Under the pieces are notes generated by a model. It worked only from the letters and a program-made list of their open reading frames with translations. It ran no database searches and was not told the origin of the DNA. This document shows positions 1-64,000 of a stretch of 64,000 bases of DNA, in pieces. The stretch spans positions 62,001 to 126,000 of IMG/VR virus record IMGVR_UViG_3300020190_000012; one strand, 5' to 3'. The DNA is from a virus. The translations under genes and the position numbers were made by a program. Numbering within the stretch: position 1 is the stretch's first letter; the number at the start of each line of letters is the position of its first letter.

Positions 1-478
1 TTTTAGATAACGAAGCAGTGAACAACCTGTGCTTATACGAAAGGCGCGCAATCATGTACTCATGAAGAGATATTTTGGAAAGCAGCGCAGATATTTCCGA
101 ACAAGCAGGAGTGGGAAGTTTTGCCACATCGAATGAAGCCATGAAGTTTCTTATGATTTCATGCTTCACCTGATCATTCAACCGATCCTTGGCTGACATG
201 GTGCACAATCCTTCAAGAGCACATACCGCCATCCTTGAGCCGACTACAGAACACGAACCGGCAGAAGGAATAGATTCAAGCACGTTACAAAGTGCTGTCC
301 AAAGATCTTCAAGCACAATGGCCAATTCATCAGCCCTCTTGGAAAGAGCTGGTTGATAATCTGAGGCAAGAACCTGCATCTGAATCTGTGGATCAAAAAC
401 AACATCGACGCCAACCTTAACGCCGAGTCGTGCGAGTTCTATCTTTGCATGATCAGGACTTATTGTTGGAGTTGCCAT
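1..478 (-). CDS. Unknown protein, C-terminus cut off by the window edge
   Basis: An open frame reads leftwards off the window with no stop codon, so only the N-terminal part (about 159 residues) is visible. It begins MATPTISPDHAKIELARLGV and is mostly helical with no motif I recognise. I chose ATG at 478 because a GGGAG ribosome-binding sequence lies nine bases upstream. An in-frame ATG at 520 would add 14 residues but has no clear ribosome-binding site. It is the last visible gene of the leftward run that starts at the terminase, so a virion or packaging role is possible by position only. Confidence 0.6.
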   Translation of the reverse strand, partial: MATPTISPDHAKIELARLGVKVGVDVVFDPQIQMQVLASDYQPALSKRADELAIVLEDLWTALCNVLESIPSAGSCSVVGSRMAVCALEGLCTMSAKDRLNDQVKHEIIRNFMASFDVAKLPTPACSEISALLSKISLHEYMIARLSYKHRLFTASLSK

Positions 479-614
479 CGCATTTTGCTCCCACCAGCGA
501 ACTGGCATAGCCACTGTCATAGAGCAGAGTAAAATAACGGCACAATTTCTTGCGGTTTTTCGTCCTAAGATTCTTAAGTACACGCGTGAATTTGTCCGTT
601 GCAATTCTAACCAT
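453..614 (-). CDS. Possible 53-residue basic small protein
   Basis: The ATG directly follows the stop of the upstream 173-residue gene (TGA then ATG), which suggests translational coupling. The product is very basic, beginning MVRIATDKFTRVLKNLRTKN, with many Lys/Arg in the first half. Its 3' end overlaps the start of the next gene by 26 bases in another frame. No family is recognised. It could instead be a chance frame between two genes. Confidence 0.35.
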   Translation of the reverse strand: MVRIATDKFTRVLKNLRTKNRKKLCRYFTLLYDSGYASSLVGAKCDGNSNNKS

Positions 615-1136
615 TCAGCCTATCTCCGTGTTCATAATCCCAAATATGGAATCATCAACAACTGCTTCCTTGGATTTCTTAGTTCTAGACACTTTGCGCG
701 TGACCTTCTTTTCTGACCGTGATGGCTTGTCTTTCTTTGCGATTTTCTGGTCACTGGCCGCATCGGAAGAAACTGAAGCCACCAAAGAAGAGCATGACAA
801 ATGTCCAGCACTCACAAGTTTCATGGCAGTCTCTATGTTAGGATCAGACTTCTTCAAAATGAAACACTGCTTGGGAGCTAGTGTTCTCTTCAAAAAAGAG
901 ATCGTTAGGCCGCCACTCTTGGCATTCGAGAACTCTACTTCGTCCTCGGATGTCTTACTAGATATATCTTCATTCGCAGAATCGAATGATATGTAGCCCT
1001 TCTTCTTCGCCCACAGTACACTTGGATGAAATGCAAATTCGTCTGGCAAATCAACAACAGTACCAGGCTTGAACTTATTCTTGATCGAAGACAAAACCAA
1101 TTCACCTTTTAGTGTTTCAGAAACTATTACTTTCAT
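615..1136 (-). CDS. Unknown 173-residue protein with a small N-terminal domain and basic tail
   Basis: The first 50 residues look like a compact beta-rich domain (a run of hydrophobic strands ending VLWAKKKGYI). Residues about 60-150 are low-complexity, rich in Ser, Lys, Asp and Glu, with a strongly basic patch (KKVTRKVSRTKKSKE) near residues 140-155. No enzyme motif is visible. The start codon overlaps the upstream stop in an ATGA junction, so the gene belongs to the terminase-led operon. A virion-associated role is inferred from position. Family unknown. Confidence 0.75.
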   Translation of the reverse strand: MKVIVSETLKGELVLSSIKNKFKPGTVVDLPDEFAFHPSVLWAKKKGYISFDSANEDISSKTSEDEVEFSNAKSGGLTISFLKRTLAPKQCFILKKSDPNIETAMKLVSAGHLSCSSLVASVSSDAASDQKIAKKDKPSRSEKKVTRKVSRTKKSKEAVVDDSIFGIMNTEIG

Positions 1137-1579
1137 ATCTTTCTTCTCCTGTGTAACATTTTTTCCATGCTGCCCGAATTGGGAGCACCCTCAAATATGG
1201 TTCTTCCACGAGAAACTGGAGACGATGGGTCTGCCCATGTTCCGTCATTAGTTCCCTCTTGATATTCAGTCTCGCCTTCAAGTCTTTCTCGACCAGAGAA
1301 CGGATCCTCTGGGTCACCATAGTCAAAATCATGATTATATCTGTACTCATGATCGCCAATGCCCTGCTCCCAAAGCAAAAAGTCAGAGGCCATGTCAGGA
1401 GGTTCTCCGGCAACACCCTGAGACATAGGCGTTGTAAATTTATAACCCTCTCCGCTATTGGGGCCCCGATGCAATTTATATGGATCAACCCTATCAAAAG
1501 GGCGAAGAAGCGTGTTCGGCACAGTTGTGCCGAGGTTGGCAACCTTGACCAGCCAACTGTGGCTCTCAAGGCGGAGCAT
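1133..1579 (-). CDS. Unknown 148-residue hydrophilic protein
   Basis: The protein is rich in Gly, Pro, Asp, Glu and Arg, with a charged middle (HEYRYNHDFDYGDPEDPFSG, about residues 76-95) and no predicted membrane segment or known motif. It starts four bases after the upstream gene's stop and ends in an ATGA overlap with the downstream gene, which favours this frame over the overlapping alternative on the same strand. Function is unknown. The composition fits a virion or scaffold accessory protein, by inference only. Confidence 0.65.
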   Translation of the reverse strand: MLRLESHSWLVKVANLGTTVPNTLLRPFDRVDPYKLHRGPNSGEGYKFTTPMSQGVAGEPPDMASDFLLWEQGIGDHEYRYNHDFDYGDPEDPFSGRERLEGETEYQEGTNDGTWADPSSPVSRGRTIFEGAPNSGSMEKMLHRRRKI

Positions 1580-1582
1580 CAG

Positions 1583-2275
1583 TTACCCAATAACCATATA
1601 GGAAGACAATATGGTTTTCTTGCGACTGTTAAGCTCTGATATTTCAGACACTTCGTCTCTATGCAACTGTCTTTCCTCTGAAGCAGCAGCTAGCCTGATT
1701 TCAAAAAGCCTTCTGTCGATCGCAAACAGATTGGACTGAGCTTCTTTGATGACAACATCTTTGTTTATGTTCTTTAGGTTGGATGGCGCATCTTCAACTG
1801 GGAGATGGCCAGTGTTCTCGATGCGCCCTGCCCTGTTGACAACAAGAGAATCGTCTGCATCCACAGGATCAACATTAGGTTTACCTGTGTTGAAGTGTAG
1901 GGAAAACAGGTCTCTCTCACCCTTCTCTGCCTCTGCGTATGCCTTCCTGAATTTTTGGTCAAAGGCCTCACTTGCCATGTTTATGTCAGAAACAGGAGAG
2001 GACTCGCGAGATTTTCGATAAACAAGATTACTGTCATATCCTGAATCAGCCTCATCAAGGCGTGCTTCAACAACTCTTGTGGCATATGTCTCATCCCGCT
2101 CTGCCAGCCTCTGAGCAACAGACTTGTCAGCTTCGTCGCCATGAGACTCATCTATTGCCCGAGGAAGACTCATGTCGTCCATGGACGATGTCTTGTTGTC
2201 TTCCCTGTTCTGCTCCAAAAATTGTTCTCTTGATGCAGATTTAATCAAACCCATACGTCTCAAAAAGTTGAACAT
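1583..2275 (-). CDS. Unknown 230-residue coiled-coil protein directly downstream of terminase
   Basis: I start it at ATG 2275 because GAGGAG lies just upstream and the codon follows the terminase stop (TGAAAATG). The N-terminus MFNFLRRMGLIKSASREQ ends in a GLIKSAS element resembling the end of the tag shared by several proteins here (GWIKSAQ). The rest is charged and helical, with a likely coiled coil over the last 70 residues. Position after the large terminase would fit a portal-proximal, scaffold or neck protein, but no motif confirms this. Confidence 0.7.
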   Translation of the reverse strand: MFNFLRRMGLIKSASREQFLEQNREDNKTSSMDDMSLPRAIDESHGDEADKSVAQRLAERDETYATRVVEARLDEADSGYDSNLVYRKSRESSPVSDINMASEAFDQKFRKAYAEAEKGERDLFSLHFNTGKPNVDPVDADDSLVVNRAGRIENTGHLPVEDAPSNLKNINKDVVIKEAQSNLFAIDRRLFEIRLAAASEERQLHRDEVSEISELNSRKKTILSSYMVIG

Positions 2276-2277
2276 TT

Positions 2278-4161
2278 TCAGCTCCTCATATCCTTTGCTA
2301 CCCTTTGACCTGAGCCAACACCATACGGAATACCCTGCATGGACCTCCACATAGTCTGATCCTCACCCATAGTTACTGACAATCTAGCCAGTCTACCTTG
2401 CGGCAACCTAGATTCATCTTGCTTAAATGTAGAAAAACAGGCCCCGGCAAGGGCATCGACAAGATCGTCTGTCCTGACTGTACCGTCCCTCTTGGCAAAA
2501 ACACGATAGCCTGTGGGCATGTATTTACGCTGTAAATATAGCATTTCATTCTTCATCGGTTCGTGATAAGGAATATATAATTTCCCACTAGAAGCCAAGT
2601 CATAAAGATAGTCGTAAATGATAATCTTGTAGCGTTTGGTGAAGCGCGTCAATTTTGCTGGTATCCCCTTCGCCTGCAGCCCTTTTATGCTTGCTGCCGA
2701 GTTCCACTGGTCGAATGACACCTGAGACAAATAGAATCTTCTGCTCAGTTTTGCTATATATGACTCTATCTCCTCATTGACTATGGGCTTGTCCTTACTG
2801 GGTTGCCAAAACTTTATGTGGTCAACCACTACCCTGAAATCCATCTTGCCAGTGTCCTTTTTTATAAATTGTTCTCTATGGCAGACCACGAGGGCATAAT
2901 TATGGCTTGAAGTAGCTGGGTCAAGATGACAGAAATAAAACTGGCCAGGCTCACCATATTCTTTCAACTGTAAGGATGGCTTGAAACAAGCCTCGACTAT
3001 GTCCCTTGGAAAGAACGAATATCCAGCCGTTCCTGTGAATTCGGCACCAAACTCCATCTCAAACTCTTCATCCTGCATTTGGGAAAACATTTGGCGAAGG
3101 CCATCTCGATTCTGCCTGGTGTTGACCACCCACGTCGGCAGCCGCATAGACAACCTTTGTGGAACTGTTGGAGAAGTTCTGAACAGGTCGTAGAACACAC
3201 CTTCTTTACCACGCGGACTTGAGATACATATGATCTTGCCATCGTAAATAAACCTTTCCCGCTCCACCCCTTCTTCGTCGATGTATTTCTCTTGGCGAAC
3301 GTATGTGGATGTCGCGGGCGCTAGAGTTCTATATATTGCCTCTCCACCGCTAGACCCGGGGGTCTGCCTGTAGAGACCAACCTCGTCAAGCATGAGACAA
3401 TAACAACCTATACCTGCAAGAGAGTCAGAGTTTGAGTGACCTGATCGGATGACCACAGAGCCAGGAGAAATAGGCAGACCTCTTGCCGTCATCTCTTCGT
3501 TTCTCTTCCTGTCTGCAGGAGTCATGATGTACATCGTATCCTGAAGCATTCCTTCTGGGCTGATTTTGTCAGAGAAATAAATACTCTTCACAACTTTATC
3601 CCTGATCTCTTGAAACAAGATTTCTGCCTGCTTAGAAGAGTTTGCAATGGTGAGAATGGTAAATGGAGCACCTGTACTCAGACCATACATGGCATGCGGA
3701 TCTCCACCCGGGGACTCAATCAACTTTAGAGCCTCATAAAGTGCCAAAATGGATATAACAAAATCCTTGCCAGAACGACGCCCCCACACTAGCACTAACT
3801 CCTGAAACAGATTTCCGCTTTCGTATTTCTTTAGAAGGTCACCATTTTCGAAGTCGGGGTCGTCAAGATCATATTTCTTACACAACTCAATCTCTTCATC
3901 AGTCAACTTCAGATCTTCATTCCCCTTAGTGCCCCTATAGAAGGCTTTGAGTGCAATCCTCTGGAATGGGAACAACTCAATCGGGGTTGGTTCGTAATAA
4001 CCCATCCCCAAGTATTCACGACTCTCAATAAATTCGACTATTGAGGGTATCTTACCAGACGAAGCAACTTGACCGCCTGCCTCGTTTTCGAGTGACTCCC
4101 TGAAAGCTGTCAACTTGGCGAGGAGTGGATTGGTCTTGCGAGGGCGACCGCGCTTAGCCAT
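2278..4161 (-). CDS. terL: Terminase large subunit (DNA-packaging ATPase/nuclease)
   Basis: This is the motor that translocates DNA into the prohead and cuts it. The 627 residues show a Walker A at about 126-133 (WGRRSGKD), a Walker B at about 255-260 (CLMLDE) and a coupling region near 312-320 (CISSPRG). A nuclease domain follows, with a first acidic residue near 414 (HLDPATSSH), a later SFDQWNS strand and a final acidic pair DDLVDA. Length is normal for the family. The start is ATG 4161, five bases after GAGGAG; the adjacent in-frame TTG is too close to that site. The extreme N-terminus KRGRPRKTNP resembles an AT-hook (RGRP core), unusual for a terminase. The small subunit is not recognised nearby. 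Confidence 0.95.
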   Translation of the reverse strand: MAKRGRPRKTNPLLAKLTAFRESLENEAGGQVASSGKIPSIVEFIESREYLGMGYYEPTPIELFPFQRIALKAFYRGTKGNEDLKLTDEEIELCKKYDLDDPDFENGDLLKKYESGNLFQELVLVWGRRSGKDFVISILALYEALKLIESPGGDPHAMYGLSTGAPFTILTIANSSKQAEILFQEIRDKVVKSIYFSDKISPEGMLQDTMYIMTPADRKRNEEMTARGLPISPGSVVIRSGHSNSDSLAGIGCYCLMLDEVGLYRQTPGSSGGEAIYRTLAPATSTYVRQEKYIDEEGVERERFIYDGKIICISSPRGKEGVFYDLFRTSPTVPQRLSMRLPTWVVNTRQNRDGLRQMFSQMQDEEFEMEFGAEFTGTAGYSFFPRDIVEACFKPSLQLKEYGEPGQFYFCHLDPATSSHNYALVVCHREQFIKKDTGKMDFRVVVDHIKFWQPSKDKPIVNEEIESYIAKLSRRFYLSQVSFDQWNSAASIKGLQAKGIPAKLTRFTKRYKIIIYDYLYDLASSGKLYIPYHEPMKNEMLYLQRKYMPTGYRVFAKRDGTVRTDDLVDALAGACFSTFKQDESRLPQGRLARLSVTMGEDQTMWRSMQGIPYGVGSGQRVAKDMRS

Positions 4162-4504
4162 CAAATCTCCTCACTCTATACCCAACAGATGCTATACACA
4201 ACTTGAAGTCGACCTCTTGTCCTACATGTTTCATCGATGTTGCTGCATTTGTCTCCAAAAGAACTCCTGTTTCTCCATCAATACGCCAGAAAAAGAACCT
4301 ACTCAAGCGCTCAGGATCCACCATATAAACATATTTCATCAAATATTCTGGTATGCCTTCGCAGGCAGCGCATATGGGTTCTACATTTGACTCTGGGACA
4401 CAAGACCAAGCAAATATGTCGTCTCTATCAGCCATTTTGGTGGAGATGGCAGACTTCACAATTTCTGCCTGCTTCAGAGGAATCACCACATGGAAAATAT
4501 CCAT
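4154..4504 (-). CDS. Unknown 116-residue protein preceding terminase
   Basis: The start is set by a strong AGGAGG six bases before ATG 4504. The product is MDIFHVVIPLKQAEIVKSAI followed by a Cys-containing middle (ICAACEG) and a basic C-terminus. It overlaps the terminase start by a few bases, so the two are translationally coupled. By position it could be a small terminase subunit, but no helix-turn-helix or other hallmark is evident and I do not claim it. Confidence 0.7.
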   Translation of the reverse strand: MDIFHVVIPLKQAEIVKSAISTKMADRDDIFAWSCVPESNVEPICAACEGIPEYLMKYVYMVDPERLSRFFFWRIDGETGVLLETNAATSMKHVGQEVDFKLCIASVGYRVRRFDG

Positions 4505-4972
4505 GAGACACCTCCTATCCACAAAGATATTTACCAACAAACGACAATAATACCTTCACAAAAACAAAACGTCAATCATACTAACTCTTCTACAGACTAG
4601 AAAACTCTTAGTGTCACATCTGTGTCACACATACACCATAGCGCACACTATTCACATCAGATAATTGAATGGCTTATAGACCGCAAAATAAGAGAACTTG
4701 ACATAAACATACTCTCGCCGACCCACAAAAAGAAGGAATTGTACTTAATCATGTACCATAGATACTGCTAGCAGCAATATGCATAGTGTGAGATGCTGCG
4801 CTTCTAAATTACTTCCGTATACAATACTAGATAATACCATAGATGACTAACCTATAATGTATATTAGTACCAAACATAGGCATCTGACTTCAAAGTTTTA
4901 GGTCTATCTATATCGATTGCGTTGACTTCAAAAATCATGGTAATGATAGTACAAATCTAAAAATGGTGTAAT
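4505..4972. other. AT-rich 468-base intergenic stretch
   Basis: No frame here has coding character or a ribosome-binding site. The stretch is markedly AT-rich with short direct and inverted words such as ctatctatat, and contains a TTGACA at about 4698 without a good -10 box. It separates the terminase operon (reading away to the left) from the 3' end of the methyltransferase pair, so the promoter of the 4504 gene should lie in it. No tRNA or terminator hairpin was found. Confidence 0.5.
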
Positions 4973-5545
4973 CTACATATGGCAGATTACAAAGTACTCG
5001 TTTTTATCTATCTTGTTGTTCTTATCAATAGTAAAATTACTAACCCCTAGACCCAATAAAAGGTTACGGAGTTCTATTTCACTAAAGTATACAAATCGAT
5101 CTTGCTGAAAAACTTTTAGTTCTTTTTTTACGCTTTCCTTAAATACTGTAAAGACGAGTAGGGATCTACAAACCTTTAAAGACTGTTCTAACAGCTTCTT
5201 TAAAAGAAGCTTATTCTTGAGCTCGTCACCATCAATGTTGTAGGTAACCGTACCGAACAGACACACTAGATCATAACTGCCTGTGGTAGGGATTGTTATA
5301 TATACCGAACAACTGCACAACTTTAGCGTCTCCGGGCGTATGTCTACCGCCTCATAGGTGGAGTCTAAGTTGTTCTCCTCTAACCACTCGTGTAAGTAGC
5401 ATGGTCCAGATCCAACATCCAGTACAGACTTAAACTTGTGCCCTTTAAGTATCTCGAATCTCTTTTTGGCTAAATCTTTACCATAGCCATTACTAATAGG
5501 CTCTGGATAGATATCGTACAGACCTTTGATATTATGCTTATTCAA
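4973..5545 (-). CDS. Class I SAM-dependent methyltransferase (tandem copy 2)
   Basis: The Rossmann-type motif I is VLDVGSGPCYLHEWL near residues 42-56, followed by the acidic motif YEAVDIRPETL and a post-motif strand DLVCLFGTVTYN. The substrate is unknown. It is a clear paralogue of the upstream gene: both share NGYGK, RFEILK, VLDVGSG, YEAVDIRP and YDLVCLFGTVTYN. It starts in a four-base overlap with that copy. Both follow a fibre gene, so modification of fibre, receptor or DNA are all possible. Base composition is more AT-rich than the neighbouring fibre genes, suggesting separate acquisition followed by duplication. Confidence 0.8.
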   Translation of the reverse strand: MNKHNIKGLYDIYPEPISNGYGKDLAKKRFEILKGHKFKSVLDVGSGPCYLHEWLEENNLDSTYEAVDIRPETLKLCSCSVYITIPTTGSYDLVCLFGTVTYNIDGDELKNKLLLKKLLEQSLKVCRSLLVFTVFKESVKKELKVFQQDRFVYFSEIELRNLLLGLGVSNFTIDKNNKIDKNEYFVICHM

Positions 5546-6132
5546 GATTCTCCTACTTTTCGGTGGATTACAACAAAATACTCCTCTCTATCGTAGTTGT
5601 CGTTTTCTATGATTTCATATTTTGTTACTTTCAAATCTGTCAATAGGTTCACCACATCTTGCTTGGTGTAGTATAGAAAACGATTTGCCTCAATCACCAC
5701 GGGATGATTTATCTCATTTTTCATAACTGTAAATAACAAATACTTTTTGCTTGCTTGTATAGACTCCTGTAAAAGCGAGACAAGAGTTTGTTTGTTCTTT
5801 TCGTTGTCGTAATCTAAATTGTAAGTTACGGTTCCGAATAAACACACCAAATCGTATACTTTGTTTTTTGGTATTTGTGTGTATGTTTGGCAGTCACACA
5901 GCGCAAGTGCTTGAGGTCTTATATCCACGGCTTCATAATCGGTTTTAATATTATTCTCCTTTAACCAGTCAAGAAGAAAACAAGCACCGCTGCCAACATC
6001 CAAGACCGAATTAAAATCAAACAGTTTCAGAATTTCAAATCGTTGATATGCAAAAGGCTTGCCATAACCATTTTCGGCTGGCTTTGTGTAAACTGTTTCA
6101 AGAGTATGGGGATCACGCTGACTTGGTAACAT
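5542..6132 (-). CDS. Class I SAM-dependent methyltransferase (tandem copy 1)
   Basis: Length is 196 residues. The SAM-binding motif is VLDVGSGACFLLDWL (about residues 42-56), with YEAVDIRPQAL as the ribose-binding acidic loop and LVCLFGTVTYN as the following strand. The start overlaps the end of the upstream fibre gene by 20 bases in another frame, so the two are co-transcribed. The paralogue follows immediately. No target-recognition domain is visible. The substrate is unknown; a small molecule or sugar is as likely as protein or nucleic acid. Confidence 0.8.
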   Translation of the reverse strand: MLPSQRDPHTLETVYTKPAENGYGKPFAYQRFEILKLFDFNSVLDVGSGACFLLDWLKENNIKTDYEAVDIRPQALALCDCQTYTQIPKNKVYDLVCLFGTVTYNLDYDNEKNKQTLVSLLQESIQASKKYLLFTVMKNEINHPVVIEANRFLYYTKQDVVNLLTDLKVTKYEIIENDNYDREEYFVVIHRKVGES

Positions 6133-7312
6133 GGTAAGAACTAGACCCAGTGCAGTATACGGTTACACTGGTCGTAGAGGTAGAGCCGAAATTTTCGTTT
6201 GTTAGGGTTCCTGATGACGAGAAAGCAAGAGTACCGCTCTTTACCAGTATTTTGAAATGAACCCCAGTGCTTAATCCGTTTATAGTACAAGTTAGAGTTG
6301 CTTTTCCACTGGCAGGATTAGATATGAAAATCTTTCCGTCATCAGAATCTGTTACTGACCAAGATGCTGTCTTTGTTTCAAATGCAGCAGATGTAAAACG
6401 AGCAAGACGAGTTGACTGAATGGGTCCGCTGAATGTACTGCCCCCAGGTGCACCGAAGTTTATTGAAAGTGCAGAAAAAGTGATTCCACTTGCGCTGTCG
6501 TCTACTGTAATGGTAGTACCGTTGGCGCCGCCGTCCCAGTCTCCAATGACAGTAGTCCCCATACAGCCATAGCCCATAAAATCAGTTGCGCCGAATAAGC
6601 CAAAGAAATGCACGTCAGTAGAAAAATACAAACTATGGTAGCTCTTCACAGCACTGTAAGTTCCGGAAAACTTATTTCCAGAACCAAACAATTTAAATGT
6701 ACTACCGCTGACTTCAGAACCCATCGTAAGGCTTTGGGCGGTTCCAGATCCTGTGGCTATATTTACGGTTGTGGTGCCTGCTGCAATATTGAGGGTTGAC
6801 GATGAAGTAGTTATATCCCCGCCATTTACAGCAAGGTCCCCAGAAATGGTTAATGAGTCAGTGGTTTTGTTGTAGGTAAGTCCTGCATCTCCGCCAAGAG
6901 CAGAACCACCATCGTTAAACATTATTTGTGTATCAGAACCAGAAATAATCGCAACCGTACCAGAGGCGTCAGGAAGTGTTATAGTCCTGTTGGAGGTGGG
7001 ATCCTGAACGGTCAGAGTGGTGTCTTTGTTATCTACTGTTGCCCCCTCAAAAACAATGCCGTTGTTGAAGGTGATATTCCCTGAAAATATCTTGTCGCCC
7101 GTAACGGTCTGTGTGGTGGATAGGGTGACAAGATTTGTTGCCAAATCGGTCGTTGCCGATAACTTCTTCACAGTGCCACTGGTGTTCTTGATGAAGAGTG
7201 CCTCGTCAGCGGCATTTATTGCAATTTCACCAAGTTCTAGAGAAGTATCCGGCTGCGCAGAAGCAGATGTCGAGTACAAATGCTGAATGATACTCTCTCT
7301 AGTCACTGGCAC
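6113..7312 (-). CDS. Tail-fibre-like structural protein, 399 residues
   Basis: The N-terminus MPVTRESIIQHLYSTSASAQ followed by LELGEIAINAADEALFIKN is the type found at the base of many phage tail fibres (GEIAINxxDxxLFIKN). The middle is Thr/Ser/Gly/Asn-rich beta sequence with fibre-like phrases (NTTFNNGIVFEG, GDLAVNGGDITT). The last 100 residues form a different compact beta-rich domain, perhaps a receptor-binding tip. The N-terminus is shared with the next fibre gene upstream (MPTSRESLITVLYGSSA), so both probably attach to the same site. No chaperone or peptidase domain is recognised. Confidence 0.8.
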   Translation of the reverse strand: MPVTRESIIQHLYSTSASAQPDTSLELGEIAINAADEALFIKNTSGTVKKLSATTDLATNLVTLSTTQTVTGDKIFSGNITFNNGIVFEGATVDNKDTTLTVQDPTSNRTITLPDASGTVAIISGSDTQIMFNDGGSALGGDAGLTYNKTTDSLTISGDLAVNGGDITTSSSTLNIAAGTTTVNIATGSGTAQSLTMGSEVSGSTFKLFGSGNKFSGTYSAVKSYHSLYFSTDVHFFGLFGATDFMGYGCMGTTVIGDWDGGANGTTITVDDSASGITFSALSINFGAPGGSTFSGPIQSTRLARFTSAAFETKTASWSVTDSDDGKIFISNPASGKATLTCTINGLSTGVHFKILVKSGTLAFSSSGTLTNENFGSTSTTSVTVYCTGSSSYHVTKSA

Positions 7313-7352
7313 GACATAGCCATCACTTTCTACATAACATTATACGATCAGA

Positions 7353-9407
7353 TCAGGTGAAGGTTCCACCCCTGATGTTGGCAACAAGTGTTCCAACCGA
7401 GTATCCTGTTGCACCAGTGTTGACGGTGGTGGTGGGTTCCGATTGTGAATCCACAAAAAGTCTAAACTTTCCGTCCGAAGCATCGCGGATAAGACCGCAA
7501 TACAGGTCCTGCGATCCACTTGTGTCATAGAGGCCGTAGAAACCGATGTCAACACTGTCAGCGGTGCTGTTGCCATTGGCGAGTTTTATGAGCGGGTCCT
7601 CAACCGATAGGGTCGAGGTGTTAACTGTGACGGTTGTTCCGTTGACAGTCAGATCACCAGTCACGGTCAAGTTGTTGCCAACCGTGGCGTTGTAGCCAAG
7701 CGCAACGGTGCCGCCTGCAGAAGATCCTATGTTGACATTTGTGGTTGACCCAGATTCTCCAATTGCACCTATATTTATGGTGTTGGTGGATCCACTTCCC
7801 GTCGCGCCATTGGCAATTCCAGTGGTTGCACCAGATGCCCCATCGTACCCGAAGCTTGCTGTGGTGGCTGCGCCAAACGCGTTGACGGTTGTTGCGGTGC
7901 TGTCAAACACATTCTGTGTCGTCGTGTTTCCGACAAGTGTGCCGCCACGGATAGTGGTGGTGGCTGTTGTCGAATCACCCATGGTGATGGCGGTGGCTGC
8001 ACCGCCAAGATTCAGGGTCGTTGCCGTGGTGTTGAAAAGGTTCTGTGTCGTCGTGTTCCCGACAAGGGTGCCACCACGAATTGTGGTTGTAGTGCCACTT
8101 GTCGCACCCATGGTGATGGCGGTTGCTGCACCAAAAGCATTCACGGTTGTTGCGGTAGTGTTGAATACAGCTTGTATTGGACAAGCACCCACCAGAAAAG
8201 GGCTGTTTACCGTAGTCGTGCCGCCTTCAACAGAACCAATGTTTACATTAGTGGTAGAGAACTCCGCACCACCAGTGCCCAAGTTTAGAGTTTTGGTGGT
8301 TAAACTAGCAGCAGCACCAGTCGAAATGTTGGTGGTTGAAGCAGCAGTGCCATTGTAACCGATGTTCGCCGTGGCGGCTGCACCAAAAGCATTCACAGTT
8401 GATGCAAGGGTATTAAAGACATTCTGTGTCTGCGTGCCCCCGACAAGTGTACCACCCCTAATTGTGGTTGTTGTACCAGCTCCAGCACCAATTGTGACTG
8501 TAGTTGCCGCTCCACCTACGTTTAGAGTTGTAGCATTTGTATTGAATACTGTTGCTGTACCAGCAGCTGTAGTTGTAATGTCTCCGCCGTTGACAGCAAG
8601 GTCGCCTGTTACCACTGTATCTGCATTATTGATTGTTGTTGTACCAGTTGCAGCACCAATTGAAACGGCTGTTGCGACAAGGCCAATATTGAGTGTTGTG
8701 GCTGTAGCCGTCACAAAATTAAATGACGCGGCACTAGTTCTGATTACCCCTCCGACAGAAATGTCGCCTCCAACGCTGAGGGAGTCCGACGCCGCATTGT
8801 AGGTCAGACCATCACTGTCCACCCTCAATGCGGTGGCGCCAGAGGTGGCATTTGTGAATGCGATGTATGCGGTTGTGGTGGCATCGTCATTTGTGACGCT
8901 CACATTCGTGGCGGTGTCCACTCCTCCCCAACTGAGAACACCGCTGCCATCCGTGGTCAGAACTTCGGACGCATTGCCGTCATTCGCCGGCAGGGTGAAT
9001 GTATATGCTGCATTCGAAGTGGTGGCAGTGGGCGCCTGAAGGGTCAACGTTCCACCACCACCGCCACGGGCTGTGAATACTATTTCACTTGTTGTCCCGA
9101 GACTCAAGTCCCCGGTAAGCGATCCGCCGGAAAGCGGCAGATAATTTCCAGCTAGGCTTTTTACGGCATACTGGGTTGCCAACTTATTGTTTTCACTGCT
9201 GACGCTAGACCAATCGATGGTTGCTTGATCTTCAATGATCGCACCCACCCAGTTCGCCGTATTATTACTGTTAGAGCCTACAAAGAGTTTCTTGTTACTG
9301 CCTGACCCATTGGCAAAAGCTAACTCGCCATCATACAGATCAGAAGGGGCTGTCGTTGCAGAAGAACCATACAGGACGGTTATAAGTGATTCTCTCGATG
9401 TTGGCAC
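7353..9407 (-). CDS. Long repeat-containing tail-fibre-like protein, 684 residues
   Basis: The N-terminal attachment-like segment (MPTSRESLITVLYGSSA, then DLYDGELAFANG) is followed by at least four degenerate repeats of about 43 residues built on TTTIRGGTLVG and TTQNVFNTTATTVNAFGAA. These suggest a long beta-structured shaft. The C-terminal part (VEDPLIKLANGNSTADSVDI, then FYGLYD and LIRDASDGKFRLF) is a domain I associate with marine and cyanophage fibres. The start is preceded by AAAGGAT. Host range is probably decided by this protein or by the 399-residue protein downstream. Confidence 0.85.
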   Translation of the reverse strand: MPTSRESLITVLYGSSATTAPSDLYDGELAFANGSGSNKKLFVGSNSNNTANWVGAIIEDQATIDWSSVSSENNKLATQYAVKSLAGNYLPLSGGSLTGDLSLGTTSEIVFTARGGGGGTLTLQAPTATTSNAAYTFTLPANDGNASEVLTTDGSGVLSWGGVDTATNVSVTNDDATTTAYIAFTNATSGATALRVDSDGLTYNAASDSLSVGGDISVGGVIRTSAASFNFVTATATTLNIGLVATAVSIGAATGTTTINNADTVVTGDLAVNGGDITTTAAGTATVFNTNATTLNVGGAATTVTIGAGAGTTTTIRGGTLVGGTQTQNVFNTLASTVNAFGAAATANIGYNGTAASTTNISTGAAASLTTKTLNLGTGGAEFSTTNVNIGSVEGGTTTVNSPFLVGACPIQAVFNTTATTVNAFGAATAITMGATSGTTTTIRGGTLVGNTTTQNLFNTTATTLNLGGAATAITMGDSTTATTTIRGGTLVGNTTTQNVFDSTATTVNAFGAATTASFGYDGASGATTGIANGATGSGSTNTINIGAIGESGSTTNVNIGSSAGGTVALGYNATVGNNLTVTGDLTVNGTTVTVNTSTLSVEDPLIKLANGNSTADSVDIGFYGLYDTSGSQDLYCGLIRDASDGKFRLFVDSQSEPTTTVNTGATGYSVGTLVANIRGGTFT
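7830..8530. repeat. Direct repeats inside the long fibre gene
   Basis: Degenerate units include the word ttctgtgtcgtcgtgtt, seen near 7912 and 8041 (129 bases apart, 43 codons) and in altered form near 8422. Intervening units start with catggtgatggcggt. All keep the reading frame of the minus-strand fibre gene, so copy number can change shaft length without breaking the protein. Confidence 0.75.
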
Positions 9408-9622
9408 GGTTTTTATCCTTTAATTTTGCGCTTCTGATTCATTCTATATGTTTTTCGGTAAAAGTTACCTCTACACCTGTGTATACAACATACACAACTA
9501 TATCATAGAATTTATTAATTATTTTCTCTTTGGAGGTCGCACAAACGGAAAGAAACCGCAGAAATTGCTATGCTGATAATTACTAGAACAAGTATCGTAG
9601 CATGGCCTTCTATAGACCAAGA

Positions 9623-10549
9623 TTAGTTACTGAATAAACCCGCCCTGGTGATCTGTTGTCTTGTGTATCCCTCGAGATAATCAGCATCAACTCCATATAT
9701 CAGTGACCCATCTCCAGATGGGTACCTGAGAAGACTATCGAAGACAGGAACATTTCCTTCTCCGTTGCCAACATCTCTAGTTACAACAGTCCCTAGCCCT
9801 AGCGTTGCTCGTTGCGTGTTGGCATCGGGGTCATCAAGCAGGGCTTTGCCTGCCGCCGTAATATCTCCACCGAGCTTAGATGTTGAAACCACTTCGGAAT
9901 CAATCGTCCATGTGGAGCCAGAACCACTGACGGTGATGTCGCCCTTGTCTCCGTCTGTGATGCCTGCACCGCCAGCTGGAGAAGATGCAACCCATGCAGA
10001 CCCAGTCCATGTGGGAACCTGTCCAGATGCTGCACCGCTCTGTGCTATTTTTGACAATGGCACGGAAGATACGGAAACTGTTGCTGTTCCACCATTGGAC
10101 AGTGACACGGATATGGTGCCGTCCTGATTTGACAGGCCCTCAAGCTTTGGTGGCGACAACAGGCGCCACGCTGTGCCGTCCCACTGCCACTTGCGTCGGC
10201 CGTGGATGATGATCTGACTGACGGTTGGGGACTGGATCAAGACCATGGCTGTGGTGGCTGCAGAAAGTTGTAAAAAGTCTCCCTCAGAACCAAACTCAAC
10301 CCATGCAGACCTTCCCTGCGGATCTGTGTACCATACCGCCTCCCTACCAGTTATAGGATTTATCCAACGCCCACCTAAAGATGGCGACGGGGGCTGTGTT
10401 GGGGATATTTCAGTCTTCTGTCTAACAATAGTGGCTGGTACCCATTTGCCCTGGGACTGATTCCAAACCAGCGTATTGCCGTCCTGTGGCTGATGTCTTG
10501 CGACATCAGCAAGATCTTTCAGTCTGGAAATCGGAACATTTGGAGACAT
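9623..10549 (-). CDS. Fibre- or baseplate-associated protein with repetitive C-terminus
   Basis: From ATG 10549 the protein begins MSPNVPISRLKDLADVARHQ, then has GNTLVWNQSQGKWVP and later PTWTGSAWVASSPAGG, phrases typical of phage fibre proteins that display WNxxxxxWxP units. The C-terminal third (GDITVSGSGSTWTIDSEVVS, then LGLGTVVTRDVG) also fits a fibre. The frame is open upstream to 10819, but that extension is unlike the rest and has no structural signature, so I use 10549, although no good ribosome-binding site precedes it. It is the first gene of the leftward fibre operon. Confidence 0.75.
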   Translation of the reverse strand: MSPNVPISRLKDLADVARHQPQDGNTLVWNQSQGKWVPATIVRQKTEISPTQPPSPSLGGRWINPITGREAVWYTDPQGRSAWVEFGSEGDFLQLSAATTAMVLIQSPTVSQIIIHGRRKWQWDGTAWRLLSPPKLEGLSNQDGTISVSLSNGGTATVSVSSVPLSKIAQSGAASGQVPTWTGSAWVASSPAGGAGITDGDKGDITVSGSGSTWTIDSEVVSTSKLGGDITAAGKALLDDPDANTQRATLGLGTVVTRDVGNGEGNVPVFDSLLRYPSGDGSLIYGVDADYLEGYTRQQITRAGLFSN

Positions 10550-11244
10550 AGCCACAAAAGATGTTTCACAAAAACTGGTTCTTTCCCCCCATCTGAAAAA
10601 ATTCTTCGTGCAGATAAGTTGACAATTTTCAGTATTTTTTGTTTTCCGACCACCCGTAGGACGAATAATTAGATAGGTCTCTCGCCTGTATCGGAGACCA
10701 AAATCTTGGTGTGGCGCTTCTGGGGGCGCCTGATGGGTTTTGAGCAATCGCCCCCGACGGACGTAAGTCTGGTCCAACAGCTCAAGTATGCTCAGGAGTC
10801 GGGAGCTATTAGGCATCATGCATCCACAAGGCGCATGTGTGTCACCGATGGGGTTTCTACAGTCTACAGGAAGTCTGCCCGTGCACCGTCCCAGGTGTGC
10901 TTATGAAACATATCGATCAGTCATGGTCGGATGGGATGATACACCTTGATGGAGGATGACCTCTTGCCAGTGTTTGGGTGTATCAAGATGTTCTTGGCAA
11001 GAGTGGCAAAGACAAGGGATTATTGTCTCTACATCACGGGTCGTATGTCGTTGTTGTAAATCTGTATATATATAATATACCTATACACCGTTGGGCCGAA
11101 GGTCCAACGGCTGTGGTGCACATCCGGCGGAGCCAGGATTGTGCACCACCATTCTGCCTTGATGGTCATTCCCAATTGAGTTGATACCTATTTTTAAGAG
11201 CAATGCCAAATTCTTTCCTGAACTAGGTGTTCATGAACATTTAT
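10550..11244. other. Gene-poor 695-base stretch between fibre genes and the ATPase gene
   Basis: No convincing coding sequence is seen, apart from the doubtful upstream extension of the fibre gene (10550-10819). It holds a GGGGGCG/CGCCCCC inverted repeat at 10722-10755, an AT-rich block at 11062-11080 and two strong adjacent hairpins at 11088-11149. The stretch is longer and more structured than the other gaps in this compact genome, which suggests a regulatory or RNA function. Confidence 0.5.
11082..11150 (+). ncRNA. Candidate structured RNA with two adjacent hairpins
   Basis: Hairpin 1 (11088-11110) pairs ccgttgggcc with ggtccaacgg around a gaa loop. Its one imperfect pair is G-U when read as plus-strand RNA but A-C as minus-strand RNA, which favours the plus strand. 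Hairpin 2 (11113-11149) has a perfect ten-base outer stem (gtggtgcaca / tgtgcaccac) with inner pairs tcc/gga and ggc/gcc. A TATAAT at 11071-11076 lies just upstream, but the -35 match is weak. No T-tract follows. The element may be a small RNA or a processing/stability structure; no Rfam family is recognised. Confidence 0.4.
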
Positions 11245-12117
11245 TTATTCAGCGGATGCATCAGACCAGTCTGGATGCATACTTTGCATATCAATCAGGG
11301 ATGATTCTCCCCACATTTGACGGACAGTCCTCAAGATTCCATCACTATGTGTGGTACACAGGAACTGTGTTTTTGGGAATTGAATATTCAAAGCCTTAAC
11401 CAATCGTGGATGCCTACGGAAATAGACATGCATCTCAAGATTGTCAACTAAAGCCATACTCCTGTCATCAGACAACTTCATGCAAAGATGACGCAACAAT
11501 GTTGCTATCTTTTTCTCTCCATCACTCATTCTCTTGTGGTGAACCCTAGTGAACCCTTTTCTGATACAGAAATCCTGATAGAAATCCACCCTTTCACCTG
11601 ATTCGGCTGTTGTCACAAGCTTTCCGAGTTCACAAGGCAACCCATAAACCTCGTCAGCAAGTTTAAGAAACCTTTCTCCCAAATGAGATGGGAGTTGAAA
11701 CTTGTACATATTCATGGGGTGGTCTGCATCACAGTAGGCAGCCCAACCATCTGATCCTGAAGGGGCTTCTTCAAGCCCATTTTCAACTATTTCTCCACCT
11801 ATGATGGAGACATTCGATACTCCACCATCATGAAGAAATTCAGCATACATACTGCATGGCTCTGAAGATGGAATGTAGGCAGCCATAGTTGGGTCATAAT
11901 CAGGATTGTATGTCAATTTTCTGAACAGCATAGAATTATCACGCCCCCTCAGCATTCTTGGGGTGGAAACAATCCTGATGGCATGCATAAGTGTTGACTT
12001 ACCCGTGCCATTTGGTCCGAAAAATACGGAGAACGGTCTGTTTTCTGGATAGAAGTCAAAACTTGCGTCCTTCAACCCACAAAAATTCTTCAACTTCAAA
12101 CTTTTGAGCCAATACAT
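11245..12117 (-). CDS. SMC/RecF/OLD-like ABC-type ATPase with altered Walker B
   Basis: The N-terminus LKSLKLKNFCGLKDASFDF is typical of RecF/SMC-like and OLD-like ATPases. Walker A is FFGPNGTGKST (residues 32-42), the signature-like motif is MSDGEKKIATLL, Walker B is MALVDNLEMHV and the H-loop is LCTTHSD. In relatives Walker B is followed by Glu (DE); here it is Asn (DN), so hydrolysis may be slow or absent. No TOPRIM nuclease domain is present, and 290 residues is short for OLD proteins. A role in DNA repair, recombination or anti-defence is possible. The ATG overlaps the 5' end of the divergent plus-strand gene. Confidence 0.75.
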   Translation of the reverse strand: MYWLKSLKLKNFCGLKDASFDFYPENRPFSVFFGPNGTGKSTLMHAIRIVSTPRMLRGRDNSMLFRKLTYNPDYDPTMAAYIPSSEPCSMYAEFLHDGGVSNVSIIGGEIVENGLEEAPSGSDGWAAYCDADHPMNMYKFQLPSHLGERFLKLADEVYGLPCELGKLVTTAESGERVDFYQDFCIRKGFTRVHHKRMSDGEKKIATLLRHLCMKLSDDRSMALVDNLEMHVYFRRHPRLVKALNIQFPKTQFLCTTHSDGILRTVRQMWGESSLIDMQSMHPDWSDASAE

Positions 12118-12121
12118 GCAG

Positions 12122-12802
12122 ATGAAAACCTTTCAAGAACTTTTATCGGAAATTGAGCCACACAAGGCAGCGGTAGAAATAATTACTTCTGCATTGGATA
12201 GAGGTATACAGCCTGACAGCATTATCGCCGAATTCGATGTTAGCAACGGGATGATGAAGTCAAAGGGTAAAGCAAACACATGGATCAGATTTGACTGCAA
12301 GCCAGGTGTGATAAAAAATCTGATCCAAATCATGTCTGAAACTAGTTATGTTTGCGACGACGATGTCCAAGCCATGGACAGGTGGAGAGACGAAGTATCC
12401 AAGATTCTAGAAACCGACATGCTCCATAAAATCCGTGAAGCCATAAGGGAAAGAATATTGGGTGGAGCCACGCCAGAGGCAATACCACTCCATGACATAC
12501 AAATCACGGATTTAGACATAAGTGATCTACCTGAAGACGACTGTGTCTTAGTGATCAAAAAATCAGCGCCACAGGGTGAGGAAACCCAACCTGTGTCTGA
12601 GGATATATTTGGAGAGAAGGGGCGCACTGGGGAGACCATACAGCAGGTGGTTGACCGCAGGAAGCGGGAGGGGGATCCGAGGTACAAATGGGTTGTTGAC
12701 GTGGAGCAAAGAAAGCATTTTTTTGAGGTGACGGTGTCAATTTCCGCCGACTATTCATTATCTTCTTTGGAGGGGGTTTTAAAAAAACCAAGAAAGGTAT
12801 AA
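12122..12802 (+). CDS. Unknown 226-residue protein divergent from the ATPase gene
   Basis: The product begins MKTFQELLSEIEPHKAAVEI and is helical, acidic in the middle, with a conserved-looking TWIRFDCKPG strand near residue 60 and a beta-rich C-terminus. Start choice is uncertain. ATG 12122 is listed; ATG 12116 and TTG 12104 are also in frame, and the last two would overlap the start codon of the divergent ATPase gene. No ribosome-binding site is clear for any of them. No family is recognised. A GGAGG lies downstream for the next gene, with which it is probably co-transcribed. Confidence 0.65.
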   Translation: MKTFQELLSEIEPHKAAVEIITSALDRGIQPDSIIAEFDVSNGMMKSKGKANTWIRFDCKPGVIKNLIQIMSETSYVCDDDVQAMDRWRDEVSKILETDMLHKIREAIRERILGGATPEAIPLHDIQITDLDISDLPEDDCVLVIKKSAPQGEETQPVSEDIFGEKGRTGETIQQVVDRRKREGDPRYKWVVDVEQRKHFFEVTVSISADYSLSSLEGVLKKPRKV

Positions 12803-12820
12803 CCTGGAGGATTTTCATCT

Positions 12821-13156
12821 ATGATGGAATTTGTTTCTGATTCTGCCGACATAAAAAAGACGGCAGCAGAGTATCAGGGCAAAGAGGTTACGCTGAGGAA
12901 TATACTTCCTGGCGATGTTAAGAAATTTAAGGTCTATGTAAAAGATCCGTCCTCTGGTAATGTCAAGAAGATTAACTTCGGTCATGGCGGGTCATCTGCC
13001 AAGGCTAGAGGCGAAAAGACCATGTCAATAAAGAGAAATAATAGTGACAGGCAGAATAATTTTCTTGCACGTCACAAGTGCGACACCGCAAAAGATCCCA
13101 CGACGCCAAGGTATTGGTCATGCAAGGCATGGCGTCGCGGAACAAAACTACCCTGA
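12821..13156 (+). CDS. Small phage protein with RHxC...RYWSCKxW motif
   Basis: A 111-residue protein. The C-terminal 45 residues carry NNFLARHKCDTAKD followed by TTPRYWSCKAW, a His/Cys/Trp motif I have seen in many phage proteins of unknown function and cannot name. The N-terminal half (KKFKVYVKDPSSGNVKKINFG) is a small beta-rich domain. GGAGG lies about ten bases before ATG 12821. The two Cys and one His could form a metal site. It begins the run of probable virion genes up to 16350. Confidence 0.75.
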   Translation: MMEFVSDSADIKKTAAEYQGKEVTLRNILPGDVKKFKVYVKDPSSGNVKKINFGHGGSSAKARGEKTMSIKRNNSDRQNNFLARHKCDTAKDPTTPRYWSCKAWRRGTKLP

Positions 13157-13167
13157 AAGGAAACAAA

Positions 13168-14199
13168 ATGGCTCATATCAAAACAGCAAGTAATGGGACA
13201 CAGAAGATTTCAATGTCCACCCCGGAGTGGATTGATATTGGTTTGAAGCGTGGTCTGCTCTCAATTGATCCCCGAGTTCCAAGATTCGCTGCAGAGCTTA
13301 CAAAGTCTGCTGGTCTCGAACCTGGCAAGGCAAGTTATACAACGATCAAGAAAGCCATGCAGAATGAAGAGATCATGGCAAAGATCGCAGAAAACCTTGA
13401 AGGAAGTTCGCTGATCAAGACTGCTCAGCAGGTCGGTCAGGACACAGGAGGCCCAGGCTGGGGTAGTACCGCTGCCACTGCCGCTGCAGGTCTTGCTGCC
13501 GCACCCCTCCTCACCCAGGGCGGCAGGGCCATGTACACCAACCTTGCCAAAAATGTCGGTTCTGGTCTCGCGAGCGCCGGACAGAGCACCGCTGGAACCC
13601 TTGGTGGACTTGGAAGTGCCTTTGGCAGAGGATTTGGTGGAGCACCTGTTGGTGGCGCAGCAACAACGTTTGGCAATGTCGCAAAAGGCGTAGGAGGTTT
13701 CGCGGCAAGAATGGCTCTCCCAGCCCTTGCGGGCGTCGGAGGTTTCTTGGGCAGCAAGTACCTGATAGATTACTTCAAGGACAAATCCAAGGGCGATGCA
13801 GCTCCAAACCCAGAACTGATGACCGACCCGGCAAAGCAGAAGTTAATCATGAGGTCAATATATCAATTCAACCAGTTGGCTCCAACGCTGAAGGGTATGT
13901 CTAGCAGCATTGACAAGCAGCTTGACACCGTAGCGTCAGCCGTGACTGACACTATCCAGACAATGCAGCAGATGCAGAACAATAATATGACTCCAACCGT
14001 GACCACCCCTGAAGAGCAGAGGGCAAAAGAGTTGGCAGATGCCCAAGCAGCTCAGGCTGCTGCTCAGGCCGCATACGCGAAGTCTATGGCAGGTCCACAG
14101 GTTCAGGCTCCCGTTGGCCTGCCAGCCGCCCCTGTCCCAACAGGTCCACAGGTTCAGTCTCCCGTTGGTCTGCCAGTCGCCCCTGTTCCAACACGCTGA
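13168..14199 (+). CDS. Gly/Ala-rich unknown protein with N-terminal tag and C-terminal repeats
   Basis: The start is ATG 13168, seven bases after AAAGG. Residues 14-32 (ISMSTPEWIDIGLKRGLLS) match the shared WxxIGxxxG tag. Residues about 95-210 are Gly/Ala-rich with hydrophobic stretches (FAARMALPALAGVGGFLGSK), compatible with membrane insertion or a virion ejection protein. A helical region follows, then an Ala/Gln stretch and two copies of GPQVQxPVGLPxAPVPT at the end. Virion association is inferred. The next gene has the same plan (tag, Gly/Ala hydrophobic block, helical body), so the two are probably distant paralogues. Confidence 0.7.
   Translation: MAHIKTASNGTQKISMSTPEWIDIGLKRGLLSIDPRVPRFAAELTKSAGLEPGKASYTTIKKAMQNEEIMAKIAENLEGSSLIKTAQQVGQDTGGPGWGSTAATAAAGLAAAPLLTQGGRAMYTNLAKNVGSGLASAGQSTAGTLGGLGSAFGRGFGGAPVGGAATTFGNVAKGVGGFAARMALPALAGVGGFLGSKYLIDYFKDKSKGDAAPNPELMTDPAKQKLIMRSIYQFNQLAPTLKGMSSSIDKQLDTVASAVTDTIQTMQQMQNNNMTPTVTTPEEQRAKELADAQAAQAAAQAAYAKSMAGPQVQAPVGLPAAPVPTGPQVQSPVGLPVAPVPTR
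14092..14193 (+). repeat. Two tandem 51-base repeats at the end of a coding sequence
   Basis: Two near-identical 51-base units starting ggtccacaggttcag encode GPQVQ(A/S)PVGLP(A/V)APVPT twice, in frame, at the C-terminus of the Gly/Ala-rich protein. The unit differs by a few bases between copies. Expansion or contraction would keep the frame. Confidence 0.9.
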
Positions 14200-14220
14200 T
14201 CAGAAACAGAAAGAACAAAA

Positions 14221-14856
14221 ATGAACGACAAGAAAATGATAAAAATATCAGACCGTCAGTGGATTGAAGCAGGCATCAAGCGTGGGTATCTCGCAAAAGG
14301 CCCCGAGGGTGTCATGCTTCGTAAAGAAGCATTGGGACCACTTGCTGCCCTCGGTGTAGGTGCTGCTCTACCTGCTGTGTGGGAAGGTGGCAAATGGCTG
14401 TGGAACAAAGCCACGGACAATCGTAGTTTAGGAGAACTTTTTTCCGGGTACGGTATCAATCCACAAAAATTTCAACAGATCCAGACGAACTACAAGTTGC
14501 TCATGAGTCACCTTGACAAGTTGTCCACGATGTCCCCGCGTGTTGCTCAGGCAGTCACGGCAGCAAAAGTCGAAATGGCAGCCAAGATGAACGACATGGC
14601 ACGACAGATTGGTGTTGCAGGAGGTTCTGCCTCTTTCGGCGGTCAGCAACTTGAGGAAGAAACCACCGCTGCACACAAGAAGCAGCTGGAGGACATTCAG
14701 AAGAAGACCCAGATGTATGGCGCTCTTGGCAAGGGACCTGGAGGCGAACTGCCGAAAGACTTCAACCCACAAGCCCCTGTCAAGCCTACTGGCGGAACAC
14801 CAAATCAGTCTGCCACAGCAGCCGCTCCTAAGCCACCAGGAGCTCTAGCAGCCTAA
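14221..14856 (+). CDS. Unknown 211-residue protein with N-terminal WxxxGxxxG tag
   Basis: Residues 9-25 (ISDRQWIEAGIKRGYLA) carry the shared tag. The next block (LGPLAALGVGAALPAVWEGG, about 38-57) is hydrophobic and could sit in a membrane. A helical region over about 80-160 is followed by a Pro/Ala-rich tail ending PKPPGALAA. Plan and position match the upstream gene, suggesting duplication and divergence. The function is unknown; a virion internal or ejection protein is my best inference. Confidence 0.7.
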   Translation: MNDKKMIKISDRQWIEAGIKRGYLAKGPEGVMLRKEALGPLAALGVGAALPAVWEGGKWLWNKATDNRSLGELFSGYGINPQKFQQIQTNYKLLMSHLDKLSTMSPRVAQAVTAAKVEMAAKMNDMARQIGVAGGSASFGGQQLEEETTAAHKKQLEDIQKKTQMYGALGKGPGGELPKDFNPQAPVKPTGGTPNQSATAAAPKPPGALAA

Positions 14857-14867
14857 TTCAATTCACT

Positions 14868-15356
14868 ATGGATAAGGTTGCTCAGTCATCTGAAGTGTCT
14901 GGAGCCCAACGTATGAGGGCTCGTGATGTTGGTCTTTCTGGCAGCGCTGCCCAGCCAGTGGCCCCATCAGCAAGGGACATGGCAGCCCGGGGTGCAGGCT
15001 CGATTCGTGCATGGGGGCCTTCTGCAACATCCAGGGACAATGTGGCCGCAGCTCCGCTTGGCAACATGGGCACAGTTCCTGATACATCTCAGTGGGGAGC
15101 TCCTAGTACATCTCAGCGGATGGTTCAGCAGTCGCAAGGACAACAGGCTGTTGCACAACCAGCGTGGCAATACAATCCAAATGCAGCACAGGTAACCACT
15201 CCGACTCAGGTCGGAGAGGATTCATATGAGGTTTGGACTGGTCCACATCAGTATTCAGGTCAGCCTGTTGACATGAAGTGGGTCATTTCGCTGCAGACAG
15301 GTGGAAAGTGGCAGCCGACACAGGAACTTAGAGCCCACCAAGGGCAGGGAACTTAA
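14868..15356 (+). CDS. Unknown 162-residue Ala/Gln/Ser-rich protein
   Basis: The first 110 residues are low-complexity and probably disordered (MDKVAQSSEVSGAQRMRARD, then Ala, Ser, Gln and Pro-rich). The last 45 residues look folded: EDSYEVWTGPHQYSGQPVDM, then WVISLQTGGKW. The start MDKVAQ vaguely echoes the end of the shared tag. It sits between two co-directional genes with almost no spacing, so it shares their operon. Function unknown. Confidence 0.6.
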   Translation: MDKVAQSSEVSGAQRMRARDVGLSGSAAQPVAPSARDMAARGAGSIRAWGPSATSRDNVAAAPLGNMGTVPDTSQWGAPSTSQRMVQQSQGQQAVAQPAWQYNPNAAQVTTPTQVGEDSYEVWTGPHQYSGQPVDMKWVISLQTGGKWQPTQELRAHQGQGT

Positions 15357-15357
15357 C

Positions 15358-16350
15358 ATGGATAAAATTTACACAGGCTTTGGACCACTGACCACCCTCA
15401 CAGACCCAAATGAGGCAAGCATGGTTCTCGACATGTTCAGGGATATTGCACGCTCAAAGCAGGCACAATCCTTTAACCAGATGGCTGCTGATAAAGAGAA
15501 TGCTGCCATAGCCGCCGAAGCCAAGAGTTGGCTTGATGGAGGCAAGGAATGGTACATCGCCATCGGTGGTCCGCACTACGAATCTCTTGACCCCGCAAGC
15601 AAGAAAAAGTTACTTGAGTATTACATCAAGAAAATGTCAGAAACTGGACTGTTTTCAAATAGGGAGTCCGCCATAGATAATGCATTCAGGCTTCAGCCGC
15701 GACTCAAACCATTAGGGGAAAATAGGGAACAGAAGGCTATCCAGATACTGAAATATGAGTTGGAAAGGATTCAGTCTGCCCTACAGCAGCCTGCTCAGCA
15801 GCCGACGCAGCCTGCTCAGCAGCCGACACATCAGCCTTCAAGACAACCTGCAGGTAAGAAGCAGCCCAAGGCCCAAGAAACCCCATCATCAGTCAACACA
15901 ACTGACGCAAGCGACTCACAGCAATCCACCGCCGCTGCGAAAGACAAGGCAGGCGGCAAGGGGGCCACTACTCAGCAGGCAGATGCAGGTGGAAAGCCCA
16001 AGGCTGCGACTCCTGGTCAGCAGGGCGGTTCTGGTGTGGGGCTTCTGTCTCTCGTTGAACAAGGACTGGCAGTCGTGCTCGATGCCATCAAAAAGATGCC
16101 GTCTGCGCCCAAGGTTTCCGATCAGGTTCTCGCCCAGATGATTGTCGCAGACCAGCCGCAATATTGGTTCCCAAACAACGAGGTGTCAGAAACTGGCTTT
16201 TACGGACCGTTTGCGCGTGGACAGAACATTTTCTGGGCAGAGATTGAGTATAACGGTCAAGCTGGGCAATTCATGTACAGTGGCAGGTATGCATCTGTTC
16301 CTGCTGCGGCGTCTCAGGCAGTTCAGCAATCATCTGCTCAGGGCACCTAA
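15358..16350 (+). CDS. Unknown 330-residue protein with Gln/Pro-rich linker
   Basis: ATG 15358 follows AGGGA by seven bases and comes immediately after the upstream stop. The N-terminal 150 residues are helical (MDKIYTGFGPLTTLTDPNEA). A Gln/Pro repeat region (QQPAQQPTQPAQQPTHQP) covers about 157-180, followed by a Lys/Ala/Gly linker. The C-terminal 90 residues are a beta-rich domain containing QYWFPNNEVSETGFYGPFAR. Like its upstream neighbour it ends in a W/Y/G-rich folded module, possibly for virion binding. It is the last gene before a strong terminator. Confidence 0.65.
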   Translation: MDKIYTGFGPLTTLTDPNEASMVLDMFRDIARSKQAQSFNQMAADKENAAIAAEAKSWLDGGKEWYIAIGGPHYESLDPASKKKLLEYYIKKMSETGLFSNRESAIDNAFRLQPRLKPLGENREQKAIQILKYELERIQSALQQPAQQPTQPAQQPTHQPSRQPAGKKQPKAQETPSSVNTTDASDSQQSTAAAKDKAGGKGATTQQADAGGKPKAATPGQQGGSGVGLLSLVEQGLAVVLDAIKKMPSAPKVSDQVLAQMIVADQPQYWFPNNEVSETGFYGPFARGQNIFWAEIEYNGQAGQFMYSGRYASVPAAASQAVQQSSAQGT

Positions 16351-16366
16351 GATATTATCCGTTAAA

Positions 16367-16403
16367 AACAAAAAGGGCTCCCTGATGGGATGCCCTTTTT
16401 GTT
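16367..16403. terminator. Bidirectional intrinsic terminator between convergent genes
   Basis: aacaaaaagggc (16367-16378) pairs perfectly with gccctttttgtt (16392-16403) around tccctgatgggat. A-tract and T-tract arms make it usable from both sides. It sits between the plus-strand operon ending at 16350 and the minus-strand genes ending at 16421. Confidence 0.9.
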
Positions 16404-16420
16404 GTTTCTTATGATCTCGC

Positions 16421-16564
16421 TTATTTGCTCTGCTTCTTCACATCTTTAACGCAACGTTCGTATTTCTTTTTATCATCTCTGCCGACAGATACTGTGCAAA
16501 CAGCCCAAGGATTTGGGTCATACTCCTTCTTCTTGGCCTGCTTATACCAATTGCCGTGATTCAT
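16421..16564 (-). CDS. Small conserved-type phage protein, 47 residues
   Basis: The product is MNHGNWYKQAKKKEYDPNPW followed by AVCTVSVGRDDKKKYERCVK and a short basic end. The NPWAVCT...VGR...YERCV pattern is one I recognise from small phage proteins of unknown function. Its two Cys and basic charge might suit a small binding protein. The start codon overlaps the upstream gene's stop (ATGA), which supports translation. It ends just before the bidirectional terminator. Confidence 0.75.
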   Translation of the reverse strand: MNHGNWYKQAKKKEYDPNPWAVCTVSVGRDDKKKYERCVKDVKKQSK

Positions 16565-17157
16565 CGTCTTCTCGCTGCTGACTGCTGGGCTTGCCTTGCA
16601 GCCCTTACTGCTGCAACATTGTCCTTTCTCTCCTTTTCTTTTTGTGCCCTATCTCTGTCGGCGCCGGCTTTGATATTGATATCGTTAATGACCATTTTTG
16701 TGTACGGTTCAACAAGATCACCCTTTGTGTTGTACCGATAGATGTACTCCCTCACCCTGTCCGAATACATTTCAATTGTTTCACCCCTCTGAATTGGTGG
16801 CACGGTTTTCAAGAAGGCACTTCTTGCAGCAATATAATCATCTGCATTCATTTGTGACAGGACGGCATCATCTCCCTCAAGTATTGCCCTGATCTGTTCC
16901 TGGATACTGGACCTGGTTCTCTCTTGTATGATTCTTGAAAAATTGCTTTGCTTTTCAAACAACTGCCGATACTGGGCCTTCAACTGTTCTATCTGTTGCT
17001 GCCTCTGCTGCTCAAGTTGCGGATTTGGATTTTTGGGCTGTTTGGACAAGTTGGCCAACTGCATCTGAATCTGTACTATTTGACGCTGTATAGCAATCAT
17101 TGTGGGATCGCCCTGCTGTTGCTGTTGCGCAATTTTTGAAATGCTATATATACTCAT
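16561..17157 (-). CDS. Unknown 198-residue Gln-rich coiled-coil protein
   Basis: I start at ATG 17157 (MSIYSISKIAQQQQQGDP), because the upstream extension crosses the divergent gene and is not protein-like. SISKIAQ resembles the end of the shared tag (TSKIAQ in another protein). Residues 20-100 form a Gln-rich coiled coil. The middle contains LKTVPPIQRGETIEMYSDRV and the C-terminus is Arg/Ala/Gln-rich. No ribosome-binding site is obvious. Function unknown. Confidence 0.65.
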   Translation of the reverse strand: MSIYSISKIAQQQQQGDPTMIAIQRQIVQIQMQLANLSKQPKNPNPQLEQQRQQQIEQLKAQYRQLFEKQSNFSRIIQERTRSSIQEQIRAILEGDDAVLSQMNADDYIAARSAFLKTVPPIQRGETIEMYSDRVREYIYRYNTKGDLVEPYTKMVINDINIKAGADRDRAQKEKERKDNVAAVRAARQAQQSAARRR

Positions 17158-17202
17158 GCAAGGTATTTTGCTAGTAATGGTCGAAAATTCCTCTAGAAGA
17201 AC

Positions 17203-17700
17203 ATGCCAAACGACATAGATGACACTTTGACAGAAATGGGCATACGGATTGCCAACGACGCCATCGTTTATATTAAATCTGGTATCGATATCTTCAATCA
17301 TAACCCTCTGCCCCCTACCCCTAGAGATGATCTTGTCAATTTGAACCTGCATGGTTCGGAAGGAACAGATTACGACAGAAGTTTTCTGTCCTTCCTGATC
17401 CAAAATATCATTGAAAAAATTGAAGAATCATTGATTATGACTGAAGTCAGGCTTGAAAAACCAGCAATATTTTTTGGTAAAAAGAAGAACAGGAAGTCTT
17501 GTCCCGAGGCTAAAGACATGAAGATAAAAAGCCTGTACGAACCCCAGAGGCGTGCCACTGCTGGGGAGATAGCCTCTTTGGGTCAAATTATTAAGATCAT
17601 TGAAATGCAAGACTTTGTCGATCATGTCAGAAATTGTTCTGCACTAGTTGACAGGGCATGTAGAGAATTCAAATTGGCTGTTGAAAGGTTTTCCCGATGA
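17203..17700 (+). CDS. Unknown 165-residue helical protein
   Basis: First of three overlapping plus-strand genes, starting 45 bases from the divergent coiled-coil gene. AGAAG lies just upstream of ATG 17203. The sequence is alternating helices (LTEMGIRIANDAIVYIKSGI near the start; IQNIIEKIEESLIMTEVRLE mid-protein) with a basic patch GKKKNRKSC near residue 90. No motif is recognised. It ends in an ATGA overlap with the next gene. A structural or chaperone role is only a guess. Confidence 0.7.
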   Translation: MPNDIDDTLTEMGIRIANDAIVYIKSGIDIFNHNPLPPTPRDDLVNLNLHGSEGTDYDRSFLSFLIQNIIEKIEESLIMTEVRLEKPAIFFGKKKNRKSCPEAKDMKIKSLYEPQRRATAGEIASLGQIIKIIEMQDFVDHVRNCSALVDRACREFKLAVERFSR

Positions 17701-18284
17701 AAGAAATCAGATCAAAATCATATTCAGAAAAGAAAGCATCTCTCGGCGAGTCAATGTCTCGTGGTTTTGACATATTCTCCAGGATGACAAGCCATCCGCT
17801 GTGGGGAAGTTTCTGGAAAGGAACCCACCTGGACGCAAAGTCAGGTCTGCTTGGGCAGGGGTTGCAGTCTCTTGAGCGGGCTGGAGTGACAGACAGGGAA
17901 GGTCGAGAACTTGCCTCGGTCACCAGAGACATGGTTTCTCTTATAGATGCCACTGAACCGAACTGCCACAAGATACCCGAGTCTATTAAAGACGCGCTGC
18001 AGAATATGCATAGCCAAGGCATTGGTATGCTTCGAGGTTATAAAACCAAATCTAATACATGGAGACAGTGGTGCTTAAGTACTTTTGATTATAAATTTGG
18101 TCCATTCGCACATGCGTACAATATCTACATCAACAAACATACCGATGAAATTGGCAAGGTTGACGAAAAAGCAGAGAAATTCGCAGACTCACAAATGTCA
18201 TTGCTATTTGAATCAGTCCGCAACCTCAGCAACAGAATATCAGCTGCCAATGGCACTAGTCCAGGAGCCCCGCCTTGTCCATAA
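17697..18284 (+). CDS. Unknown 195-residue helical protein
   Basis: Starts in an ATGA overlap with the upstream gene. The N-terminus is basic (MKEIRSKSYSEKKASLGESM); the body holds SFWKGTHLDAKSGLLGQGLQ and TWRQWCLSTFDYKFGPFAHA. No enzyme motif or membrane segment is clear. The last ten bases overlap the next gene's TTG start. Co-transcription with both neighbours is likely. Confidence 0.7.
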   Translation: MKEIRSKSYSEKKASLGESMSRGFDIFSRMTSHPLWGSFWKGTHLDAKSGLLGQGLQSLERAGVTDREGRELASVTRDMVSLIDATEPNCHKIPESIKDALQNMHSQGIGMLRGYKTKSNTWRQWCLSTFDYKFGPFAHAYNIYINKHTDEIGKVDEKAEKFADSQMSLLFESVRNLSNRISAANGTSPGAPPCP

Positions 18285-18745
18285 ATGATGCCACCAAACT
18301 TGTCAGGGCTCAACATGATGTCCCAATTTCTGCAGAATCTCAGATCATAGCAGACAGCATCAGCAACACAAAAAGCGCCATATCATTAGCTGCTGCCATG
18401 ATCATAAAAAATGAACATATGCAGTCGACCATAGTTGGTCTTGTTACGGAAATAGAAAAACTTAAGAATCAGGCCAATCAACTTGCCACGTACATGGAAG
18501 AATATGTTCCTGAGGACATGGCTGCCATAGAGATGGCCAAGAAACTAGGTAGGGGGTCTGAAGCATCTAGGGGGACAGACCTTGCTCAAGCCATGCGGCA
18601 GGCTGTCTCTGCCACGAAGAAGGCCTCTATTGAAGCTGGCAGGGCATGCAGTTCGGACACGATGAGGGAACTTTCAGAGAGCATACTGCGGCTTGACAGC
18701 GCGTTCACAAACTCAGGTATTGACCGACCCTATCCAAGACCATGA
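18275..18745 (+). CDS. Unknown 156-residue helical protein with TTG start
   Basis: TTG 18275 is chosen because AGGAG lies seven bases upstream and no in-frame ATG occurs until far into the protein. The product (SINDATKLVRAQHDVPISAE) is almost entirely helical, with a likely coiled coil at IVGLVTEIEKLKNQANQLAT. The last 33 bases overlap the 3' end of a convergent minus-strand gene. Function unknown. Confidence 0.65.
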   Translation: MSINDATKLVRAQHDVPISAESQIIADSISNTKSAISLAAAMIIKNEHMQSTIVGLVTEIEKLKNQANQLATYMEEYVPEDMAAIEMAKKLGRGSEASRGTDLAQAMRQAVSATKKASIEAGRACSSDTMRELSESILRLDSAFTNSGIDRPYPRP

Positions 18746-19201
18746 TAGTGGTCTTGAAGAGAACTCTCCTGCTGAGATATCAGAAGCCCCGCAATTTAGG
18801 TCTTTCCACTCTGCGGACGAATCTCCAATCGGTAAGTCTTTTTCCATAGAAGCTCTTGCAAGTGTTTCTGCAACCAGTGCTGGACATGCAATGAAGTTTT
18901 CACGCATGAATTCAGCAACAGATATTTTGTGACTAGATCTCACTGATTTAGAAAAAACCTTGAAAAGGTGTGCTGACCTTGGAACAGAGGTGTCTATCCT
19001 CCTCTGAAGATCGCTACCTAAGGTGGCTATTCCGGTCAAGAAAGACCTCGACCTAAAATTGAGATAGTTGGTGTCTGTTTTGTAGACAGTGGATATCAGT
19101 CTTGGCAGATAGCCTAATACATCTACCATCTCTTCTTTGATAACAGCAACCGCGCTCAAAGATTCCCAAAATGTTCTTGGTTTTATTGTTAGCCTGATCA
19201 T
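18713..19201 (-). CDS. Unknown 162-residue protein coupled to the TIGR03790-like gene
   Basis: The start codon sits in an ATGA overlap with the upstream 601-residue gene, which favours this frame over the short plus-strand frame opposite it. The N-terminal 80 residues are strand/helix sequence (RLTIKPRTFWESLSAVAVIK; VYKTDTNYLNFRSRSFLTGI); the C-terminus ends SWSWIGSVNT. No family is recognised. Its 3' end overlaps a convergent gene by 33 bases, so antisense interference between the two operons is possible. Confidence 0.65.
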   Translation of the reverse strand: MIRLTIKPRTFWESLSAVAVIKEEMVDVLGYLPRLISTVYKTDTNYLNFRSRSFLTGIATLGSDLQRRIDTSVPRSAHLFKVFSKSVRSSHKISVAEFMRENFIACPALVAETLARASMEKDLPIGDSSAEWKDLNCGASDISAGEFSSRPLSWSWIGSVNT

Positions 19202-21003
19202 GTGGTTGCTATGGTGGTGGTCTCAAACCACTCGCCTACCGTTGTTCTGTCAAGAATTTGTCTGATCATAACCCGACCTCTTTCAGATATTTTCAAACTA
19301 GATCCAGAATTTCCTGATATCATCCTGATGTTTGCACCGACCCTTCCAGAGAATACTCCCAAAAGAGGTATTTCTTTCATCCTTCCTGAATATATCTCAT
19401 ACTTCCATCTACTCTGGTTGTTGTAACTTTTCAACTCGTCGATCAGATCTCCGTCCTCATTGTATACCTTCGCTTGGAAGTGTATAAATCCAAGCATTCC
19501 GTTCATGTCCTGCAGTGGGAACTCTGCAGTCCAAGTTCCAGGCTTCTCCACATTGAGTGCAGATATTTCCTTAATCAGTTGTGGGCCCCCTGGAGTGTAA
19601 GATAAGAAAGATCCAGATAGTTTTTGATTTGCATTACTGACGAACTCAACGAATGATGGTTCGATATTTAAATTTGACTGCCCATATGATATCTGTGATA
19701 CAAAATGATTGTAACCTATCATCAAAAAAGAAAGACTACCTTTAGTACTCACGACTCCATTATCTGTTGAAAAAGGTGTAACAATTTCTCTCATTTTTAA
19801 TTTAAAAAGAGCGTCTGAGACATCTGTTGATGGTGTGAAAAAACTATTTAGGTATGCATCTATCTTCTTTCCGCTCCTGTTCATCTTGGCCACAATTTGT
19901 GACAGCATGAACATGGTTTCTTCTAGCATTTCTACACTATTCAGCTTCTGGGTTGCCACAGACCTATTGACGGTGAATTTTCCAAATGGGCATCCTATAC
20001 ATCCGAACGACGTGTCCAACGCAGGAGATGAAAGACACCAAGACTCCCCACATGTTTCCTTGTTTGCGACTGATATGAACAGGGATGTTGGATGCGGAGC
20101 CCCTCCAAACTCATCGTATTGCCCATATGGATCCTGCTGAATATATGGATCAATCATGTCTGCAGGTGGTGGCCCAACGGATCCAATCACAAAGCCATAA
20201 CCAGCAGACGCAGCAGACACACACGGGGAAAATCCTCCGTCGGACGGTCTGACTTTCGATAACGATCCACCATCAGCATTTACGAATATGGCCCTCTTGT
20301 CAAATCCACTAACGAAATAAGATTCATTGGCCTCCTGCAGACCCCAACCATAAAAGAAGCTGTCTCCTGAAACATAGGGAAACGAAGAGTCATAGGGTAT
20401 TGGCTGTTCCACCGACCTTCTGTATGAAGGAAACATGTCAGGCGCAAGTCCATTTTCAAACTCTTCTAAAGATCGAGACAAATAATCGCTTGTCTTACCT
20501 CGAGGAGGATATGGATCAAGGAGCAGGATCCCATATACATCAACACCAACAAGATTTGATACGACCTGATCAATCAGTTTTCTCGATTGAGCCACAGTTG
20601 GCATGTCCAGGGATGACACTGGTATAATCCCAAGTTCATACAACTTTGATGATCTGATGTTCCCAGAAGCATGGAAAGCAGGATTTCTTTTGCCTGGTTC
20701 CAATGGGTATGGGCTTGACAAACGCGAGCACGACGAAACATATCCACCATTGTGAAGAAACGCGACTGGCACCCGAAATCCAAGCACAAATGCACTGACT
20801 CCTTCTCTTCCTGCGTTTCTCAGTGGAGTCTCTATAGTGTTTCTGAATTCTTCATAAGAATCTAGAATTGGCTCTGTTGAACAGTCTAGTGGAACAGTCC
20901 TAGATGAGGAAGCGCCAAGGGCAGCAATATATAACTGCGCCAGTTCTTTGCTTTCAGAAACGGCCGCATTGTACCCAACAATGACCTTGGAATATTCGGG
21001 CAT
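19198..21003 (-). CDS. TIGR03790-like protein of unknown function, 601 residues
   Basis: The N-terminal region (VIVGYNAAVSESKELAQLYI, then a Cys-Ser-Thr-Glu segment, YEEFRNTIETPL, and near residues 130-150 LDMPTVAQSRKLIDQVV) matches my memory of TIGR03790, a family found mainly in Planctomycetes, Verrucomicrobia and myxobacteria. The C-terminal half is beta-rich and ends in a probable fibronectin- or Ig-like section (TAEFPLQDMNGMLGFIHFQA). No signal peptide is seen. ATG 21003 overlaps the dUTPase stop (TGATG). The function of the family is unknown; transfer from a bacterial host is possible. Confidence 0.65.
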   Translation of the reverse strand: MPEYSKVIVGYNAAVSESKELAQLYIAALGASSSRTVPLDCSTEPILDSYEEFRNTIETPLRNAGREGVSAFVLGFRVPVAFLHNGGYVSSCSRLSSPYPLEPGKRNPAFHASGNIRSSKLYELGIIPVSSLDMPTVAQSRKLIDQVVSNLVGVDVYGILLLDPYPPRGKTSDYLSRSLEEFENGLAPDMFPSYRRSVEQPIPYDSSFPYVSGDSFFYGWGLQEANESYFVSGFDKRAIFVNADGGSLSKVRPSDGGFSPCVSAASAGYGFVIGSVGPPPADMIDPYIQQDPYGQYDEFGGAPHPTSLFISVANKETCGESWCLSSPALDTSFGCIGCPFGKFTVNRSVATQKLNSVEMLEETMFMLSQIVAKMNRSGKKIDAYLNSFFTPSTDVSDALFKLKMREIVTPFSTDNGVVSTKGSLSFLMIGYNHFVSQISYGQSNLNIEPSFVEFVSNANQKLSGSFLSYTPGGPQLIKEISALNVEKPGTWTAEFPLQDMNGMLGFIHFQAKVYNEDGDLIDELKSYNNQSRWKYEIYSGRMKEIPLLGVFSGRVGANIRMISGNSGSSLKISERGRVMIRQILDRTTVGEWFETTTIATT

Positions 21004-21485
21004 CAACTACCTGTTGATCCAAAACCTCCAGATCCCCTCCCTGATCGGGAAACGGAATCACGCACAAATTCTGCCACCATGGGCATCATGGGTACAAGTT
21101 GAGCAATTCGGTCACCTTTCTTGTATTTCTTCATCATTTCAGGTTTGTTTTGATTTCTGATTGGTCTGAAGGCGGCAATTATGTTACCCCTGTAGCCAGG
21201 ATCGATAAGACCAACGGAGTTTCCCATCACCAAATCTGTTTTGCAAACACTGCTGCGCGGAAACAGAAGCAAATATGCACCATGCGGGTCGCATTTCACG
21301 CCAGTGTTGTATTTGATGAGGTCTACCGATCCATCAAGACCAAATGTCGCCTCTCCATCGTCAAGAGCCACTAGATCCCATCCTGCGTCGTCTGGGTGGG
21401 CCTTTTGAGGAGGCGTTGCCCCCTCCTCAAGTTCAAATTTTATGACATGCTTCAGATCAAAAGCAACATTGATGTTATGATACAT
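21003..21485 (-). CDS. dut: dUTP pyrophosphatase (trimeric dUTPase)
   Basis: Hydrolyses dUTP to dUMP and pyrophosphate, keeping uracil out of phage DNA and supplying dUMP to thymidylate synthase. All five trimeric-dUTPase motifs are visible: DAGWDL (33-38), PRSS (76-79), NSVGLIDPGYRG (89-100, catalytic Asp in motif 3), GDRIAQLV (about 124-131) and the C-terminal RGSGGFGSTG that closes over the active site. Length (160) is normal. It lies between nrdJ upstream and the TIGR03790-like gene downstream with almost no spacing. ThyX, encoded at 38770, would use the dUMP. Confidence 0.95.
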   Translation of the reverse strand: MYHNINVAFDLKHVIKFELEEGATPPQKAHPDDAGWDLVALDDGEATFGLDGSVDLIKYNTGVKCDPHGAYLLLFPRSSVCKTDLVMGNSVGLIDPGYRGNIIAAFRPIRNQNKPEMMKKYKKGDRIAQLVPMMPMVAEFVRDSVSRSGRGSGGFGSTGS

Positions 21486-21493
21486 TTATATCC

Positions 21494-24034
21494 TCAGTTG
21501 CACTTGGTCCATCCACAAGATCTGCAGGTTACACAACCTTCCTGCCTGATCAGACTGCATTTGTCTTTTGTCTCACAGCTGGCACAAGTCTCTCCTGTGA
21601 CCTCGGTGCCATCGGGAATATATTTTTTCAGAGCTCGTGCAACAGATCTGCTGAAGTTATTCATGTCTCCCTGAACCTTCTCAAGTTGCTGAACAATGAA
21701 CTGTATATCTGCACCATGACGCAAAGCAGTCGAAATTATCCTCGTGAGAGCAGCCTCGTCCTCAGTCTCCTTGTCATTCACTTTGCTGATTGACAGTCTA
21801 CTGTCATATTTATCAACGAGATCGATTCTGTATTTGCCTCTAGCCTCCTTCGTTGTCAGTCCCGAAGTGAAAGACTTGGAAACCATCAGTTCCTTATCGT
21901 CTCCATCTGATTTGTTTGGAAGGGCAAAGACTTCATATGGTTTGCTTTTTAGAAGACCAACAAACACCACGAATGGAGAGCCCTTCACCTGAATGTGATG
22001 AACATCGCAAGCGAGAGTTTCCGGCCTCTTTGGGGCTTTGGTGTTGATGATTTCATCATTCTTTTCAGCAGATGCCTTCTTTTCATCAACAAGTACCCCA
22101 GTTCTACACCCATCGCGATAGATGGTGATACCTTTGCAGCCAGCCTTCCAGGCAGTTCTATAAATCTCATCAACTGCCTCGACTGTGGCATCGGCCGACA
22201 GATTTAGGGTGGAACTGATGGCGTGATCTATGTGCTTCTGCGCCGAAGCCTGTAACTTGACTCTCTTCTTCCAATCAAGTTCAGATGCAGTGCTGCCCGC
22301 CCATGGACTTTTGGTGATGTCGTCCTCTCCTGTGACATCAACCCACATCTTAACCTTTGGCGGATACACTTTAAACTCCATCCAGTGATCTCCGTTTTGG
22401 TCAACAAAATCGGATCGGAATCCAATGTCTCCTGGGTTCCCCTTTTTTCTTCGGATGTATGGAGCAACCATGAACTGTGGTTCAATCCCAGAACTTGTCT
22501 GTGTCAAGATAGAAACTGATCCACATGGTGCCGTAGTTAGCAGAGCGATATTGCGCCTTCCGTATTTCTGCATGTCGGCATAAAGCTCTGGATCTTCAGA
22601 CTTCATTCGTTTTAGGAACGGATTGCCTGACTCTTTATCTGCGTCCCAAATTGGGAAGGCTCCAATCTCCATCGCCATGTCAACGCTGCTCCTGTAGGCA
22701 GACAATTTCATGGTCTTGTATATCTTGGTGATTGTGGATATTCCCTCATCTGAAGTGTATGGCATGCCCAAAGCTGCAAGGGTGTCTCCCACAGCAGTCA
22801 ATCCCGTTCCCGTTCGTCTGCCTCTCGAGGCAGCATTTCTTATGTCTTTCCACAACTCAAGTTCTCGCTGGCGGAATTTAGGCTCCTCGGGGTCCTTCTT
22901 GACCTTGTCAATGATCCTGTCGATGCATTCAATCTCAAGATCCACCAAATCATCCATCAATCTCTGGCACACGGCAACATGCTCAGAGAACAATTTGAAG
23001 TTGAACTTGGCCTTGCTGGTGAATGGATTTTCAACATAGCTGAAGGCATTCAAAAGCATCAGACGGCAAGAGTCAAATGCAGACAGCGGGATTTCTGAAC
23101 ATGGATTCGTGCTGATTGTTTCAAATCCATCAGATGCATAGCAATCAGCAGGACTTTCCTTGATGATGTTGTCCCAGAACAGAAGACCAGGCTCGGCCAT
23201 GTGGTGTGCATTTTCAACAATCAAGCGCCATATCTTCTTGGCATCGACATTCTTTCTGATCTGTGGCTCGTCCGAATTGCATGGCCACCTCTGCTCATAC
23301 TTTTCTCCCTTATCAACTGCCTCCAAGAAATCATCATACAGCATGACTGATATGTTGGCTCCGGTGACTTTTGTCAGGTCTCGCTTCATAACCGTAAACT
23401 CTTCGATGTCCGGGTGGTGGACATCAAGGGTCAACATAAGGGCACCGCGTCGACCTGCCTGTCCAACCTCTCTGATGGAATTTGAAAAGCGCTCTGCGAA
23501 AGATATCACGCCAGTGCTTGTTCGGGCGGCATTCCTTGTGGGGCTGCCGTTCGGTCTGAGATTGGAAAGATTCAAGCCAACTCCGCCACGACGCTTGCTG
23601 ATCTGAACCAGGCATTCGTCTGCGGACATGATAGAGCCGTAAGAATCGTGCGGAGATGCAATGACATAGCAGTTGCTCAGGCTGATGTATTGCTGGTTGT
23701 TGCCAATCCCGTACATCGGAGATCCCTGCGGCACTATGTACTTGAAGTGATCCATCAGACTGAAAAGAAATTCAGCAGAATACGGATTCTTGAACTTTTT
23801 AGCCTCTATGCGTGCGAACTCTTTTGCGATCCTCCAGTGCATGTCCTTCGGAGACTTCTCTAGCAGGTTGTTCTTTCTGTCTCGGAGGGCATATTTGTCC
23901 ACGAATACTTTTGCAGACAAGTCGTCTCCACCGAAGTAGGCCGTGCTTGCAGTAAGGGCCTCCTGATAGGAGTATATATTCTTTTCGCACGAACCACATG
24001 AAACACCGCCACAGCACTTGTTTTCGTTTTCCAT
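21494..24034 (-). CDS. nrdJ: Adenosylcobalamin-dependent (class II) ribonucleotide reductase
   Basis: Makes deoxyribonucleotides without oxygen, using vitamin B12. In 846 residues the redox Cys lies at about 122 (LSNCYV), the catalytic NPCSE at 310-314 and the partner Cys at about 323 (FDSC). A glycyl/barrel region GSVSILTQTSSGIEP follows. The C-terminal tail has six or more Cys (TCASCETKDKC, then GCVTCRSCGW) that shuttle electrons or bind zinc. An extra Cys cluster at the N-terminus (KCCGGVSCGSC) is uncommon. Thioredoxin encoded at 54064-54450 is a possible reductant. The host must supply or import cobalamin. Confidence 0.95.
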   Translation of the reverse strand: MENENKCCGGVSCGSCEKNIYSYQEALTASTAYFGGDDLSAKVFVDKYALRDRKNNLLEKSPKDMHWRIAKEFARIEAKKFKNPYSAEFLFSLMDHFKYIVPQGSPMYGIGNNQQYISLSNCYVIASPHDSYGSIMSADECLVQISKRRGGVGLNLSNLRPNGSPTRNAARTSTGVISFAERFSNSIREVGQAGRRGALMLTLDVHHPDIEEFTVMKRDLTKVTGANISVMLYDDFLEAVDKGEKYEQRWPCNSDEPQIRKNVDAKKIWRLIVENAHHMAEPGLLFWDNIIKESPADCYASDGFETISTNPCSEIPLSAFDSCRLMLLNAFSYVENPFTSKAKFNFKLFSEHVAVCQRLMDDLVDLEIECIDRIIDKVKKDPEEPKFRQRELELWKDIRNAASRGRRTGTGLTAVGDTLAALGMPYTSDEGISTITKIYKTMKLSAYRSSVDMAMEIGAFPIWDADKESGNPFLKRMKSEDPELYADMQKYGRRNIALLTTAPCGSVSILTQTSSGIEPQFMVAPYIRRKKGNPGDIGFRSDFVDQNGDHWMEFKVYPPKVKMWVDVTGEDDITKSPWAGSTASELDWKKRVKLQASAQKHIDHAISSTLNLSADATVEAVDEIYRTAWKAGCKGITIYRDGCRTGVLVDEKKASAEKNDEIINTKAPKRPETLACDVHHIQVKGSPFVVFVGLLKSKPYEVFALPNKSDGDDKELMVSKSFTSGLTTKEARGKYRIDLVDKYDSRLSISKVNDKETEDEAALTRIISTALRHGADIQFIVQQLEKVQGDMNNFSRSVARALKKYIPDGTEVTGETCASCETKDKCSLIRQEGCVTCRSCGWTKCN

Positions 24035-24078
24035 TTTTCTCCATATTTCTTTTGACCGCTTGAGTCCTTAATACAAGA

Positions 24079-24744
24079 TTACGATCTTAGAGACGAAGAT
24101 CTTCGTCTGATCATCGAAAGATATTGCTCTCGCCCCAGTGCATGTTTAGCAAATTTCTTTGTTGCATTGTAAACTGCATGTGGACTAGATGATAAGTTTT
24201 CGACTTCTTCATGTGTAAAGTTTGTGGATATCCATTTTAACCCGTCGGCACATAGCCTTGGAGTGTGCGGCTTCCAGTCTCTGTTGTTGCCGTAAAAGTC
24301 TGTCATGCGGCCTTTTGACCTGCAATTCATCCCAATCATGAAAATTGGTCTGCATCCTATAGTTGCAGCAAACTGCACGGCCAATGGCCCTGTTGATCCT
24401 CTTCCATAAAGCACAGAAGGATCAGAACTTTTGTGAAACTTTTTACCTCGAATGGTGAAATGAGAAAATCTGTTTCCAGGATCTGCATGTGGTGGGCAGG
24501 CACACACACCGTCAAATCTTTCAAGATCCATCCTGCAATCTCTCATTATTTCAGGATCTTGCCACATCAAAAAAGAAAGCTTCATAGCCCTGTAGGCTCT
24601 GTTAATTCCTATTGTTAAAAACGGCTCCACCATGTTTAGATTGATGTCAAGAAGCGAAGGAGAATTTCCTATGATAAAGCATGGTGTTTCATGAAACATC
24701 CCAGTCAATTTGGATAGTGTAATCTTATTCTGTCTTGTTGACAT
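24079..24744 (-). CDS. DUF115/MptE-like protein
   Basis: A 221-residue protein. CFIIGNSPSLLDINL near residues 22-36 is the (G)NGPSL-type nucleotide- or sugar-binding motif of the DUF115/6-hydroxymethylpterin-pyrophosphokinase-like (MptE) family. The later GRGSTGPLAVQFAATIGCRP and IFMIGMNC are also family-like. Relatives occur in flagellin glycosylation (Maf) and in many phages, where the substrate is not known. It lies four bases downstream of the sigma-factor gene. Given the sugar loci elsewhere in the window, a role in glycosylation is reasonable but unproven. Confidence 0.65.
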   Translation of the reverse strand: MSTRQNKITLSKLTGMFHETPCFIIGNSPSLLDINLNMVEPFLTIGINRAYRAMKLSFLMWQDPEIMRDCRMDLERFDGVCACPPHADPGNRFSHFTIRGKKFHKSSDPSVLYGRGSTGPLAVQFAATIGCRPIFMIGMNCRSKGRMTDFYGNNRDWKPHTPRLCADGLKWISTNFTHEEVENLSSSPHAVYNATKKFAKHALGREQYLSMIRRRSSSLRS

Positions 24745-24747
24745 TTG

Positions 24748-25572
24748 TCATTCTCTATCGACGAGCATCTTAACATACTCAGATGTCTTAAGTTTTTTCA
24801 GGGCCTTTTTGTGTATTTTGACAACATCAGAAAGACCAATCTCTAACTTTTTAGACACCTCTTCTTCGGACATATTCTCTGCATATATCATGCTACACAC
24901 CCTGCCGGCAATTATTCCTATCTCCCTGCTTATATTTGAAAACATCTGTTCTGATTCATCTGTTTGAACGCAGGCAGACCTTATATCTGCTTTTATGAGT
25001 ATGTCTTTAGAATCATTGTTGTTTTCATCTTGCACAAAGATAGAAATCAATCCCCTCGTAGTCCCATCCTTCACAACCTTGTCTGGCTTTTCAACTCCTG
25101 CTTCTGTCAGTGCACAAATGAGCTCGTGTTCATTTGGCTGTCGTCCGTTCACTGCCACAAACTTCTCCCTATGCACATCCAATATCGCCTGTCTCTGTCT
25201 GACTAGCCTTGGAGACCAAGTTGATTTCCTCATCTCATCATACATCGATCCAAATAGTCGATATGTGGCGAATGTCTCAAACTTATTTCCCTTGCCTGGA
25301 TCGTATTTGTTTATAGCATCCATAAGCCCGTGCGCAGCGTAACTTTTTAGATCTTCTTTGCTGTGTTCTGGGTGCTTGTAATGCATCAATTCTGCCAATT
25401 TGTTAACAAGATCATAATTCTCTTCTGCTATGCGATTTCTAAGCATGATATATTCACACTGGAATGCGCTGCCCGCCCCACGTAATTCTTTTAATTTTAT
25501 CCAGCAATCAAGCGGCGTTTCTTGCCGCCTAATGCCGCGATTCCCTCTTCTTTTTGGATGCGTTGTCTTCAA
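24748..25572 (-). CDS. FliA/WhiG-type sigma factor
   Basis: Redirects host RNA polymerase, presumably to phage promoters. Region 1.2/2.1 is recognisable (LRNRIAEENYDLVNKLAELM), then region 2 (YAAHGLMDAINKYDPGKGNK, FETFATYRLFGSMYDEMRKS) and WSPRLVRQR, the FliA-type 2.4/3.0 junction. Region 4 near the C-terminus has MSEEEVSKKLEIGLSDVVKI followed by HKKALKKLK, the classic -35 recognition helix-turn-helix. The start is uncertain: TTG 25572 leaves a few bases after the upstream stop and keeps the conserved N-terminal segment, which starting at the first ATG (at MLRNRI) would truncate. Confidence 0.85.
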   Translation of the reverse strand: MKTTHPKRRGNRGIRRQETPLDCWIKLKELRGAGSAFQCEYIMLRNRIAEENYDLVNKLAELMHYKHPEHSKEDLKSYAAHGLMDAINKYDPGKGNKFETFATYRLFGSMYDEMRKSTWSPRLVRQRQAILDVHREKFVAVNGRQPNEHELICALTEAGVEKPDKVVKDGTTRGLISIFVQDENNNDSKDILIKADIRSACVQTDESEQMFSNISREIGIIAGRVCSMIYAENMSEEEVSKKLEIGLSDVVKIHKKALKKLKTSEYVKMLVDRE

Positions 25573-25579
25573 ATGTAAG

Positions 25580-25873
25580 TCACTCTTTTCTTGGCAAAAA
25601 CTTCCATGCTGCCAATCCAACCGCGCCCAGCAACGCAACAACAATGACCCTATTTAAGTATGCCCATTGCGTAGTGGATTCATTTTGCAATCCTTTTGCT
25701 TCTGTCATCGGTATTTGCACACGCTCCTCTTCAGGAACATGTTGAACTGACAGCATGATCTGCTTGTCGACTACGTCTTGCTTTGATTCAGTTTTGCATT
25801 CCTGCACCTCGGCAGGCAAGGCATAGCACGAACTCATGGCCATTGCCATGATTATCATTATGATCTTTGTCAT
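25580..25873 (-). CDS. Small double-anchored membrane or lipoprotein, 97 residues
   Basis: The N-terminus MTKIIMIIMAMAMSSCYALP is a hydrophobic signal ending in a possible lipobox (MSSC). A charged periplasmic-type middle (about residues 20-70) follows, then a C-terminal membrane helix VIVVALLGAVGLAAWKFL and a basic end PRKE. This topology could fit an envelope or lysis accessory protein such as an unusual spanin, but the C-terminal anchor is atypical for spanins. It lies between the sigma-factor and DUF1360-like genes. Confidence 0.65.
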   Translation of the reverse strand: MTKIIMIIMAMAMSSCYALPAEVQECKTESKQDVVDKQIMLSVQHVPEEERVQIPMTEAKGLQNESTTQWAYLNRVIVVALLGAVGLAAWKFLPRKE

Positions 25874-25875
25874 TG

Positions 25876-26220
25876 TTAGCCGTTCTTATCTATGGTATTG
25901 AGAAAATCGATTACATAGAAACTTATGGCAGAGGCAACTAGCCCGCTGAATGGCCAATATGGCCACCCTGCTAGCTCTTGGTAGAACCATAATCCCCATA
26001 TAACTTCTATTATGCCTGCCATCCAAAAAGAACAACAAACAGTGCATTCTAGCAATTTTGTTACATAGCCAATGCGCATCTTTGTCATTACCCATCGGAT
26101 GAAATTACTTATGTAACTCACTGGCGCTTCGTCGCGCTTTTCAACAAGCACCGTGGCCCCAGCGACCCCAAGCACGGCAAAGCTAAACAACGACATGACA
26201 TCTTCACCACTCATATGCAT
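25876..26220 (-). CDS. DUF1360-like membrane protein with CxxC pair
   Basis: A 114-residue protein. An N-terminal membrane helix (LFSFAVLGVAGATVLV) is followed by KLLECTVCCSFWMAGIIEVI, the CxxCxxFW pattern of DUF1360 proteins, and a third helix WPFSGLVASAISFYVIDFL. Such proteins are common in phages and of unknown function. It overlaps the upstream 90-residue gene by 17 bases and precedes the small membrane protein by two, so all three form one membrane-related cluster, perhaps for lysis or envelope protection. Confidence 0.65.
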   Translation of the reverse strand: MHMSGEDVMSLFSFAVLGVAGATVLVEKRDEAPVSYISNFIRWVMTKMRIGYVTKLLECTVCCSFWMAGIIEVIWGLWFYQELAGWPYWPFSGLVASAISFYVIDFLNTIDKNG

Positions 26221-26476
26221 CGATCATATACCTCATGCTTTGTATCCAATTTTCTATTGCTATTTCTCCATGCAGTTCCATCCGCCTAGTAACAACCAAA
26301 ATTGGAGTGTCTTCCCAAACGCATACCTCAAAAACCAATCCACTTTTCACGAGCAGATACGAGCACCTGTCCGCAGGCTTTCCTATAGGTGTATAAAAAA
26401 GCACTTGTCTCTGATTTGGCCAGTTGTTCCGACCACATACGACCACAATGTAAAATACACGTAGATTTAGATACAT
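26204..26476 (-). CDS. Unknown 90-residue protein
   Basis: First gene of the leftward operon reaching back through the sigma factor and nrdJ to 18713. It begins MYLNLRVFYIVVVCGRNNWP and has a beta-rich middle (LLVKSGLVFEVCVWEDTPIL), ending in a helix NWIQSMRYMIDAYEW. No motif is recognised. The promoter should lie in the 48-base gap before the divergent gene at 26525. Confidence 0.6.
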   Translation of the reverse strand: MYLNLRVFYIVVVCGRNNWPNQRQVLFYTPIGKPADRCSYLLVKSGLVFEVCVWEDTPILVVTRRMELHGEIAIENWIQSMRYMIDAYEW

Positions 26477-26524
26477 CCTGTCTGGCTAGTAGGTGATAAT
26501 GCTTCATTAGGGAAATCATATGAT

Positions 26525-26926
26525 ATGGAAGAGGCTAAAAAATCAAAAATAGTAGATTGTATTGGAAGAATTATTCCAAACTGGAATGCAGTTGAATTGT
26601 TCTCTCTTTCACTGCCTTCGAACGCCAATATTGGAAGAGAAATGCCAGATGGCATAGTTTGCCACTTGGGTCTCAACCCGCCGTCGAGCGGGTCATTTTT
26701 TAAGGTAAAAATTCTTGGTAAGCCAAGAATACTTCACGACAATGTTCGTGATGAATATGAAAAGTTGAGCAACATAATCGCCTCAGGCATGAAACTAGAT
26801 CCCGGGTCTGAGATTCCTGCTTTTGTAAAACATGGAGATTTCGATGGGATTTGGTTCAGTTCCCCTCGTACTCTTGTTGTAGTCAATCCTGGTAAATTCA
26901 GAATCTCTTCATATGGAGTAAGATAA
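26525..26926 (+). CDS. Unknown 133-residue protein
   Basis: The start ATG 26525 is about 48 bases from the divergent operon. The protein has a helical N-terminus (MEEAKKSKIVDCIGRIIPNW) and a beta-rich body (FDGIWFSSPRTLVVVNPGKF). No motif is recognised. Its last base is shared with the start of the following gene (ATAATGG), indicating coupling to the fibre-like protein downstream and thus a possible virion role. Confidence 0.65.
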   Translation: MEEAKKSKIVDCIGRIIPNWNAVELFSLSLPSNANIGREMPDGIVCHLGLNPPSSGSFFKVKILGKPRILHDNVRDEYEKLSNIIASGMKLDPGSEIPAFVKHGDFDGIWFSSPRTLVVVNPGKFRISSYGVR

Positions 26927-27507
26927 TGGCAAGTTTAAAAGACAAAACACCATCAGCAAGTTACAAAGATCTGCTGCACGTCGACAACGGTGGCAATGGA
27001 GTGTCTAGCTCTGAGCATATTCCTGTCAGGGATGGCGCAGGGAATGCCACCGGCATCAGTTTGGGAGCTGGCAAGGTTTCAGTTGATTTCGGAGGTGGAG
27101 TGGCATCGAATGCAGTTTTTGTATCTCAGATGCACATGTGCGAATCAAAAACTCATCAGTTGTCAGATACTCTCAATATAGATCTTGCGACCGATTCTGC
27201 AAAGTTGATAAAATACGATGGATACGATGACGGAGAAACGACAACAACGGTGAAGGTTTTTCTCACTTCTTTGGCTGACATTTCAGGATCAGGCACTGGA
27301 GTTTTTGCTGAAACTAGACTGGTCATATCTGCAGGCACTGACATCACCATATATTTTAAGAACGAAAATGACGAATTATTTGCCACCGTGCCGTACACTC
27401 AGCCAAAATATCTTTCTTTTAAGATTGCTGGCTTCATGGAGTCTTCAACTTCAAATCCTGTTTTCTTCATAACGGAAACAGAATCATTTGACAACCCAAG
27501 CCTTTAA
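26926..27507 (+). CDS. Fibre- or decoration-like structural protein, 193 residues
   Basis: The opening MASLKDKTPSASYKDLLHVD, then NGGNGVSSSEHIPVRDGAGN and ISLGAGKVSVDF, is the standard beginning of many phage fibre or decoration proteins (TPxxSYKDLLxxDN...xxxDGxG...LxLS). The remainder is beta-sandwich-like (STSNPVFFITETESFDN near the end). Its ATG overlaps the stop of the upstream gene. A trimeric surface protein is likely. Confidence 0.75.
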   Translation: MASLKDKTPSASYKDLLHVDNGGNGVSSSEHIPVRDGAGNATGISLGAGKVSVDFGGGVASNAVFVSQMHMCESKTHQLSDTLNIDLATDSAKLIKYDGYDDGETTTTVKVFLTSLADISGSGTGVFAETRLVISAGTDITIYFKNENDELFATVPYTQPKYLSFKIAGFMESSTSNPVFFITETESFDNPSL

Positions 27508-27513
27508 TAACTC

Positions 27514-29052
27514 ATGGTATTAGGCAAAACAAAAGAAATGGTTGAAGCTCTGCTTCTTCCGCATGAAACCAGGGGCACAACAATTGGCTCGGCGGATGTT
27601 GTCCTGGCCTCGATTGATATGCCATCCGATCTTAAATGTCTGCTGATATGTGACTCTGCCACAAGCGATGCAGATGTTCTCAAATGCAGGGCTCTAGTCA
27701 GGTGGCTGATGCGACCTACTGGACATTCGTTAAAAGTACTTGCCACTCCCGACAAACATGTTTTGCTTGTAATCTGCAAACCTGCAGACGAAGACACTAT
27801 TTTAGACTTTCTCGAAAATGGGGCGTCTTCCCTCCATGTGTTTTCAGGATGGTCAGATCTGCTTTCTTCATCAATACTTCTGAGTATCAGGGCCTTGCTT
27901 CATAGAATGGATGAAACCGATCCTAACTTCAGAACTTCTTTGAGCGCAGAGGTTGAAAGATTAGACAGTATAGGAGTTTTTTCAACATCTGCCCTTGGAG
28001 AAATGAAAGACACAGTGTTTCTTGCCTCTTGGGTCGCCAACCGACTTCTGCACAAATTCGGAGAGATTCAAAATCTGAACACTCTTACTTTTGGCGAAGA
28101 AAACCCATCATCTGTATCTGCATTGGCAGACGGATGGGTCGATGACCTCTTCGGAGAAGAGGCAGAGTTTCATGGAATAGACATGCTTCAGTTAAGTTCT
28201 GTCTGCAACGACCTAGTGGTGCAAGATCTTGATGGGCGCCTGCTTGACGGGACAGGAAACTTGCTCGGTTTGAGCCTTAACAACAGTATGAGCAAGAGAT
28301 TTAATATAAATTTAGGGCATTTTACATCAGCAACGAAAAGCAATTCCAACACGAAGCTTATATCAACAAATCACAGTGTATCAACCACACAAAGCAATAT
28401 GCTTGGTCCAGCAGGGACTGTAAATATTAATTTTGATAAATTTGATGGCGCAAGAATAAAGGTTGAAGGCGAATCATTTGGCATGGTTGTAGAAATGTAT
28501 AGTCAAACATTCAACATATCACAAAGTGGCAAAGACTCACGTCGCGGGAGTTATAACCACCCACAGAGCGAGTACATTTATATAGATGATTTTGATAATG
28601 TCATTTCTACACCATCCTTAGAGGAGCCATACTATTTTTCTGGATTCGCACACATTCGTACAGTTATGAGACGCAACTCTCCATCTCCGTTGCCGCCACC
28701 GACATGGAGAGAATTTATATTGATACTCGAGTATCAGGGTGAGCCTAACGCTAATTTTGATGTTTATTTCAGACAGTACAACATCCAGCCCTGGTGGGCT
28801 GGTGGGGATACAACGAAGTGGCTATACACACCGCAGATATCAGAGAGGGTCAACTTTTCCAAATGGAAGCAAGATTTAGCCAATACTGCTGTTTATTCAA
28901 TTCGCCTATTAAATCATACCCTGTGGGATATTGATCCTTCTGATTATTTTGGCCACACACAATCAGAACTATACCAAAGCATGACGGCATCATACGGCGC
29001 ATTCCGATCTTTTAGGTCCAAGATTTTTAGTAAATTGCTGTATAAGAAATGA
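27514..29052 (+). CDS. Unknown 512-residue protein, probably virion-associated
   Basis: The N-terminal 120 residues alternate strand and helix with a Cys-rich hydrophobic core (SDLKCLLICDSATSDADVLK). The middle is helical and acidic. The C-terminal 220 residues are beta-rich and Asn/Ser-rich (STNHSVSTTQSNMLGPAGTV; REFILILEYQGEPNANFDVY), resembling receptor-binding or tail proteins. No named domain is recognised. It follows the fibre-like gene by six bases and abuts a convergent gene directly at 29053. Confidence 0.6.
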   Translation: MVLGKTKEMVEALLLPHETRGTTIGSADVVLASIDMPSDLKCLLICDSATSDADVLKCRALVRWLMRPTGHSLKVLATPDKHVLLVICKPADEDTILDFLENGASSLHVFSGWSDLLSSSILLSIRALLHRMDETDPNFRTSLSAEVERLDSIGVFSTSALGEMKDTVFLASWVANRLLHKFGEIQNLNTLTFGEENPSSVSALADGWVDDLFGEEAEFHGIDMLQLSSVCNDLVVQDLDGRLLDGTGNLLGLSLNNSMSKRFNINLGHFTSATKSNSNTKLISTNHSVSTTQSNMLGPAGTVNINFDKFDGARIKVEGESFGMVVEMYSQTFNISQSGKDSRRGSYNHPQSEYIYIDDFDNVISTPSLEEPYYFSGFAHIRTVMRRNSPSPLPPPTWREFILILEYQGEPNANFDVYFRQYNIQPWWAGGDTTKWLYTPQISERVNFSKWKQDLANTAVYSIRLLNHTLWDIDPSDYFGHTQSELYQSMTASYGAFRSFRSKIFSKLLYKK

Positions 29053-29316
29053 TCATCGGACTGGCATTATGGAATGCGCCAAAGATCTTGCAGCAGCAAT
29101 CGGCAGTTTCCCAGTCTCTTTTAAAGCCGCACATATCTCAGACTCGTCATTCGCATTCTCTACAACTGATGCAATCTTTATTGCGGCATCATCGGATATG
29201 CTGATCCCGACACAGTTTTCTATCAGTTTCTTTATGCTTTTTGGAGACTTTGCCGACATGGATCCATGAATGTCTGCTATCTTCTCCAACTGTCTCTGAT
29301 ACCAGTTGTTTATCAT
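29053..29316 (-). CDS. Unknown 87-residue helical protein
   Basis: Starts in an ATGA overlap with the superoxide dismutase gene, so it is translated with it. The sequence (MINNWYQRQLEKIADIHGSM) is helical, with Ala-rich segments near the end (IAAARSLAHSIMPVR). No motif is recognised. It might form a small complex with SOD, but nothing in the sequence shows that. Confidence 0.65.
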   Translation of the reverse strand: MINNWYQRQLEKIADIHGSMSAKSPKSIKKLIENCVGISISDDAAIKIASVVENANDESEICAALKETGKLPIAAARSLAHSIMPVR

Positions 29317-29939
29317 ACCTCTCCCTCCGACATGAGTATCCTGTTTTCCACTTCTTTCCAGTTGATTACCTCCCAGAAGTTGTTAACCCAGTCGTTCTTA
29401 CGATTACGCCTGTCAAGATAATACGCATGCTCCCACAGGTCGCATCCCAACACTGGGTAGCCGATCCCGAGGCCAAGAGGATTGTCTTGCATTTTGGTCT
29501 GCACTATGTCAAGAGTTTTGTTCCGCACCACCAGCCAAACCCACGAACTGCCGAAAGAATCAGAGCATGCATCAACAAATTCAGACTGCATGCCGTCAAT
29601 GTTTCCAAATGATTCTTCAATCATTTTATTCAGCATGTCTCCTGGCTTGTCTGGATTGGGTGTCATCATAGGCCACCATATCTGATGGTTGAAAACGCCG
29701 CCTGCGTTGTTTCTGATTTTTAGCCATTTACCGTTTTCGGCCGACCCAACTTCGACGATAAGCTTTTCTATGTCCAGTTCAACCAGAGACGGTTCATCTG
29801 CAAGAAGTTCATTGAGCTTGTCGCAGTAGGCCTTGTGGTGTTTTTGATGGTGGAGACGCATGGTTTCTGAACCTATGTGCGGGTCCAAATCTCCATATCC
29901 ATATGGCAATTGTGGAATTGTGTGCTTTATGATTGGCAT
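29313..29939 (-). CDS. Mn-type superoxide dismutase
   Basis: Converts superoxide to hydrogen peroxide and oxygen. The metal ligands of the Fe/Mn family are present: His30 (LHHQKHHKAY), His85 (GGVFNHQIWW), Asp167 and His171 (CDLWEHAYYLD). Gly in NNAGGVFNH and the Gln of MQDNPL (about 151) are the arrangement of Mn-specific rather than Fe-specific enzymes. Length (208) is normal and no signal peptide is present, so it acts in the host cytoplasm. It is followed by a coupled small gene and preceded by a tagged unknown gene. Complete and probably active. Confidence 0.93.
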   Translation of the reverse strand: MPIIKHTIPQLPYGYGDLDPHIGSETMRLHHQKHHKAYCDKLNELLADEPSLVELDIEKLIVEVGSAENGKWLKIRNNAGGVFNHQIWWPMMTPNPDKPGDMLNKMIEESFGNIDGMQSEFVDACSDSFGSSWVWLVVRNKTLDIVQTKMQDNPLGLGIGYPVLGCDLWEHAYYLDRRNRKNDWVNNFWEVINWKEVENRILMSEGEV

Positions 29940-30386
29940 TCACATTCCTGTAGGTGGAGCCGCTCCGCCTGGAGGTTCGCCAGCGGGGGTAGGAGGCTTT
30001 GGCGTCTGTGGCCCAAGCTCAAGACCATACCATCCACGTATCACGGGTGGATCCTGCGTCAGATCTACATCAAGTTGCGATGGAAATAGTCTAGAGCCGT
30101 CTGCCTGACATGCATCCATGAGTGCGCTTTCAACTGGATCATCTGAATTCTTTCTGCTTCGGAGCGCCCTCCTGAACAGCACATTGAGTCTATTCAGATG
30201 ATCTTCATCGTTATTTGTGTCTTTGTCAATAAGAGCCGCATCGATTCCTGAAACGGTGCCTGCGACTCCAGCTGGACCGCCAGTGGCTCCGCCTGGTGGA
30301 GCCCCAATATCTTGGGCAATTTTCGACGTGCCAAACGCATGACCGATCTTAAGCCAGTCTGCATACGACAACTTTACATGCTTCAT
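29940..30386 (-). CDS. Tagged unknown protein with Gly/Pro-rich ends
   Basis: A 148-residue protein. Residues 4-25 (VKLSYADWLKIGHAFGTSKI and AQ) form one of the clearest examples of the shared N-terminal tag. A Gly/Pro/Ala linker (GAPPGGATGGPAGVAG) comes next, then a helical core with RRALRSRKNSDDPVESALMD, and a Pro/Gly-rich tail. It ends one base before the SOD start and begins in an ATGA overlap with the 491-residue gene. Function unknown; virion association is an inference from the tag shared with other candidates. Confidence 0.7.
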   Translation of the reverse strand: MKHVKLSYADWLKIGHAFGTSKIAQDIGAPPGGATGGPAGVAGTVSGIDAALIDKDTNNDEDHLNRLNVLFRRALRSRKNSDDPVESALMDACQADGSRLFPSQLDVDLTQDPPVIRGWYGLELGPQTPKPPTPAGEPPGGAAPPTGM

Positions 30387-31858
30387 ATGCCCATCATTTC
30401 AAGCTTGTCATATATCTGCACAAGGTAGATGCACAGTTTAACATTGCCCAAGGCTTCTTTGCCCTGCCCGCCGCCTATCCTGGTTTTGTTTATTCTCAAA
30501 TCGCCAGTTTCTTTGTTGGTGACAAACATTTCAGAATTATACTTTTTGAAAAAGTCAAGCAGTCCACCTTTGGCAGCCTTTAGTGTCTGCACTCTAAGCT
30601 GGCTTTGACTAATTTCTTCTAGTTTGGAAAAATATCTGTTTTTACACACGATGCTGATGATTTCATCCATGTGTTTGATCACCTTGTCGACATCTTCAAT
30701 TTGTTCTGTCTCTATTCCGGCCATCATGGCCCTTCCCTGCGCCTCATAATTCCTCATATGGGCGTACCCCTGCAATCTGGAATGAACAAAAGCAGGCATA
30801 TCATCGATTGTGAGTACTGGTATACTGCTAGGAACCTGTCTCCTCAGATTCTCAGCATCAACTGGCTCCCTGGGAGTTGTAACTCTATCTCTTTTTCTTT
30901 GTCGCTCCTGAACTATTCTTTCTGCGACATCGGCAATGAACACCAGCATGCCGTCAACCTGATTTTGTGCCTCCTGTCGATCTACTCCCTTTTGTACGAG
31001 GTTGCTGACCAGGTTGCTCAAGTCTAGTCCGTTCGCCCTAATATGTGTCGCCAACTCATCTTCTTGCCCAGCAGAATTTGAGAGAATGCGCACTATCACA
31101 CTTTCAAAAGTGGAGAACATGCTTCCATTTTTTAATGCATCAGCAAATGCGGCTTCAGCACCACGAGAGAAATTTTTCTGCAATTCAACTCTTCCCGCAG
31201 CTTCAGGCGCACCCTGTCTCGCTGCTGCCGCTGCAATCTGAGCTTCAAGCTGAGTCTTTCTGTCTTGAGCAATTTTTCGAGCAGCTCCCACCATTTGGCA
31301 CCACGCCGGTATCCCGCCACGACGACCAGCATCTTCAAGGCCTTCCATAAATCTATTGTGCCTTTTTATTAAGATGTTCAACGCCTCCATTCTGATCTTT
31401 TCGGTATTTATGTGTATATCTTTGGCTTGGGTAAATATTGGATCGTTCTCATCTATGGTTCGTATCTCCTGATTGGTGATATCAAATATCGTGAATTTTT
31501 CACCAGTTTTTTTATCTTTTTCCCGCTTCAATATGAAGTAGTATACATCTCTGCCGTTAGGTCCCGGAGCCGCCTTGAACTCATGGTGCTCCAAATAATA
31601 CCATGCAGGCAGCATGAGGTTTTCTAGATTTGGAGGCAGCCAGGGCATATGCTGCCTGATCAAATCGGCAAGCACTCCTTTTCCACCCCCAGTCATTTCA
31701 TGTAGGCTTCTTGTGAACAGGGGAACCACCACGCCCTGTCCTCCCTTTGCTCTAATCTGCCCCTCTATGTCGGTTGCCACCCCCGGAATTTGCGAACGTG
31801 CATAATCAGGACTGACCTGAGCAACTACAACTTCTATATTCTTGTTTGAATTTTTCAT
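30383..31858 (-). CDS. Unknown 491-residue protein
   Basis: The N-terminal 190 residues mix strands and helices (NIEVVVAQVSPDYARSQIPG; AWYYLEHHEFKAAPGPNGRD). The remainder is long helices with Gln, Ala and Arg (RKTQLEAQIAAAAARQGAPE; VQERQRKRDRVTTPREPVDA). Near the C-terminus ETGDLRINKTRIGGGQGKEA precedes a final helix. No catalytic motif is evident. Both ends are ATGA overlaps, placing it in one operon with the two tagged proteins on either side. A structural role is possible. Confidence 0.65.
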   Translation of the reverse strand: MKNSNKNIEVVVAQVSPDYARSQIPGVATDIEGQIRAKGGQGVVVPLFTRSLHEMTGGGKGVLADLIRQHMPWLPPNLENLMLPAWYYLEHHEFKAAPGPNGRDVYYFILKREKDKKTGEKFTIFDITNQEIRTIDENDPIFTQAKDIHINTEKIRMEALNILIKRHNRFMEGLEDAGRRGGIPAWCQMVGAARKIAQDRKTQLEAQIAAAAARQGAPEAAGRVELQKNFSRGAEAAFADALKNGSMFSTFESVIVRILSNSAGQEDELATHIRANGLDLSNLVSNLVQKGVDRQEAQNQVDGMLVFIADVAERIVQERQRKRDRVTTPREPVDAENLRRQVPSSIPVLTIDDMPAFVHSRLQGYAHMRNYEAQGRAMMAGIETEQIEDVDKVIKHMDEIISIVCKNRYFSKLEEISQSQLRVQTLKAAKGGLLDFFKKYNSEMFVTNKETGDLRINKTRIGGGQGKEALGNVKLCIYLVQIYDKLEMMGI

Positions 31859-32682
31859 GCTAAACTGAAGCCTCCGATAAGGTTGTTTTTGGACAACTGT
31901 TCTAAGTCTGACTTGTTTTTGTCAGCTTGTTGTTGGATGGTTGACATTTGCTCCTGAATTTCGTTCATTGCATTCTGAATCTCCACGCAATCAGGACTTT
32001 GAGATTCATTTCCCTGCTTGCATCCGACGTTGTATGCCTGCTGCTTGGAGGCCAGTTGTCGTTGCAGAGCAGCCAGTTGATCCGCCATCTTCTTGCTGCC
32101 TCCGCTTAGGGCCTCTTGAATTCTTTTGGTTTGCTCTGCGTTCGTCTCCATGGCCTGCATGGCAACCCCTTGGGCCTGCGGAGACTCCATTTGTCCTATG
32201 GGTATCATCGGTTGCTGCTGTTGTGCTGACTTTATCCACCCCGCATTTTCGCCGATGCGGATCCAATCTTTCTTAGTCATGGAAAGCGTTAATCCAGGTG
32301 GAGCGTTCCACCGCCTGCCCATGTCTATTGGCTCGATTGCTCTCTGTTCTCTCCTTTTGCCAAACGACTGAGACCTGCCGAGTAGTCCTTTAAATTGTGA
32401 TCTGTCCTCGTATGTTCCGAAGACTTTATAGACACATTTGCCAGAATCACTCTTCACAGAATCCATGACTTTTCTATTTTGGATTTTTTTGGGATCAGCA
32501 CTGTCAAAGTACAGTTCTGGTTCTGCCAAGCCCCTGACCACGTCTTCTTCATTGACGATGTACAGCGCTATGGGAAAGGAGAAGGACTTTCCAGATGCAA
32601 TCAGGTCTTCTGCTGCTTTTGCAGCCATAAATTTGGTCACGACATCGGTTTTCTTGAGCTCATCTTCACTGCAGTTTGCCAT
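31855..32682 (-). CDS. Unknown 275-residue protein carrying the tag internally
   Basis: Residues 1-120 are a globular mixed domain (VVTKFMAAKAAEDLIASGKS). After Met135 comes TKKDWIRIGENAGWIKSAQ, the best match to the shared tag, then a Gln-rich helical region with a coiled coil. The tag stands directly after an internal Met (ATG at 32280), so a shorter 141-residue product starting with the tag may also be made, although no strong ribosome-binding site precedes it. Otherwise this is a fusion of two modules. Two Cys near 218 and 228 are the only other notable residues. Confidence 0.65.
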   Translation of the reverse strand: MANCSEDELKKTDVVTKFMAAKAAEDLIASGKSFSFPIALYIVNEEDVVRGLAEPELYFDSADPKKIQNRKVMDSVKSDSGKCVYKVFGTYEDRSQFKGLLGRSQSFGKRREQRAIEPIDMGRRWNAPPGLTLSMTKKDWIRIGENAGWIKSAQQQQPMIPIGQMESPQAQGVAMQAMETNAEQTKRIQEALSGGSKKMADQLAALQRQLASKQQAYNVGCKQGNESQSPDCVEIQNAMNEIQEQMSTIQQQADKNKSDLEQLSKNNLIGGFSLA

Positions 32683-32684
32683 GT

Positions 32685-33131
32685 TTATCCTCTCGCTTCT
32701 TCTATGAAGAGACCAAGGTCTTCCGTAAGAACATTTCTGATTGCGTCAAAGGCGTCTTCTTTTTCGACACGAGCCATCACCTTTACCTCCACAACATTCA
32801 TTTCATCTGATGGCTGGTTAACGCTGATGAGTTTTACATCCTTATTCATCTTTAGATATAACGGCAACTGATTTTTAATTCTCTTTGGTGGCGAGTAAAC
32901 AAATATGAATTCGAACACGTCGTTATTATCTGACCAGTCATCAACTTCATCGGAATTACGGAGACGCGACTCCCAAGAATCTCGGGAACCGCCCCTCACG
33001 GCAGGCTCTCCAGACATAATCAATTTCCAAAATTGGTCGTCAGGATCTCCTGCCTTGATTGCAGTGCGGACGAGAGAAGAGGAATCTTTTATTGAGAATA
33101 TTCTTCGCATGATTCTTTTTACAAACCACAA
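32685..33131 (-). CDS. Unknown 148-residue protein
   Basis: TTG 33131 is listed because AAAGG lies about nine bases upstream. ATG 33110 is an alternative giving MRRIFSIKDSSSLVRTAIKA. The sequence has a strand-rich middle (VFEFIFVYSPPKRIKNQLPL; LISVNQPSDEMNVVEVKVMA) and an acidic helical C-terminus. No family is recognised. It is the first gene of a leftward operon ending at 29053, whose promoter must lie in or near the 28-base gap to the divergent glycosyltransferase-like gene. Confidence 0.65.
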   Translation of the reverse strand: MWFVKRIMRRIFSIKDSSSLVRTAIKAGDPDDQFWKLIMSGEPAVRGGSRDSWESRLRNSDEVDDWSDNNDVFEFIFVYSPPKRIKNQLPLYLKMNKDVKLISVNQPSDEMNVVEVKVMARVEKEDAFDAIRNVLTEDLGLFIEEARG

Positions 33132-33159
33132 TCGCCATTTCCTTTGCCGATGAAACCAT

Positions 33160-33936
33160 ATGCAAAATTGGTTACTGTACAGAACCCATCAAAACGATGA
33201 AAAAACACAAGGTAGATTTGATGAGTTGAGCCACCTACTCAGTGGGATGGCAAATGTTGTATGGATGTGCGACGGAGATTCAGCCGAAGGCTGTCAGTAT
33301 GGGGGTGTATTGGGTAAAAACTCATCCATTTTTACCAATACAGATTATCGAATTCGGCAAATTTGGCCCAAAATCTTTGAAACATATGATTCTTGTCCAC
33401 AAGACACCCCTAGGGTTTTTCCCAAGGACGGTGGCCCCAAAAGACCCATCAAGTGGGTATTGGGACATCTTCCAGCACTCCAATGGTGGAGGGAAAACGG
33501 AAGACCAGAGGGCAGGTTTATGGTGTGGGAGCACGACCTGTGGTGGGATGCTCCATTTAGAGCCGCCCAGGCCCTAACTCCAGCATTTGCTCACCATAAG
33601 TTTCTTGCCCACCCGGTAAAAACATACAGACCTGGCCCTGATGCCATACAGCCGCCAACTGTGCGTCCTCCAGAATGGCTAAAGGACACCACGATATGTC
33701 ACTACACTGCCACCGTGATGTCAGCAAGACTCATGGCATCGCTTGATGAAATTAGTGAAGAAGGATGTTGGGGGCACTGCGAACTTCTAGTTCCGTCCGT
33801 GGCTCACCATCATAAGAATGGTGGAGGTGCAGCGTCTTGGATGTCCGTGGCCGGACATCCGGCCCTGCGACCAGTTATACACCGATTCCCGGGTCAATCT
33901 CCAGGGAAAAAACCCCAGAGATTATTCATTCGCTGA
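33160..33936 (+). CDS. Glycosyltransferase-like protein, GT-A type
   Basis: A 258-residue protein. FMVWEHDLWWDAPF (about residues 121-134) looks like the donor-binding acidic strand of a GT-A enzyme. A C-terminal GCWGHCELLVPSVAHHHKNG segment resembles the acceptor-side GGHxExxxP region of bacterial homologues. The N-terminal half of the 551-residue protein at 41284 has the same plan (ICINEYDTWW, then LYNNEMRIGTTA), so the two are related. The sugar and acceptor are unknown. Its 3' end overlaps the convergent cytosine methyltransferase by 11 bases. Confidence 0.55.
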   Translation: MQNWLLYRTHQNDEKTQGRFDELSHLLSGMANVVWMCDGDSAEGCQYGGVLGKNSSIFTNTDYRIRQIWPKIFETYDSCPQDTPRVFPKDGGPKRPIKWVLGHLPALQWWRENGRPEGRFMVWEHDLWWDAPFRAAQALTPAFAHHKFLAHPVKTYRPGPDAIQPPTVRPPEWLKDTTICHYTATVMSARLMASLDEISEEGCWGHCELLVPSVAHHHKNGGGAASWMSVAGHPALRPVIHRFPGQSPGKKPQRLFIR

Positions 33937-35965
33937 GCCCCTCTAGGCTCAGTATCCCTGCAGCTATCCACTGTGAGCAGTTAGAAACAACACCGTTGCC
34001 ACACTGTTTGTAACGCTGCGCATTGCTAATCGTCACGATACGGCCATCTTCTTCTTCTCCAAACTCATTCCAGTCATGCGGCCATCCCATGAGGACGCAG
34101 CACTCAACGGGGGTCAGACGGCGAACGACCATACCTCCACGGCTGTGGGCTGGTTCAGTCTCTGTCCGCACTACCGCATGGGTGTCGCGTTCTCCAGTAT
34201 CAAACGCGTTGAGCGTGTTGCTGTGGTCGGCAGGAACCCAAGACTCATCGTCTGTATTTGTCTGTGCCCTAGCAGACTTGCGGAACACATCCGACTGGCT
34301 GATCACGCAGTCACTGGAATCCTTGCCCGTCCTGAGGGAGTGATGCAGGTCGTCAGAAAGTTTCTGATTCATTCCATCATATGCTAGGGCTGGGTTGTTT
34401 TCATGCTGCACAATACATTTTCCTTCGCTAACATATTGATTTCCAACACCCTTATAGTCTCTTGCCGCTAATGATCCCACCACCTCTTGGTGATATTTAT
34501 CATTCTGAGCAATATAGGTTTGGGCATGGTGACTGGTTGGCGCAGGCTGAAGTGCCTGGAGGGCGTTGGCAACTTCGAGCGGAGTTGCGCTGAAATTATT
34601 TTTCTTTGCATCTTCGCGTATGCTGTATGCTTGAGTAATTTCCTGACCAGATATAGCGACGTGATTTGCAGAATCTCCAAGACCACCTGCGGTCAGCGGT
34701 GAAACAACATCTGTGCTGCACGATTCTGCATTTCCAGTGCGTTGATCCCTAGTGAAAAATCTTGGCTGAAATGCAAGTGCTTCAACGGCATCTGGCTGCA
34801 TCACGCCCTGTGGAGATGAGCCGTCCAGCGCATATGCGTCATTTGATACACCTATTCCATTTGCGCCCGTCTGTCCAAGCCTGAAAGCCATGGTTTCTTC
34901 AGACTGTTGTGCGATAACCGGGTGATTAAACTCGTGCACACCTGCGCGACCCATGCATGATCGCAGAGCACCAACCTCATCTGTTGGTACGATACCAGTC
35001 TGCTGATTTACATACCTAAATCCCTGACATGGCACATGTTCTATGACCGCAGCAAAGTTGCCCTTGTCTGGCATGAATTGATCATGACATCTCGTTGTCA
35101 AGCTCGACGATTCGTCTCCTGCGTCCCACCATTTCCCCTTCCCTTCTTCGGCGAAGAACTTGGCTTTGCCGACCTCTCCGACTTCGCTGCCCTCGTTGAG
35201 GGCTTCCGTAATTGCTTTGATTTTTTGCTCGCTGAAGATGCTTTCTTCCCTTCCGAGCCCTGTTGCGGAGGCTCCTCCACCCTGTTCACCTGCTGATTGA
35301 GAGCCTCTTTCAGCAACTGGGGGAGGAGCTTGCCCCTGCGCTCTGCACGCCTCAATATGCCTTCGCAAGCTTTTTTGCTGAGTTTGTATTGGCTCAAGTA
35401 GTCCGAGCACCATGGCTGAGCGGGACTCTGTAGGACCTCCGACAACTTCACGCGAGGCAACGACAAAGACTCTCCTTCGTCTTTGCGCAACTCCGAAGTA
35501 GCGGGCATCAAGAACTCGGTAGGCGATGTCAGGATACCCGCTGTCTGCCATTTCACCGAGTACCACTCCGAAGTCTTTTCCTCCGTTTGAGCTGAGGGCT
35601 CCCGGAACGTTTTCCCATACCACCCAGCGAGGACTCTTGGCCCGAACAAGTCGAATGAATTCATGGAATAAGCCTGACCTTTCTCCTTCTAGACCCTTTC
35701 TTTTACCAGCCACTGATAAATCTTGACACGGGCTGCCACCTATTATGATGTCGACATCCTCAAGGTCTTCCGCAGCCACCTTGGTGATGTCCCCGAATAT
35801 CTTCGTGTGGGGGTGCTGCTTGCGCAAGACCTTTTGGCAGGTCTTGTCCCACTCCACAGCCCAGCACAACTCACAACCCTCCCGCATGAAACCGAGGCTG
35901 AATCCGCCCACCCCCGCGAACAGGTCTCCAACCTTCAGTTTTTTCTTCCCTGTATTGTCAAACAT
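33926..35965 (-). CDS. DNA (cytosine-5) methyltransferase with a large repeat-rich insert
   Basis: Methylates cytosine in DNA, probably protecting phage DNA from restriction. Motif I is VGDLFAGVGGFSLGF (12-26), motif IV GGSPCQDLS (76-84, catalytic Cys80), motif VI WENVPG (about 117-122) and motif VIII QRRRRVFVV (about 162-170). The C-terminus has RRLTPVECCVLMGWP and RYKQCGNGVV (motifs IX-X). Between them about 400 residues replace the usual target-recognition domain and contain about eight degenerate 25-30-residue repeats. The start is ATG 35965, eight bases after GGAGG. At 679 residues it is well above the usual 330-450. Confidence 0.92.
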   Translation of the reverse strand: MFDNTGKKKLKVGDLFAGVGGFSLGFMREGCELCWAVEWDKTCQKVLRKQHPHTKIFGDITKVAAEDLEDVDIIIGGSPCQDLSVAGKRKGLEGERSGLFHEFIRLVRAKSPRWVVWENVPGALSSNGGKDFGVVLGEMADSGYPDIAYRVLDARYFGVAQRRRRVFVVASREVVGGPTESRSAMVLGLLEPIQTQQKSLRRHIEACRAQGQAPPPVAERGSQSAGEQGGGASATGLGREESIFSEQKIKAITEALNEGSEVGEVGKAKFFAEEGKGKWWDAGDESSSLTTRCHDQFMPDKGNFAAVIEHVPCQGFRYVNQQTGIVPTDEVGALRSCMGRAGVHEFNHPVIAQQSEETMAFRLGQTGANGIGVSNDAYALDGSSPQGVMQPDAVEALAFQPRFFTRDQRTGNAESCSTDVVSPLTAGGLGDSANHVAISGQEITQAYSIREDAKKNNFSATPLEVANALQALQPAPTSHHAQTYIAQNDKYHQEVVGSLAARDYKGVGNQYVSEGKCIVQHENNPALAYDGMNQKLSDDLHHSLRTGKDSSDCVISQSDVFRKSARAQTNTDDESWVPADHSNTLNAFDTGERDTHAVVRTETEPAHSRGGMVVRRLTPVECCVLMGWPHDWNEFGEEEDGRIVTISNAQRYKQCGNGVVSNCSQWIAAGILSLEGLSE

Positions 35966-36040
35966 GAGACGATCCTCCAGCATAAACTTTTCGGAGTACC
36001 TAAACAGGTCCTCCCTAAAAAAGTTGCCACAAGATCAATC

Positions 36041-38161
36041 TTACGACCTGACCTTCTTACCGGCGGCACGTTCGAGTCTCTGTATCATGTCTTCAGCCTT
36101 TTCAGGAGCAGAATCCTTAATTACCTGAGCCATCAGGGCGAGGCGATCTTCGGGTTTCTCCACTGCGTGGAGATATGGTACGAGCATCTTTCGTATCCCA
36201 CTCAGGTCTGATCCAGACAGCACCATATCCACTATGTGTGCCTCCATCTGTGCCCAACGGAGACCCTGACCCTGTGTCTGCCTGTGCAGATTTCCTCCCC
36301 TGAACTGTCTTTCGTATACAGTCTGTATTGCATGTGGATTACCTGTGCCAAAGACATAATCCAGAGCATTTTTGCCCTGTTGGTTTTTTTCGTGCGCGAT
36401 GACATATGGCATCAATTCCTTCAAATCATTCGACAGCTTTTCAAGAGCTGTATCTATGTTGTAATCCTGAAGCATTGTCTTGTCATATGATGCGACGGCT
36501 GTTAAAAAAGAAATGAATTTAGCATACGGAGCCTTTGATGCAGCCATAATTATCTGCGGCCTCCACTCAGGAGATTCGAGCGTCCGCTTGAGGTCCTCCC
36601 ACGGAGCAAATGTATCTACCAGAAACTGCTTCTGCTGCTGGGTTTGAGGTTCTGTGTGTTTTGGGATGTTAATTCCCTGGAACAAGGCTCGTTTGAAATT
36701 TTGCACTGCCGCTTGACGGACAGAATTAATTGCAAGCTTGAGAGCATCTATGGCCACACTTGCCCCATTTTCAGACGCCACTTCGTACACCACAGGTTTC
36801 AGGGCTACAGCCCACTGAAACTTGCCTTCTGATATAAGTTGTTTTGCCTCTTCTATTATCTCTTTGTTGCTTTCTGTCGCCTGTATTCTACCAGATTGGG
36901 TTTCAAGCAGCAGCGTCAGGTGCAGAGAGAACATGCCCCTCGACATGAGATCTTTCTTTATTTCTTTTTCCTGATCTTTCGGCAATGCAGACAGATAGCT
37001 ATAGGCTTCCGAAAAGCCTTCTGATGAGCATTCAGACATCGACTTTGCCAATGTTCCTTTCCATTTGTCAGCCAGATCATAGACGGCAATTATGCATATC
37101 GCCCTTTCGCATGGCGTCAAAGGGACGTTTGACATGTTGGTGAAGGAGCCAGCATCTGTACTGTGTGGAGCCATGAGTGCCCACTGTTTTCCATCCCGAA
37201 CAAACATGAACACTTCTCCGCCATACCTAGAATGCAGCATATGGGCACAATCGAAATTTTTCATGGTGCCTATGCAAAATCTATCAGAATTTTCTATGAG
37301 ATGATGCTGTTTTTCCCAATTGTTATATCTATAAACAGTCATTGCCGGGAATCCAGGCAGGGCAAACCTACGAACAACTTCCATCTGATCTCCGGGGTCA
37401 AAAACCTTGTGTTCTAGTCCCCATTCTCTTTTTGTATTTTTTTCTTCCACCCCGTCCATGTCGGCAGAGATTTCCTCAAGGCTCTTGTAATCATCAACCT
37501 TCTTGGGTACAAGGCCCACCTTCAGTTGTTCTATTCTTTCCTCTACAGCAGCCGCTTGTGCATCAAAATGGTCTAGGGGTATCTCCTCATTTTTCATCAC
37601 CCTAGAAAAGAACAATTTGTTCTTGAGGGGAAGAGATTCAATTTTTGTGATAACATCATCAGGTATGCCCTCGGCTTTTGCTGCCTGAATCCAGGATGCG
37701 CTGCTTGTCGATGCGGCGGAAGCAAGCCTGAGTTCAGGCGAAGGGTTCCAACGCGCGTTAGACCCCGAAGATCCTCCTCCCGAGCCACTTCCTGCAGATC
37801 CGCCCGTCAAAGACCACAAAGATTTCTTGGGTGTCTCAGGCACACCTCCTAAATTATTAAATGCCGACATGAGTCGCTTTATTTCTGGTGTTGTCTTACC
37901 ACCGCCAGACACATATGCGCTGAGCAATTTAGAGGCATCTTTGCCATTACTGGTGGATCGCAGCATGGCTTTAGCAACCATATCTGCACCCTTCTTCTTC
38001 ACCAAATTTGTCATGAATCGTATCATTTTTTCAACGACATACGCTTTTGTCAATTCAGTTGCCCCCCTGGCAAGATATGGAAGGGAAGCCCTGACGAGTG
38101 GCCAAAGCGCCGCAAAAGCTTCTTTCTGCATCATAATATTTTGACTGCGTATTTTTATCAC
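36041..38161 (-). CDS. Unknown 706-residue protein with a possible PcfJ-like WCIG-type module
   Basis: The N-terminal 130 residues are helical and Lys-rich, then a Gly/Ser linker (GGSAGSGSGGGSSGSN). Near residues 285-350 RYNNWEKQHHLIENSDRFCI and GTMKNFDC, then GEVFMFVRDGKQWALMAPHS, resemble a strand-rich module seen in large phage proteins as (K/R)(W/F)C(I/T)xxxxxF...Y.GxxYxxxD. The rest is helical. The start is uncertain: GTG 38161 is listed, and ATG 38134 or 38131 (MMQKEAFAALWP) is equally possible. Function unknown. Size and helical content would suit a virion inner protein. Confidence 0.6.
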   Translation of the reverse strand: MIKIRSQNIMMQKEAFAALWPLVRASLPYLARGATELTKAYVVEKMIRFMTNLVKKKGADMVAKAMLRSTSNGKDASKLLSAYVSGGGKTTPEIKRLMSAFNNLGGVPETPKKSLWSLTGGSAGSGSGGGSSGSNARWNPSPELRLASAASTSSASWIQAAKAEGIPDDVITKIESLPLKNKLFFSRVMKNEEIPLDHFDAQAAAVEERIEQLKVGLVPKKVDDYKSLEEISADMDGVEEKNTKREWGLEHKVFDPGDQMEVVRRFALPGFPAMTVYRYNNWEKQHHLIENSDRFCIGTMKNFDCAHMLHSRYGGEVFMFVRDGKQWALMAPHSTDAGSFTNMSNVPLTPCERAICIIAVYDLADKWKGTLAKSMSECSSEGFSEAYSYLSALPKDQEKEIKKDLMSRGMFSLHLTLLLETQSGRIQATESNKEIIEEAKQLISEGKFQWAVALKPVVYEVASENGASVAIDALKLAINSVRQAAVQNFKRALFQGINIPKHTEPQTQQQKQFLVDTFAPWEDLKRTLESPEWRPQIIMAASKAPYAKFISFLTAVASYDKTMLQDYNIDTALEKLSNDLKELMPYVIAHEKNQQGKNALDYVFGTGNPHAIQTVYERQFRGGNLHRQTQGQGLRWAQMEAHIVDMVLSGSDLSGIRKMLVPYLHAVEKPEDRLALMAQVIKDSAPEKAEDMIQRLERAAGKKVRS

Positions 38162-38214
38162 AATGTGTTATTTCCGCCAAGAGGATCTATTCCCTGCCCC
38201 GTGAAATTCATGAT

Positions 38215-38751
38215 ATGCTCCACATAAGGGCAAATTATTCAAGACCTGTCAAATATTTTTCAGTTGACATTGAGGCTGACGGTCCATCTCCAGCTGTTGG
38301 ATCGATGATTGAATTGGGTTGCGTTGCCGTAGACGATCCGTCCAAGAGATTTTCTGTCAAAATACGCCCAGATAAAGACACCTTCAACCCGCGCTCACTT
38401 GCCATTTCAGGTTTCACGAGGGAACAGACCATGGGGTTTGAAGATCCCAAATCCGCCATGGAGTCCTTCAACAGGTGGATATCTGAAAACTCCCATGACA
38501 GCTCGCCCATTTTTGTCAGCGACAACGGATTCGACTGGTCTTTTGTTGACTTTTATTTTCACAAATATGTGGGTCAAAATCCTTTTGGACATTCCCCAAG
38601 AAACCTTCATGACCTGCACAAGGGCTTCAGGAGGTCTCTGTCCAATCGGCTTTCTGACGAGCGCGGCAATCTTCCACATTCTGCCGTTGAGGATGCCTAC
38701 ATGAATGCCATGCACATGAGGAAGTTGATGGAAGATGGGCTCGAGGGCTGA
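38215..38751 (+). CDS. DEDDh-type 3'-5' exonuclease
   Basis: Residues 16-22 SVDIEADG provide the first two catalytic acids (Asp18, Glu20). SDNGFDWSFVDFYF contains the second Asp motif and HSAVEDAYMNAM the His and final Asp of the DEDDh (RNase T/DnaQ-like) family. At 178 residues it is a stand-alone nuclease rather than a polymerase domain. Likely substrates are single-stranded DNA or RNA ends. It is the first gene of the rightward run that continues with thyX; the promoter is probably in the 53-base gap to the divergent 706-residue gene. Confidence 0.85.
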   Translation: MLHIRANYSRPVKYFSVDIEADGPSPAVGSMIELGCVAVDDPSKRFSVKIRPDKDTFNPRSLAISGFTREQTMGFEDPKSAMESFNRWISENSHDSSPIFVSDNGFDWSFVDFYFHKYVGQNPFGHSPRNLHDLHKGFRRSLSNRLSDERGNLPHSAVEDAYMNAMHMRKLMEDGLEG

Positions 38752-38769
38752 GCGTAAGATTGCCTTGTG

Positions 38770-39654
38770 ATGCACACGCATGAAGATGAAAAACTTGTTG
38801 ACATCATGGGCGGCAGATCAAGAATCGAGGAACAGATTTTTGACCATGGTTTTGTGGCGCTCGTTGACCTGATGCCAAGGCTGGTTCCTGAAGGAAAGAC
38901 TGCAGATTACGCCATAGCCCAAGCTGCAAGAACCAGCTACGGGCACGGCACCAAGAAAATAAACGAGGATGAGGGGCTGATCCGCTACCTGATGCGGCAC
39001 AGGCACACCACCCCGTTTGAATTCTGCGAGGTCAAGTTTCACATCAGGATGCCGATCTTTGTGGCCCGCCAGTGGATCCGCCACCGTACCGCGAACGTGA
39101 ACGAGTACTCAGCACGCTACTCGGTGGTTCCTGACCAGTTTTACACTCCAGGTGGCGACGCGGTAAAGCAGCAGAGTGCCACCAACAAGCAGGGCAGGGG
39201 GGACAGTCTTCCTCCTGAGGCAGTTGAATCATTCATAGAATCCTGTGACTCCATATCATCTGAATCATATTCAAAGTACATGGAGGCAATAAATGGCGGC
39301 GTGGCCAGGGAACTCGCCAGGATCATCCTGCCCGTGAACGCCTACACAGAATGGTATTGGAAATGTGATCTTCACAATATTTTTCATTTTTTACACCTCC
39401 GCATGGATCCCCATGCACAGATGGAGATCAGGGTGTACGCAGATGCCATGTATGGGTTGATCAAGCCATTCTTCCCAATTGCATGTAAAGCTTTTGAGGA
39501 CTACAGCTTACACTCAGTACACCTGACTGCTCTCGAGGTTGAAGCCATCAAAAATGGTCAGCCCATCCAGACCTCGAATCGGCGGGAGGCTTCAGAATGG
39601 GAGGTCAAGATGTCGGGGCTTGGTTTGGTGCGCAGAGGATCTATGGGCGTATAA
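38770..39654 (+). CDS. thyX: Flavin-dependent thymidylate synthase
   Basis: Converts dUMP to dTMP using FAD, NADPH and methylenetetrahydrofolate. The ThyX motif RHRTANVNEYSARY is at 104-117, where the signature is RHRxxSxNExSxRY; the usual Ser after RHR is replaced by Ala-Asn here (TAN). The FEFCEVKFHIRMPIFVARQW segment precedes it as expected. Length (294) is slightly long. ATG 38770 is used; a GTG lies directly before it. No strong ribosome-binding site is seen. With dUTPase, NrdJ and G6PDH (an NADPH source) it completes a phage-encoded dTMP route. Confidence 0.95.
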   Translation: MHTHEDEKLVDIMGGRSRIEEQIFDHGFVALVDLMPRLVPEGKTADYAIAQAARTSYGHGTKKINEDEGLIRYLMRHRHTTPFEFCEVKFHIRMPIFVARQWIRHRTANVNEYSARYSVVPDQFYTPGGDAVKQQSATNKQGRGDSLPPEAVESFIESCDSISSESYSKYMEAINGGVARELARIILPVNAYTEWYWKCDLHNIFHFLHLRMDPHAQMEIRVYADAMYGLIKPFFPIACKAFEDYSLHSVHLTALEVEAIKNGQPIQTSNRREASEWEVKMSGLGLVRRGSMGV

Positions 39655-39727
39655 TGCTAATGATTCATTCCAACCCTTTTTCACATGAATAACAAATAGG
39701 GTTACAAACCTCAACAAAGGAGAAAGC

Positions 39728-40489
39728 ATGAAGAAGTGTATTTTTAGTTTGGTAACGGTATTGACAGCAACTTCGGTTGTTTTTGGTGCCCAGCAGCCCC
39801 AGGCACCAGTCCAGACAGGAGGTGGGGTGGATGCCCTCTCACTTAGCAATTTCGGCTTCAGCGAAAATATCAATTTCTACAACCTGAACACGGGCAATGT
39901 CACCCAGTTCCTGCAGAGGGTTGACTATAATTTTAGCGACAAGCTTGACCTCCACCTGATCCTGCCAGTGTACACAGATGGAAGTACTGGCGCAGGGATG
40001 CTCACCTTGGGGGCGCAGTATGAGTTGCTGACGTCTCCTGTGTCTTTTATTGACTCCGTCGATCTCGGGCTGAACCTGATGCTCCCTACATCCTCTGCAG
40101 GCTTCGGTGGCAGTGGCGTCAACCCCGTCCTCAATGCGGGCATTGGTGGCAAGACGCCGATTGAGAAGCTGACCTACTCCACTGGCGCAAGTTGGGAGTG
40201 GAATACAAATGGAGACTACCTACCCATCTTTGGTGGATTTATCACCTATAATGTGCTGGATGTCGATGCCTCGCTCAACTATGAGATCATCAAGGATCTC
40301 AGCGTGGCCGCCAACTACAACTTCTGGTACCTAGACAGCGGCTCTAGTCTGAACACAATCGGGCCGGGCCTAAAATGGGACATGTGCAACAACGCTTCTT
40401 TTGACTTCGCGTGTGACATTCCATTCGAGGAGAGTAGTGCCAACGATCTTGACCTCGTGGTCAGGTTTGGTTTGAATGTCAAGTTCTAA
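39728..40489 (+). CDS. Secreted outer-membrane beta-barrel protein
   Basis: The N-terminal 20 residues MKKCIFSLVTVLTATSVVFG are a Sec signal peptide with cleavage before AQQP. The mature part alternates amphipathic strands (FLQRVDYNFSDKLDLHLILP; LDVDASLNYEIIKDLSVAAN) and ends in DLDLVVRFGLNVKF, the aromatic C-terminal strand read by the BAM complex. A strong AAAGGAG precedes the start. About 233 mature residues suit an 8-12-strand barrel. It may alter the infected cell's surface, for example in superinfection exclusion as for Lom-type proteins, or be host-derived. Function not shown by sequence. Confidence 0.8.
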   Translation: MKKCIFSLVTVLTATSVVFGAQQPQAPVQTGGGVDALSLSNFGFSENINFYNLNTGNVTQFLQRVDYNFSDKLDLHLILPVYTDGSTGAGMLTLGAQYELLTSPVSFIDSVDLGLNLMLPTSSAGFGGSGVNPVLNAGIGGKTPIEKLTYSTGASWEWNTNGDYLPIFGGFITYNVLDVDASLNYEIIKDLSVAANYNFWYLDSGSSLNTIGPGLKWDMCNNASFDFACDIPFEESSANDLDLVVRFGLNVKF

Positions 40490-40518
40490 AAAAATCTTCA
40501 AGAAAGAGAGAAAAGAAA

Positions 40519-40671
40519 ATGGACAACAAGAACTCATGCCCCGTCAAGTGCCCAATGGGTGGCTTCTGCTGGAAGAACCCCGTTCACTGGTTCTTCGGTC
40601 TCGCCGTCCTGCCCTTCACGCTGGAAGGTGTTAAGGTCATTTTGGCCGCCATCAAAAATGTTACTGGCTGA
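40519..40671 (+). CDS. Cys-rich 50-residue membrane peptide
   Basis: The product is MDNKNSCPVKCPMGGFCWKN followed by PVHWFFGLAVLPFTLEGVKV and ILAAIKNVTG. Three Cys in the first 17 residues stand before a single membrane helix, with no signal peptidase site. It starts 29 bases after the outer-membrane barrel gene, and a perfect terminator follows, so the pair is a two-gene unit. The purine-rich aagaaagagag upstream may serve as a weak ribosome-binding site. No family is recognised. Confidence 0.65.
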   Translation: MDNKNSCPVKCPMGGFCWKNPVHWFFGLAVLPFTLEGVKVILAAIKNVTG

Positions 40672-40696
40672 CAATTGTTTCTTATGAAACGATCCT

Positions 40697-40730
40697 GCGG
40701 GGGCGTCGCAAGACGCCCCCGCTTTCTTTT
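40697..40730 (+). terminator. Strong intrinsic terminator
   Basis: gcgggggcgtc and gacgcccccgc form a perfect 11-base GC-rich stem with a GCAA tetraloop, followed by tttctttt. It closes the outer-membrane-protein unit before the glycan-modification genes. Confidence 0.95.
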
Positions 40731-40747
40731 ATAGACGATAAAAAAGC

Positions 40748-41302
40748 ATGTCGGACGGAACGTTCAAGATGAGGGAGTGGAAGTCATACTCGGATGGACT
40801 GAGGGACTTCTGTAGATATGTCAACAAAAAAGTTTCGCACGATGTGAAGTCTGTGGTTGAGATCGGATGCTACATGGGGGAGGGAACCAGAATACTTCGC
40901 GAGTGTTTTCCCAGGGCGGTGATTCGGTGCATAGACCCATGGAAGACCGGCTTTGACTCCACCGATCCGACTAGTTTCTCAGACATGTCCAAGGTTGAGG
41001 AGTCTTTCGACAGCGCCGTGGCACCATTCTCCCACATAGTAAAATACAAAGGGGTTTCAGAGGACTTCATTGACTATCCTGAGTTTAAGAAAATCCATGT
41101 GGTCTACATAGATGGATGCCACACATACGAGGCCGTCAAGCAAGACCTGCTCACCTGGTTACCCCGTGCGCGTCTCGCCATCGGTGGGCACGATTTCGGC
41201 TCTGGTCTCGAAAGGCTGAAAGGCGTCGAGAGGGCGGTTGTAGAAATAGTCGGCAAGCCTGATATGGCATTTCAGGACACATCATGGGTCAAGATATTGT
41301 AG
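40748..41302 (+). CDS. SAM-dependent methyltransferase (Methyltransf_24-like)
   Basis: The motif I strand is VVEIGCYMGEGTRIL (about residues 37-51), with the ribose-binding acid in CIDPW and a metal-type HVVYIDGCHTYEAVKQDL near 118-135. AIGGHDFGSGL follows. This YIDGxHxYE...D..W...GG..GxHDF pattern is typical of the TylF/CmcI-like and Methyltransf_24 families, which methylate sugars or sugar-bearing compounds. It overlaps the following glycosyltransferase by 19 bases, so a sugar O-methyltransferase is likely. The substrate is not known. Confidence 0.8.
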   Translation: MSDGTFKMREWKSYSDGLRDFCRYVNKKVSHDVKSVVEIGCYMGEGTRILRECFPRAVIRCIDPWKTGFDSTDPTSFSDMSKVEESFDSAVAPFSHIVKYKGVSEDFIDYPEFKKIHVVYIDGCHTYEAVKQDLLTWLPRARLAIGGHDFGSGLERLKGVERAVVEIVGKPDMAFQDTSWVKIL

Positions 41303-42939
41303 TCAAATCCAAGGCGGTATGGAGGCCTTTGCATCTGTTCCTATACCACAAGGACGATGACGCCACAAGGAACAATTTCGAACAACTGTGCAGCGTGGAG
41401 GGCTCGGAGAATGTACAGCCCATATCTGACTGTCGTTCGTTCCTCAAGGGCACATTCAGGGCGGACCATGGAAAATGGCCCTTCCCCCACTGGGATAGTT
41501 ATTGGATGTGTGATGGATTGATATACAAGTATGTCCTTGCCAACAGGGACAGGGTTTTATCGAGCTCTGCCATTTGCATCAATGAATACGACACATGGTG
41601 GCAGATTGCGTCCTCCGAGTGGATGCCGAAGACCGTGGCAGAATCTGACATATCAGGGTCCAATCTTTTGAAATTTGGACAAGACGGCTGGACATTCTTT
41701 GAAAAGCATAAGCATCTCGAATTCGCTAATCAGCTGCGTGGTCTGGTTCCGTTCTCGGTGATATGCGTAAAGCCGGAATGCATGGTTGCGATAGCCGAGA
41801 GGGTTCGTGATGATACGCGTCTTCACCCACTTTACAACAATGAGATGAGGATAGGCACCACCGCGAATCTGATTGGCTCCCGCATGGGGACGCTTCCCCA
41901 AGCAATTGGAAAGAATGTGCAGTGGCACAGGTGCGAATACAGCAAGAATCCTGGGATTTATCACCCGATCAAAACTGCTGTCGCATCCCCGCAAGCCAGC
42001 CCGACAGTGAAGAAGACCACCAAGGTGAAGGGTAAGGCATCGAATAAGGCTGGCAAGGGTGAGTTTGCTGTAATCACAGGTGCATTCTATGGGGATCCTC
42101 AGCGCTGCTTTGAAGCCGCAAGACGCCTGCGTGCATCGGTTGAGCGATTCGACAGGGAGTTCGTGGTTGTTGACGGACCATGCCCGAAGACTATGCAGGA
42201 GATGAAGAACCATCTGATCGTCCCGAAACTTGAGGAGATGGATCACAAGTGGGTCATGTGGCTCGACTGCTCCGATGTCTATTGTGCGCAGGATCCCTAC
42301 CTTGCGGTCAAGTATGCAAAGGCATGTGGGAAAGAAATCCTTGTGTCAGCGGAGGGGAACTGCTGGCCAGAACCTGAATTCTCATATAAGTTCAGGGCTT
42401 CACCATACAACTTCAGTGGCATTGACTACAAATATCTCTGTGCTGGTGTCTGCATGGGCAGGAGGGTTGACTTCATCAGGCACATGAAGATCATGCAGGA
42501 CATGTATTCTAGACAGAAGGAGCTCATGGAGTCGTGGAGGACAGATCAGGCCACCTGGCACCGCATGTTCCTCAACCAAGCCACGCTTGGCGCTTCAGTT
42601 GAACTTGATTATGCATGCCATATGGTCGTATCGACCTGCAATGTGCCGATGGTTAATTTTGTGGAAGGCTTAAGAAATAGAAAACCATGCGTTAAAATAA
42701 AACCAACAGGAGGCAAGCCGATCATCCTCCACTTCAACGGCAACGACAAGCACAACACGGACAAGATAAATACTCTGATAGGCATGACAGACACCACTGG
42801 ATATGAAGAGGGGTTGAGGAAGCCCTACAGTCCTTCGGCGGACATGAGAGACTTCCACAGACAGGTGGTCAGGATGGAAGACATCGTGAAACAAAAACCA
42901 TCTCCTTCAAAATTCAGACGGGTCATATCATCCATCTAG
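41284..42939 (+). CDS. Two-domain glycosyltransferase, 551 residues
   Basis: Residues 1-235 resemble the 258-residue glycosyltransferase-like protein at 33160 (AICINEYDTWW; PLYNNEMRIGTTA). A Lys/Thr linker (VKKTTKVKGKASNKAGKG) separates a second domain: EFAVITGAFYGDPQRCFEAA begins a GT-A fold, VMWLDCSDVYCAQDP supplies the DxD-like acidic site, and LCAGVCMGR plus a later DQATWH match procollagen-lysine-type glycosyltransferases. Two transferase modules in one chain suggest successive sugar additions. It overlaps the upstream methyltransferase gene. Confidence 0.75.
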   Translation: MGQDIVVKSKAVWRPLHLFLYHKDDDATRNNFEQLCSVEGSENVQPISDCRSFLKGTFRADHGKWPFPHWDSYWMCDGLIYKYVLANRDRVLSSSAICINEYDTWWQIASSEWMPKTVAESDISGSNLLKFGQDGWTFFEKHKHLEFANQLRGLVPFSVICVKPECMVAIAERVRDDTRLHPLYNNEMRIGTTANLIGSRMGTLPQAIGKNVQWHRCEYSKNPGIYHPIKTAVASPQASPTVKKTTKVKGKASNKAGKGEFAVITGAFYGDPQRCFEAARRLRASVERFDREFVVVDGPCPKTMQEMKNHLIVPKLEEMDHKWVMWLDCSDVYCAQDPYLAVKYAKACGKEILVSAEGNCWPEPEFSYKFRASPYNFSGIDYKYLCAGVCMGRRVDFIRHMKIMQDMYSRQKELMESWRTDQATWHRMFLNQATLGASVELDYACHMVVSTCNVPMVNFVEGLRNRKPCVKIKPTGGKPIILHFNGNDKHNTDKINTLIGMTDTTGYEEGLRKPYSPSADMRDFHRQVVRMEDIVKQKPSPSKFRRVISSI

Positions 42940-42948
42940 GAAAAATCC

Positions 42949-44010
42949 ATGAATAAATTGCATCTGCTTACAACAGGAGTCCTTGCCAACGACCCCATGA
43001 TCGAGTGGTCTTGCAACCATATCGCGGACAGCACCGTAAGGAAATGCTTTGAAACAGACTGGACATTCGTGACGCACAGCGAGGAAAGAGCCAGCAAGGT
43101 GGTTCATCAGGCTCGCGATGTGCCAATGGATGTTAAGGTTTTGATAGACCCTAGTGCCAGAAGAAATCGCAATGATTCTACACTGGCTGCAATACGGACA
43201 CTTGCAGAAGGCGATTGGGTGTGGATCATCCCCGAGGGGGCCATGGCGGATGTCCACTCGGGTGGAGAAATGCTTAAGCTAATCAGTGCTTCCGATGCTC
43301 CAATTACTGTCGAAAGAGACTTGTGCCGTGGTATTGATCATCTGATTTTCCGTCGCCCATCGGATGCTGTGCTTGATGGGTCTTCAGATGCAGATGAGTT
43401 CTTCACTGACATCAGAAACAGATCCAGATCGATACCCTGCTCGGATGTCTACATATCCCGAGGTGCGGAAAATGACTTTGAAAAGTTATGTGTCATGTAT
43501 TGGAACATGAAGTTTTGGAAGCACCGATACTCCGGATTCTACCATGACATTCTCTCTCCGATGCGGGGCATGGGCTGCGCTCTCCTTGAAATCGGCGTTG
43601 CGTTCGGTGGCAGCCTGAGAACCTGGAGGGACTATCTTGGGGGTGGGGCGGTGTTTGGGCTAGACTCTTACCCAGAGTCTTCCCTTGCGGAGTCTGGGCT
43701 TGTCTGTTTGACTGGAGACTCAACCACTGCCGAAGGTGTTGCTGAAGTTTCTAGGATCAATAAGGGCAAGTTCAATGTGATTGTTGATGACGGAGACCAC
43801 GATCCACAATCGCAGTTCAAAACAGCATGCAATTTCATGCCCCTGCTAAATGAAGACGGTCACTACATCATTGAAACTGCGCACGGATTTGAATGGCTCG
43901 TGCCCGAACTGAAGAATAAATTCAGCAATATGAACATCGAGGTCATCGATCAGAGGGTCAGGTCGGGGTATGGAGATTCAGTGATTGTGTACTGCAAAGC
44001 ATCAAGATAA
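42949..44010 (+). CDS. Unknown N-terminal domain fused to a SAM methyltransferase
   Basis: Residues 1-170 resemble the N-terminal style of glycosyltransferases (HLLTTGVLANDPMIEWSCNH; GDWVWIIPEGAMAD) but have no clear DxD. From about 190 a class I methyltransferase begins: LLEIGVAFGGSLRTWRDYL, GLDSYPES, NVIVDDGDHDPQSQF and GHYIIETAHG, the MycE/MycF-like pattern of sugar O-methyltransferases. It follows the two-domain glycosyltransferase by nine bases and is the last gene before a convergent operon. A bifunctional sugar-transfer and methylation enzyme is plausible. Confidence 0.75.
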   Translation: MNKLHLLTTGVLANDPMIEWSCNHIADSTVRKCFETDWTFVTHSEERASKVVHQARDVPMDVKVLIDPSARRNRNDSTLAAIRTLAEGDWVWIIPEGAMADVHSGGEMLKLISASDAPITVERDLCRGIDHLIFRRPSDAVLDGSSDADEFFTDIRNRSRSIPCSDVYISRGAENDFEKLCVMYWNMKFWKHRYSGFYHDILSPMRGMGCALLEIGVAFGGSLRTWRDYLGGGAVFGLDSYPESSLAESGLVCLTGDSTTAEGVAEVSRINKGKFNVIVDDGDHDPQSQFKTACNFMPLLNEDGHYIIETAHGFEWLVPELKNKFSNMNIEVIDQRVRSGYGDSVIVYCKASR

Positions 44011-44033
44011 CTCAAACTTTTCTATAACTACTT

Positions 44034-44882
44034 TCAATGCATTTTGCTTACAAGTTTTTTTTGCAACTCTTCTAGACGAGTTCTCCAGTCATTTATAGCA
44101 ATATGTTGTTTTTGATTCATTATTTTCTCATCGTCTGATATGCTTCTACATTTTTCTGCTGCCTCTTCCCATGAAGAGGCAACCACCCATCCTTCTATTT
44201 TTTCATCTATGAATGTTTCTCTTATTTCGTCGAGACTTCCAACCACCACTGGCAAAGCGCCAGCTGATAGCGCCTCGTATATTCTCAAGCAATTGAGGGA
44301 CAAATTACCCCTCCCAATTGGCACAAACTTTGAGTTAAGATACATATTTTTCATAGTAGTCTTGTCTGCATTCCCAAAAAATCCATTTTCCAATTTGCCG
44401 AAAGCCGCATGCATTTTTGCTCGGTCAGACTTCATATTCCCAACGAAAGACCACATACGTGATCTTTCGCAAGATGGAGTCAAAGATGTTTTCGCGCATG
44501 GTTCCGAGAACATGTCAACGCCATATCCTAATGGTATAATTGTAACGTTTTTACAACAAGGGTAGCCTGCATGACGATACTGCCTAAGATACAGTTGGCA
44601 ATAATTACTTAGACTGTCAAATTTTGGCCTATTCCCCCACTCATCAGAACAATGTATTATGATTGTTGGCTTTATTCTTTCACATACATCTGCAACATCA
44701 TGATATGAATGCACATTGGATGTGAACACCAAAATTCCATATTTTGTATTTTTGGAAAACTCTATTGTTTTTATTTTTTGCCACTGGAAAAAATTTACAG
44801 GAATGTTTGGCAATAACTCCTGTGTGATGAAAGATAGTTCCCACAATCCTTGCTCAAAAAGAATTTCTGCATGATGACACAT
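44034..44882 (-). CDS. Exostosin-like (GT47) glycosyltransferase
   Basis: A 282-residue protein. The C-terminal donor-binding region NCLRIYEALSAGALPVVVGS is characteristic of exostosin/GT47-type and other GT-B enzymes, preceded by SFVGNMKSDRAKMH and FVPIGRGNLS. The N-terminal acceptor half is normal for the family but short (KPTIIIHCSDEWGNRPK). Ends convergently 23 bases from the neighbouring methyltransferase with no terminator hairpin. Base composition is more AT-rich than the genes at 40-44 kb. Confidence 0.75.
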   Translation of the reverse strand: MCHHAEILFEQGLWELSFITQELLPNIPVNFFQWQKIKTIEFSKNTKYGILVFTSNVHSYHDVADVCERIKPTIIIHCSDEWGNRPKFDSLSNYCQLYLRQYRHAGYPCCKNVTIIPLGYGVDMFSEPCAKTSLTPSCERSRMWSFVGNMKSDRAKMHAAFGKLENGFFGNADKTTMKNMYLNSKFVPIGRGNLSLNCLRIYEALSAGALPVVVGSLDEIRETFIDEKIEGWVVASSWEEAAEKCRSISDDEKIMNQKQHIAINDWRTRLEELQKKLVSKMH

Positions 44883-45003
44883 GACTTTTTTTATCTCTAT
44901 GCCTTTCTATTTGGTTTTGAAGTCACCTTTGTCACCAGAAAACACCCCTATTCAACCATTCATATTATTTTGTCGGTAATCTCTGAAGCATTCCATGCGC
45001 ATT

Positions 45004-45897
45004 TCAAAGTTTGCTGAGAACCATCTTGGCAACCATCTTCTCAGTAATCAAATTTTCCTTGGTGAATGCGAACAACTCATCAAGTATTTCCGCGTAGTCG
45101 GATGGGACGATTTTTTGTTCAGCCCATCTATTCGCATTGATTACTTGTTTCTTTGGGAAATTGGTCATTGTCAAGGTTGGACAGGCTTCAAGATTAGGAA
45201 AATACGGTACGCAGTGGGAAGCTAGTACCTCGTAGTGCCGGTTACAGTCCCACCCTGCCTTTTTGTGAGTGACTCCAAAAAAAGATTTGTTGTAGTCTGT
45301 GTAATAATCTTTTTGTGTCCAAAAGTTCCACTTGTAAGTTGACGGATCGCCGGGTATGCATGTGCCAAACATCTGTTCCTTTTCTAGAAATTTGGTAGCA
45401 ACAGCAGATTCTGTTGCTGCAAAACTTATTGGCAGAACTCTAGGCCGGCCCGTAACAAGTTCTCTTTTGAAGTATAGTCCATACTGTGTTAAAGACATAT
45501 CTGTCCCTTGATCGTCTTCTCCATCAAAAATTAGCACACGATCAAAAGGATACACCTTACTTACATCTTCAAAATGATCTCTACATCTACGAATGCTTCC
45601 ATATACAATCAGATCATAGAACTTATTTAGGATTTTATCCTTGATTGTTTGTGCATCTTCTAAATTGGGAACATGTGCCATTTTTCCGTACCCTATTCCC
45701 CTGCCCCACATTCCATTCAGGTCAGGGCATCCCTCAAGCATGTAGAAAGGGTGGTGCGTCTCCCAAATCTTAAATCCAGGCTGGCGAACGAATCCCTCAT
45801 ACACATGGTCGTTCAAAAAGTCAACATGACCAAAATGGTTTACAAACAGTACATTGGTAAGTGGTGTGCTTTTTTTTATGGTTGAGTTTTCGGCCAT
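45004..45897 (-). CDS. Putative glycosyltransferase, GT-B-like, 297 residues
   Basis: Near residue 230 GWDCNRHYEVLASHCVPYFP resembles the (R)xxExxAxGxxP donor loop of GT-B enzymes, and the N-terminal half (TNVLFVNHFGHVDFLNDHVY) is a Rossmann-like start. FYDLIVYGSIRRCRDHFEDV also fits. No specific family is recognised, so function is inferred from this loop and from the surrounding glycosyltransferases. It follows the upstream glycosyltransferase by three bases. Confidence 0.55.
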   Translation of the reverse strand: MAENSTIKKSTPLTNVLFVNHFGHVDFLNDHVYEGFVRQPGFKIWETHHPFYMLEGCPDLNGMWGRGIGYGKMAHVPNLEDAQTIKDKILNKFYDLIVYGSIRRCRDHFEDVSKVYPFDRVLIFDGEDDQGTDMSLTQYGLYFKRELVTGRPRVLPISFAATESAVATKFLEKEQMFGTCIPGDPSTYKWNFWTQKDYYTDYNKSFFGVTHKKAGWDCNRHYEVLASHCVPYFPNLEACPTLTMTNFPKKQVINANRWAEQKIVPSDYAEILDELFAFTKENLITEKMVAKMVLSKL

Positions 45898-45900
45898 AGA

Positions 45901-47067
45901 TTATTCATCCTTTTGCTCACAGACTAACTGCACAAGGTGCCCCCAATAGTCGCTATTGGGCGTGATTGTCGGATATCCAACTGGATTGTTATTGAATGTC
46001 CATTTAAATATATGCGGCACAGTGCCTTCGATTTCGATAACAAACCCATCTTCGCACGCCTTCCATGATCCTGCTAACTTCGTGCTTTTATCGCTCAAGC
46101 ACTCCATTATTGATCCATCATCCATCAACTTAATCATTCTGTAAACCACATTATGTCCAAACTGACATCCTGTTTGATGCTCAAGATGCCAGGGACACCA
46201 GTACATCTTAAGAGCCAAATCCTTGCCAACAAAATTCTTGGCTTTGAATCCTTTTTTAAGACTGTAATACAATTTGGAAATCAGGTTATCTACATCCATT
46301 GGCGCTTTGAGAAGGGCCTTCTGAAGTGACTCGGCATTTACATGTAGAGTTCTCCTAAATGTTCCGTGCACAAACCAGCGATCTCCGGTTTTGCACAAAA
46401 CAGAAGAGCAAACCAACGACGGCCTCCCCGTCCCTCCAGAATCTCCCCAATCCGATCCTTTTATAGTCTTGACTTTAAGCAATCCAGCAAGTAGACAAAT
46501 CGCGATATCAGGCGTTCCTACCTCGTCTGACCAGTCCTGAAGTTTGCCATGCCACATATTCTTTTGAGATGAAGATAGTTCTATAAATTCTCTATTAACT
46601 ACAGCTACGCATCCTGCCATAAATATGTGACACAAATCAAATCCAGGAAAATGCTTTGCTGCCAAGTCGTGAACATGACCCCATGCGCATAAATCGATGC
46701 CGGGAGTTGTGATCCAACATGCAGGCTTGCCATCTTCTTGTTTCGCCAAATCACAGAACTTGTCTACATCAATTATAACATCGTCATCACAAAATATGCA
46801 ATAATCATAATCGGTAGATGCTATTCCATGCTCTAGAGCCCATGCATGCCGTCTGCTTGTGGGATGAGCAGATTTATTTTGTACCTGTACATGATCTGCA
46901 GAAATCCATTCCCACTCTTGCGGGATGAAGTCTGGGCGTGGGCCTTCGGAAACAAACTTCATAAATACATCATGTTTTGTTGACTTGATAGCTCCGGCGG
47001 TCAGCACATGAAGCCTGTCTATATTCTTGCTTGTCCCAAGGATGATGCACGCTACCTTTTTTCTCAT
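45901..47067 (-). CDS. GT-A glycosyltransferase, tandem copy A
   Basis: ATG 47067 is used because AAAGG stands eight bases before it and it aligns with the paralogue's start. VACIILGTSKNIDRLHVLTA opens the fold; YDYCIFCDDDVIIDVDKF (about residues 92-109) is the DxD nucleotide-sugar site. Later GCVAVVNREF fits an acceptor-side strand. The C-terminal 120 residues form an added domain also present in the paralogue at 47167-48285. The shared N-terminus (ILGTSKNIDRL) shows the two arose by duplication. Donor and acceptor are unknown. Confidence 0.75.
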   Translation of the reverse strand: MRKKVACIILGTSKNIDRLHVLTAGAIKSTKHDVFMKFVSEGPRPDFIPQEWEWISADHVQVQNKSAHPTSRRHAWALEHGIASTDYDYCIFCDDDVIIDVDKFCDLAKQEDGKPACWITTPGIDLCAWGHVHDLAAKHFPGFDLCHIFMAGCVAVVNREFIELSSSQKNMWHGKLQDWSDEVGTPDIAICLLAGLLKVKTIKGSDWGDSGGTGRPSLVCSSVLCKTGDRWFVHGTFRRTLHVNAESLQKALLKAPMDVDNLISKLYYSLKKGFKAKNFVGKDLALKMYWCPWHLEHQTGCQFGHNVVYRMIKLMDDGSIMECLSDKSTKLAGSWKACEDGFVIEIEGTVPHIFKWTFNNNPVGYPTITPNSDYWGHLVQLVCEQKDE

Positions 47068-47166
47068 AATCATATCCTTTCATGAAGTGTTGATTTCGTT
47101 GCTTTTTCGCTTATTTTATCATGTAGTTTTATAACATGCCGATTTCCCAACAAATAACCTGAGAAT

Positions 47167-48285
47167 CTATAAAATGGGAACAAGCATGAAAACGGACGAA
47201 TCGTATCCTTTCCATTTTTGTTGCCCTATGCCAACCGGAAATCGATTGTCGTAAAGACCAAAAAAATCAATTGTACTCGAATGACTTGCTGCATCAATCT
47301 TCCACCCCCCTGCAGCTGGCTCCCATGCTCCATCAAGATCAGGTCTTCCTTTTGATTGAAATCTTCCATTAGCATGCATGACACAGTCGTTTATGGCAAT
47401 ATCGTTTTGGTCTGGATAGTCTATTCGACTTCTCCACGGCCTCCAAAACCACGCTAAATGGAATGGCATATCCAAATAATTCTTTGCCTTAACCCCGGAA
47501 CTAATCGTAGGATGAATAGTTTTTAGCAAATCTTTCGCATCACCGAATGGTGCATTTTTCAATGCGCATATCAATGCATCAGGAGGAACAGTCGGACTCT
47601 CTCCAGTGGCATGGATATGCCATTGCGTTCCGGAATGAATGAGCAAAGACGAATTTACAAAGTCTGGCCAACAAGTACCACGATTTGTCATTCCACGAAC
47701 ATGCTGTGCTCCTGCAAGAAAGGCTAGTATTGAAATCTGCAAATCAGGTATAAAACTGCTCCTAGATATGTCATGAGATATTTGTAGCATACATTTTAGC
47801 AAATCTTCGTTTTTTCTTACATCAACACATAACTCTCTGTTTATCACTGACGTGCAATACCCACACCACATTGAAGATAACTGACGGTTATTTAGATATC
47901 TTCTTGCGTGCTTTCTTATTGCTTGTGCAGTTTCTATTTTGCAGTATTCTCCTGGATGTGTAGTCCATACGCATGGTCCATTTTGCTGATTTGCAATTTC
48001 AACAAACCTATCCACATCTATGATAACATCATCATCACAGAATATGTTATAGTCATATGACTCATTGGCCACACCGTCTATCAAGGCATGGACATGGCGA
48101 TCAGGCAGTCTGTATTTCTCACTTGGAATCCAGTTCCAATCCTGAGGAAGAAAACTAGGCTTTTCACCCTCGGCCATAAAATTCATTGTCACTTCATGTC
48201 TTTGTGAACGTATTGCACAGGCTGTCAAAACCCTCAATCGATCTATATTTTTCGATGTCCCAAGTATGTTAATCGATATCTTCAT
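47167..48285 (-). CDS. GT-A glycosyltransferase, tandem copy B
   Basis: A 372-residue paralogue of the downstream gene. ISINILGTSKNIDRLRVLTA is the N-terminus, and YDYNIFCDDDVIIDVDRF carries the DxD-type site. CTSVINRELC and a later NSSLLIHSGTQWHIHATGES match equivalent parts of copy A. The C-terminal region differs more, so the two may use different acceptors. A 99-base gap separates the copies. It is preceded by the 3-dehydrase gene and presumably uses the deoxysugar made by that operon or another. Confidence 0.75.
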   Translation of the reverse strand: MKISINILGTSKNIDRLRVLTACAIRSQRHEVTMNFMAEGEKPSFLPQDWNWIPSEKYRLPDRHVHALIDGVANESYDYNIFCDDDVIIDVDRFVEIANQQNGPCVWTTHPGEYCKIETAQAIRKHARRYLNNRQLSSMWCGYCTSVINRELCVDVRKNEDLLKCMLQISHDISRSSFIPDLQISILAFLAGAQHVRGMTNRGTCWPDFVNSSLLIHSGTQWHIHATGESPTVPPDALICALKNAPFGDAKDLLKTIHPTISSGVKAKNYLDMPFHLAWFWRPWRSRIDYPDQNDIAINDCVMHANGRFQSKGRPDLDGAWEPAAGGWKIDAASHSSTIDFFGLYDNRFPVGIGQQKWKGYDSSVFMLVPIL

Positions 48286-48297
48286 GTCAGGAACCCT

Positions 48298-49650
48298 TCA
48301 CACCCTTATGTTTGCCGCCCTCTCAAAATAGGCGTCTACAACTTTCTGCACATAGTCCAACTGCCTGTCGTCTATGACTTGACTTGTGCCCACAAAAAAT
48401 GTGTCTCTTGTTGACTTCGTGGCGTTTGGATATTTCTTTTTTGGATCGCATGTCTTTGCCAAATCCGAATATGCCGGCTGCAACAACAGATTACCTCCGA
48501 AATAGTTCCTTGTCTGTATCCTGTTGTCTTCAAGGTACATTGTAAAATGTGAACGCTTTAAATAGACTCCGTCTCTTATTGTCAATGGGAATGCAAACCA
48601 AGATGGGTCGGATTTGCTGGTGGCGCAAGGAAGATGGAACACAGAGTCATATTTACTGAAGATATCCATTAGCCTTGCAAAATTCCTTTGCCTCCTTTGT
48701 GCGAAAAGCTCTAGCTTTTCTAGCTGCACAAGTCCAATTGCTGCTTGTAAATCTAAGGGCTTTAAGTTGTATCCTATTTCCTCATAAATGTACTTGTGGT
48801 CAAAAACATCATCCGGGAACGCAGGAAGCCAATTGCTGAATCTTTTTTTGCACATTCCGTTCTTCAGACATGACGACCCTTGTCCCGTGCAGTAACATCC
48901 TCGTCCCCATTCTCTGAGGCTTTTTACCACCTCAGCGCAAGTTTCTGACCGACATGCGACAAAGCCTCCTTCGCCCATGGTTATATGATGTGCAGGATAG
49001 AAAGAACAGGAAGCCATGTCTCCAAATGACCCCAAAGGACGTTTGTCAAATGTACTTCCAAGTGCATCGCAACAGTCTTCTAGCAATATCAAATCGTAAT
49101 TCTTCACTATGGACATAAGCCAGTCCATATCCGGAGGATTCCCAAGGACATGTGCAAACATGATTGCTTTTGCGCCTTTTTTGGCTGCATCTTCAACCTG
49201 TCTCAAATTCATATTCAGACCATCGATGTCAATATCTACGAATACGGGCTTGAAACCATTTTGCATAATTGGATTGACTGTCGTAGGGAACCCGGCTACT
49301 GGTGTTATTATCTTGCTTCCTTTTGGCAAGTTCCAAAGGCGCTTGGACTTTAATGCAGATACCATCAAAAGATTGGCACTTGAACCACTGTTTACAAGAG
49401 CACCAAATCCCTTATCCATCAATTTGGAAAACTTTCTCTCAAATCTTATTCCGCTGTCTCCGAGTCCTAGCCATCCTGATAGCAAAGATTGAACTCCTGC
49501 CTTGTATTCGGCAGCATCAAAAAAGCTACCAGCGTATCTCACCCAATCACGACCCTCCGTCCATTCAGACTTGTTTTCATTAAACAACTGCTCTATCAAG
49601 TTGTAAATTTGACTTTCTATGGAAGTTTTGTTGATAGTCGGTTCAATCAT
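48298..49650 (-). CDS. RfbH-like NDP-4-keto-6-deoxyhexose 3-dehydrase
   Basis: DegT/DnrJ/EryC1-fold protein in which the PLP lysine is replaced by His: SFYPAHHITMGEGG (residues 217-230) is the RfbH/AscC (E1) signature. Cys194, Cys252, Cys254 and Cys267 sit as the C-X57-C-X-C-Xn-C [2Fe-2S] ligands of E1, with a five-residue insertion before the last. It would remove the C-3 hydroxyl of a 4-keto-6-deoxyhexose. The usual partner reductase (E3, AscD/RfbI) is not in the window. ATG 49650 is nine bases after GAGG. Known enzymes use CDP sugars, whereas the neighbours here make a dTDP sugar. Confidence 0.88.
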   Translation of the reverse strand: MIEPTINKTSIESQIYNLIEQLFNENKSEWTEGRDWVRYAGSFFDAAEYKAGVQSLLSGWLGLGDSGIRFERKFSKLMDKGFGALVNSGSSANLLMVSALKSKRLWNLPKGSKIITPVAGFPTTVNPIMQNGFKPVFVDIDIDGLNMNLRQVEDAAKKGAKAIMFAHVLGNPPDMDWLMSIVKNYDLILLEDCCDALGSTFDKRPLGSFGDMASCSFYPAHHITMGEGGFVACRSETCAEVVKSLREWGRGCYCTGQGSSCLKNGMCKKRFSNWLPAFPDDVFDHKYIYEEIGYNLKPLDLQAAIGLVQLEKLELFAQRRQRNFARLMDIFSKYDSVFHLPCATSKSDPSWFAFPLTIRDGVYLKRSHFTMYLEDNRIQTRNYFGGNLLLQPAYSDLAKTCDPKKKYPNATKSTRDTFFVGTSQVIDDRQLDYVQKVVDAYFERAANIRV

Positions 49651-50485
49651 TTTTTTTAACCTCACGGGCAAGACAATCGAGAGCCTCTAGGGATGTAATT
49701 TTTGGCTGATAGCCCAGGCTCAATAGCTTATGATTATTGAGACACACATCATTAACCTGAACAATCTTATGAAATACAGGCGTATTTATGCTCACTATCT
49801 TTGAAGACGACTCTAACCTTATTTTTCCATATTCGACAGCATCTTTTATTGTCATGGGGCTTGAATTACTGATGTTGACGACAAAGTTTTTTTCGCTGCA
49901 TCTTATGCAGTTCATAATCGCACGACAGCAATCATCCACATGCATGAAATCTCTAATAGAATGACCTCCATCATAAAGCTCAACGGTATTTCCGATGGCC
50001 AATTTCTCGAACAGGTACTGGATGGCATTTTTTTTGCTAGATGCCCTATGGTCAATTCTTCCAGTGATGCTTGCAAGCCTGAGAATCCTGTATTCAATTT
50101 CGAATGTTGTGCAATAGGAAATAAGCAGTTGCTCTGCAACTCTTTTCGTAATCGAATAAAATCCTCTTGGATCACACGGAGTGCATTCATGTGTATTGAC
50201 GGTGGAATTTGCTCCATAAACAAACCAAGAACTGACAAAGTTAAAGACACCCCTTCGACCAGATTTTCTGTAATCTTCTAGAACATGTATCAGTTTTGTT
50301 ATGTTGGTATCAATATCTAGAGTGGGTTTGTCAAAAATGTTATAGTTGTCTGTCGTGCTTATCATGTACAAAACGTCATCGCTGCATGACTTATTTTCAT
50401 ACCTTCCAATGGGAAGGCATTCTTCTTTGAACATGGAGACAAAGTTGCTTCCAATGAATCCGGTAGAGCCGAACACTGAAATCAT
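49643..50485 (-). CDS. NAD(P)-dependent SDR sugar reductase/epimerase
   Basis: A 280-residue extended short-chain dehydrogenase. Cofactor loop GSTGFIGSNF (6-15), catalytic Ser in FNFVSSWFVYG and Tyr/Lys in FYSITKRVAEQ. RDFMHVDDCCRAIMN is the typical C-terminal-domain entry. In a deoxysugar operon it is likely the 4-ketoreductase (or an epimerase) acting after the 3-dehydrase, giving a 3,6-dideoxyhexose. It overlaps the 3-dehydrase gene by eight bases and starts one base after the rmlA stop. Confidence 0.8.
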   Translation of the reverse strand: MISVFGSTGFIGSNFVSMFKEECLPIGRYENKSCSDDVLYMISTTDNYNIFDKPTLDIDTNITKLIHVLEDYRKSGRRGVFNFVSSWFVYGANSTVNTHECTPCDPRGFYSITKRVAEQLLISYCTTFEIEYRILRLASITGRIDHRASSKKNAIQYLFEKLAIGNTVELYDGGHSIRDFMHVDDCCRAIMNCIRCSEKNFVVNISNSSPMTIKDAVEYGKIRLESSSKIVSINTPVFHKIVQVNDVCLNNHKLLSLGYQPKITSLEALDCLAREVKKND

Positions 50486-50486
50486 T

Positions 50487-51365
50487 TTAGATCCTGACCT
50501 TTGGCAACATTCTGCTCACATACTCCATGTATCTAGACATCTGTGGAGAACTGAAACCACTACTTTTTATCGTCTCGGAAAGAACCCATCCTTTTTGCAT
50601 CGCTATCTCCTCAAGACACGCTATCTTGAACCCATGCTTCTCCTCCACGCTATGGACGAAGTTTGATGCTTCCAGCAGACTGTCATGGGTTCCGGTGTCG
50701 AACCATGTGAAACCCCTACCGAGTCGTATTACATGGAGTTCTCCATGTCCAAGATACATCTGGTTGATTGATGTTATAGACAACTCTCCATTTACAGATG
50801 GAGTCACCTTGCGTGCGAATTCGCAAACCCTTTCATCATAAAAGTACAGCCCAGGGACAGCCAGGTCTGACCGTGGTTCGATTGGCTTCTCCTCTATGGA
50901 CACTGGCATCCCGCTACTGTCAAGTTCAACCACCCCAAAGTCTCGTGGGTTCTTGACCATGTATCCAAAAATCGTCGCACCATGCGTTCTTGAAACGGCT
51001 TCTTCCAATTGACCGGTGAATCCCGCTCCATAAAAGATGTTGTCACCAAGGGCAAGACAGCACCTTCCGCCCGCAATAAACTCTTCCCCAATCAGGAAGG
51101 CTTCCGCAAGTCCCCGAGGCGACTGCTGAACCTCTATGGTCAGATTCAAACCCCACGATGATCCATCGCCAAGCAGGCGTACAAAATTATCTCTGTCCTG
51201 TGGCGTCGTGATCACCATGATGTCCCTGATGCCCGCAAGCATGAGGACGGATATGGGATAATAGACCATTGGTTTGTCGTAGACGGGAAGCAGATGCTTC
51301 GATATTGCCTTTGTGGCGGGATATAGTCTACTTCCTGTCCCCCCTGCCAAAATTATCCCCCTCAT
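50487..51365 (-). CDS. rmlA: Glucose-1-phosphate thymidylyltransferase
   Basis: Joins dTTP and glucose 1-phosphate to dTDP-glucose. ILAGGTGSRLYPATKAISKH and LLPVYDKPMVYYPI (residues 4-38) are the nucleotide-binding signature. ALGDNIFYGAGF and YMVKNPRDFGVVELD, then PGLYFYD and GRGFTWFDTGTHDSL, match RmlA throughout. Length (292) is normal. ATG 51365 lies in an ATGA overlap with rmlB. The C-terminal SRYMEYVSRML is also conserved in the family. Confidence 0.95.
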   Translation of the reverse strand: MRGIILAGGTGSRLYPATKAISKHLLPVYDKPMVYYPISVLMLAGIRDIMVITTPQDRDNFVRLLGDGSSWGLNLTIEVQQSPRGLAEAFLIGEEFIAGGRCCLALGDNIFYGAGFTGQLEEAVSRTHGATIFGYMVKNPRDFGVVELDSSGMPVSIEEKPIEPRSDLAVPGLYFYDERVCEFARKVTPSVNGELSITSINQMYLGHGELHVIRLGRGFTWFDTGTHDSLLEASNFVHSVEEKHGFKIACLEEIAMQKGWVLSETIKSSGFSSPQMSRYMEYVSRMLPKVRI

Positions 51366-52366
51366 CGTGCCATCCATTCTCTGTTGTTCATGTACCAAGC
51401 AACAGTTTCACGAAGTCCATCGCTCAATGATTTTTTTGCCCTCCACCCGAGCTCTTTCTGCAACTTGGATGATTTTATGGCATATCTGCAGTCATGTCCA
51501 ATCCTGTCTTTTACATGGGTGATGAGGTGTCCATACTTTTCGCCGTCCAAATCTTCCATCGTCTTCAGAATCTCTTTGGCAACCCATATGTTTTCTCTAA
51601 AGTCTTCTGAAGATATGTTGTATGTCTCACCAGCAGCGGACGACTTGGCAATCAAAACGAGGGCATCGCAGTGGTCTTTGACATGCAGCCACTCTCTCAC
51701 TTGTCTGCCGTCTCCATATATGGGTACTTCTCTGCCTGACATGGCGCACGATATTGTGTTGGGTATGAATTTTTCTCTAAACTGTCTTGGTCCATAATTA
51801 TTTGAGCAATTGGTCACCACATGTGGAAGACCGAATGTCTCGCCCCAAGCCCGCACCACATGATCAGAGGCCGCTTTGCTTGCAGCGTATGGATTTCTTG
51901 GGTGGTATCTGTCCATTTCATCTGTGGGGGGATCATGAGGCTTTCGGGAGCCGTAAACCTCATCAGTACTCACATGCACAAATAAAAAGTCAGACACGCC
52001 TTCAGCTTCTCGCCACCTGTTGACGGCATCCACAAATCTCCATGTCGATTCAACATTTGATTTAAAAAAATCACCAGGAGACGATATGGATCTGTCAACA
52101 TGTGTTTCAGCTGCAAGATTTATCACACGCCAAGGGTTGTTCCTCTTCAGAGTATCCATAACGACATCTGCGTCACCAATGTCGGCATGAATAAATTCAT
52201 CCCCCCCAGGCGTTGGCGTGCTCCCGATGTGCACCGATGGTGCCAGGTTGTCTATGTTCACCACCCTGTCGCCTGCTGACATTATGGCGTCCACCAGATG
52301 CGAACCTATGAATCCGCAACCACCCGTCACCAGCCATGTTTTTTTGTTTTTATGTTCCACGTACAC
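51362..52366 (-). CDS. rmlB: dTDP-glucose 4,6-dehydratase
   Basis: Converts dTDP-glucose to dTDP-4-keto-6-deoxyglucose. NAD loop TGGCGFIGSHLVDAI, then AAETHVDRSI, VSTDEVYG (catalytic Asp-Glu) and YAASKAASDHVV (Tyr/Lys), followed by NNYGPRQFREKFIP and REWLHVKDHC, are all classic RmlB motifs. GTG 52366 is the start; no in-frame ATG is available before the NAD loop. It is the first gene of the leftward sugar operon, just downstream of a strong terminator at 52403-52437. Confidence 0.95.
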   Translation of the reverse strand: MYVEHKNKKTWLVTGGCGFIGSHLVDAIMSAGDRVVNIDNLAPSVHIGSTPTPGGDEFIHADIGDADVVMDTLKRNNPWRVINLAAETHVDRSISSPGDFFKSNVESTWRFVDAVNRWREAEGVSDFLFVHVSTDEVYGSRKPHDPPTDEMDRYHPRNPYAASKAASDHVVRAWGETFGLPHVVTNCSNNYGPRQFREKFIPNTISCAMSGREVPIYGDGRQVREWLHVKDHCDALVLIAKSSAAGETYNISSEDFRENIWVAKEILKTMEDLDGEKYGHLITHVKDRIGHDCRYAIKSSKLQKELGWRAKKSLSDGLRETVAWYMNNREWMAR

Positions 52367-52402
52367 ATAACTATTTACCTACCGATTGCCATCACCCCTC
52401 CA

Positions 52403-52437
52403 ACGACAAAACCGCACCCAGGGTGCGGTTTTGTCGT
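52403..52437. terminator. Long perfect hairpin, intrinsic terminator
   Basis: acgacaaaaccgcaccc pairs with gggtgcggttttgtcgt around a single base, giving about 17 potential pairs with A-rich and T-rich outer arms. It stands between the end of the 102-residue gene (52459) and the start of the sugar operon, so it would insulate the two and works in either direction. Confidence 0.85.
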
Positions 52438-52458
52438 GCAAATGGCGTATTTTAAGAA

Positions 52459-52767
52459 TTAACTCTGACGCATGGTGTTCTGCGTGGCTGCTGTCGCTTC
52501 AGTCTCACTGACCATCTGGTACATCTTTCGCAGAACAGCACCCCATTGGTTCTGCACCGCCATGTACATCTCACGCTGAACCCAAATATCAGCCTGCGAA
52601 TTCTTCAGCGCAAGGCGCAAAGCCTCTGCTTCCTTTGCCCTCATCTCCGCCCTTGATCTTGTCTGCTCCAGTTCGTTCATGATCGCCCTAATGCATTCCT
52701 GCTCATCCTGATCAACTTGCTGAAACCCTGCCGCACGTATACGGTTTTTAGTCTGTTCATCAAACAT
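52459..52767 (-). CDS. Small 102-residue coiled-coil protein
   Basis: MFDEQTKNRIRAAGFQQVDQ is followed by a long charged helix (ECIRAIMNELEQTRSRAEMR and AKEAEALRLALK), then WVQREMYMAVQNQWGAVLRK. One amphipathic coiled coil with no catalytic motif. It lies just downstream of the tRNA-Arg gene and is closed by the strong terminator. Function unknown. Confidence 0.65.
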   Translation of the reverse strand: MFDEQTKNRIRAAGFQQVDQDEQECIRAIMNELEQTRSRAEMRAKEAEALRLALKNSQADIWVQREMYMAVQNQWGAVLRKMYQMVSETEATAATQNTMRQS

Positions 52768-52792
52768 AAAACAATCATACGCTCCCCAACAA

Positions 52793-52866
52793 CGGGACTG
52801 GCGGGACTCGAACCCACAATCTGCCGCTTAGAAGGCGGCTGCTTCATCCGATTAAGCTACAATCCC
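52793..52866 (-). tRNA. tRNA-Arg (anticodon UCU)
   Basis: Read on the minus strand, GGGATTG pairs with CAGTCCC as acceptor stem, the D-arm contains AGCTTAATCGG, the anticodon stem is GCCGC/GCGGC with loop CTTCTAA (anticodon TCT) and the T-arm is GTGGGTTCGAGTCCCGC. No CCA is encoded. It reads AGA/AGG-type arginine codons. Confidence 0.95.
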
Positions 52867-52873
52867 AAATTGG

Positions 52874-53245
52874 TCACGAGCAAGATGTGCAGCGCGTCAT
52901 GAACCATGACCCATTTTTGGTCATGGATCCTGAAGCTCCGCACATCTCGCAGATCGCTCCAGACATGGTTTCTGCCATATTTATCATGCCCCCAATCTCC
53001 TGTTGGTGCTGACCCGCAATATACACCCTCAGGGTTCCAAACTTTTCCTTCACCTGCATCACGGAAAAGCGCTCCTCTTCAGGTTCCTTCATCTTGCGCC
53101 AAGACGCATCCATCAACTTAAAAAGTCTGTCAAGCAGAACATCCCACCCAGTGCCGCATTCGATGTGACAGTGTATCCACGGGTACTTATCGTGCCACAC
53201 AAATCTCAAATCTTCTTTGGGCTTGATTGCTTTGTCGTTGTCCAT
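52874..53245 (-). CDS. Zinc-ribbon protein of a common phage family
   Basis: A 123-residue protein. The N-terminal half has FVWHDKYPWIHCHIECGTGW and a helix. VMQVKEKFGTLRVYIAG and the C-terminal ICEMCGASGSMTKNGSWFMT with RCTSC form a CxxC...CxxC zinc ribbon. The KEKFGxLRxY...ICExCG...WxxTRCxxC layout is one I recognise in phage and bacterial proteins of unknown function. It lies between the tRNA-Arg and tRNA-Lys genes. Confidence 0.75.
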   Translation of the reverse strand: MDNDKAIKPKEDLRFVWHDKYPWIHCHIECGTGWDVLLDRLFKLMDASWRKMKEPEEERFSVMQVKEKFGTLRVYIAGQHQQEIGGMINMAETMSGAICEMCGASGSMTKNGSWFMTRCTSCS

Positions 53246-53256
53246 ACGGTCTCTAA

Positions 53257-53329
53257 TGACACCACTGGGGATCGAACCCAGGACCTAGAGGTTAAAAGCC
53301 ACTTGCTCTACCAGCTGAGCTACGGTGTC
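53257..53329 (-). tRNA. tRNA-Lys (anticodon UUU)
   Basis: On the minus strand the acceptor stem is GACACCG/TGGTGTC, the D-arm AGCTCAGCTGGTAGAGC, the anticodon loop CTTTTAA (anticodon TTT) and the T-arm CTGGGTTCGATCCCCAG. The anticodon stem AGTGG/CCTCT has one T-T mismatch. No CCA is encoded. It would decode AAA/AAG. Confidence 0.92.
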
Positions 53330-53359
53330 TCGTAATGAGCGGTTGCTCTATTTGGATGT

Positions 53360-53569
53360 CTAGTCGGAACCATTCTTGATGTTATGGGCGTACAGAAGAC
53401 ACAAATATCCAAAAGGTGTCATATCTTCTGCGTCTCCTGCTTGGTTTATGACTGCAATCTCTCCATCTCAATCACCAACTGCTCCACCAATATGTGAGCA
53501 TGTTTCACCATCCTTGAAGACAGTGAAGGTTCCACTTCTATACGGAGTAAATTCCTGATGGTGGATGTG
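53360..53569 (-). other. In-frame coding-like extension beyond two TGA codons
   Basis: After the TGA that ends the 165-residue gene (53570-53572), the same frame continues for 33 codons (including FTPYRSGTFTVFKDGETCSH), meets a second TGA (53468-53470), then runs 35 more codons (DGEIAVINQAGDAEDMTPFG, YLCLLYAHNIKNGSD) to a TAG at 53360. Codons are strongly biased to G at the first position, as in true genes, and there is no start codon before the second TGA. It may be a readthrough extension, a decayed gene end, or, in its last part, a 20-residue peptide from its own ATG. Confidence 0.4.
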
Positions 53570-54063
53570 TCACTGGGGCTGAGGTGGCTCGGCAGTATTA
53601 TCGGTCTTTGCGCGAATGAATTCCTGTCGTGGCATGTACGGGAAAGAGATCTCTCTTGCCTCGACACCCTGAGGGGTGTTCTGATCTGAGATAATGACCA
53701 CTGCATGAGCGTCGAACGAGGTTCCGTCCGCCCGACGGAACACATGGGCACAACGTGTGCTCTGCTGCTTCCCCTCGCCGTCGGTCGGATGCCACTCATC
53801 TTCTGTCCCGGTGAGCGGGGTGATGACTTGCATCTGGGAGAGGCGACCAAAGAGTGAAGACGCCAGCCACCTGCTGCGGTCGTCGCCAGGAAGACCCTCA
53901 AGGATCTCTAGCATCCTTATCACGGCTCCTTCGATTCGGACGATCCATGGGTCGATTGCCTGCCCCTGCCCAGCAGACTCCCTTGCCCTGGTGGCGACGA
54001 CAAACTCTGAACGGGCAAAATCCGTCAGCATGGATACATTTACTTCATTTGCAACTTCAGTTG

Positions 54064-54067
<4 letters not shown>
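53570..54067 (-). CDS. Unknown 165-residue protein, possibly extended by readthrough
   Basis: Starts in an ATGA overlap with the thioredoxin gene. MTTEVANEVNVSMLTDFARS leads a helical N-terminal half; the rest has GKQQSTRCAHVFRRADGTSF and a beta-rich end VEAREISFPYMPRQEF. No family is recognised. The end at TGA 53570 is doubtful because the same frame continues with coding character across two TGA codons to 53360 (total about 235 residues if both were read). Confidence 0.65.
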
Positions 54068-54450
<383 letters not shown>

Positions 54451-54476
54451 GCCAACAATCTTACGACTGTGGCGGG

Positions 54477-55019
54477 TCAGACCTGGGCGGCAAGCAACTT
54501 TTTCCACTCTTTGGGCACCACCAGGTCAAAAGCATCCTTGATACCCTCTCTACTGGACTCTGAAGCCATCCTGATCATCTCTTTGAGCCTGTCGAGGGGA
54601 TCTGCAACCGCAGGTAGGTACATCCGGAGGATGGTGTAGGACCCTGAAGGGTTGCTCATGCACATGTCCACGGCTAGTTGTCTCGATGATATGGAGTAAG
54701 CATGGTGAAGTTTTCCGTCATCTTCCATTTCTATTCCAGAACCATGCACTGAAATTACATATTCTGTTGAAAGATCGACCACCTCTTCTATATAATCCGG
54801 AATTTTTTGCACTAACTGCAAATAAGAAGTCATGTCACTTATATCTTTTTTGTATTCATCGGGTTTCTGCCATAGCGATTTTACTCGATCAGGTATTGTA
54901 TCAATGCTGCCAAAAATGGCACGAAGTTCTTGGGCGTAAGTTCTTAGTCGACTGAGTGATTCCTTGCCAACGACATCATTTGGCCAAAAGTCGAGTGCAC
55001 TTGGCCTACTGACAGTCAT
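54477..55019 (-). CDS. Unknown 180-residue protein
   Basis: The N-terminus MTVSRPSALDFWPNDVVGKE is followed by a helical domain and a strand-rich middle (VDLSTEYVISVHGSGIEMED), then a helical C-terminus (LDRLKEMIRMASESSREGIK). No motif is recognised. The start codon overlaps the end of the DUF5872-like gene. The product is hydrophilic with no signal peptide. Confidence 0.65.
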   Translation of the reverse strand: MTVSRPSALDFWPNDVVGKESLSRLRTYAQELRAIFGSIDTIPDRVKSLWQKPDEYKKDISDMTSYLQLVQKIPDYIEEVVDLSTEYVISVHGSGIEMEDDGKLHHAYSISSRQLAVDMCMSNPSGSYTILRMYLPAVADPLDRLKEMIRMASESSREGIKDAFDLVVPKEWKKLLAAQV

Positions 55020-56026
55020 CGATATATATCAATTATGATCTCTATCTCATCTTGCAGTTCTGATATCTTCTTTTCGCAACATTCGGCGTCCCCACAGTTG
55101 CGAAAGTCAGGAATCTCCAATTTGTTCAATTCATGATGAAAGTCGGCAGAGCGCATGAGATCTTTTGCACCTGATATCATACTTGCTGCCAAGTTCTCGC
55201 TGTCTCTGCACATGTCTTCCATGGGCATGTTGTAGCCAGACTTGGCCCTCTTCCACCAGGTTGCGGCATCGGCGCCCTTGAGCTTGTGGTGTGATGTCAT
55301 GTGCGGCTTCTTCCCAACTCTCTTCTTCTTCTCTGCAGTTCTCTTCTGTCTTGTGGCTCTTTTCTTTTCGTCGTCGCTCATGCCGCGCGATGTTGATGGG
55401 GTCTGGCGAGATACTTTTTTAGATGGACGACATTTTGGGTACGCCCCCTTTGAGGCATCACTTCTTCCACAAGGCGGGTGCTTCCCATCCTCGTCCCTGC
55501 GCGATATGTCAACCCACTTCTCCTTGAACCATCTGTCAAGGCTGGCGACCTTTTCCATGTCGTCTTCTACCTCTTCGTATGTCTCAGAGAATACTGCGCC
55601 ATCTATTCTGTAGAACCCCTTGTCTCCGTCACGCATCAGCTGGTCGCCTGGCTTGAGCACCATATCTTCTCCCCATGATGCCTTGAAGTTTATCTCTTCT
55701 GGGCCTCCATACAGGGCCGCATACCTTATGTCCCCTTTAGGTCTGATGTCGCCGCCAATTTCCCCATCGTATTTGTTGCTGAACTGACTACTGTCAACAA
55801 CATATACTTCTCCCTTGGGTCCAGATATGAGTATATCCCCAGGCATCCCCTCCTTAGAGGTCTTATCAAGGTCTGTCACTATCCTCTCTCTCCTGCTAAG
55901 GACAGTGTAGGTGAGCGGCTGCATACTGCCATAATCGGCATCAGGCATATACCTGTAATTAATATTTGATTTCTTCCTGACAGGCCTAAATTGCAGTCCT
56001 GATGCTATTTCCTGTATGTCTGCCAT
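55016..56026 (-). CDS. Protein with a DUF5872-like domain, 336 residues
   Basis: ATG 56026 lies five bases after GGAGG. Residues 1-160 are a beta-rich domain (GDILISGPKGEVYVVDSSQF; MVLKPGDQLMRDGDKGFYRI). LDRWFKEKWVDISRRDEDGK, HPPCGRSDASKGAYPKC and a Lys/Arg-rich block (RATRQKRTAEKKKRVGKKPH) match my memory of DUF5872, a domain of unknown function common in phages. The Cys residues could bind metal and the basic block nucleic acid. The C-terminal helical part ends NCGDAECCEKKISELQDEIE. Confidence 0.7.
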   Translation of the reverse strand: MADIQEIASGLQFRPVRKKSNINYRYMPDADYGSMQPLTYTVLSRRERIVTDLDKTSKEGMPGDILISGPKGEVYVVDSSQFSNKYDGEIGGDIRPKGDIRYAALYGGPEEINFKASWGEDMVLKPGDQLMRDGDKGFYRIDGAVFSETYEEVEDDMEKVASLDRWFKEKWVDISRRDEDGKHPPCGRSDASKGAYPKCRPSKKVSRQTPSTSRGMSDDEKKRATRQKRTAEKKKRVGKKPHMTSHHKLKGADAATWWKRAKSGYNMPMEDMCRDSENLAASMISGAKDLMRSADFHHELNKLEIPDFRNCGDAECCEKKISELQDEIEIIIDIYR

Positions 56027-56075
56027 CCTGTCCTCCATTAAACAATATTTAACAAAAATAATGCACCAACCCTTT

Positions 56076-59000
56076 TTAAGATATGCCAATCATGGAGGCG
56101 ACTTGAGACTTCCAGTTTTGGATGGCCTGCTGAATGCTCATGCCACTATTGTTCTCTCGAAGGAGATTCCCCACCCTTTCTTCCAATTTGGACGATGTGC
56201 CTCCCCCCCAGACCTCTCTGTCAGCCAGTATGTAGGGTGGAAGAACTCCGAAATGACGGAAAATATTAAGCTTGTGTTCGGTGTGAAAATCATCAAATAG
56301 CAATTTGAAAACAAATGACACTATCTCAGTTGCCCTCGGGTAGTTAGTATTCATCAATTGTGAAAAAAGTGCTTCTAGAAATAATCTTTTGCAAATTCTA
56401 TTGCCACTCTTTGCGCACTCTTTGGCCACTTCTATCACAGCAAATTCTGGCACGCCTTTTTTGGGTTCCAACTGCCACGGGAGTATCCCGCCCTTGTTCC
56501 CGAGATTTCCGATCATTATTTTTTTTGAATAATCGCTCAAATGCCCATGTACTCTGCAGTACCTTTCTGCATATTCTATAACCCTCTTGTCTCCCAGGAT
56601 CTCTTGACGGTACATGTCTATCATGTCTTTTATTATGGTGGGTAATTCACTGTCTTCGTTCGCCTCATTAAGTTGAGCCATTGCAGGAGACCAATATTGG
56701 AATTTTTTGCTACTTAGGTATGATCTTTCTATAAGGTCAGCAGCAGCTTGTGAATCTGGAAGCATTTTTTTCATGACCTGTGGATTGAGATCACTTAATG
56801 GAGAATTTGAGCCATCATCTTTGTGATGTGTATATATTGACATGCCCTCATCTCCCAAGTCTCCAGAGAGCATTGCAAGAGCCCACAGCCTTTTTATCCA
56901 TCGACATGGACTTGCTTGCTGTGCAATACTGATCCTGATCCAATTGTCAATCAGGTGTGAATGCATCAGAGCAAAGACAAGATCCGCAAACGACTCAGGT
57001 GTGCTGTCACTGTTCTCCTTGGCAATATTCTTGATCACATTGCCGAGTTTTTCGGCAAAAACATTTCGCCTTGACCAACCAGTGTCAAAACCTCCAGATT
57101 CCGTCATCATGGTGGCTTCCGCTCTCCAACTGGCAAGCCCGTACAGGTGCACAGTAGAACTGAATGATTCAAGCAAATTTCGATCTGCCGCCATATTTAG
57201 TAGAAATTGCTTCAGTCTACTTTCAGACCCTCCCTGCACGAGAGCCTCAAGGCGTCTAATTATCAAATTCATGAAAGATTGACCGGATTGCAAATCATCG
57301 AGCGCATCGTTTTCATTGCCTTCCCATTCCGTATCAGATACATATCTAAGAAGAAATTCTGACATTTCAGGATTCGCATTTTGTTCTACAAACCTTACGA
57401 ACCCCTTGGGCATCGGTCGACCAAGCACGACTGCCCTCCATGCATCCCTATCAAGTTCATCTCCATGCTCGTTGACTACTGATGTTTTCACAATGCTGTA
57501 CATATCATTTTCTTCTGGTTCTTCGGATCCAAAATATTCTTCGATGTGCTCGTCATGCATGGAGTTGATTCTTGCCGTATATCCCTCACCTTGGTGTTTT
57601 GGATTTTTGGGTGTTATAAAAAACAGGCTTCCCACCTTATTCAGCGGTAGGACATCGGATCCTCGTCCTTTGTAGATGTCATACACCAAGAGAGGCTTGG
57701 CCACGCCGTCTGAATCGATGCCCGTATGGTCTTGGTGGGTGCTGTGTGCACTGATTGCAGGAGCCGTTGCAAGCATTTCAACACGCCAATGCATGTTCTC
57801 TCCGATTTTGAATGTCTTCTTGTATTTCATGATGGCTTCGGTCTCTGCCATGTTCTTCTTGTGCTGATGATGCCACCCGAACATAAATTCTTCAAAATCA
57901 TTTGCTGTTTTTGTCTTCATGATGCTCAACAGTGTGCCTGCTTCGCCATATTTCTCCATCAGTTGTGGAAGAAAACGCATGGCACTGACATACATGCCAG
58001 GCCATCCGCCATATTGCTCACAAATGACAATCATGTGATTGTGTAAGACATCTGGCACATCGTTTGTCAGTGCGTATTCCCAAACACTCCTCAGTGATCT
58101 TTCTGTCATTTTCAGCTTCTCCGCTCCGACTGGCGGCTGCCATGGGCTGCTCATCCTCTTGCTTGCCGCAGACAGCATGGTGCGTATCAACCCATCGAAC
58201 CTGTCCTTCCGCAGGAGGGGAGTTGAGGCAGACGCCGTCTTCTGTGGGGTCTCCAATTCTCCGCCGCCCATCCTTTGGAGCCACCAGACCGCAGCCTGCC
58301 TCCCCTCATCGTCCCTGAACCTGCCATCCCTCAGCAGTTTGCCAACGACTGGTTCAAGCCATTCATCCTTAATCCTTGGGGGGGCATCTTTATTCTTCTC
58401 TGAAATGAGATAATTTGTCAGCTTGTTGATGTAAGAATTCTCGTCGATCTCACCAGAAAGCATGGCATCTGAAAGCAGCTGATTGATAAACTCTGGCTGT
58501 TTTGCGAGCAGGAAACTGTCCATGATTCGGCTCTGGATTTCCCGCTTCTTATCAGCCATGACATGGTAGGGCGGATCCCCCCTCATCAACATCTCAAGAT
58601 ATTTTGCGGACCACTCTGGGAAGTTGTTTTCATAAAATAACCCAGGCCAATCGATTATAATCTGCCTGAAAGTTTTGAACTTTTCTCCATCAACTTTACC
58701 GCTCATGATCTCGTCAAATTCTTTCATGAGCCATGACGGAGGATATGCGTTCTTATCGAACCAATCCAAGATTAATTTGGTGGCCTGCTCGTGCCTGTTC
58801 TCGCCAAGACCATTAACCGCAGGTCGCAGCAATCTTTGCAACGCAACTGGAAAGTTAGAATTTGGACGGTCTGTCATATTGACCCAAGTTGGACCAGCAT
58901 AATTTAGACTGCTAAGTGCGACCAGGTGCATTGACTGGAGCAGTTTTGTGGAAATCGGTTTTTCTAACATCTCTAAAACTATTTTACCAACTGAGCCATA

Positions 59001-59432
59001 CGGAAGTTCGTCAACGACCCAGCTGGCTAATTTGTCGTATTCAATTTTTTCCTTGTTGGCCCTTTCAAGCATCCATGGTGACGAGAGCGAAATGTACAAA
59101 GCCACATTGAAGATCGAACCAGCGAGCCAAGCGAACAGCAGCCTATGCCCTCCAGGTATGTCGTTCGGATTGTTCATCACCCTCTTCAGAACCTTGATTT
59201 CTAGTTCTGTCAGCTGCACACCCATGACGGTGTCCACCGAATTATTTCCTAACCTTGCGATCATGTTCCCTATAACATACTCAAAAACTTCTTTGTTCCG
59301 AAATACATTCGATGCTACCCGTTCCATGTTATGGTCGGTTTCTGCGACATAGTAGGCTGTTTGATGTCTTCTGATTGCTTCTGATTCAGCAACCTTGATG
59401 AGACCATCTTCTGATCTGTATATATTCTTCAT
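56076..59432 (-). CDS. Very large unknown protein, 1118 residues
   Basis: The largest protein in the window. It is largely helical and begins MKNIYRSEDGLIKVAESEAI, where GLIKVAES resembles the end of the shared tag. Recurrent short helices are separated by loops; a region near 640 (KPLLVYDIYKGRGSDVLPLN) is strand-rich. No ATPase, polymerase or protease motif was seen. Nothing shows the usual tape-measure composition, and no membrane segment is visible except a hydrophobic stretch LLFAWLAGSIFNVALYISLS near residue 100. An injected or inner virion protein is possible. Starts near the divergent 59543 gene. Confidence 0.7.
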   Translation of the reverse strand: MKNIYRSEDGLIKVAESEAIRRHQTAYYVAETDHNMERVASNVFRNKEVFEYVIGNMIARLGNNSVDTVMGVQLTELEIKVLKRVMNNPNDIPGGHRLLFAWLAGSIFNVALYISLSSPWMLERANKEKIEYDKLASWVVDELPYGSVGKIVLEMLEKPISTKLLQSMHLVALSSLNYAGPTWVNMTDRPNSNFPVALQRLLRPAVNGLGENRHEQATKLILDWFDKNAYPPSWLMKEFDEIMSGKVDGEKFKTFRQIIIDWPGLFYENNFPEWSAKYLEMLMRGDPPYHVMADKKREIQSRIMDSFLLAKQPEFINQLLSDAMLSGEIDENSYINKLTNYLISEKNKDAPPRIKDEWLEPVVGKLLRDGRFRDDEGRQAAVWWLQRMGGGELETPQKTASASTPLLRKDRFDGLIRTMLSAASKRMSSPWQPPVGAEKLKMTERSLRSVWEYALTNDVPDVLHNHMIVICEQYGGWPGMYVSAMRFLPQLMEKYGEAGTLLSIMKTKTANDFEEFMFGWHHQHKKNMAETEAIMKYKKTFKIGENMHWRVEMLATAPAISAHSTHQDHTGIDSDGVAKPLLVYDIYKGRGSDVLPLNKVGSLFFITPKNPKHQGEGYTARINSMHDEHIEEYFGSEEPEENDMYSIVKTSVVNEHGDELDRDAWRAVVLGRPMPKGFVRFVEQNANPEMSEFLLRYVSDTEWEGNENDALDDLQSGQSFMNLIIRRLEALVQGGSESRLKQFLLNMAADRNLLESFSSTVHLYGLASWRAEATMMTESGGFDTGWSRRNVFAEKLGNVIKNIAKENSDSTPESFADLVFALMHSHLIDNWIRISIAQQASPCRWIKRLWALAMLSGDLGDEGMSIYTHHKDDGSNSPLSDLNPQVMKKMLPDSQAAADLIERSYLSSKKFQYWSPAMAQLNEANEDSELPTIIKDMIDMYRQEILGDKRVIEYAERYCRVHGHLSDYSKKIMIGNLGNKGGILPWQLEPKKGVPEFAVIEVAKECAKSGNRICKRLFLEALFSQLMNTNYPRATEIVSFVFKLLFDDFHTEHKLNIFRHFGVLPPYILADREVWGGGTSSKLEERVGNLLRENNSGMSIQQAIQNWKSQVASMIGIS

Positions 59433-59542
59433 CTAGGTGTTAATTTCCAACAGACTTTCCCCACTCCTCTTGATATTGCAATCATCCTTGGGAGGTTACA
59501 AGCATATAATTCAATAACGAAGTCTGTCGACATCGGAGAAAA

Positions 59543-59734
59543 ATGACATCCCAGAAACGCATACAATTTGTACTCAAAGACCGCTATATCTACGAACAAA
59601 AGACCAAGGCATATGGATTGTACAATTCATGTAATTTTGTTTCAAGAACCTTGGAGTCAATGGGGCATGTCACCGATGTGGTGCAGGTTGTTGATGCAAA
59701 CGGCATAGACAAGGAGGTTCACAGATTCACATGA
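59543..59734 (+). CDS. Small 63-residue phage protein
   Basis: GGAG four bases upstream of ATG 59543 supports the start. MTSQKRIQFVLKDRYIYEQK is followed by YGLYNSCNFVSRTLESMGHV and TDVVQVVDANGIDKEVHRF. The YNSCxFVSxxLxxxGHxxxVVxVxDxNxID pattern is one I recognise from small phage proteins of unknown function. It is an isolated plus-strand gene between two leftward genes. Confidence 0.7.
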   Translation: MTSQKRIQFVLKDRYIYEQKTKAYGLYNSCNFVSRTLESMGHVTDVVQVVDANGIDKEVHRFT

Positions 59735-59763
59735 CCACAAAGTACGGCTCTGAACTTGGTATG

Positions 59764-60510
59764 TCAACCTGTTTTGTTGATAGTCCATCCCGATGCTGTC
59801 TTCACCCATCCATATGAGGTTGCCTTGCCGAAGAGCCTAGCAAAGAAACCCGGCTTCTTCTTTTCTGACCAACTTTGCTCTGGTTCGTGAATATCGACCT
59901 CCACAGAGCCGCGCTTTATGACCATGCTTGCCACCGATGCCGGCCCCCCCGACCTACCCCTCAGCGAAAGATACTCGAGCGGACTGAATGAGGCATACGC
60001 CTTCACGGTGACACGATGTCCTGTTGTTTGGAGGTTTTCAATTATAACAGAGGCGTCCTGCTTTTCGTCACGCTTGTTGTAGTGTTCAGGTCTGACATTC
60101 TCTGTGTAGTCCAAATCTGCCCTATAGCCGTGAGTGGTGCTTTCTGAGACATGCTGCTGCTGACCGCTACGCATGACATAGACTGTCCCATACTCATAGC
60201 CTCCGAGTTTTAGTTGCTCACCCGAAGTCTTGTATCCAATTGTGTCCTTTATTTTGCCGAGGGCATCATTCGACAGTTTTGCGACATCGAAGCGCTCTCT
60301 ATCGTTGTCCGTATATGACTTCCATTCGCCAACTTCTCCACCAGAATGTCCTGTCACCCCCATCATGTTACCCATGCCCGAAACTTTTTTCATGTTCTCG
60401 TTTCCCGTTTTGTGGTTGTACATGGCAGACTTGATCCACCCTGCCATCCTGCCGATTTTTTCCAAAGATTCTATGTCCACGACTAGCAACATATTTCCAT
60501 CTATCCACAC
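59764..60510 (-). CDS. Tagged unknown protein, 248 residues
   Basis: GTG 60510 is chosen because AGAGGATGTA stands just upstream. Residues 12-30 (DIESLEKIGRMAGWIKSAM) carry the shared tag, and a second echo, YGWVKTASGW, is at the C-terminus. A Gly/Met/Asn-rich linker follows the first tag, and the body is beta-rich (GGYEYGTVYVMRSGQQQHVS; DASVIIENLQTTGHRVTVKA). No family is recognised. It is divergent from zwf, which starts 83 bases away and also carries the tag. Confidence 0.7.
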   Translation of the reverse strand: MWIDGNMLLVVDIESLEKIGRMAGWIKSAMYNHKTGNENMKKVSGMGNMMGVTGHSGGEVGEWKSYTDNDRERFDVAKLSNDALGKIKDTIGYKTSGEQLKLGGYEYGTVYVMRSGQQQHVSESTTHGYRADLDYTENVRPEHYNKRDEKQDASVIIENLQTTGHRVTVKAYASFSPLEYLSLRGRSGGPASVASMVIKRGSVEVDIHEPEQSWSEKKKPGFFARLFGKATSYGWVKTASGWTINKTG

Positions 60511-60593
60511 TACATCCTCTAGTCTGTTTATGTCGCATTTTGGCGTACTGCTTGTAAAAATATGCAGGATATGGTCTTGTATGTGTAAATATA

Positions 60594-61955
60594 TTGTGTA
60601 GGAGATGTAAAATTCATCGCAAATTTTCCAAATCAGAGTGGCTCAAGATAGGCAGAAGAACAGGGTGGCTGAGCAACTATCCATCGCATCCAAGGTCTGA
60701 CGGCATTGTCATTTTTGGAATTTCCGGGGATCTTGCCAAAAAACAAATATTCTCTGCACTCCATGGTTTGGCCCATGATGGCAAGTTGGACATGCCAGTG
60801 ATTGGCTTCGCAAGAGAAAAATTATCAAACAGTCAACTGGTCGACATGATGCGTTCCAATGTCGAGGACGCAGAAGAAAATGTAATTAAAGAAGTAGCAG
60901 AGCGCCTGCACTACATCAGTGGCGATGTGGAAAGCCCACAAGACTTCAATGAACTGAAGGCATCGCTTCGTGGCTGCAGGCATCCCCTCATCTACCTGGC
61001 ACTCCCGCCCCAAGCATTCAAGCCTGCAATACTTGGTCTGAAGAATTCAGGATGCAATCGCGGCTCCAGACTGGTGATTGAGAAGCCTTTCGGCGAGGAC
61101 AGGGAATCTGCACGGGAACTCAACAGGGTTGTTCATTCTGCATTCGACGAGGCAGATGTCTTCAGAATGGATCACTTCCTCGGCAAGGATGGGGTGCGCA
61201 GCATCCTTGACATCAGGTTTGACGACCCTGAGCTTGACCGCTTCTGGAACAGCAAGAACATCACATCTGTGGAGATATCCATGGTGGAAGACTTCGGCAT
61301 CAAGGAGAGGGGTCAGTTTTACGACCACGCAGGATGCATCAGGGACGTGGTGCAGAACCACCTGATGCAGGTTCTGTCCTTCCTGTGCATGGAGCCATAT
61401 GGCGCAGGCGACTCGATCCGTGACAAGAAGTCAGACCTCCTGTCCAGGGTTGCCCAGGTGAACCCTGAAGATCTCGTCGTCGGTCAGTTTGAGGGATATC
61501 TCAAGGAGCCGGGGGTCAAATCGGGGTCCAAAACAGAGACATATGCAGCCATGAAGATGTCCATCAACAACCCGAGATGGAAAGGAACGACATTCCACCT
61601 CAGATCCGGGAAGCGCATGCCCATCACCAGCACCGAGGTGGTCATCAAGATGCGGAAGGTTCCCGATGTCGAATGGCCAGAAAACTGCGTGGTTGATGGG
61701 GATATTTTGCGCATCCAACTGGAGACCCACCAGCAGATCCCCACCTATGAACGTCTTTTCAGCATGGCCATGGTCGGAGATGCAACATTCTTCTCAAGAA
61801 AAGACGAGGTTGATCACCAGTGGAGAATATTTGATCGGGTTGTAGGTGGTCAGCCCAAAACGCAAAAATATGAACAGGGGACATGGGGGCCTGACTCTTC
61901 AGGCGTTGGCCCAGCGAGCGGATGGACGAAGCCCATGGAACCAGATCAGGAATGA
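60594..61955 (+). CDS. zwf: Glucose-6-phosphate dehydrogenase with N-terminal tag
   Basis: Oxidises glucose 6-phosphate to 6-phosphogluconolactone, producing NADPH. NADP loop FGISGDLAKKQIF (41-53), EKPFG (163-167), RMDHFLGK (191-198, substrate-binding/catalytic region) and DHAGCIRDVVQNHLMQVLSF match the family. Before the NADP loop it has an extra segment KFSKSEWLKIGRRTGWLS identical in plan to the tag of several phage proteins. TTG 60594 is listed, but an ATT at 60612 has a perfect AGGAG seven bases upstream and would give MHRKFSKSEWLKIG. It lies divergent from another tagged gene. The C-terminus is normal and the enzyme is probably active. Confidence 0.92.
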   Translation: MCRRCKIHRKFSKSEWLKIGRRTGWLSNYPSHPRSDGIVIFGISGDLAKKQIFSALHGLAHDGKLDMPVIGFAREKLSNSQLVDMMRSNVEDAEENVIKEVAERLHYISGDVESPQDFNELKASLRGCRHPLIYLALPPQAFKPAILGLKNSGCNRGSRLVIEKPFGEDRESARELNRVVHSAFDEADVFRMDHFLGKDGVRSILDIRFDDPELDRFWNSKNITSVEISMVEDFGIKERGQFYDHAGCIRDVVQNHLMQVLSFLCMEPYGAGDSIRDKKSDLLSRVAQVNPEDLVVGQFEGYLKEPGVKSGSKTETYAAMKMSINNPRWKGTTFHLRSGKRMPITSTEVVIKMRKVPDVEWPENCVVDGDILRIQLETHQQIPTYERLFSMAMVGDATFFSRKDEVDHQWRIFDRVVGGQPKTQKYEQGTWGPDSSGVGPASGWTKPMEPDQE

Positions 61956-61959
61956 GCAC

Positions 61960-63027
61960 ATGAAGAACATATTTAACCTATACAAGTCAACGCATGCAAA
62001 ACTTGCATCCCGCAAGCCAAAGGTGCTCGTCGTCTCCATTTCGGGGATGATTGAGAAGAAAGACCTGCAGCCCATCAGTGATGTTGCGGACATGAAATTG
62101 GTTATAACGGAACCCATATCCGAGCAGAAGTTGGCGCAGATGTGCTCTGGCTTCGACCACCTGATGCTCAACATGGACGCAGTCAAAATGAAGGGCAATT
62201 CTAAGCTCACCAAATCTTTCTACTCAAACCCAGGCACTGCCGATCTCCAGTCAATATGCGTTGACATGACAGGCCTTGACTATTTCAGCCCCCATGAAGC
62301 ATCTGCTGCTGGCGTGCAACTGACTTCTGTGGATAACTATTCAACCAGAAGCGTTGCTGAAACTGTCCTGTGCGAGGTTCTCCTCCACTCCAGAAACAGA
62401 CACCTTGCTTACATGGATGTTGTTTCAGGAAAAGATGCCAAAACCCGCAAGGGTATCAATCTGCTCAACAAGAGGGCGGGGATCGTCGGTTGCGGCAACA
62501 TCGGTTCGGAGGTTGCACAACTCTTGCGCTGCACGGGGATGGATGTTATCGGCTGGAACCATGCGCCCAAGCCCGGCCTGGAGATCACGCCACTCAAAAC
62601 CCTGTTCTCCCAGTGCGATGTGATCTGCATCAGCATGAAGACGGTCAGCGAAGGTGAAGGTAAAAATCTGGGGATGATCGATGGAGATTTGCTTGGTCGG
62701 TGCAGGGGTGCCATCGTCGTCAACCTCGCCAATGCCGTATTGGTGGACAACGCCGCCATGTCCTCCGCAATCGAGAACGGTAAGGTGATCGGATATTCTG
62801 TCGGAGGAAAAGACCTTAAGGACAGCCCTTCCGAATTGAAGATTCTTTCTGCTCACAAATGCGTCCACATCTGCGCAGATGACGCATGGGATTCCGACGA
62901 AACGCGCTCTATCCTGAAGGAGCGCTGGGTCGGGAATATGCTTGACACAATTTCCTCGCCGCACGGATCTGCAGATGAACTCGTGAAGGCTAGTATGCGT
63001 ATGCTCATGCGGCGTAGGCACTTGTAG
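61960..63027 (+). CDS. D-2-hydroxyacid dehydrogenase-like protein with substituted catalytic residues
   Basis: A 355-residue protein of the SerA/2-hydroxyacid dehydrogenase fold: VDNYSTRSVAETVL, then AGIVGCGNIGSEVAQLLR (NAD loop 177-182) and TLFSQCDVICISM. The family's catalytic Arg (NxARG) is Asn here (VVNLANAVLVDN), the His of TPHxxxxT is replaced (CADDAWDSDET) and the usual Glu is not seen in IGYSVGGKDLKDSP. It may therefore catalyse something else, or bind without catalysis. Starts five bases after the zwf stop, so it is co-transcribed with it. Confidence 0.75.
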   Translation: MKNIFNLYKSTHAKLASRKPKVLVVSISGMIEKKDLQPISDVADMKLVITEPISEQKLAQMCSGFDHLMLNMDAVKMKGNSKLTKSFYSNPGTADLQSICVDMTGLDYFSPHEASAAGVQLTSVDNYSTRSVAETVLCEVLLHSRNRHLAYMDVVSGKDAKTRKGINLLNKRAGIVGCGNIGSEVAQLLRCTGMDVIGWNHAPKPGLEITPLKTLFSQCDVICISMKTVSEGEGKNLGMIDGDLLGRCRGAIVVNLANAVLVDNAAMSSAIENGKVIGYSVGGKDLKDSPSELKILSAHKCVHICADDAWDSDETRSILKERWVGNMLDTISSPHGSADELVKASMRMLMRRRHL

Positions 63028-63037
63028 GGAGGTTCAC

Positions 63038-63136
63038 ATGGATGAGGATGATTTCAATACTGTTGCAACCAAGTTCATAACTGCAACAGCAAGCTTCATT
63101 TTGGGGATGATCATCGCGCAGATGTTCGGGTTCTAG
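63038..63136 (+). CDS. Thirty-two-residue membrane peptide
   Basis: GGAGG lies five bases before ATG 63038. MDEDDFNTVATKFITATASF is followed by ILGMIIAQMFGF: an acidic start and one membrane helix. No family is recognised. It is the last gene of the zwf operon before a probable terminator. Confidence 0.6.
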   Translation: MDEDDFNTVATKFITATASFILGMIIAQMFGF

Positions 63137-63178
63137 AATATCCGCCGACCGTCTCCCACGTAAATTTTTTTTTACAGA

Positions 63179-63208
63179 CCCCCTCTCTGGGGGCGCAGGG
63201 TTTTTTTT
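63179..63208 (+). terminator. Probable intrinsic terminator after the zwf operon
   Basis: ccccc-tctct-ggggg, then cgcaggg and eight T. The stem is short (five pairs) but GC-only. It stands between the 3' ends of the rightward zwf operon and the leftward gene at 63279. Confidence 0.55.
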
Positions 63209-63278
63209 AGAAAATATATTTCCGGGGGGTTATATACGAAAACTCTGGGTTGGTTTTGAGATGGGGGTGCATCCCCCT

Positions 63279-64000
63279 TCAGAAGTATTTGCTCTCCAGT
63301 TGGGCCCGCATCTGGTCAAAGACCTTTTCGGCATGCGCTTCTGAGCCCATTTCCATCAGTGACTCCATCACTCTCTTCACAATTCCTCCAGGGTTGAGCT
63401 CATTCCCATTGGTGACAACCACTACCCGACCACGTGGTTTCTTCACTTCCATGTAGATAGGTTTCGCATTTGTCACTTTGAGTTCTTCCCTGTTCAGCAT
63501 GTATGTGATGATAAATTCCCCTGATGCTGTCACCCCGTCCATGCCAGGTATACTGATCCCCTCCAACCTGCCCTTCCACTCCCCTTCGACTTCGTCCACC
63601 CACTCACCACTGTTCGGGTCGTGGATCATGCCGCTCTCCTCCATCGTCTTCCACTCGAGTTGGCTGTAGTGATCTTCGTCCAGTATGGGATAGTTTTCTA
63701 ACTGCTCTCCTATCTTCTCCGCCTCTGCCAGTGCCCCCCTGTCTGACTCGTGGATGGCAAGCCACTCGACCCATCCCACCGCAAAGTGGCTCTCAGTCAC
63801 CGCCTGCACTGTCTCTGATTCGGGTATCCTCTCCAGCTGCACCTCCCAGTTCGAGTTATCCAGGATTTCCGAATCTCGGTGGCGTCTGACGGGGGCCGCA
63901 TACCAGCCATCCCATTCCGCACCGAAATAATTGCTCGGGGTTCTCCAGCGCTTCAGGTGCCTGAAGCCAACCTCCCCCTCACCTTCAGCCCTCTTGAACC
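63279..64000 (-). CDS. Unknown phage protein, start beyond the right edge
   Basis: The frame is open to the end of the window, so the true start lies outside; a GTG at 63842 is internal. The visible 239 residues include RTPSNYFGAEWDGWYAAPVR, RHRDSEILDNSNWEV, HFAVGWVEWLAIHESD and LENYPILDEDHYSQLEWKTM, a set of phrases I associate with a common phage/bacterial protein of unknown function (RxxSNYFGxxWxxxYxxPVxxxRDS...ExSNw...HWxVGWxE...L.xYPxLDExxYS). The C-terminal half (GRVVVVTNGNELNPGGIVKR) is less typical and may be a second domain. Confidence 0.75.
   Translation of the reverse strand, partial: FKRAEGEGEVGFRHLKRWRTPSNYFGAEWDGWYAAPVRRHRDSEILDNSNWEVQLERIPESETVQAVTESHFAVGWVEWLAIHESDRGALAEAEKIGEQLENYPILDEDHYSQLEWKTMEESGMIHDPNSGEWVDEVEGEWKGRLEGISIPGMDGVTASGEFIITYMLNREELKVTNAKPIYMEVKKPRGRVVVVTNGNELNPGGIVKRVMESLMEMGSEAHAEKVFDQMRAQLESKYF

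Follow-up and report, generated by a model that had tools for sequence, protein, structure and literature searches.

Encapsulins are HK97-fold shells to which enzymes are directed by a short address peptide, and these cargo-loading peptides are usually C-terminal and uncleaved, with no maturation protease. Assemblins are known to cut between Ala and Ser; to our knowledge, the herpesvirus assemblin processes only the scaffold and the protease, and no set of cargo proteins. In T4, a 10-residue N-terminal CTS brings internal proteins into the prohead core and is then removed by gp21; the IPs carry the CTS, and Alt a short propeptide (PMC9026906). The prohead protease of SPN3US takes some short propeptides, 20 and 24 residues long, off protein N-termini (PMC10052503). 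ADP-ribosyltransferases (ARTs), Nudix and related proteins have been argued to be frequent head cargo of myoviruses, with at least 10 ARTs in phage G, and the ART, Nudix, KptA and cREC classes to be virion-packaged or tied to that network (PMC9503650). A literature search that covered mainly openly accessible papers found no description of the peptides reported here.

The DNA analysed here (the window, 64,000 nucleotides) corresponds to bases 62,001-126,000 of a virus record that is 130,267 bases long and classified as linear. The capsid protein of the record matches phrog_2522 and has the major capsid protein of Bacillus phage G as its nearest named relative (52% identity), and the record is placed in the phage-G-like megaphage clade. 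Searches of viral contigs found 143 related stretches, some of them within records of 330-548 kb. Because of the capsid kinship and the size of these records, ours is most likely an incomplete fragment of a phage-G-like large phage, and not the complete phage assumed in the initial annotation. The window also encodes a C-5 cytosine DNA methylase (33926-35983, minus strand, 685 aa, E 4e-63), the large subunit of ribonucleotide reductase with a TSCPD domain (21494-24034, minus strand) and a block of ORFs that by eye are sugar-nucleotide/glycosyltransferase-like (42949-52366; DegT-like aminotransferase, nucleotidyltransferase, epimerase). A portal protein ORF lies at 54441-56654 of the record (L004:16441-18654); since its residues 573-693 also match HNH endonuclease families, the sequence suggests an inserted or fused endonuclease.

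Six proteins of the window had been described as sharing a full copy of one N-terminal peptide, WxxIGxxxGWIKxAQ, and two more as starting with partial copies. All six full copies were located where they had been placed. The features are as follows.

2231-2275, minus strand: short element MFNFLRRMGLIKSAS, N-terminus of the ORF ending at 1583
13168-13275, plus strand: long-form tag MAHIKTASNGTQKISMSTPEWIDIGLKRGLLSIDPR of gene 13168-14199 (HMM E 3e-9)
14221-14304, plus strand: tag MNDKKMIKISDRQWIEAGIKRGYLAKGP of gene 14221-14856 (HMM E 5e-9)
29940-30386, minus strand: ORF of a tagged Pro/Gly-rich protein, 148 aa
30309-30386, minus strand: tag MKHVKLSYADWLKIGHAFGTSKIAQ, N-terminus of gene 29940-30386 (HMM E 1.6e-9)
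31855-32682, minus strand: ORF carrying an internal tag, 275 aa
32218-32289, minus strand: internal tag TLSMTKKDWIRIGENAGWIKSAQQ (HMM E 8e-11)
59382-59432, minus strand: short element MKNIYRSEDGLIKVAES, N-terminus of the 1118-aa ORF 56076-59432
59791-59811, minus strand: GWVKTAS close to the C-terminus of the 59764-60510 protein (direct reading)
60421-60492, minus strand: tag MLLVVDIESLEKIGRMAGWIKSAM of gene 59764-60510 (HMM E 6e-9)
60594-61955, plus strand: glucose-6-phosphate dehydrogenase (G6PD, zwf; Pfam G6PD_N/G6PD_C E 2e-44/1e-61; PDB 4lgv E 3e-93)
60612-60674, plus strand: tag MHRKFSKSEWLKIGRRTGWLS on zwf (HMM E 7e-11; probable ATT start)

Two of the copies differ from their first description: that of gene 31855-32682 is internal (near residue 134) and not N-terminal, and that of gene 59764-60510 lacks the Trp. 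GLIKSAS and GLIKVAES, taken before for partial copies, belong to a separate shorter element, hhKxA (h = hydrophobic), which is itself N-terminally enriched in relatives; the ORF with MFNFLRRMGLIKSAS has an identical N-terminus in G002.

A profile search of the record had been proposed as a check. Built from five window copies, the profile recovered the zwf copy (E 1e-4; 1,590 six-frame ORFs of the 130-kb record) and a new copy, MIYRLSKNDWVEIGKKTGWLKTAY, at 129058-129540 of the record, outside the window (E 3e-6); the next-best match in six frames of the 130-kb record had E 0.6. The motif thus stands far above chance level in the record, and chance recurrence is ruled out by the gap in the profile scores (E 1e-4 vs 0.6). 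With a 7-row profile there are seven strong copies in the 130-kb record (E 3e-11 to 6e-9), all within its 75-130 kb portion. In gene 13168 the tag is longer, with 35 residues (MAHIKTASNGTQKISMSTPEWIDIG...), and this is the form common among relatives; 34 of 36 tag positions are identical in the G002 orthologue of the gene, as against 77% over the remainder of the protein. Homologues of gene 14221-14856 bear the tag in G002, G052 and G005. The internal tag of the 275-aa protein is 83% identical to that of its G002 orthologue, which begins MFNKKAS, and the 128 residues before the tag are 42% identical. For the 148-aa protein, a Pfam/PHROG search found no significant family. The gene directly downstream of it in the same gene run (29313-29939, minus strand) encodes an Fe/Mn superoxide dismutase (Sod_Fe_C, E 2e-33) with no clear tag.

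Scanning viral contigs with degenerate codons and searching related records with profiles gave about 74 deduplicated carriers of the long tag. In 63 of them (85%) the tag lies within residues 1-50 and in 11 it lies deeper, so that it is not always N-terminal: some 15% are internal copies, and a few lie at the extreme C-terminus (L196, L197 and L241 are examples of either kind). The distance from the nearest ATG to the tag peaks at 2 residues (MKIKLSK..., MQYKLSK...) and at 12. The full form reads M-K-[IL]-[VI]-K-T-A-S-G-K-x-x-I-K-[IM]-S-K-x-E-W-x-x-I-G-K-K-A-G-W-x-K-x-A-[QE]. No long tag of the strict pattern was found in 85,000 prokaryotic genomes; nor do phage G, LR745208, Tunturi_5 and T4 have the long tag, and tblastn of a 34-aa tag against phage GenBank gave no match. 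An 850-aa protein with a weak HATPase match and an HEVTH motif (L242:105-2654) has the tag TIKMSKKKWESIGKIAGWIY at its extreme C-terminus. Several tagged proteins (L013, L015, L024, L183) run on into a CW-GY-x-x-G-x-K-x-K-x-GK-x-VPNCVP module; this is another recurrent phage module, which seven PHROG families of unknown function contain at differing places, and for that reason it is uninformative on the tag.

Shorter peptides occupy the same place in many other proteins. In 80 relatives, the ORFs near the capsid gene have hh[KR]xA at residues 1-9 at 79 per 10,000 positions vs 14 beyond residue 60, and W-h-[KR]-x-A at 22 vs 0.6, while four control patterns showed no N-terminal enrichment in the same test. 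Typical forms are MNWYKKAQ (in a run of adjoining L095 genes) and MKIIKTA, also as MKIIKTAS, and [NSG]WY[KR] starts 53 distinct proteins. T4 does not show the short-pattern enrichment (8.8 vs 9.2), and Tunturi_5 shows little (17 vs 10, four matches). In G045, a 476-kb record, the short pattern is present in 11/40 ORFs lying no more than 20 kb from the capsid gene and in 4/576 of the others (Fisher 2e-11); such clustering was sought in the window's record and in G002 and not seen, and is known from this one genome. In the window's own proteome the KxA enrichment is weak. Past the window, at 127112-127996 of the record (L006:2112-2996), a NUDIX protein (E 1e-19) has an internal-start MWYKRAKD, and a second, partly similar ORF adjoining it has an identical N-terminus; the window's own phage therefore also has the short tag class.

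Long and short peptides replace one another on homologous proteins. The protein of gene 29940-30386 (MKHVKLSYADWLKIG...) and that of L009:2502-2954 (MNNWYKISQ...) align over 91 aa of their bodies with 37% identity (E 7e-6). Further swaps are found on an NPWAVC module (long tag vs MKILKTAS), on DUF5662 (MSWYKTAS vs MKLIRTAK vs MKIIKIAE) and on a KptA-like protein (MINWYKLSQ vs MKIFKISQ). By sequence, the two halves of the long tag, KTAS first and then the W-x-K-x-A tail, resemble short peptides. A protein at 55016-56089 of the window (minus strand; DUF5872, E 9e-12) has a stretch that resembles L179:1230-1727, which starts MNWYKIAQ, and by eye the two are a possible tagged/untagged pair.

The record also contains a 1,886-aa gene (48,402-54,062 of the record) that matches a head maturation protease (phrog_18299, E 3e-14). 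In an AlphaFold model of its first 260 residues, residues 1-38 are disordered and a confident domain begins at about residue 40. The best 30 Foldseek matches are herpesvirus assemblins and T4 gp21 (5jbl), with probabilities mostly of 0.8-1.0 and E 0.002-0.2, the uppermost reaching 0.94-1.0 with E of about 0.002-0.01, and the predicted domain has the herpes assemblin / T4 gp21 fold. Among the proteases of 30 relatives, K5 is present in 29 and A7 in 26, and K33, A35 and S36 in 28, 27 and 23, respectively. These two elements, K5-x-A7 and K33-x-A35-S36, are nearly invariant; both lie inside the disordered stretch, the second bordering the folded domain, and they agree with the K-x-A(S/Q) seen in the tags. 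In the protease of the window's record, the first KxA is missing and the second is partial (KQAA).

Phage G has an N-terminal peptide of its own, MKRLIKKA/S: M[KR]RL begins 20 of its 664 ORFs, where 1.4 would be expected from composition. Five of six ART-like ORFs start with M[KR]RL (p 9e-8, a value that overstates their independence, because some are paralogues); the ART assignment is by regular expression and weak Pfam PARP matches (E 2.5e-4 to 0.02). Other M[KR]RL carriers have Nuc_deoxyri_tr2, SLOG, ferritin-like, GNAT and ParB_N domains. We infer that MKRL is the equivalent of the other tag classes, to which it is linked solely by position and cargo type. By motif, L209 and L186 are further ART-like carriers.

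What, then, could such a peptide do? On balance, we favour the reading that the tag is a capsid-targeting propeptide akin to the T4 CTS, and that the protease probably removes it by cutting behind KxA. It would be a portable signal, mostly N-terminal, on proteins destined for the forming head, and would bring this cargo into the prohead, where the maturation protease would remove it after the terminal K-x-A (between A and Q in GWIKSAQ, between A and S in KTAS); the cargo would then be ejected into the host. In relatives, the shorter equivalents (NWYKKAQ, KIIKTAS, and MKRLIKKA/S in phage G) would do the same job. Head delivery, a recognition partner, cleavage and cargo ejection are the steps that we infer. 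A prohead-protease signal was among the ideas of the initial annotation, and it gains indirect support from the KxA(S) of the protease family, the capsid-gene clustering in one megaphage and the effector-like cargo, which includes ADP-ribosyltransferase-like, Nudix, KptA-like and cREC classes. Against head targeting count the long tags that lack KxA (GYLAKG, GLLSID, GWLSNY), the incomplete KxA elements of the window's protease, the internal and C-terminal tags, and the presence of the long tag in only about one quarter of the capsid-relative records, many of which are fragments. Nor are long tags near the capsid gene: in 12 records of relatives there is no significant closeness (p 0.09-0.7), and likewise none in the window's own record, while the single subset with a marginal p of 0.016 is a post hoc one.

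The tag could also be an address for somewhere else than the head (a replication compartment, the membrane or the tail, for example), reached without proteolysis. The long-tag genes of the record are scattered over both strands, one of them encodes a metabolic enzyme, most carriers are proteins of unknown function, and internal or C-terminal copies fit a cleaved propeptide poorly. We consider this unlikely, as the short equivalents cluster at capsid genes in that one megaphage and are also seen within the maturation protease, and swaps tie them to the long form. A compartment other than the head, also suggested at first, finds no support in our analysis.

The long form is predicted to fold, with strands at residues 2-5 and 11-14, a helix at 17-27 and pLDDT of about 92 over residues 11-30, the W-x-K-x-A tail being unstructured in the prediction. 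It may thus be a small beta-beta-alpha unit followed by this tail. Such a basic unit, at times internal or C-terminal, might be a binding domain for DNA or a host protein that is shuffled among regulators and inhibitors and has no sorting role. We think this quite improbable: a comparison with PDB folds gave no match, G6PD is among the carriers, and peptides of 7-8 residues replace the tag on homologous cargo, an exchange that a specific folded domain would forbid.

Returning to a targeting peptide, its sequence itself is under purifying selection, which is absent from the stretch after it. In five tandem genes of G036, the tag codons differ by 83 synonymous vs 23 non-synonymous changes, and the next 20 codons are unrelated (189/200 changes non-synonymous). 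The 40 nt of DNA upstream of tagged genes are 31-36% identical in three genomes, near chance. The peptide is therefore conserved and the DNA leader is not. The near-identical N-termini of these small tandem genes would also be expected from the spread of a duplicated 5' cassette (promoter, ribosome site and first codons) encoding a functionless peptide, but this is very improbable given the codon changes, and a duplicated 5' regulatory cassette is largely excluded by the upstream DNA, which is not conserved.

The tag is modular, as had been proposed, and the bodies that bear it are unrelated. Eight bodies tested from the record show no BLAST match to one another at E<1, and no Pfam family is common to any two of 81 carriers. 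The homology of zwf to solved G6PDs starts at residue 24-38, directly past the tag, and by sequence it is a genuine G6PD with a tag added ahead of its normal start. The start is probably ATT at 60612, as judged from an AGGAG at 60600-60604 and a 7-nt spacer; the N-terminus is then MHRKFSKSEW, and the spacing of tag and start therefore matches that of other carriers. Although tag-bearing orthologues of genes 13168 and 14221 exist elsewhere, a single protein family whose C-termini diverged past recognition is hardly conceivable, with G6PD, HATPase-, ART-, HExxH-like and zinc-ribbon bodies among the carriers and untagged homologues known (for the tagged protein of L217/L114, in human-gut phage sequence), and is excluded by the G6PD carrier.

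Extended to the clade, head targeting leads to a tentative scheme in which phage-G-like megaphages possess lineage-specific head-import peptides (MKRLIKKA, NWYKKAQ, KIIKTAS and the folded SKxEWxxIGxxxGWIKxAQ), which the capsid core might recognise and the assemblin-type protease might cut off behind K-x-A, and which could deliver dozens of enzymes (NAD/ADP-ribose and RNA-repair effectors, G6PD) together with the DNA. If this is true, the cargo with which a megaphage enters its host can be read from N-termini, giving leads for dozens of unknown proteins per genome, and the T4 capsid-targeting principle reaches a megaphage clade with additional sequence classes. A virion-packaged metabolic enzyme, G6PD, would then be predicted. 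Since phage G is available in culture, the main prediction is open to a direct test.

Of the known systems, the encapsulin cargo-loading peptides differ from the tag, which is mostly N-terminal and so does not share their C-terminal position. The herpesvirus assemblin (S21) has the predicted protease fold in common with our record. SPN3US and phiKZ are, like the present phage, giant phages, with a P1' Ser preference (PMC10052503); unlike here, their site consensus ends in Glu, most of their propeptides are long and not shared, and they belong to another phage lineage. T4 offers the most points of comparison. As with the CTS of IPI-III and Alt, a short N-terminal peptide is found on mutually unlike proteins of one phage. 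As in T4, the record encodes a prohead protease of predicted gp21/assemblin type, with a site-conforming element near the protease N-terminus (K-x-A in 26/30 and K-x-A(S) in 27/30 relatives, partial in the window's protease). Some carriers, ART-like by regular expression, motif or weak Pfam PARP matches, may correspond to the ADP-ribosyltransferases of the T4 cargo. A search of T4 with the motif profile gave no match, hence there is no sequence homology to the T4 CTS. The megaphage tags end in K-x-A, whereas T4 has (L/I)-x-E (the ipII/ipIII peptide in the T4 record is MKTYQEFIAEA). Unlike the CTS, the long tag is a predicted folded unit of 21-35 residues that is sometimes internal or C-terminal; a genome can encode as many as about 20 carriers of a tag (phage G), and there are several interchangeable sequence classes.
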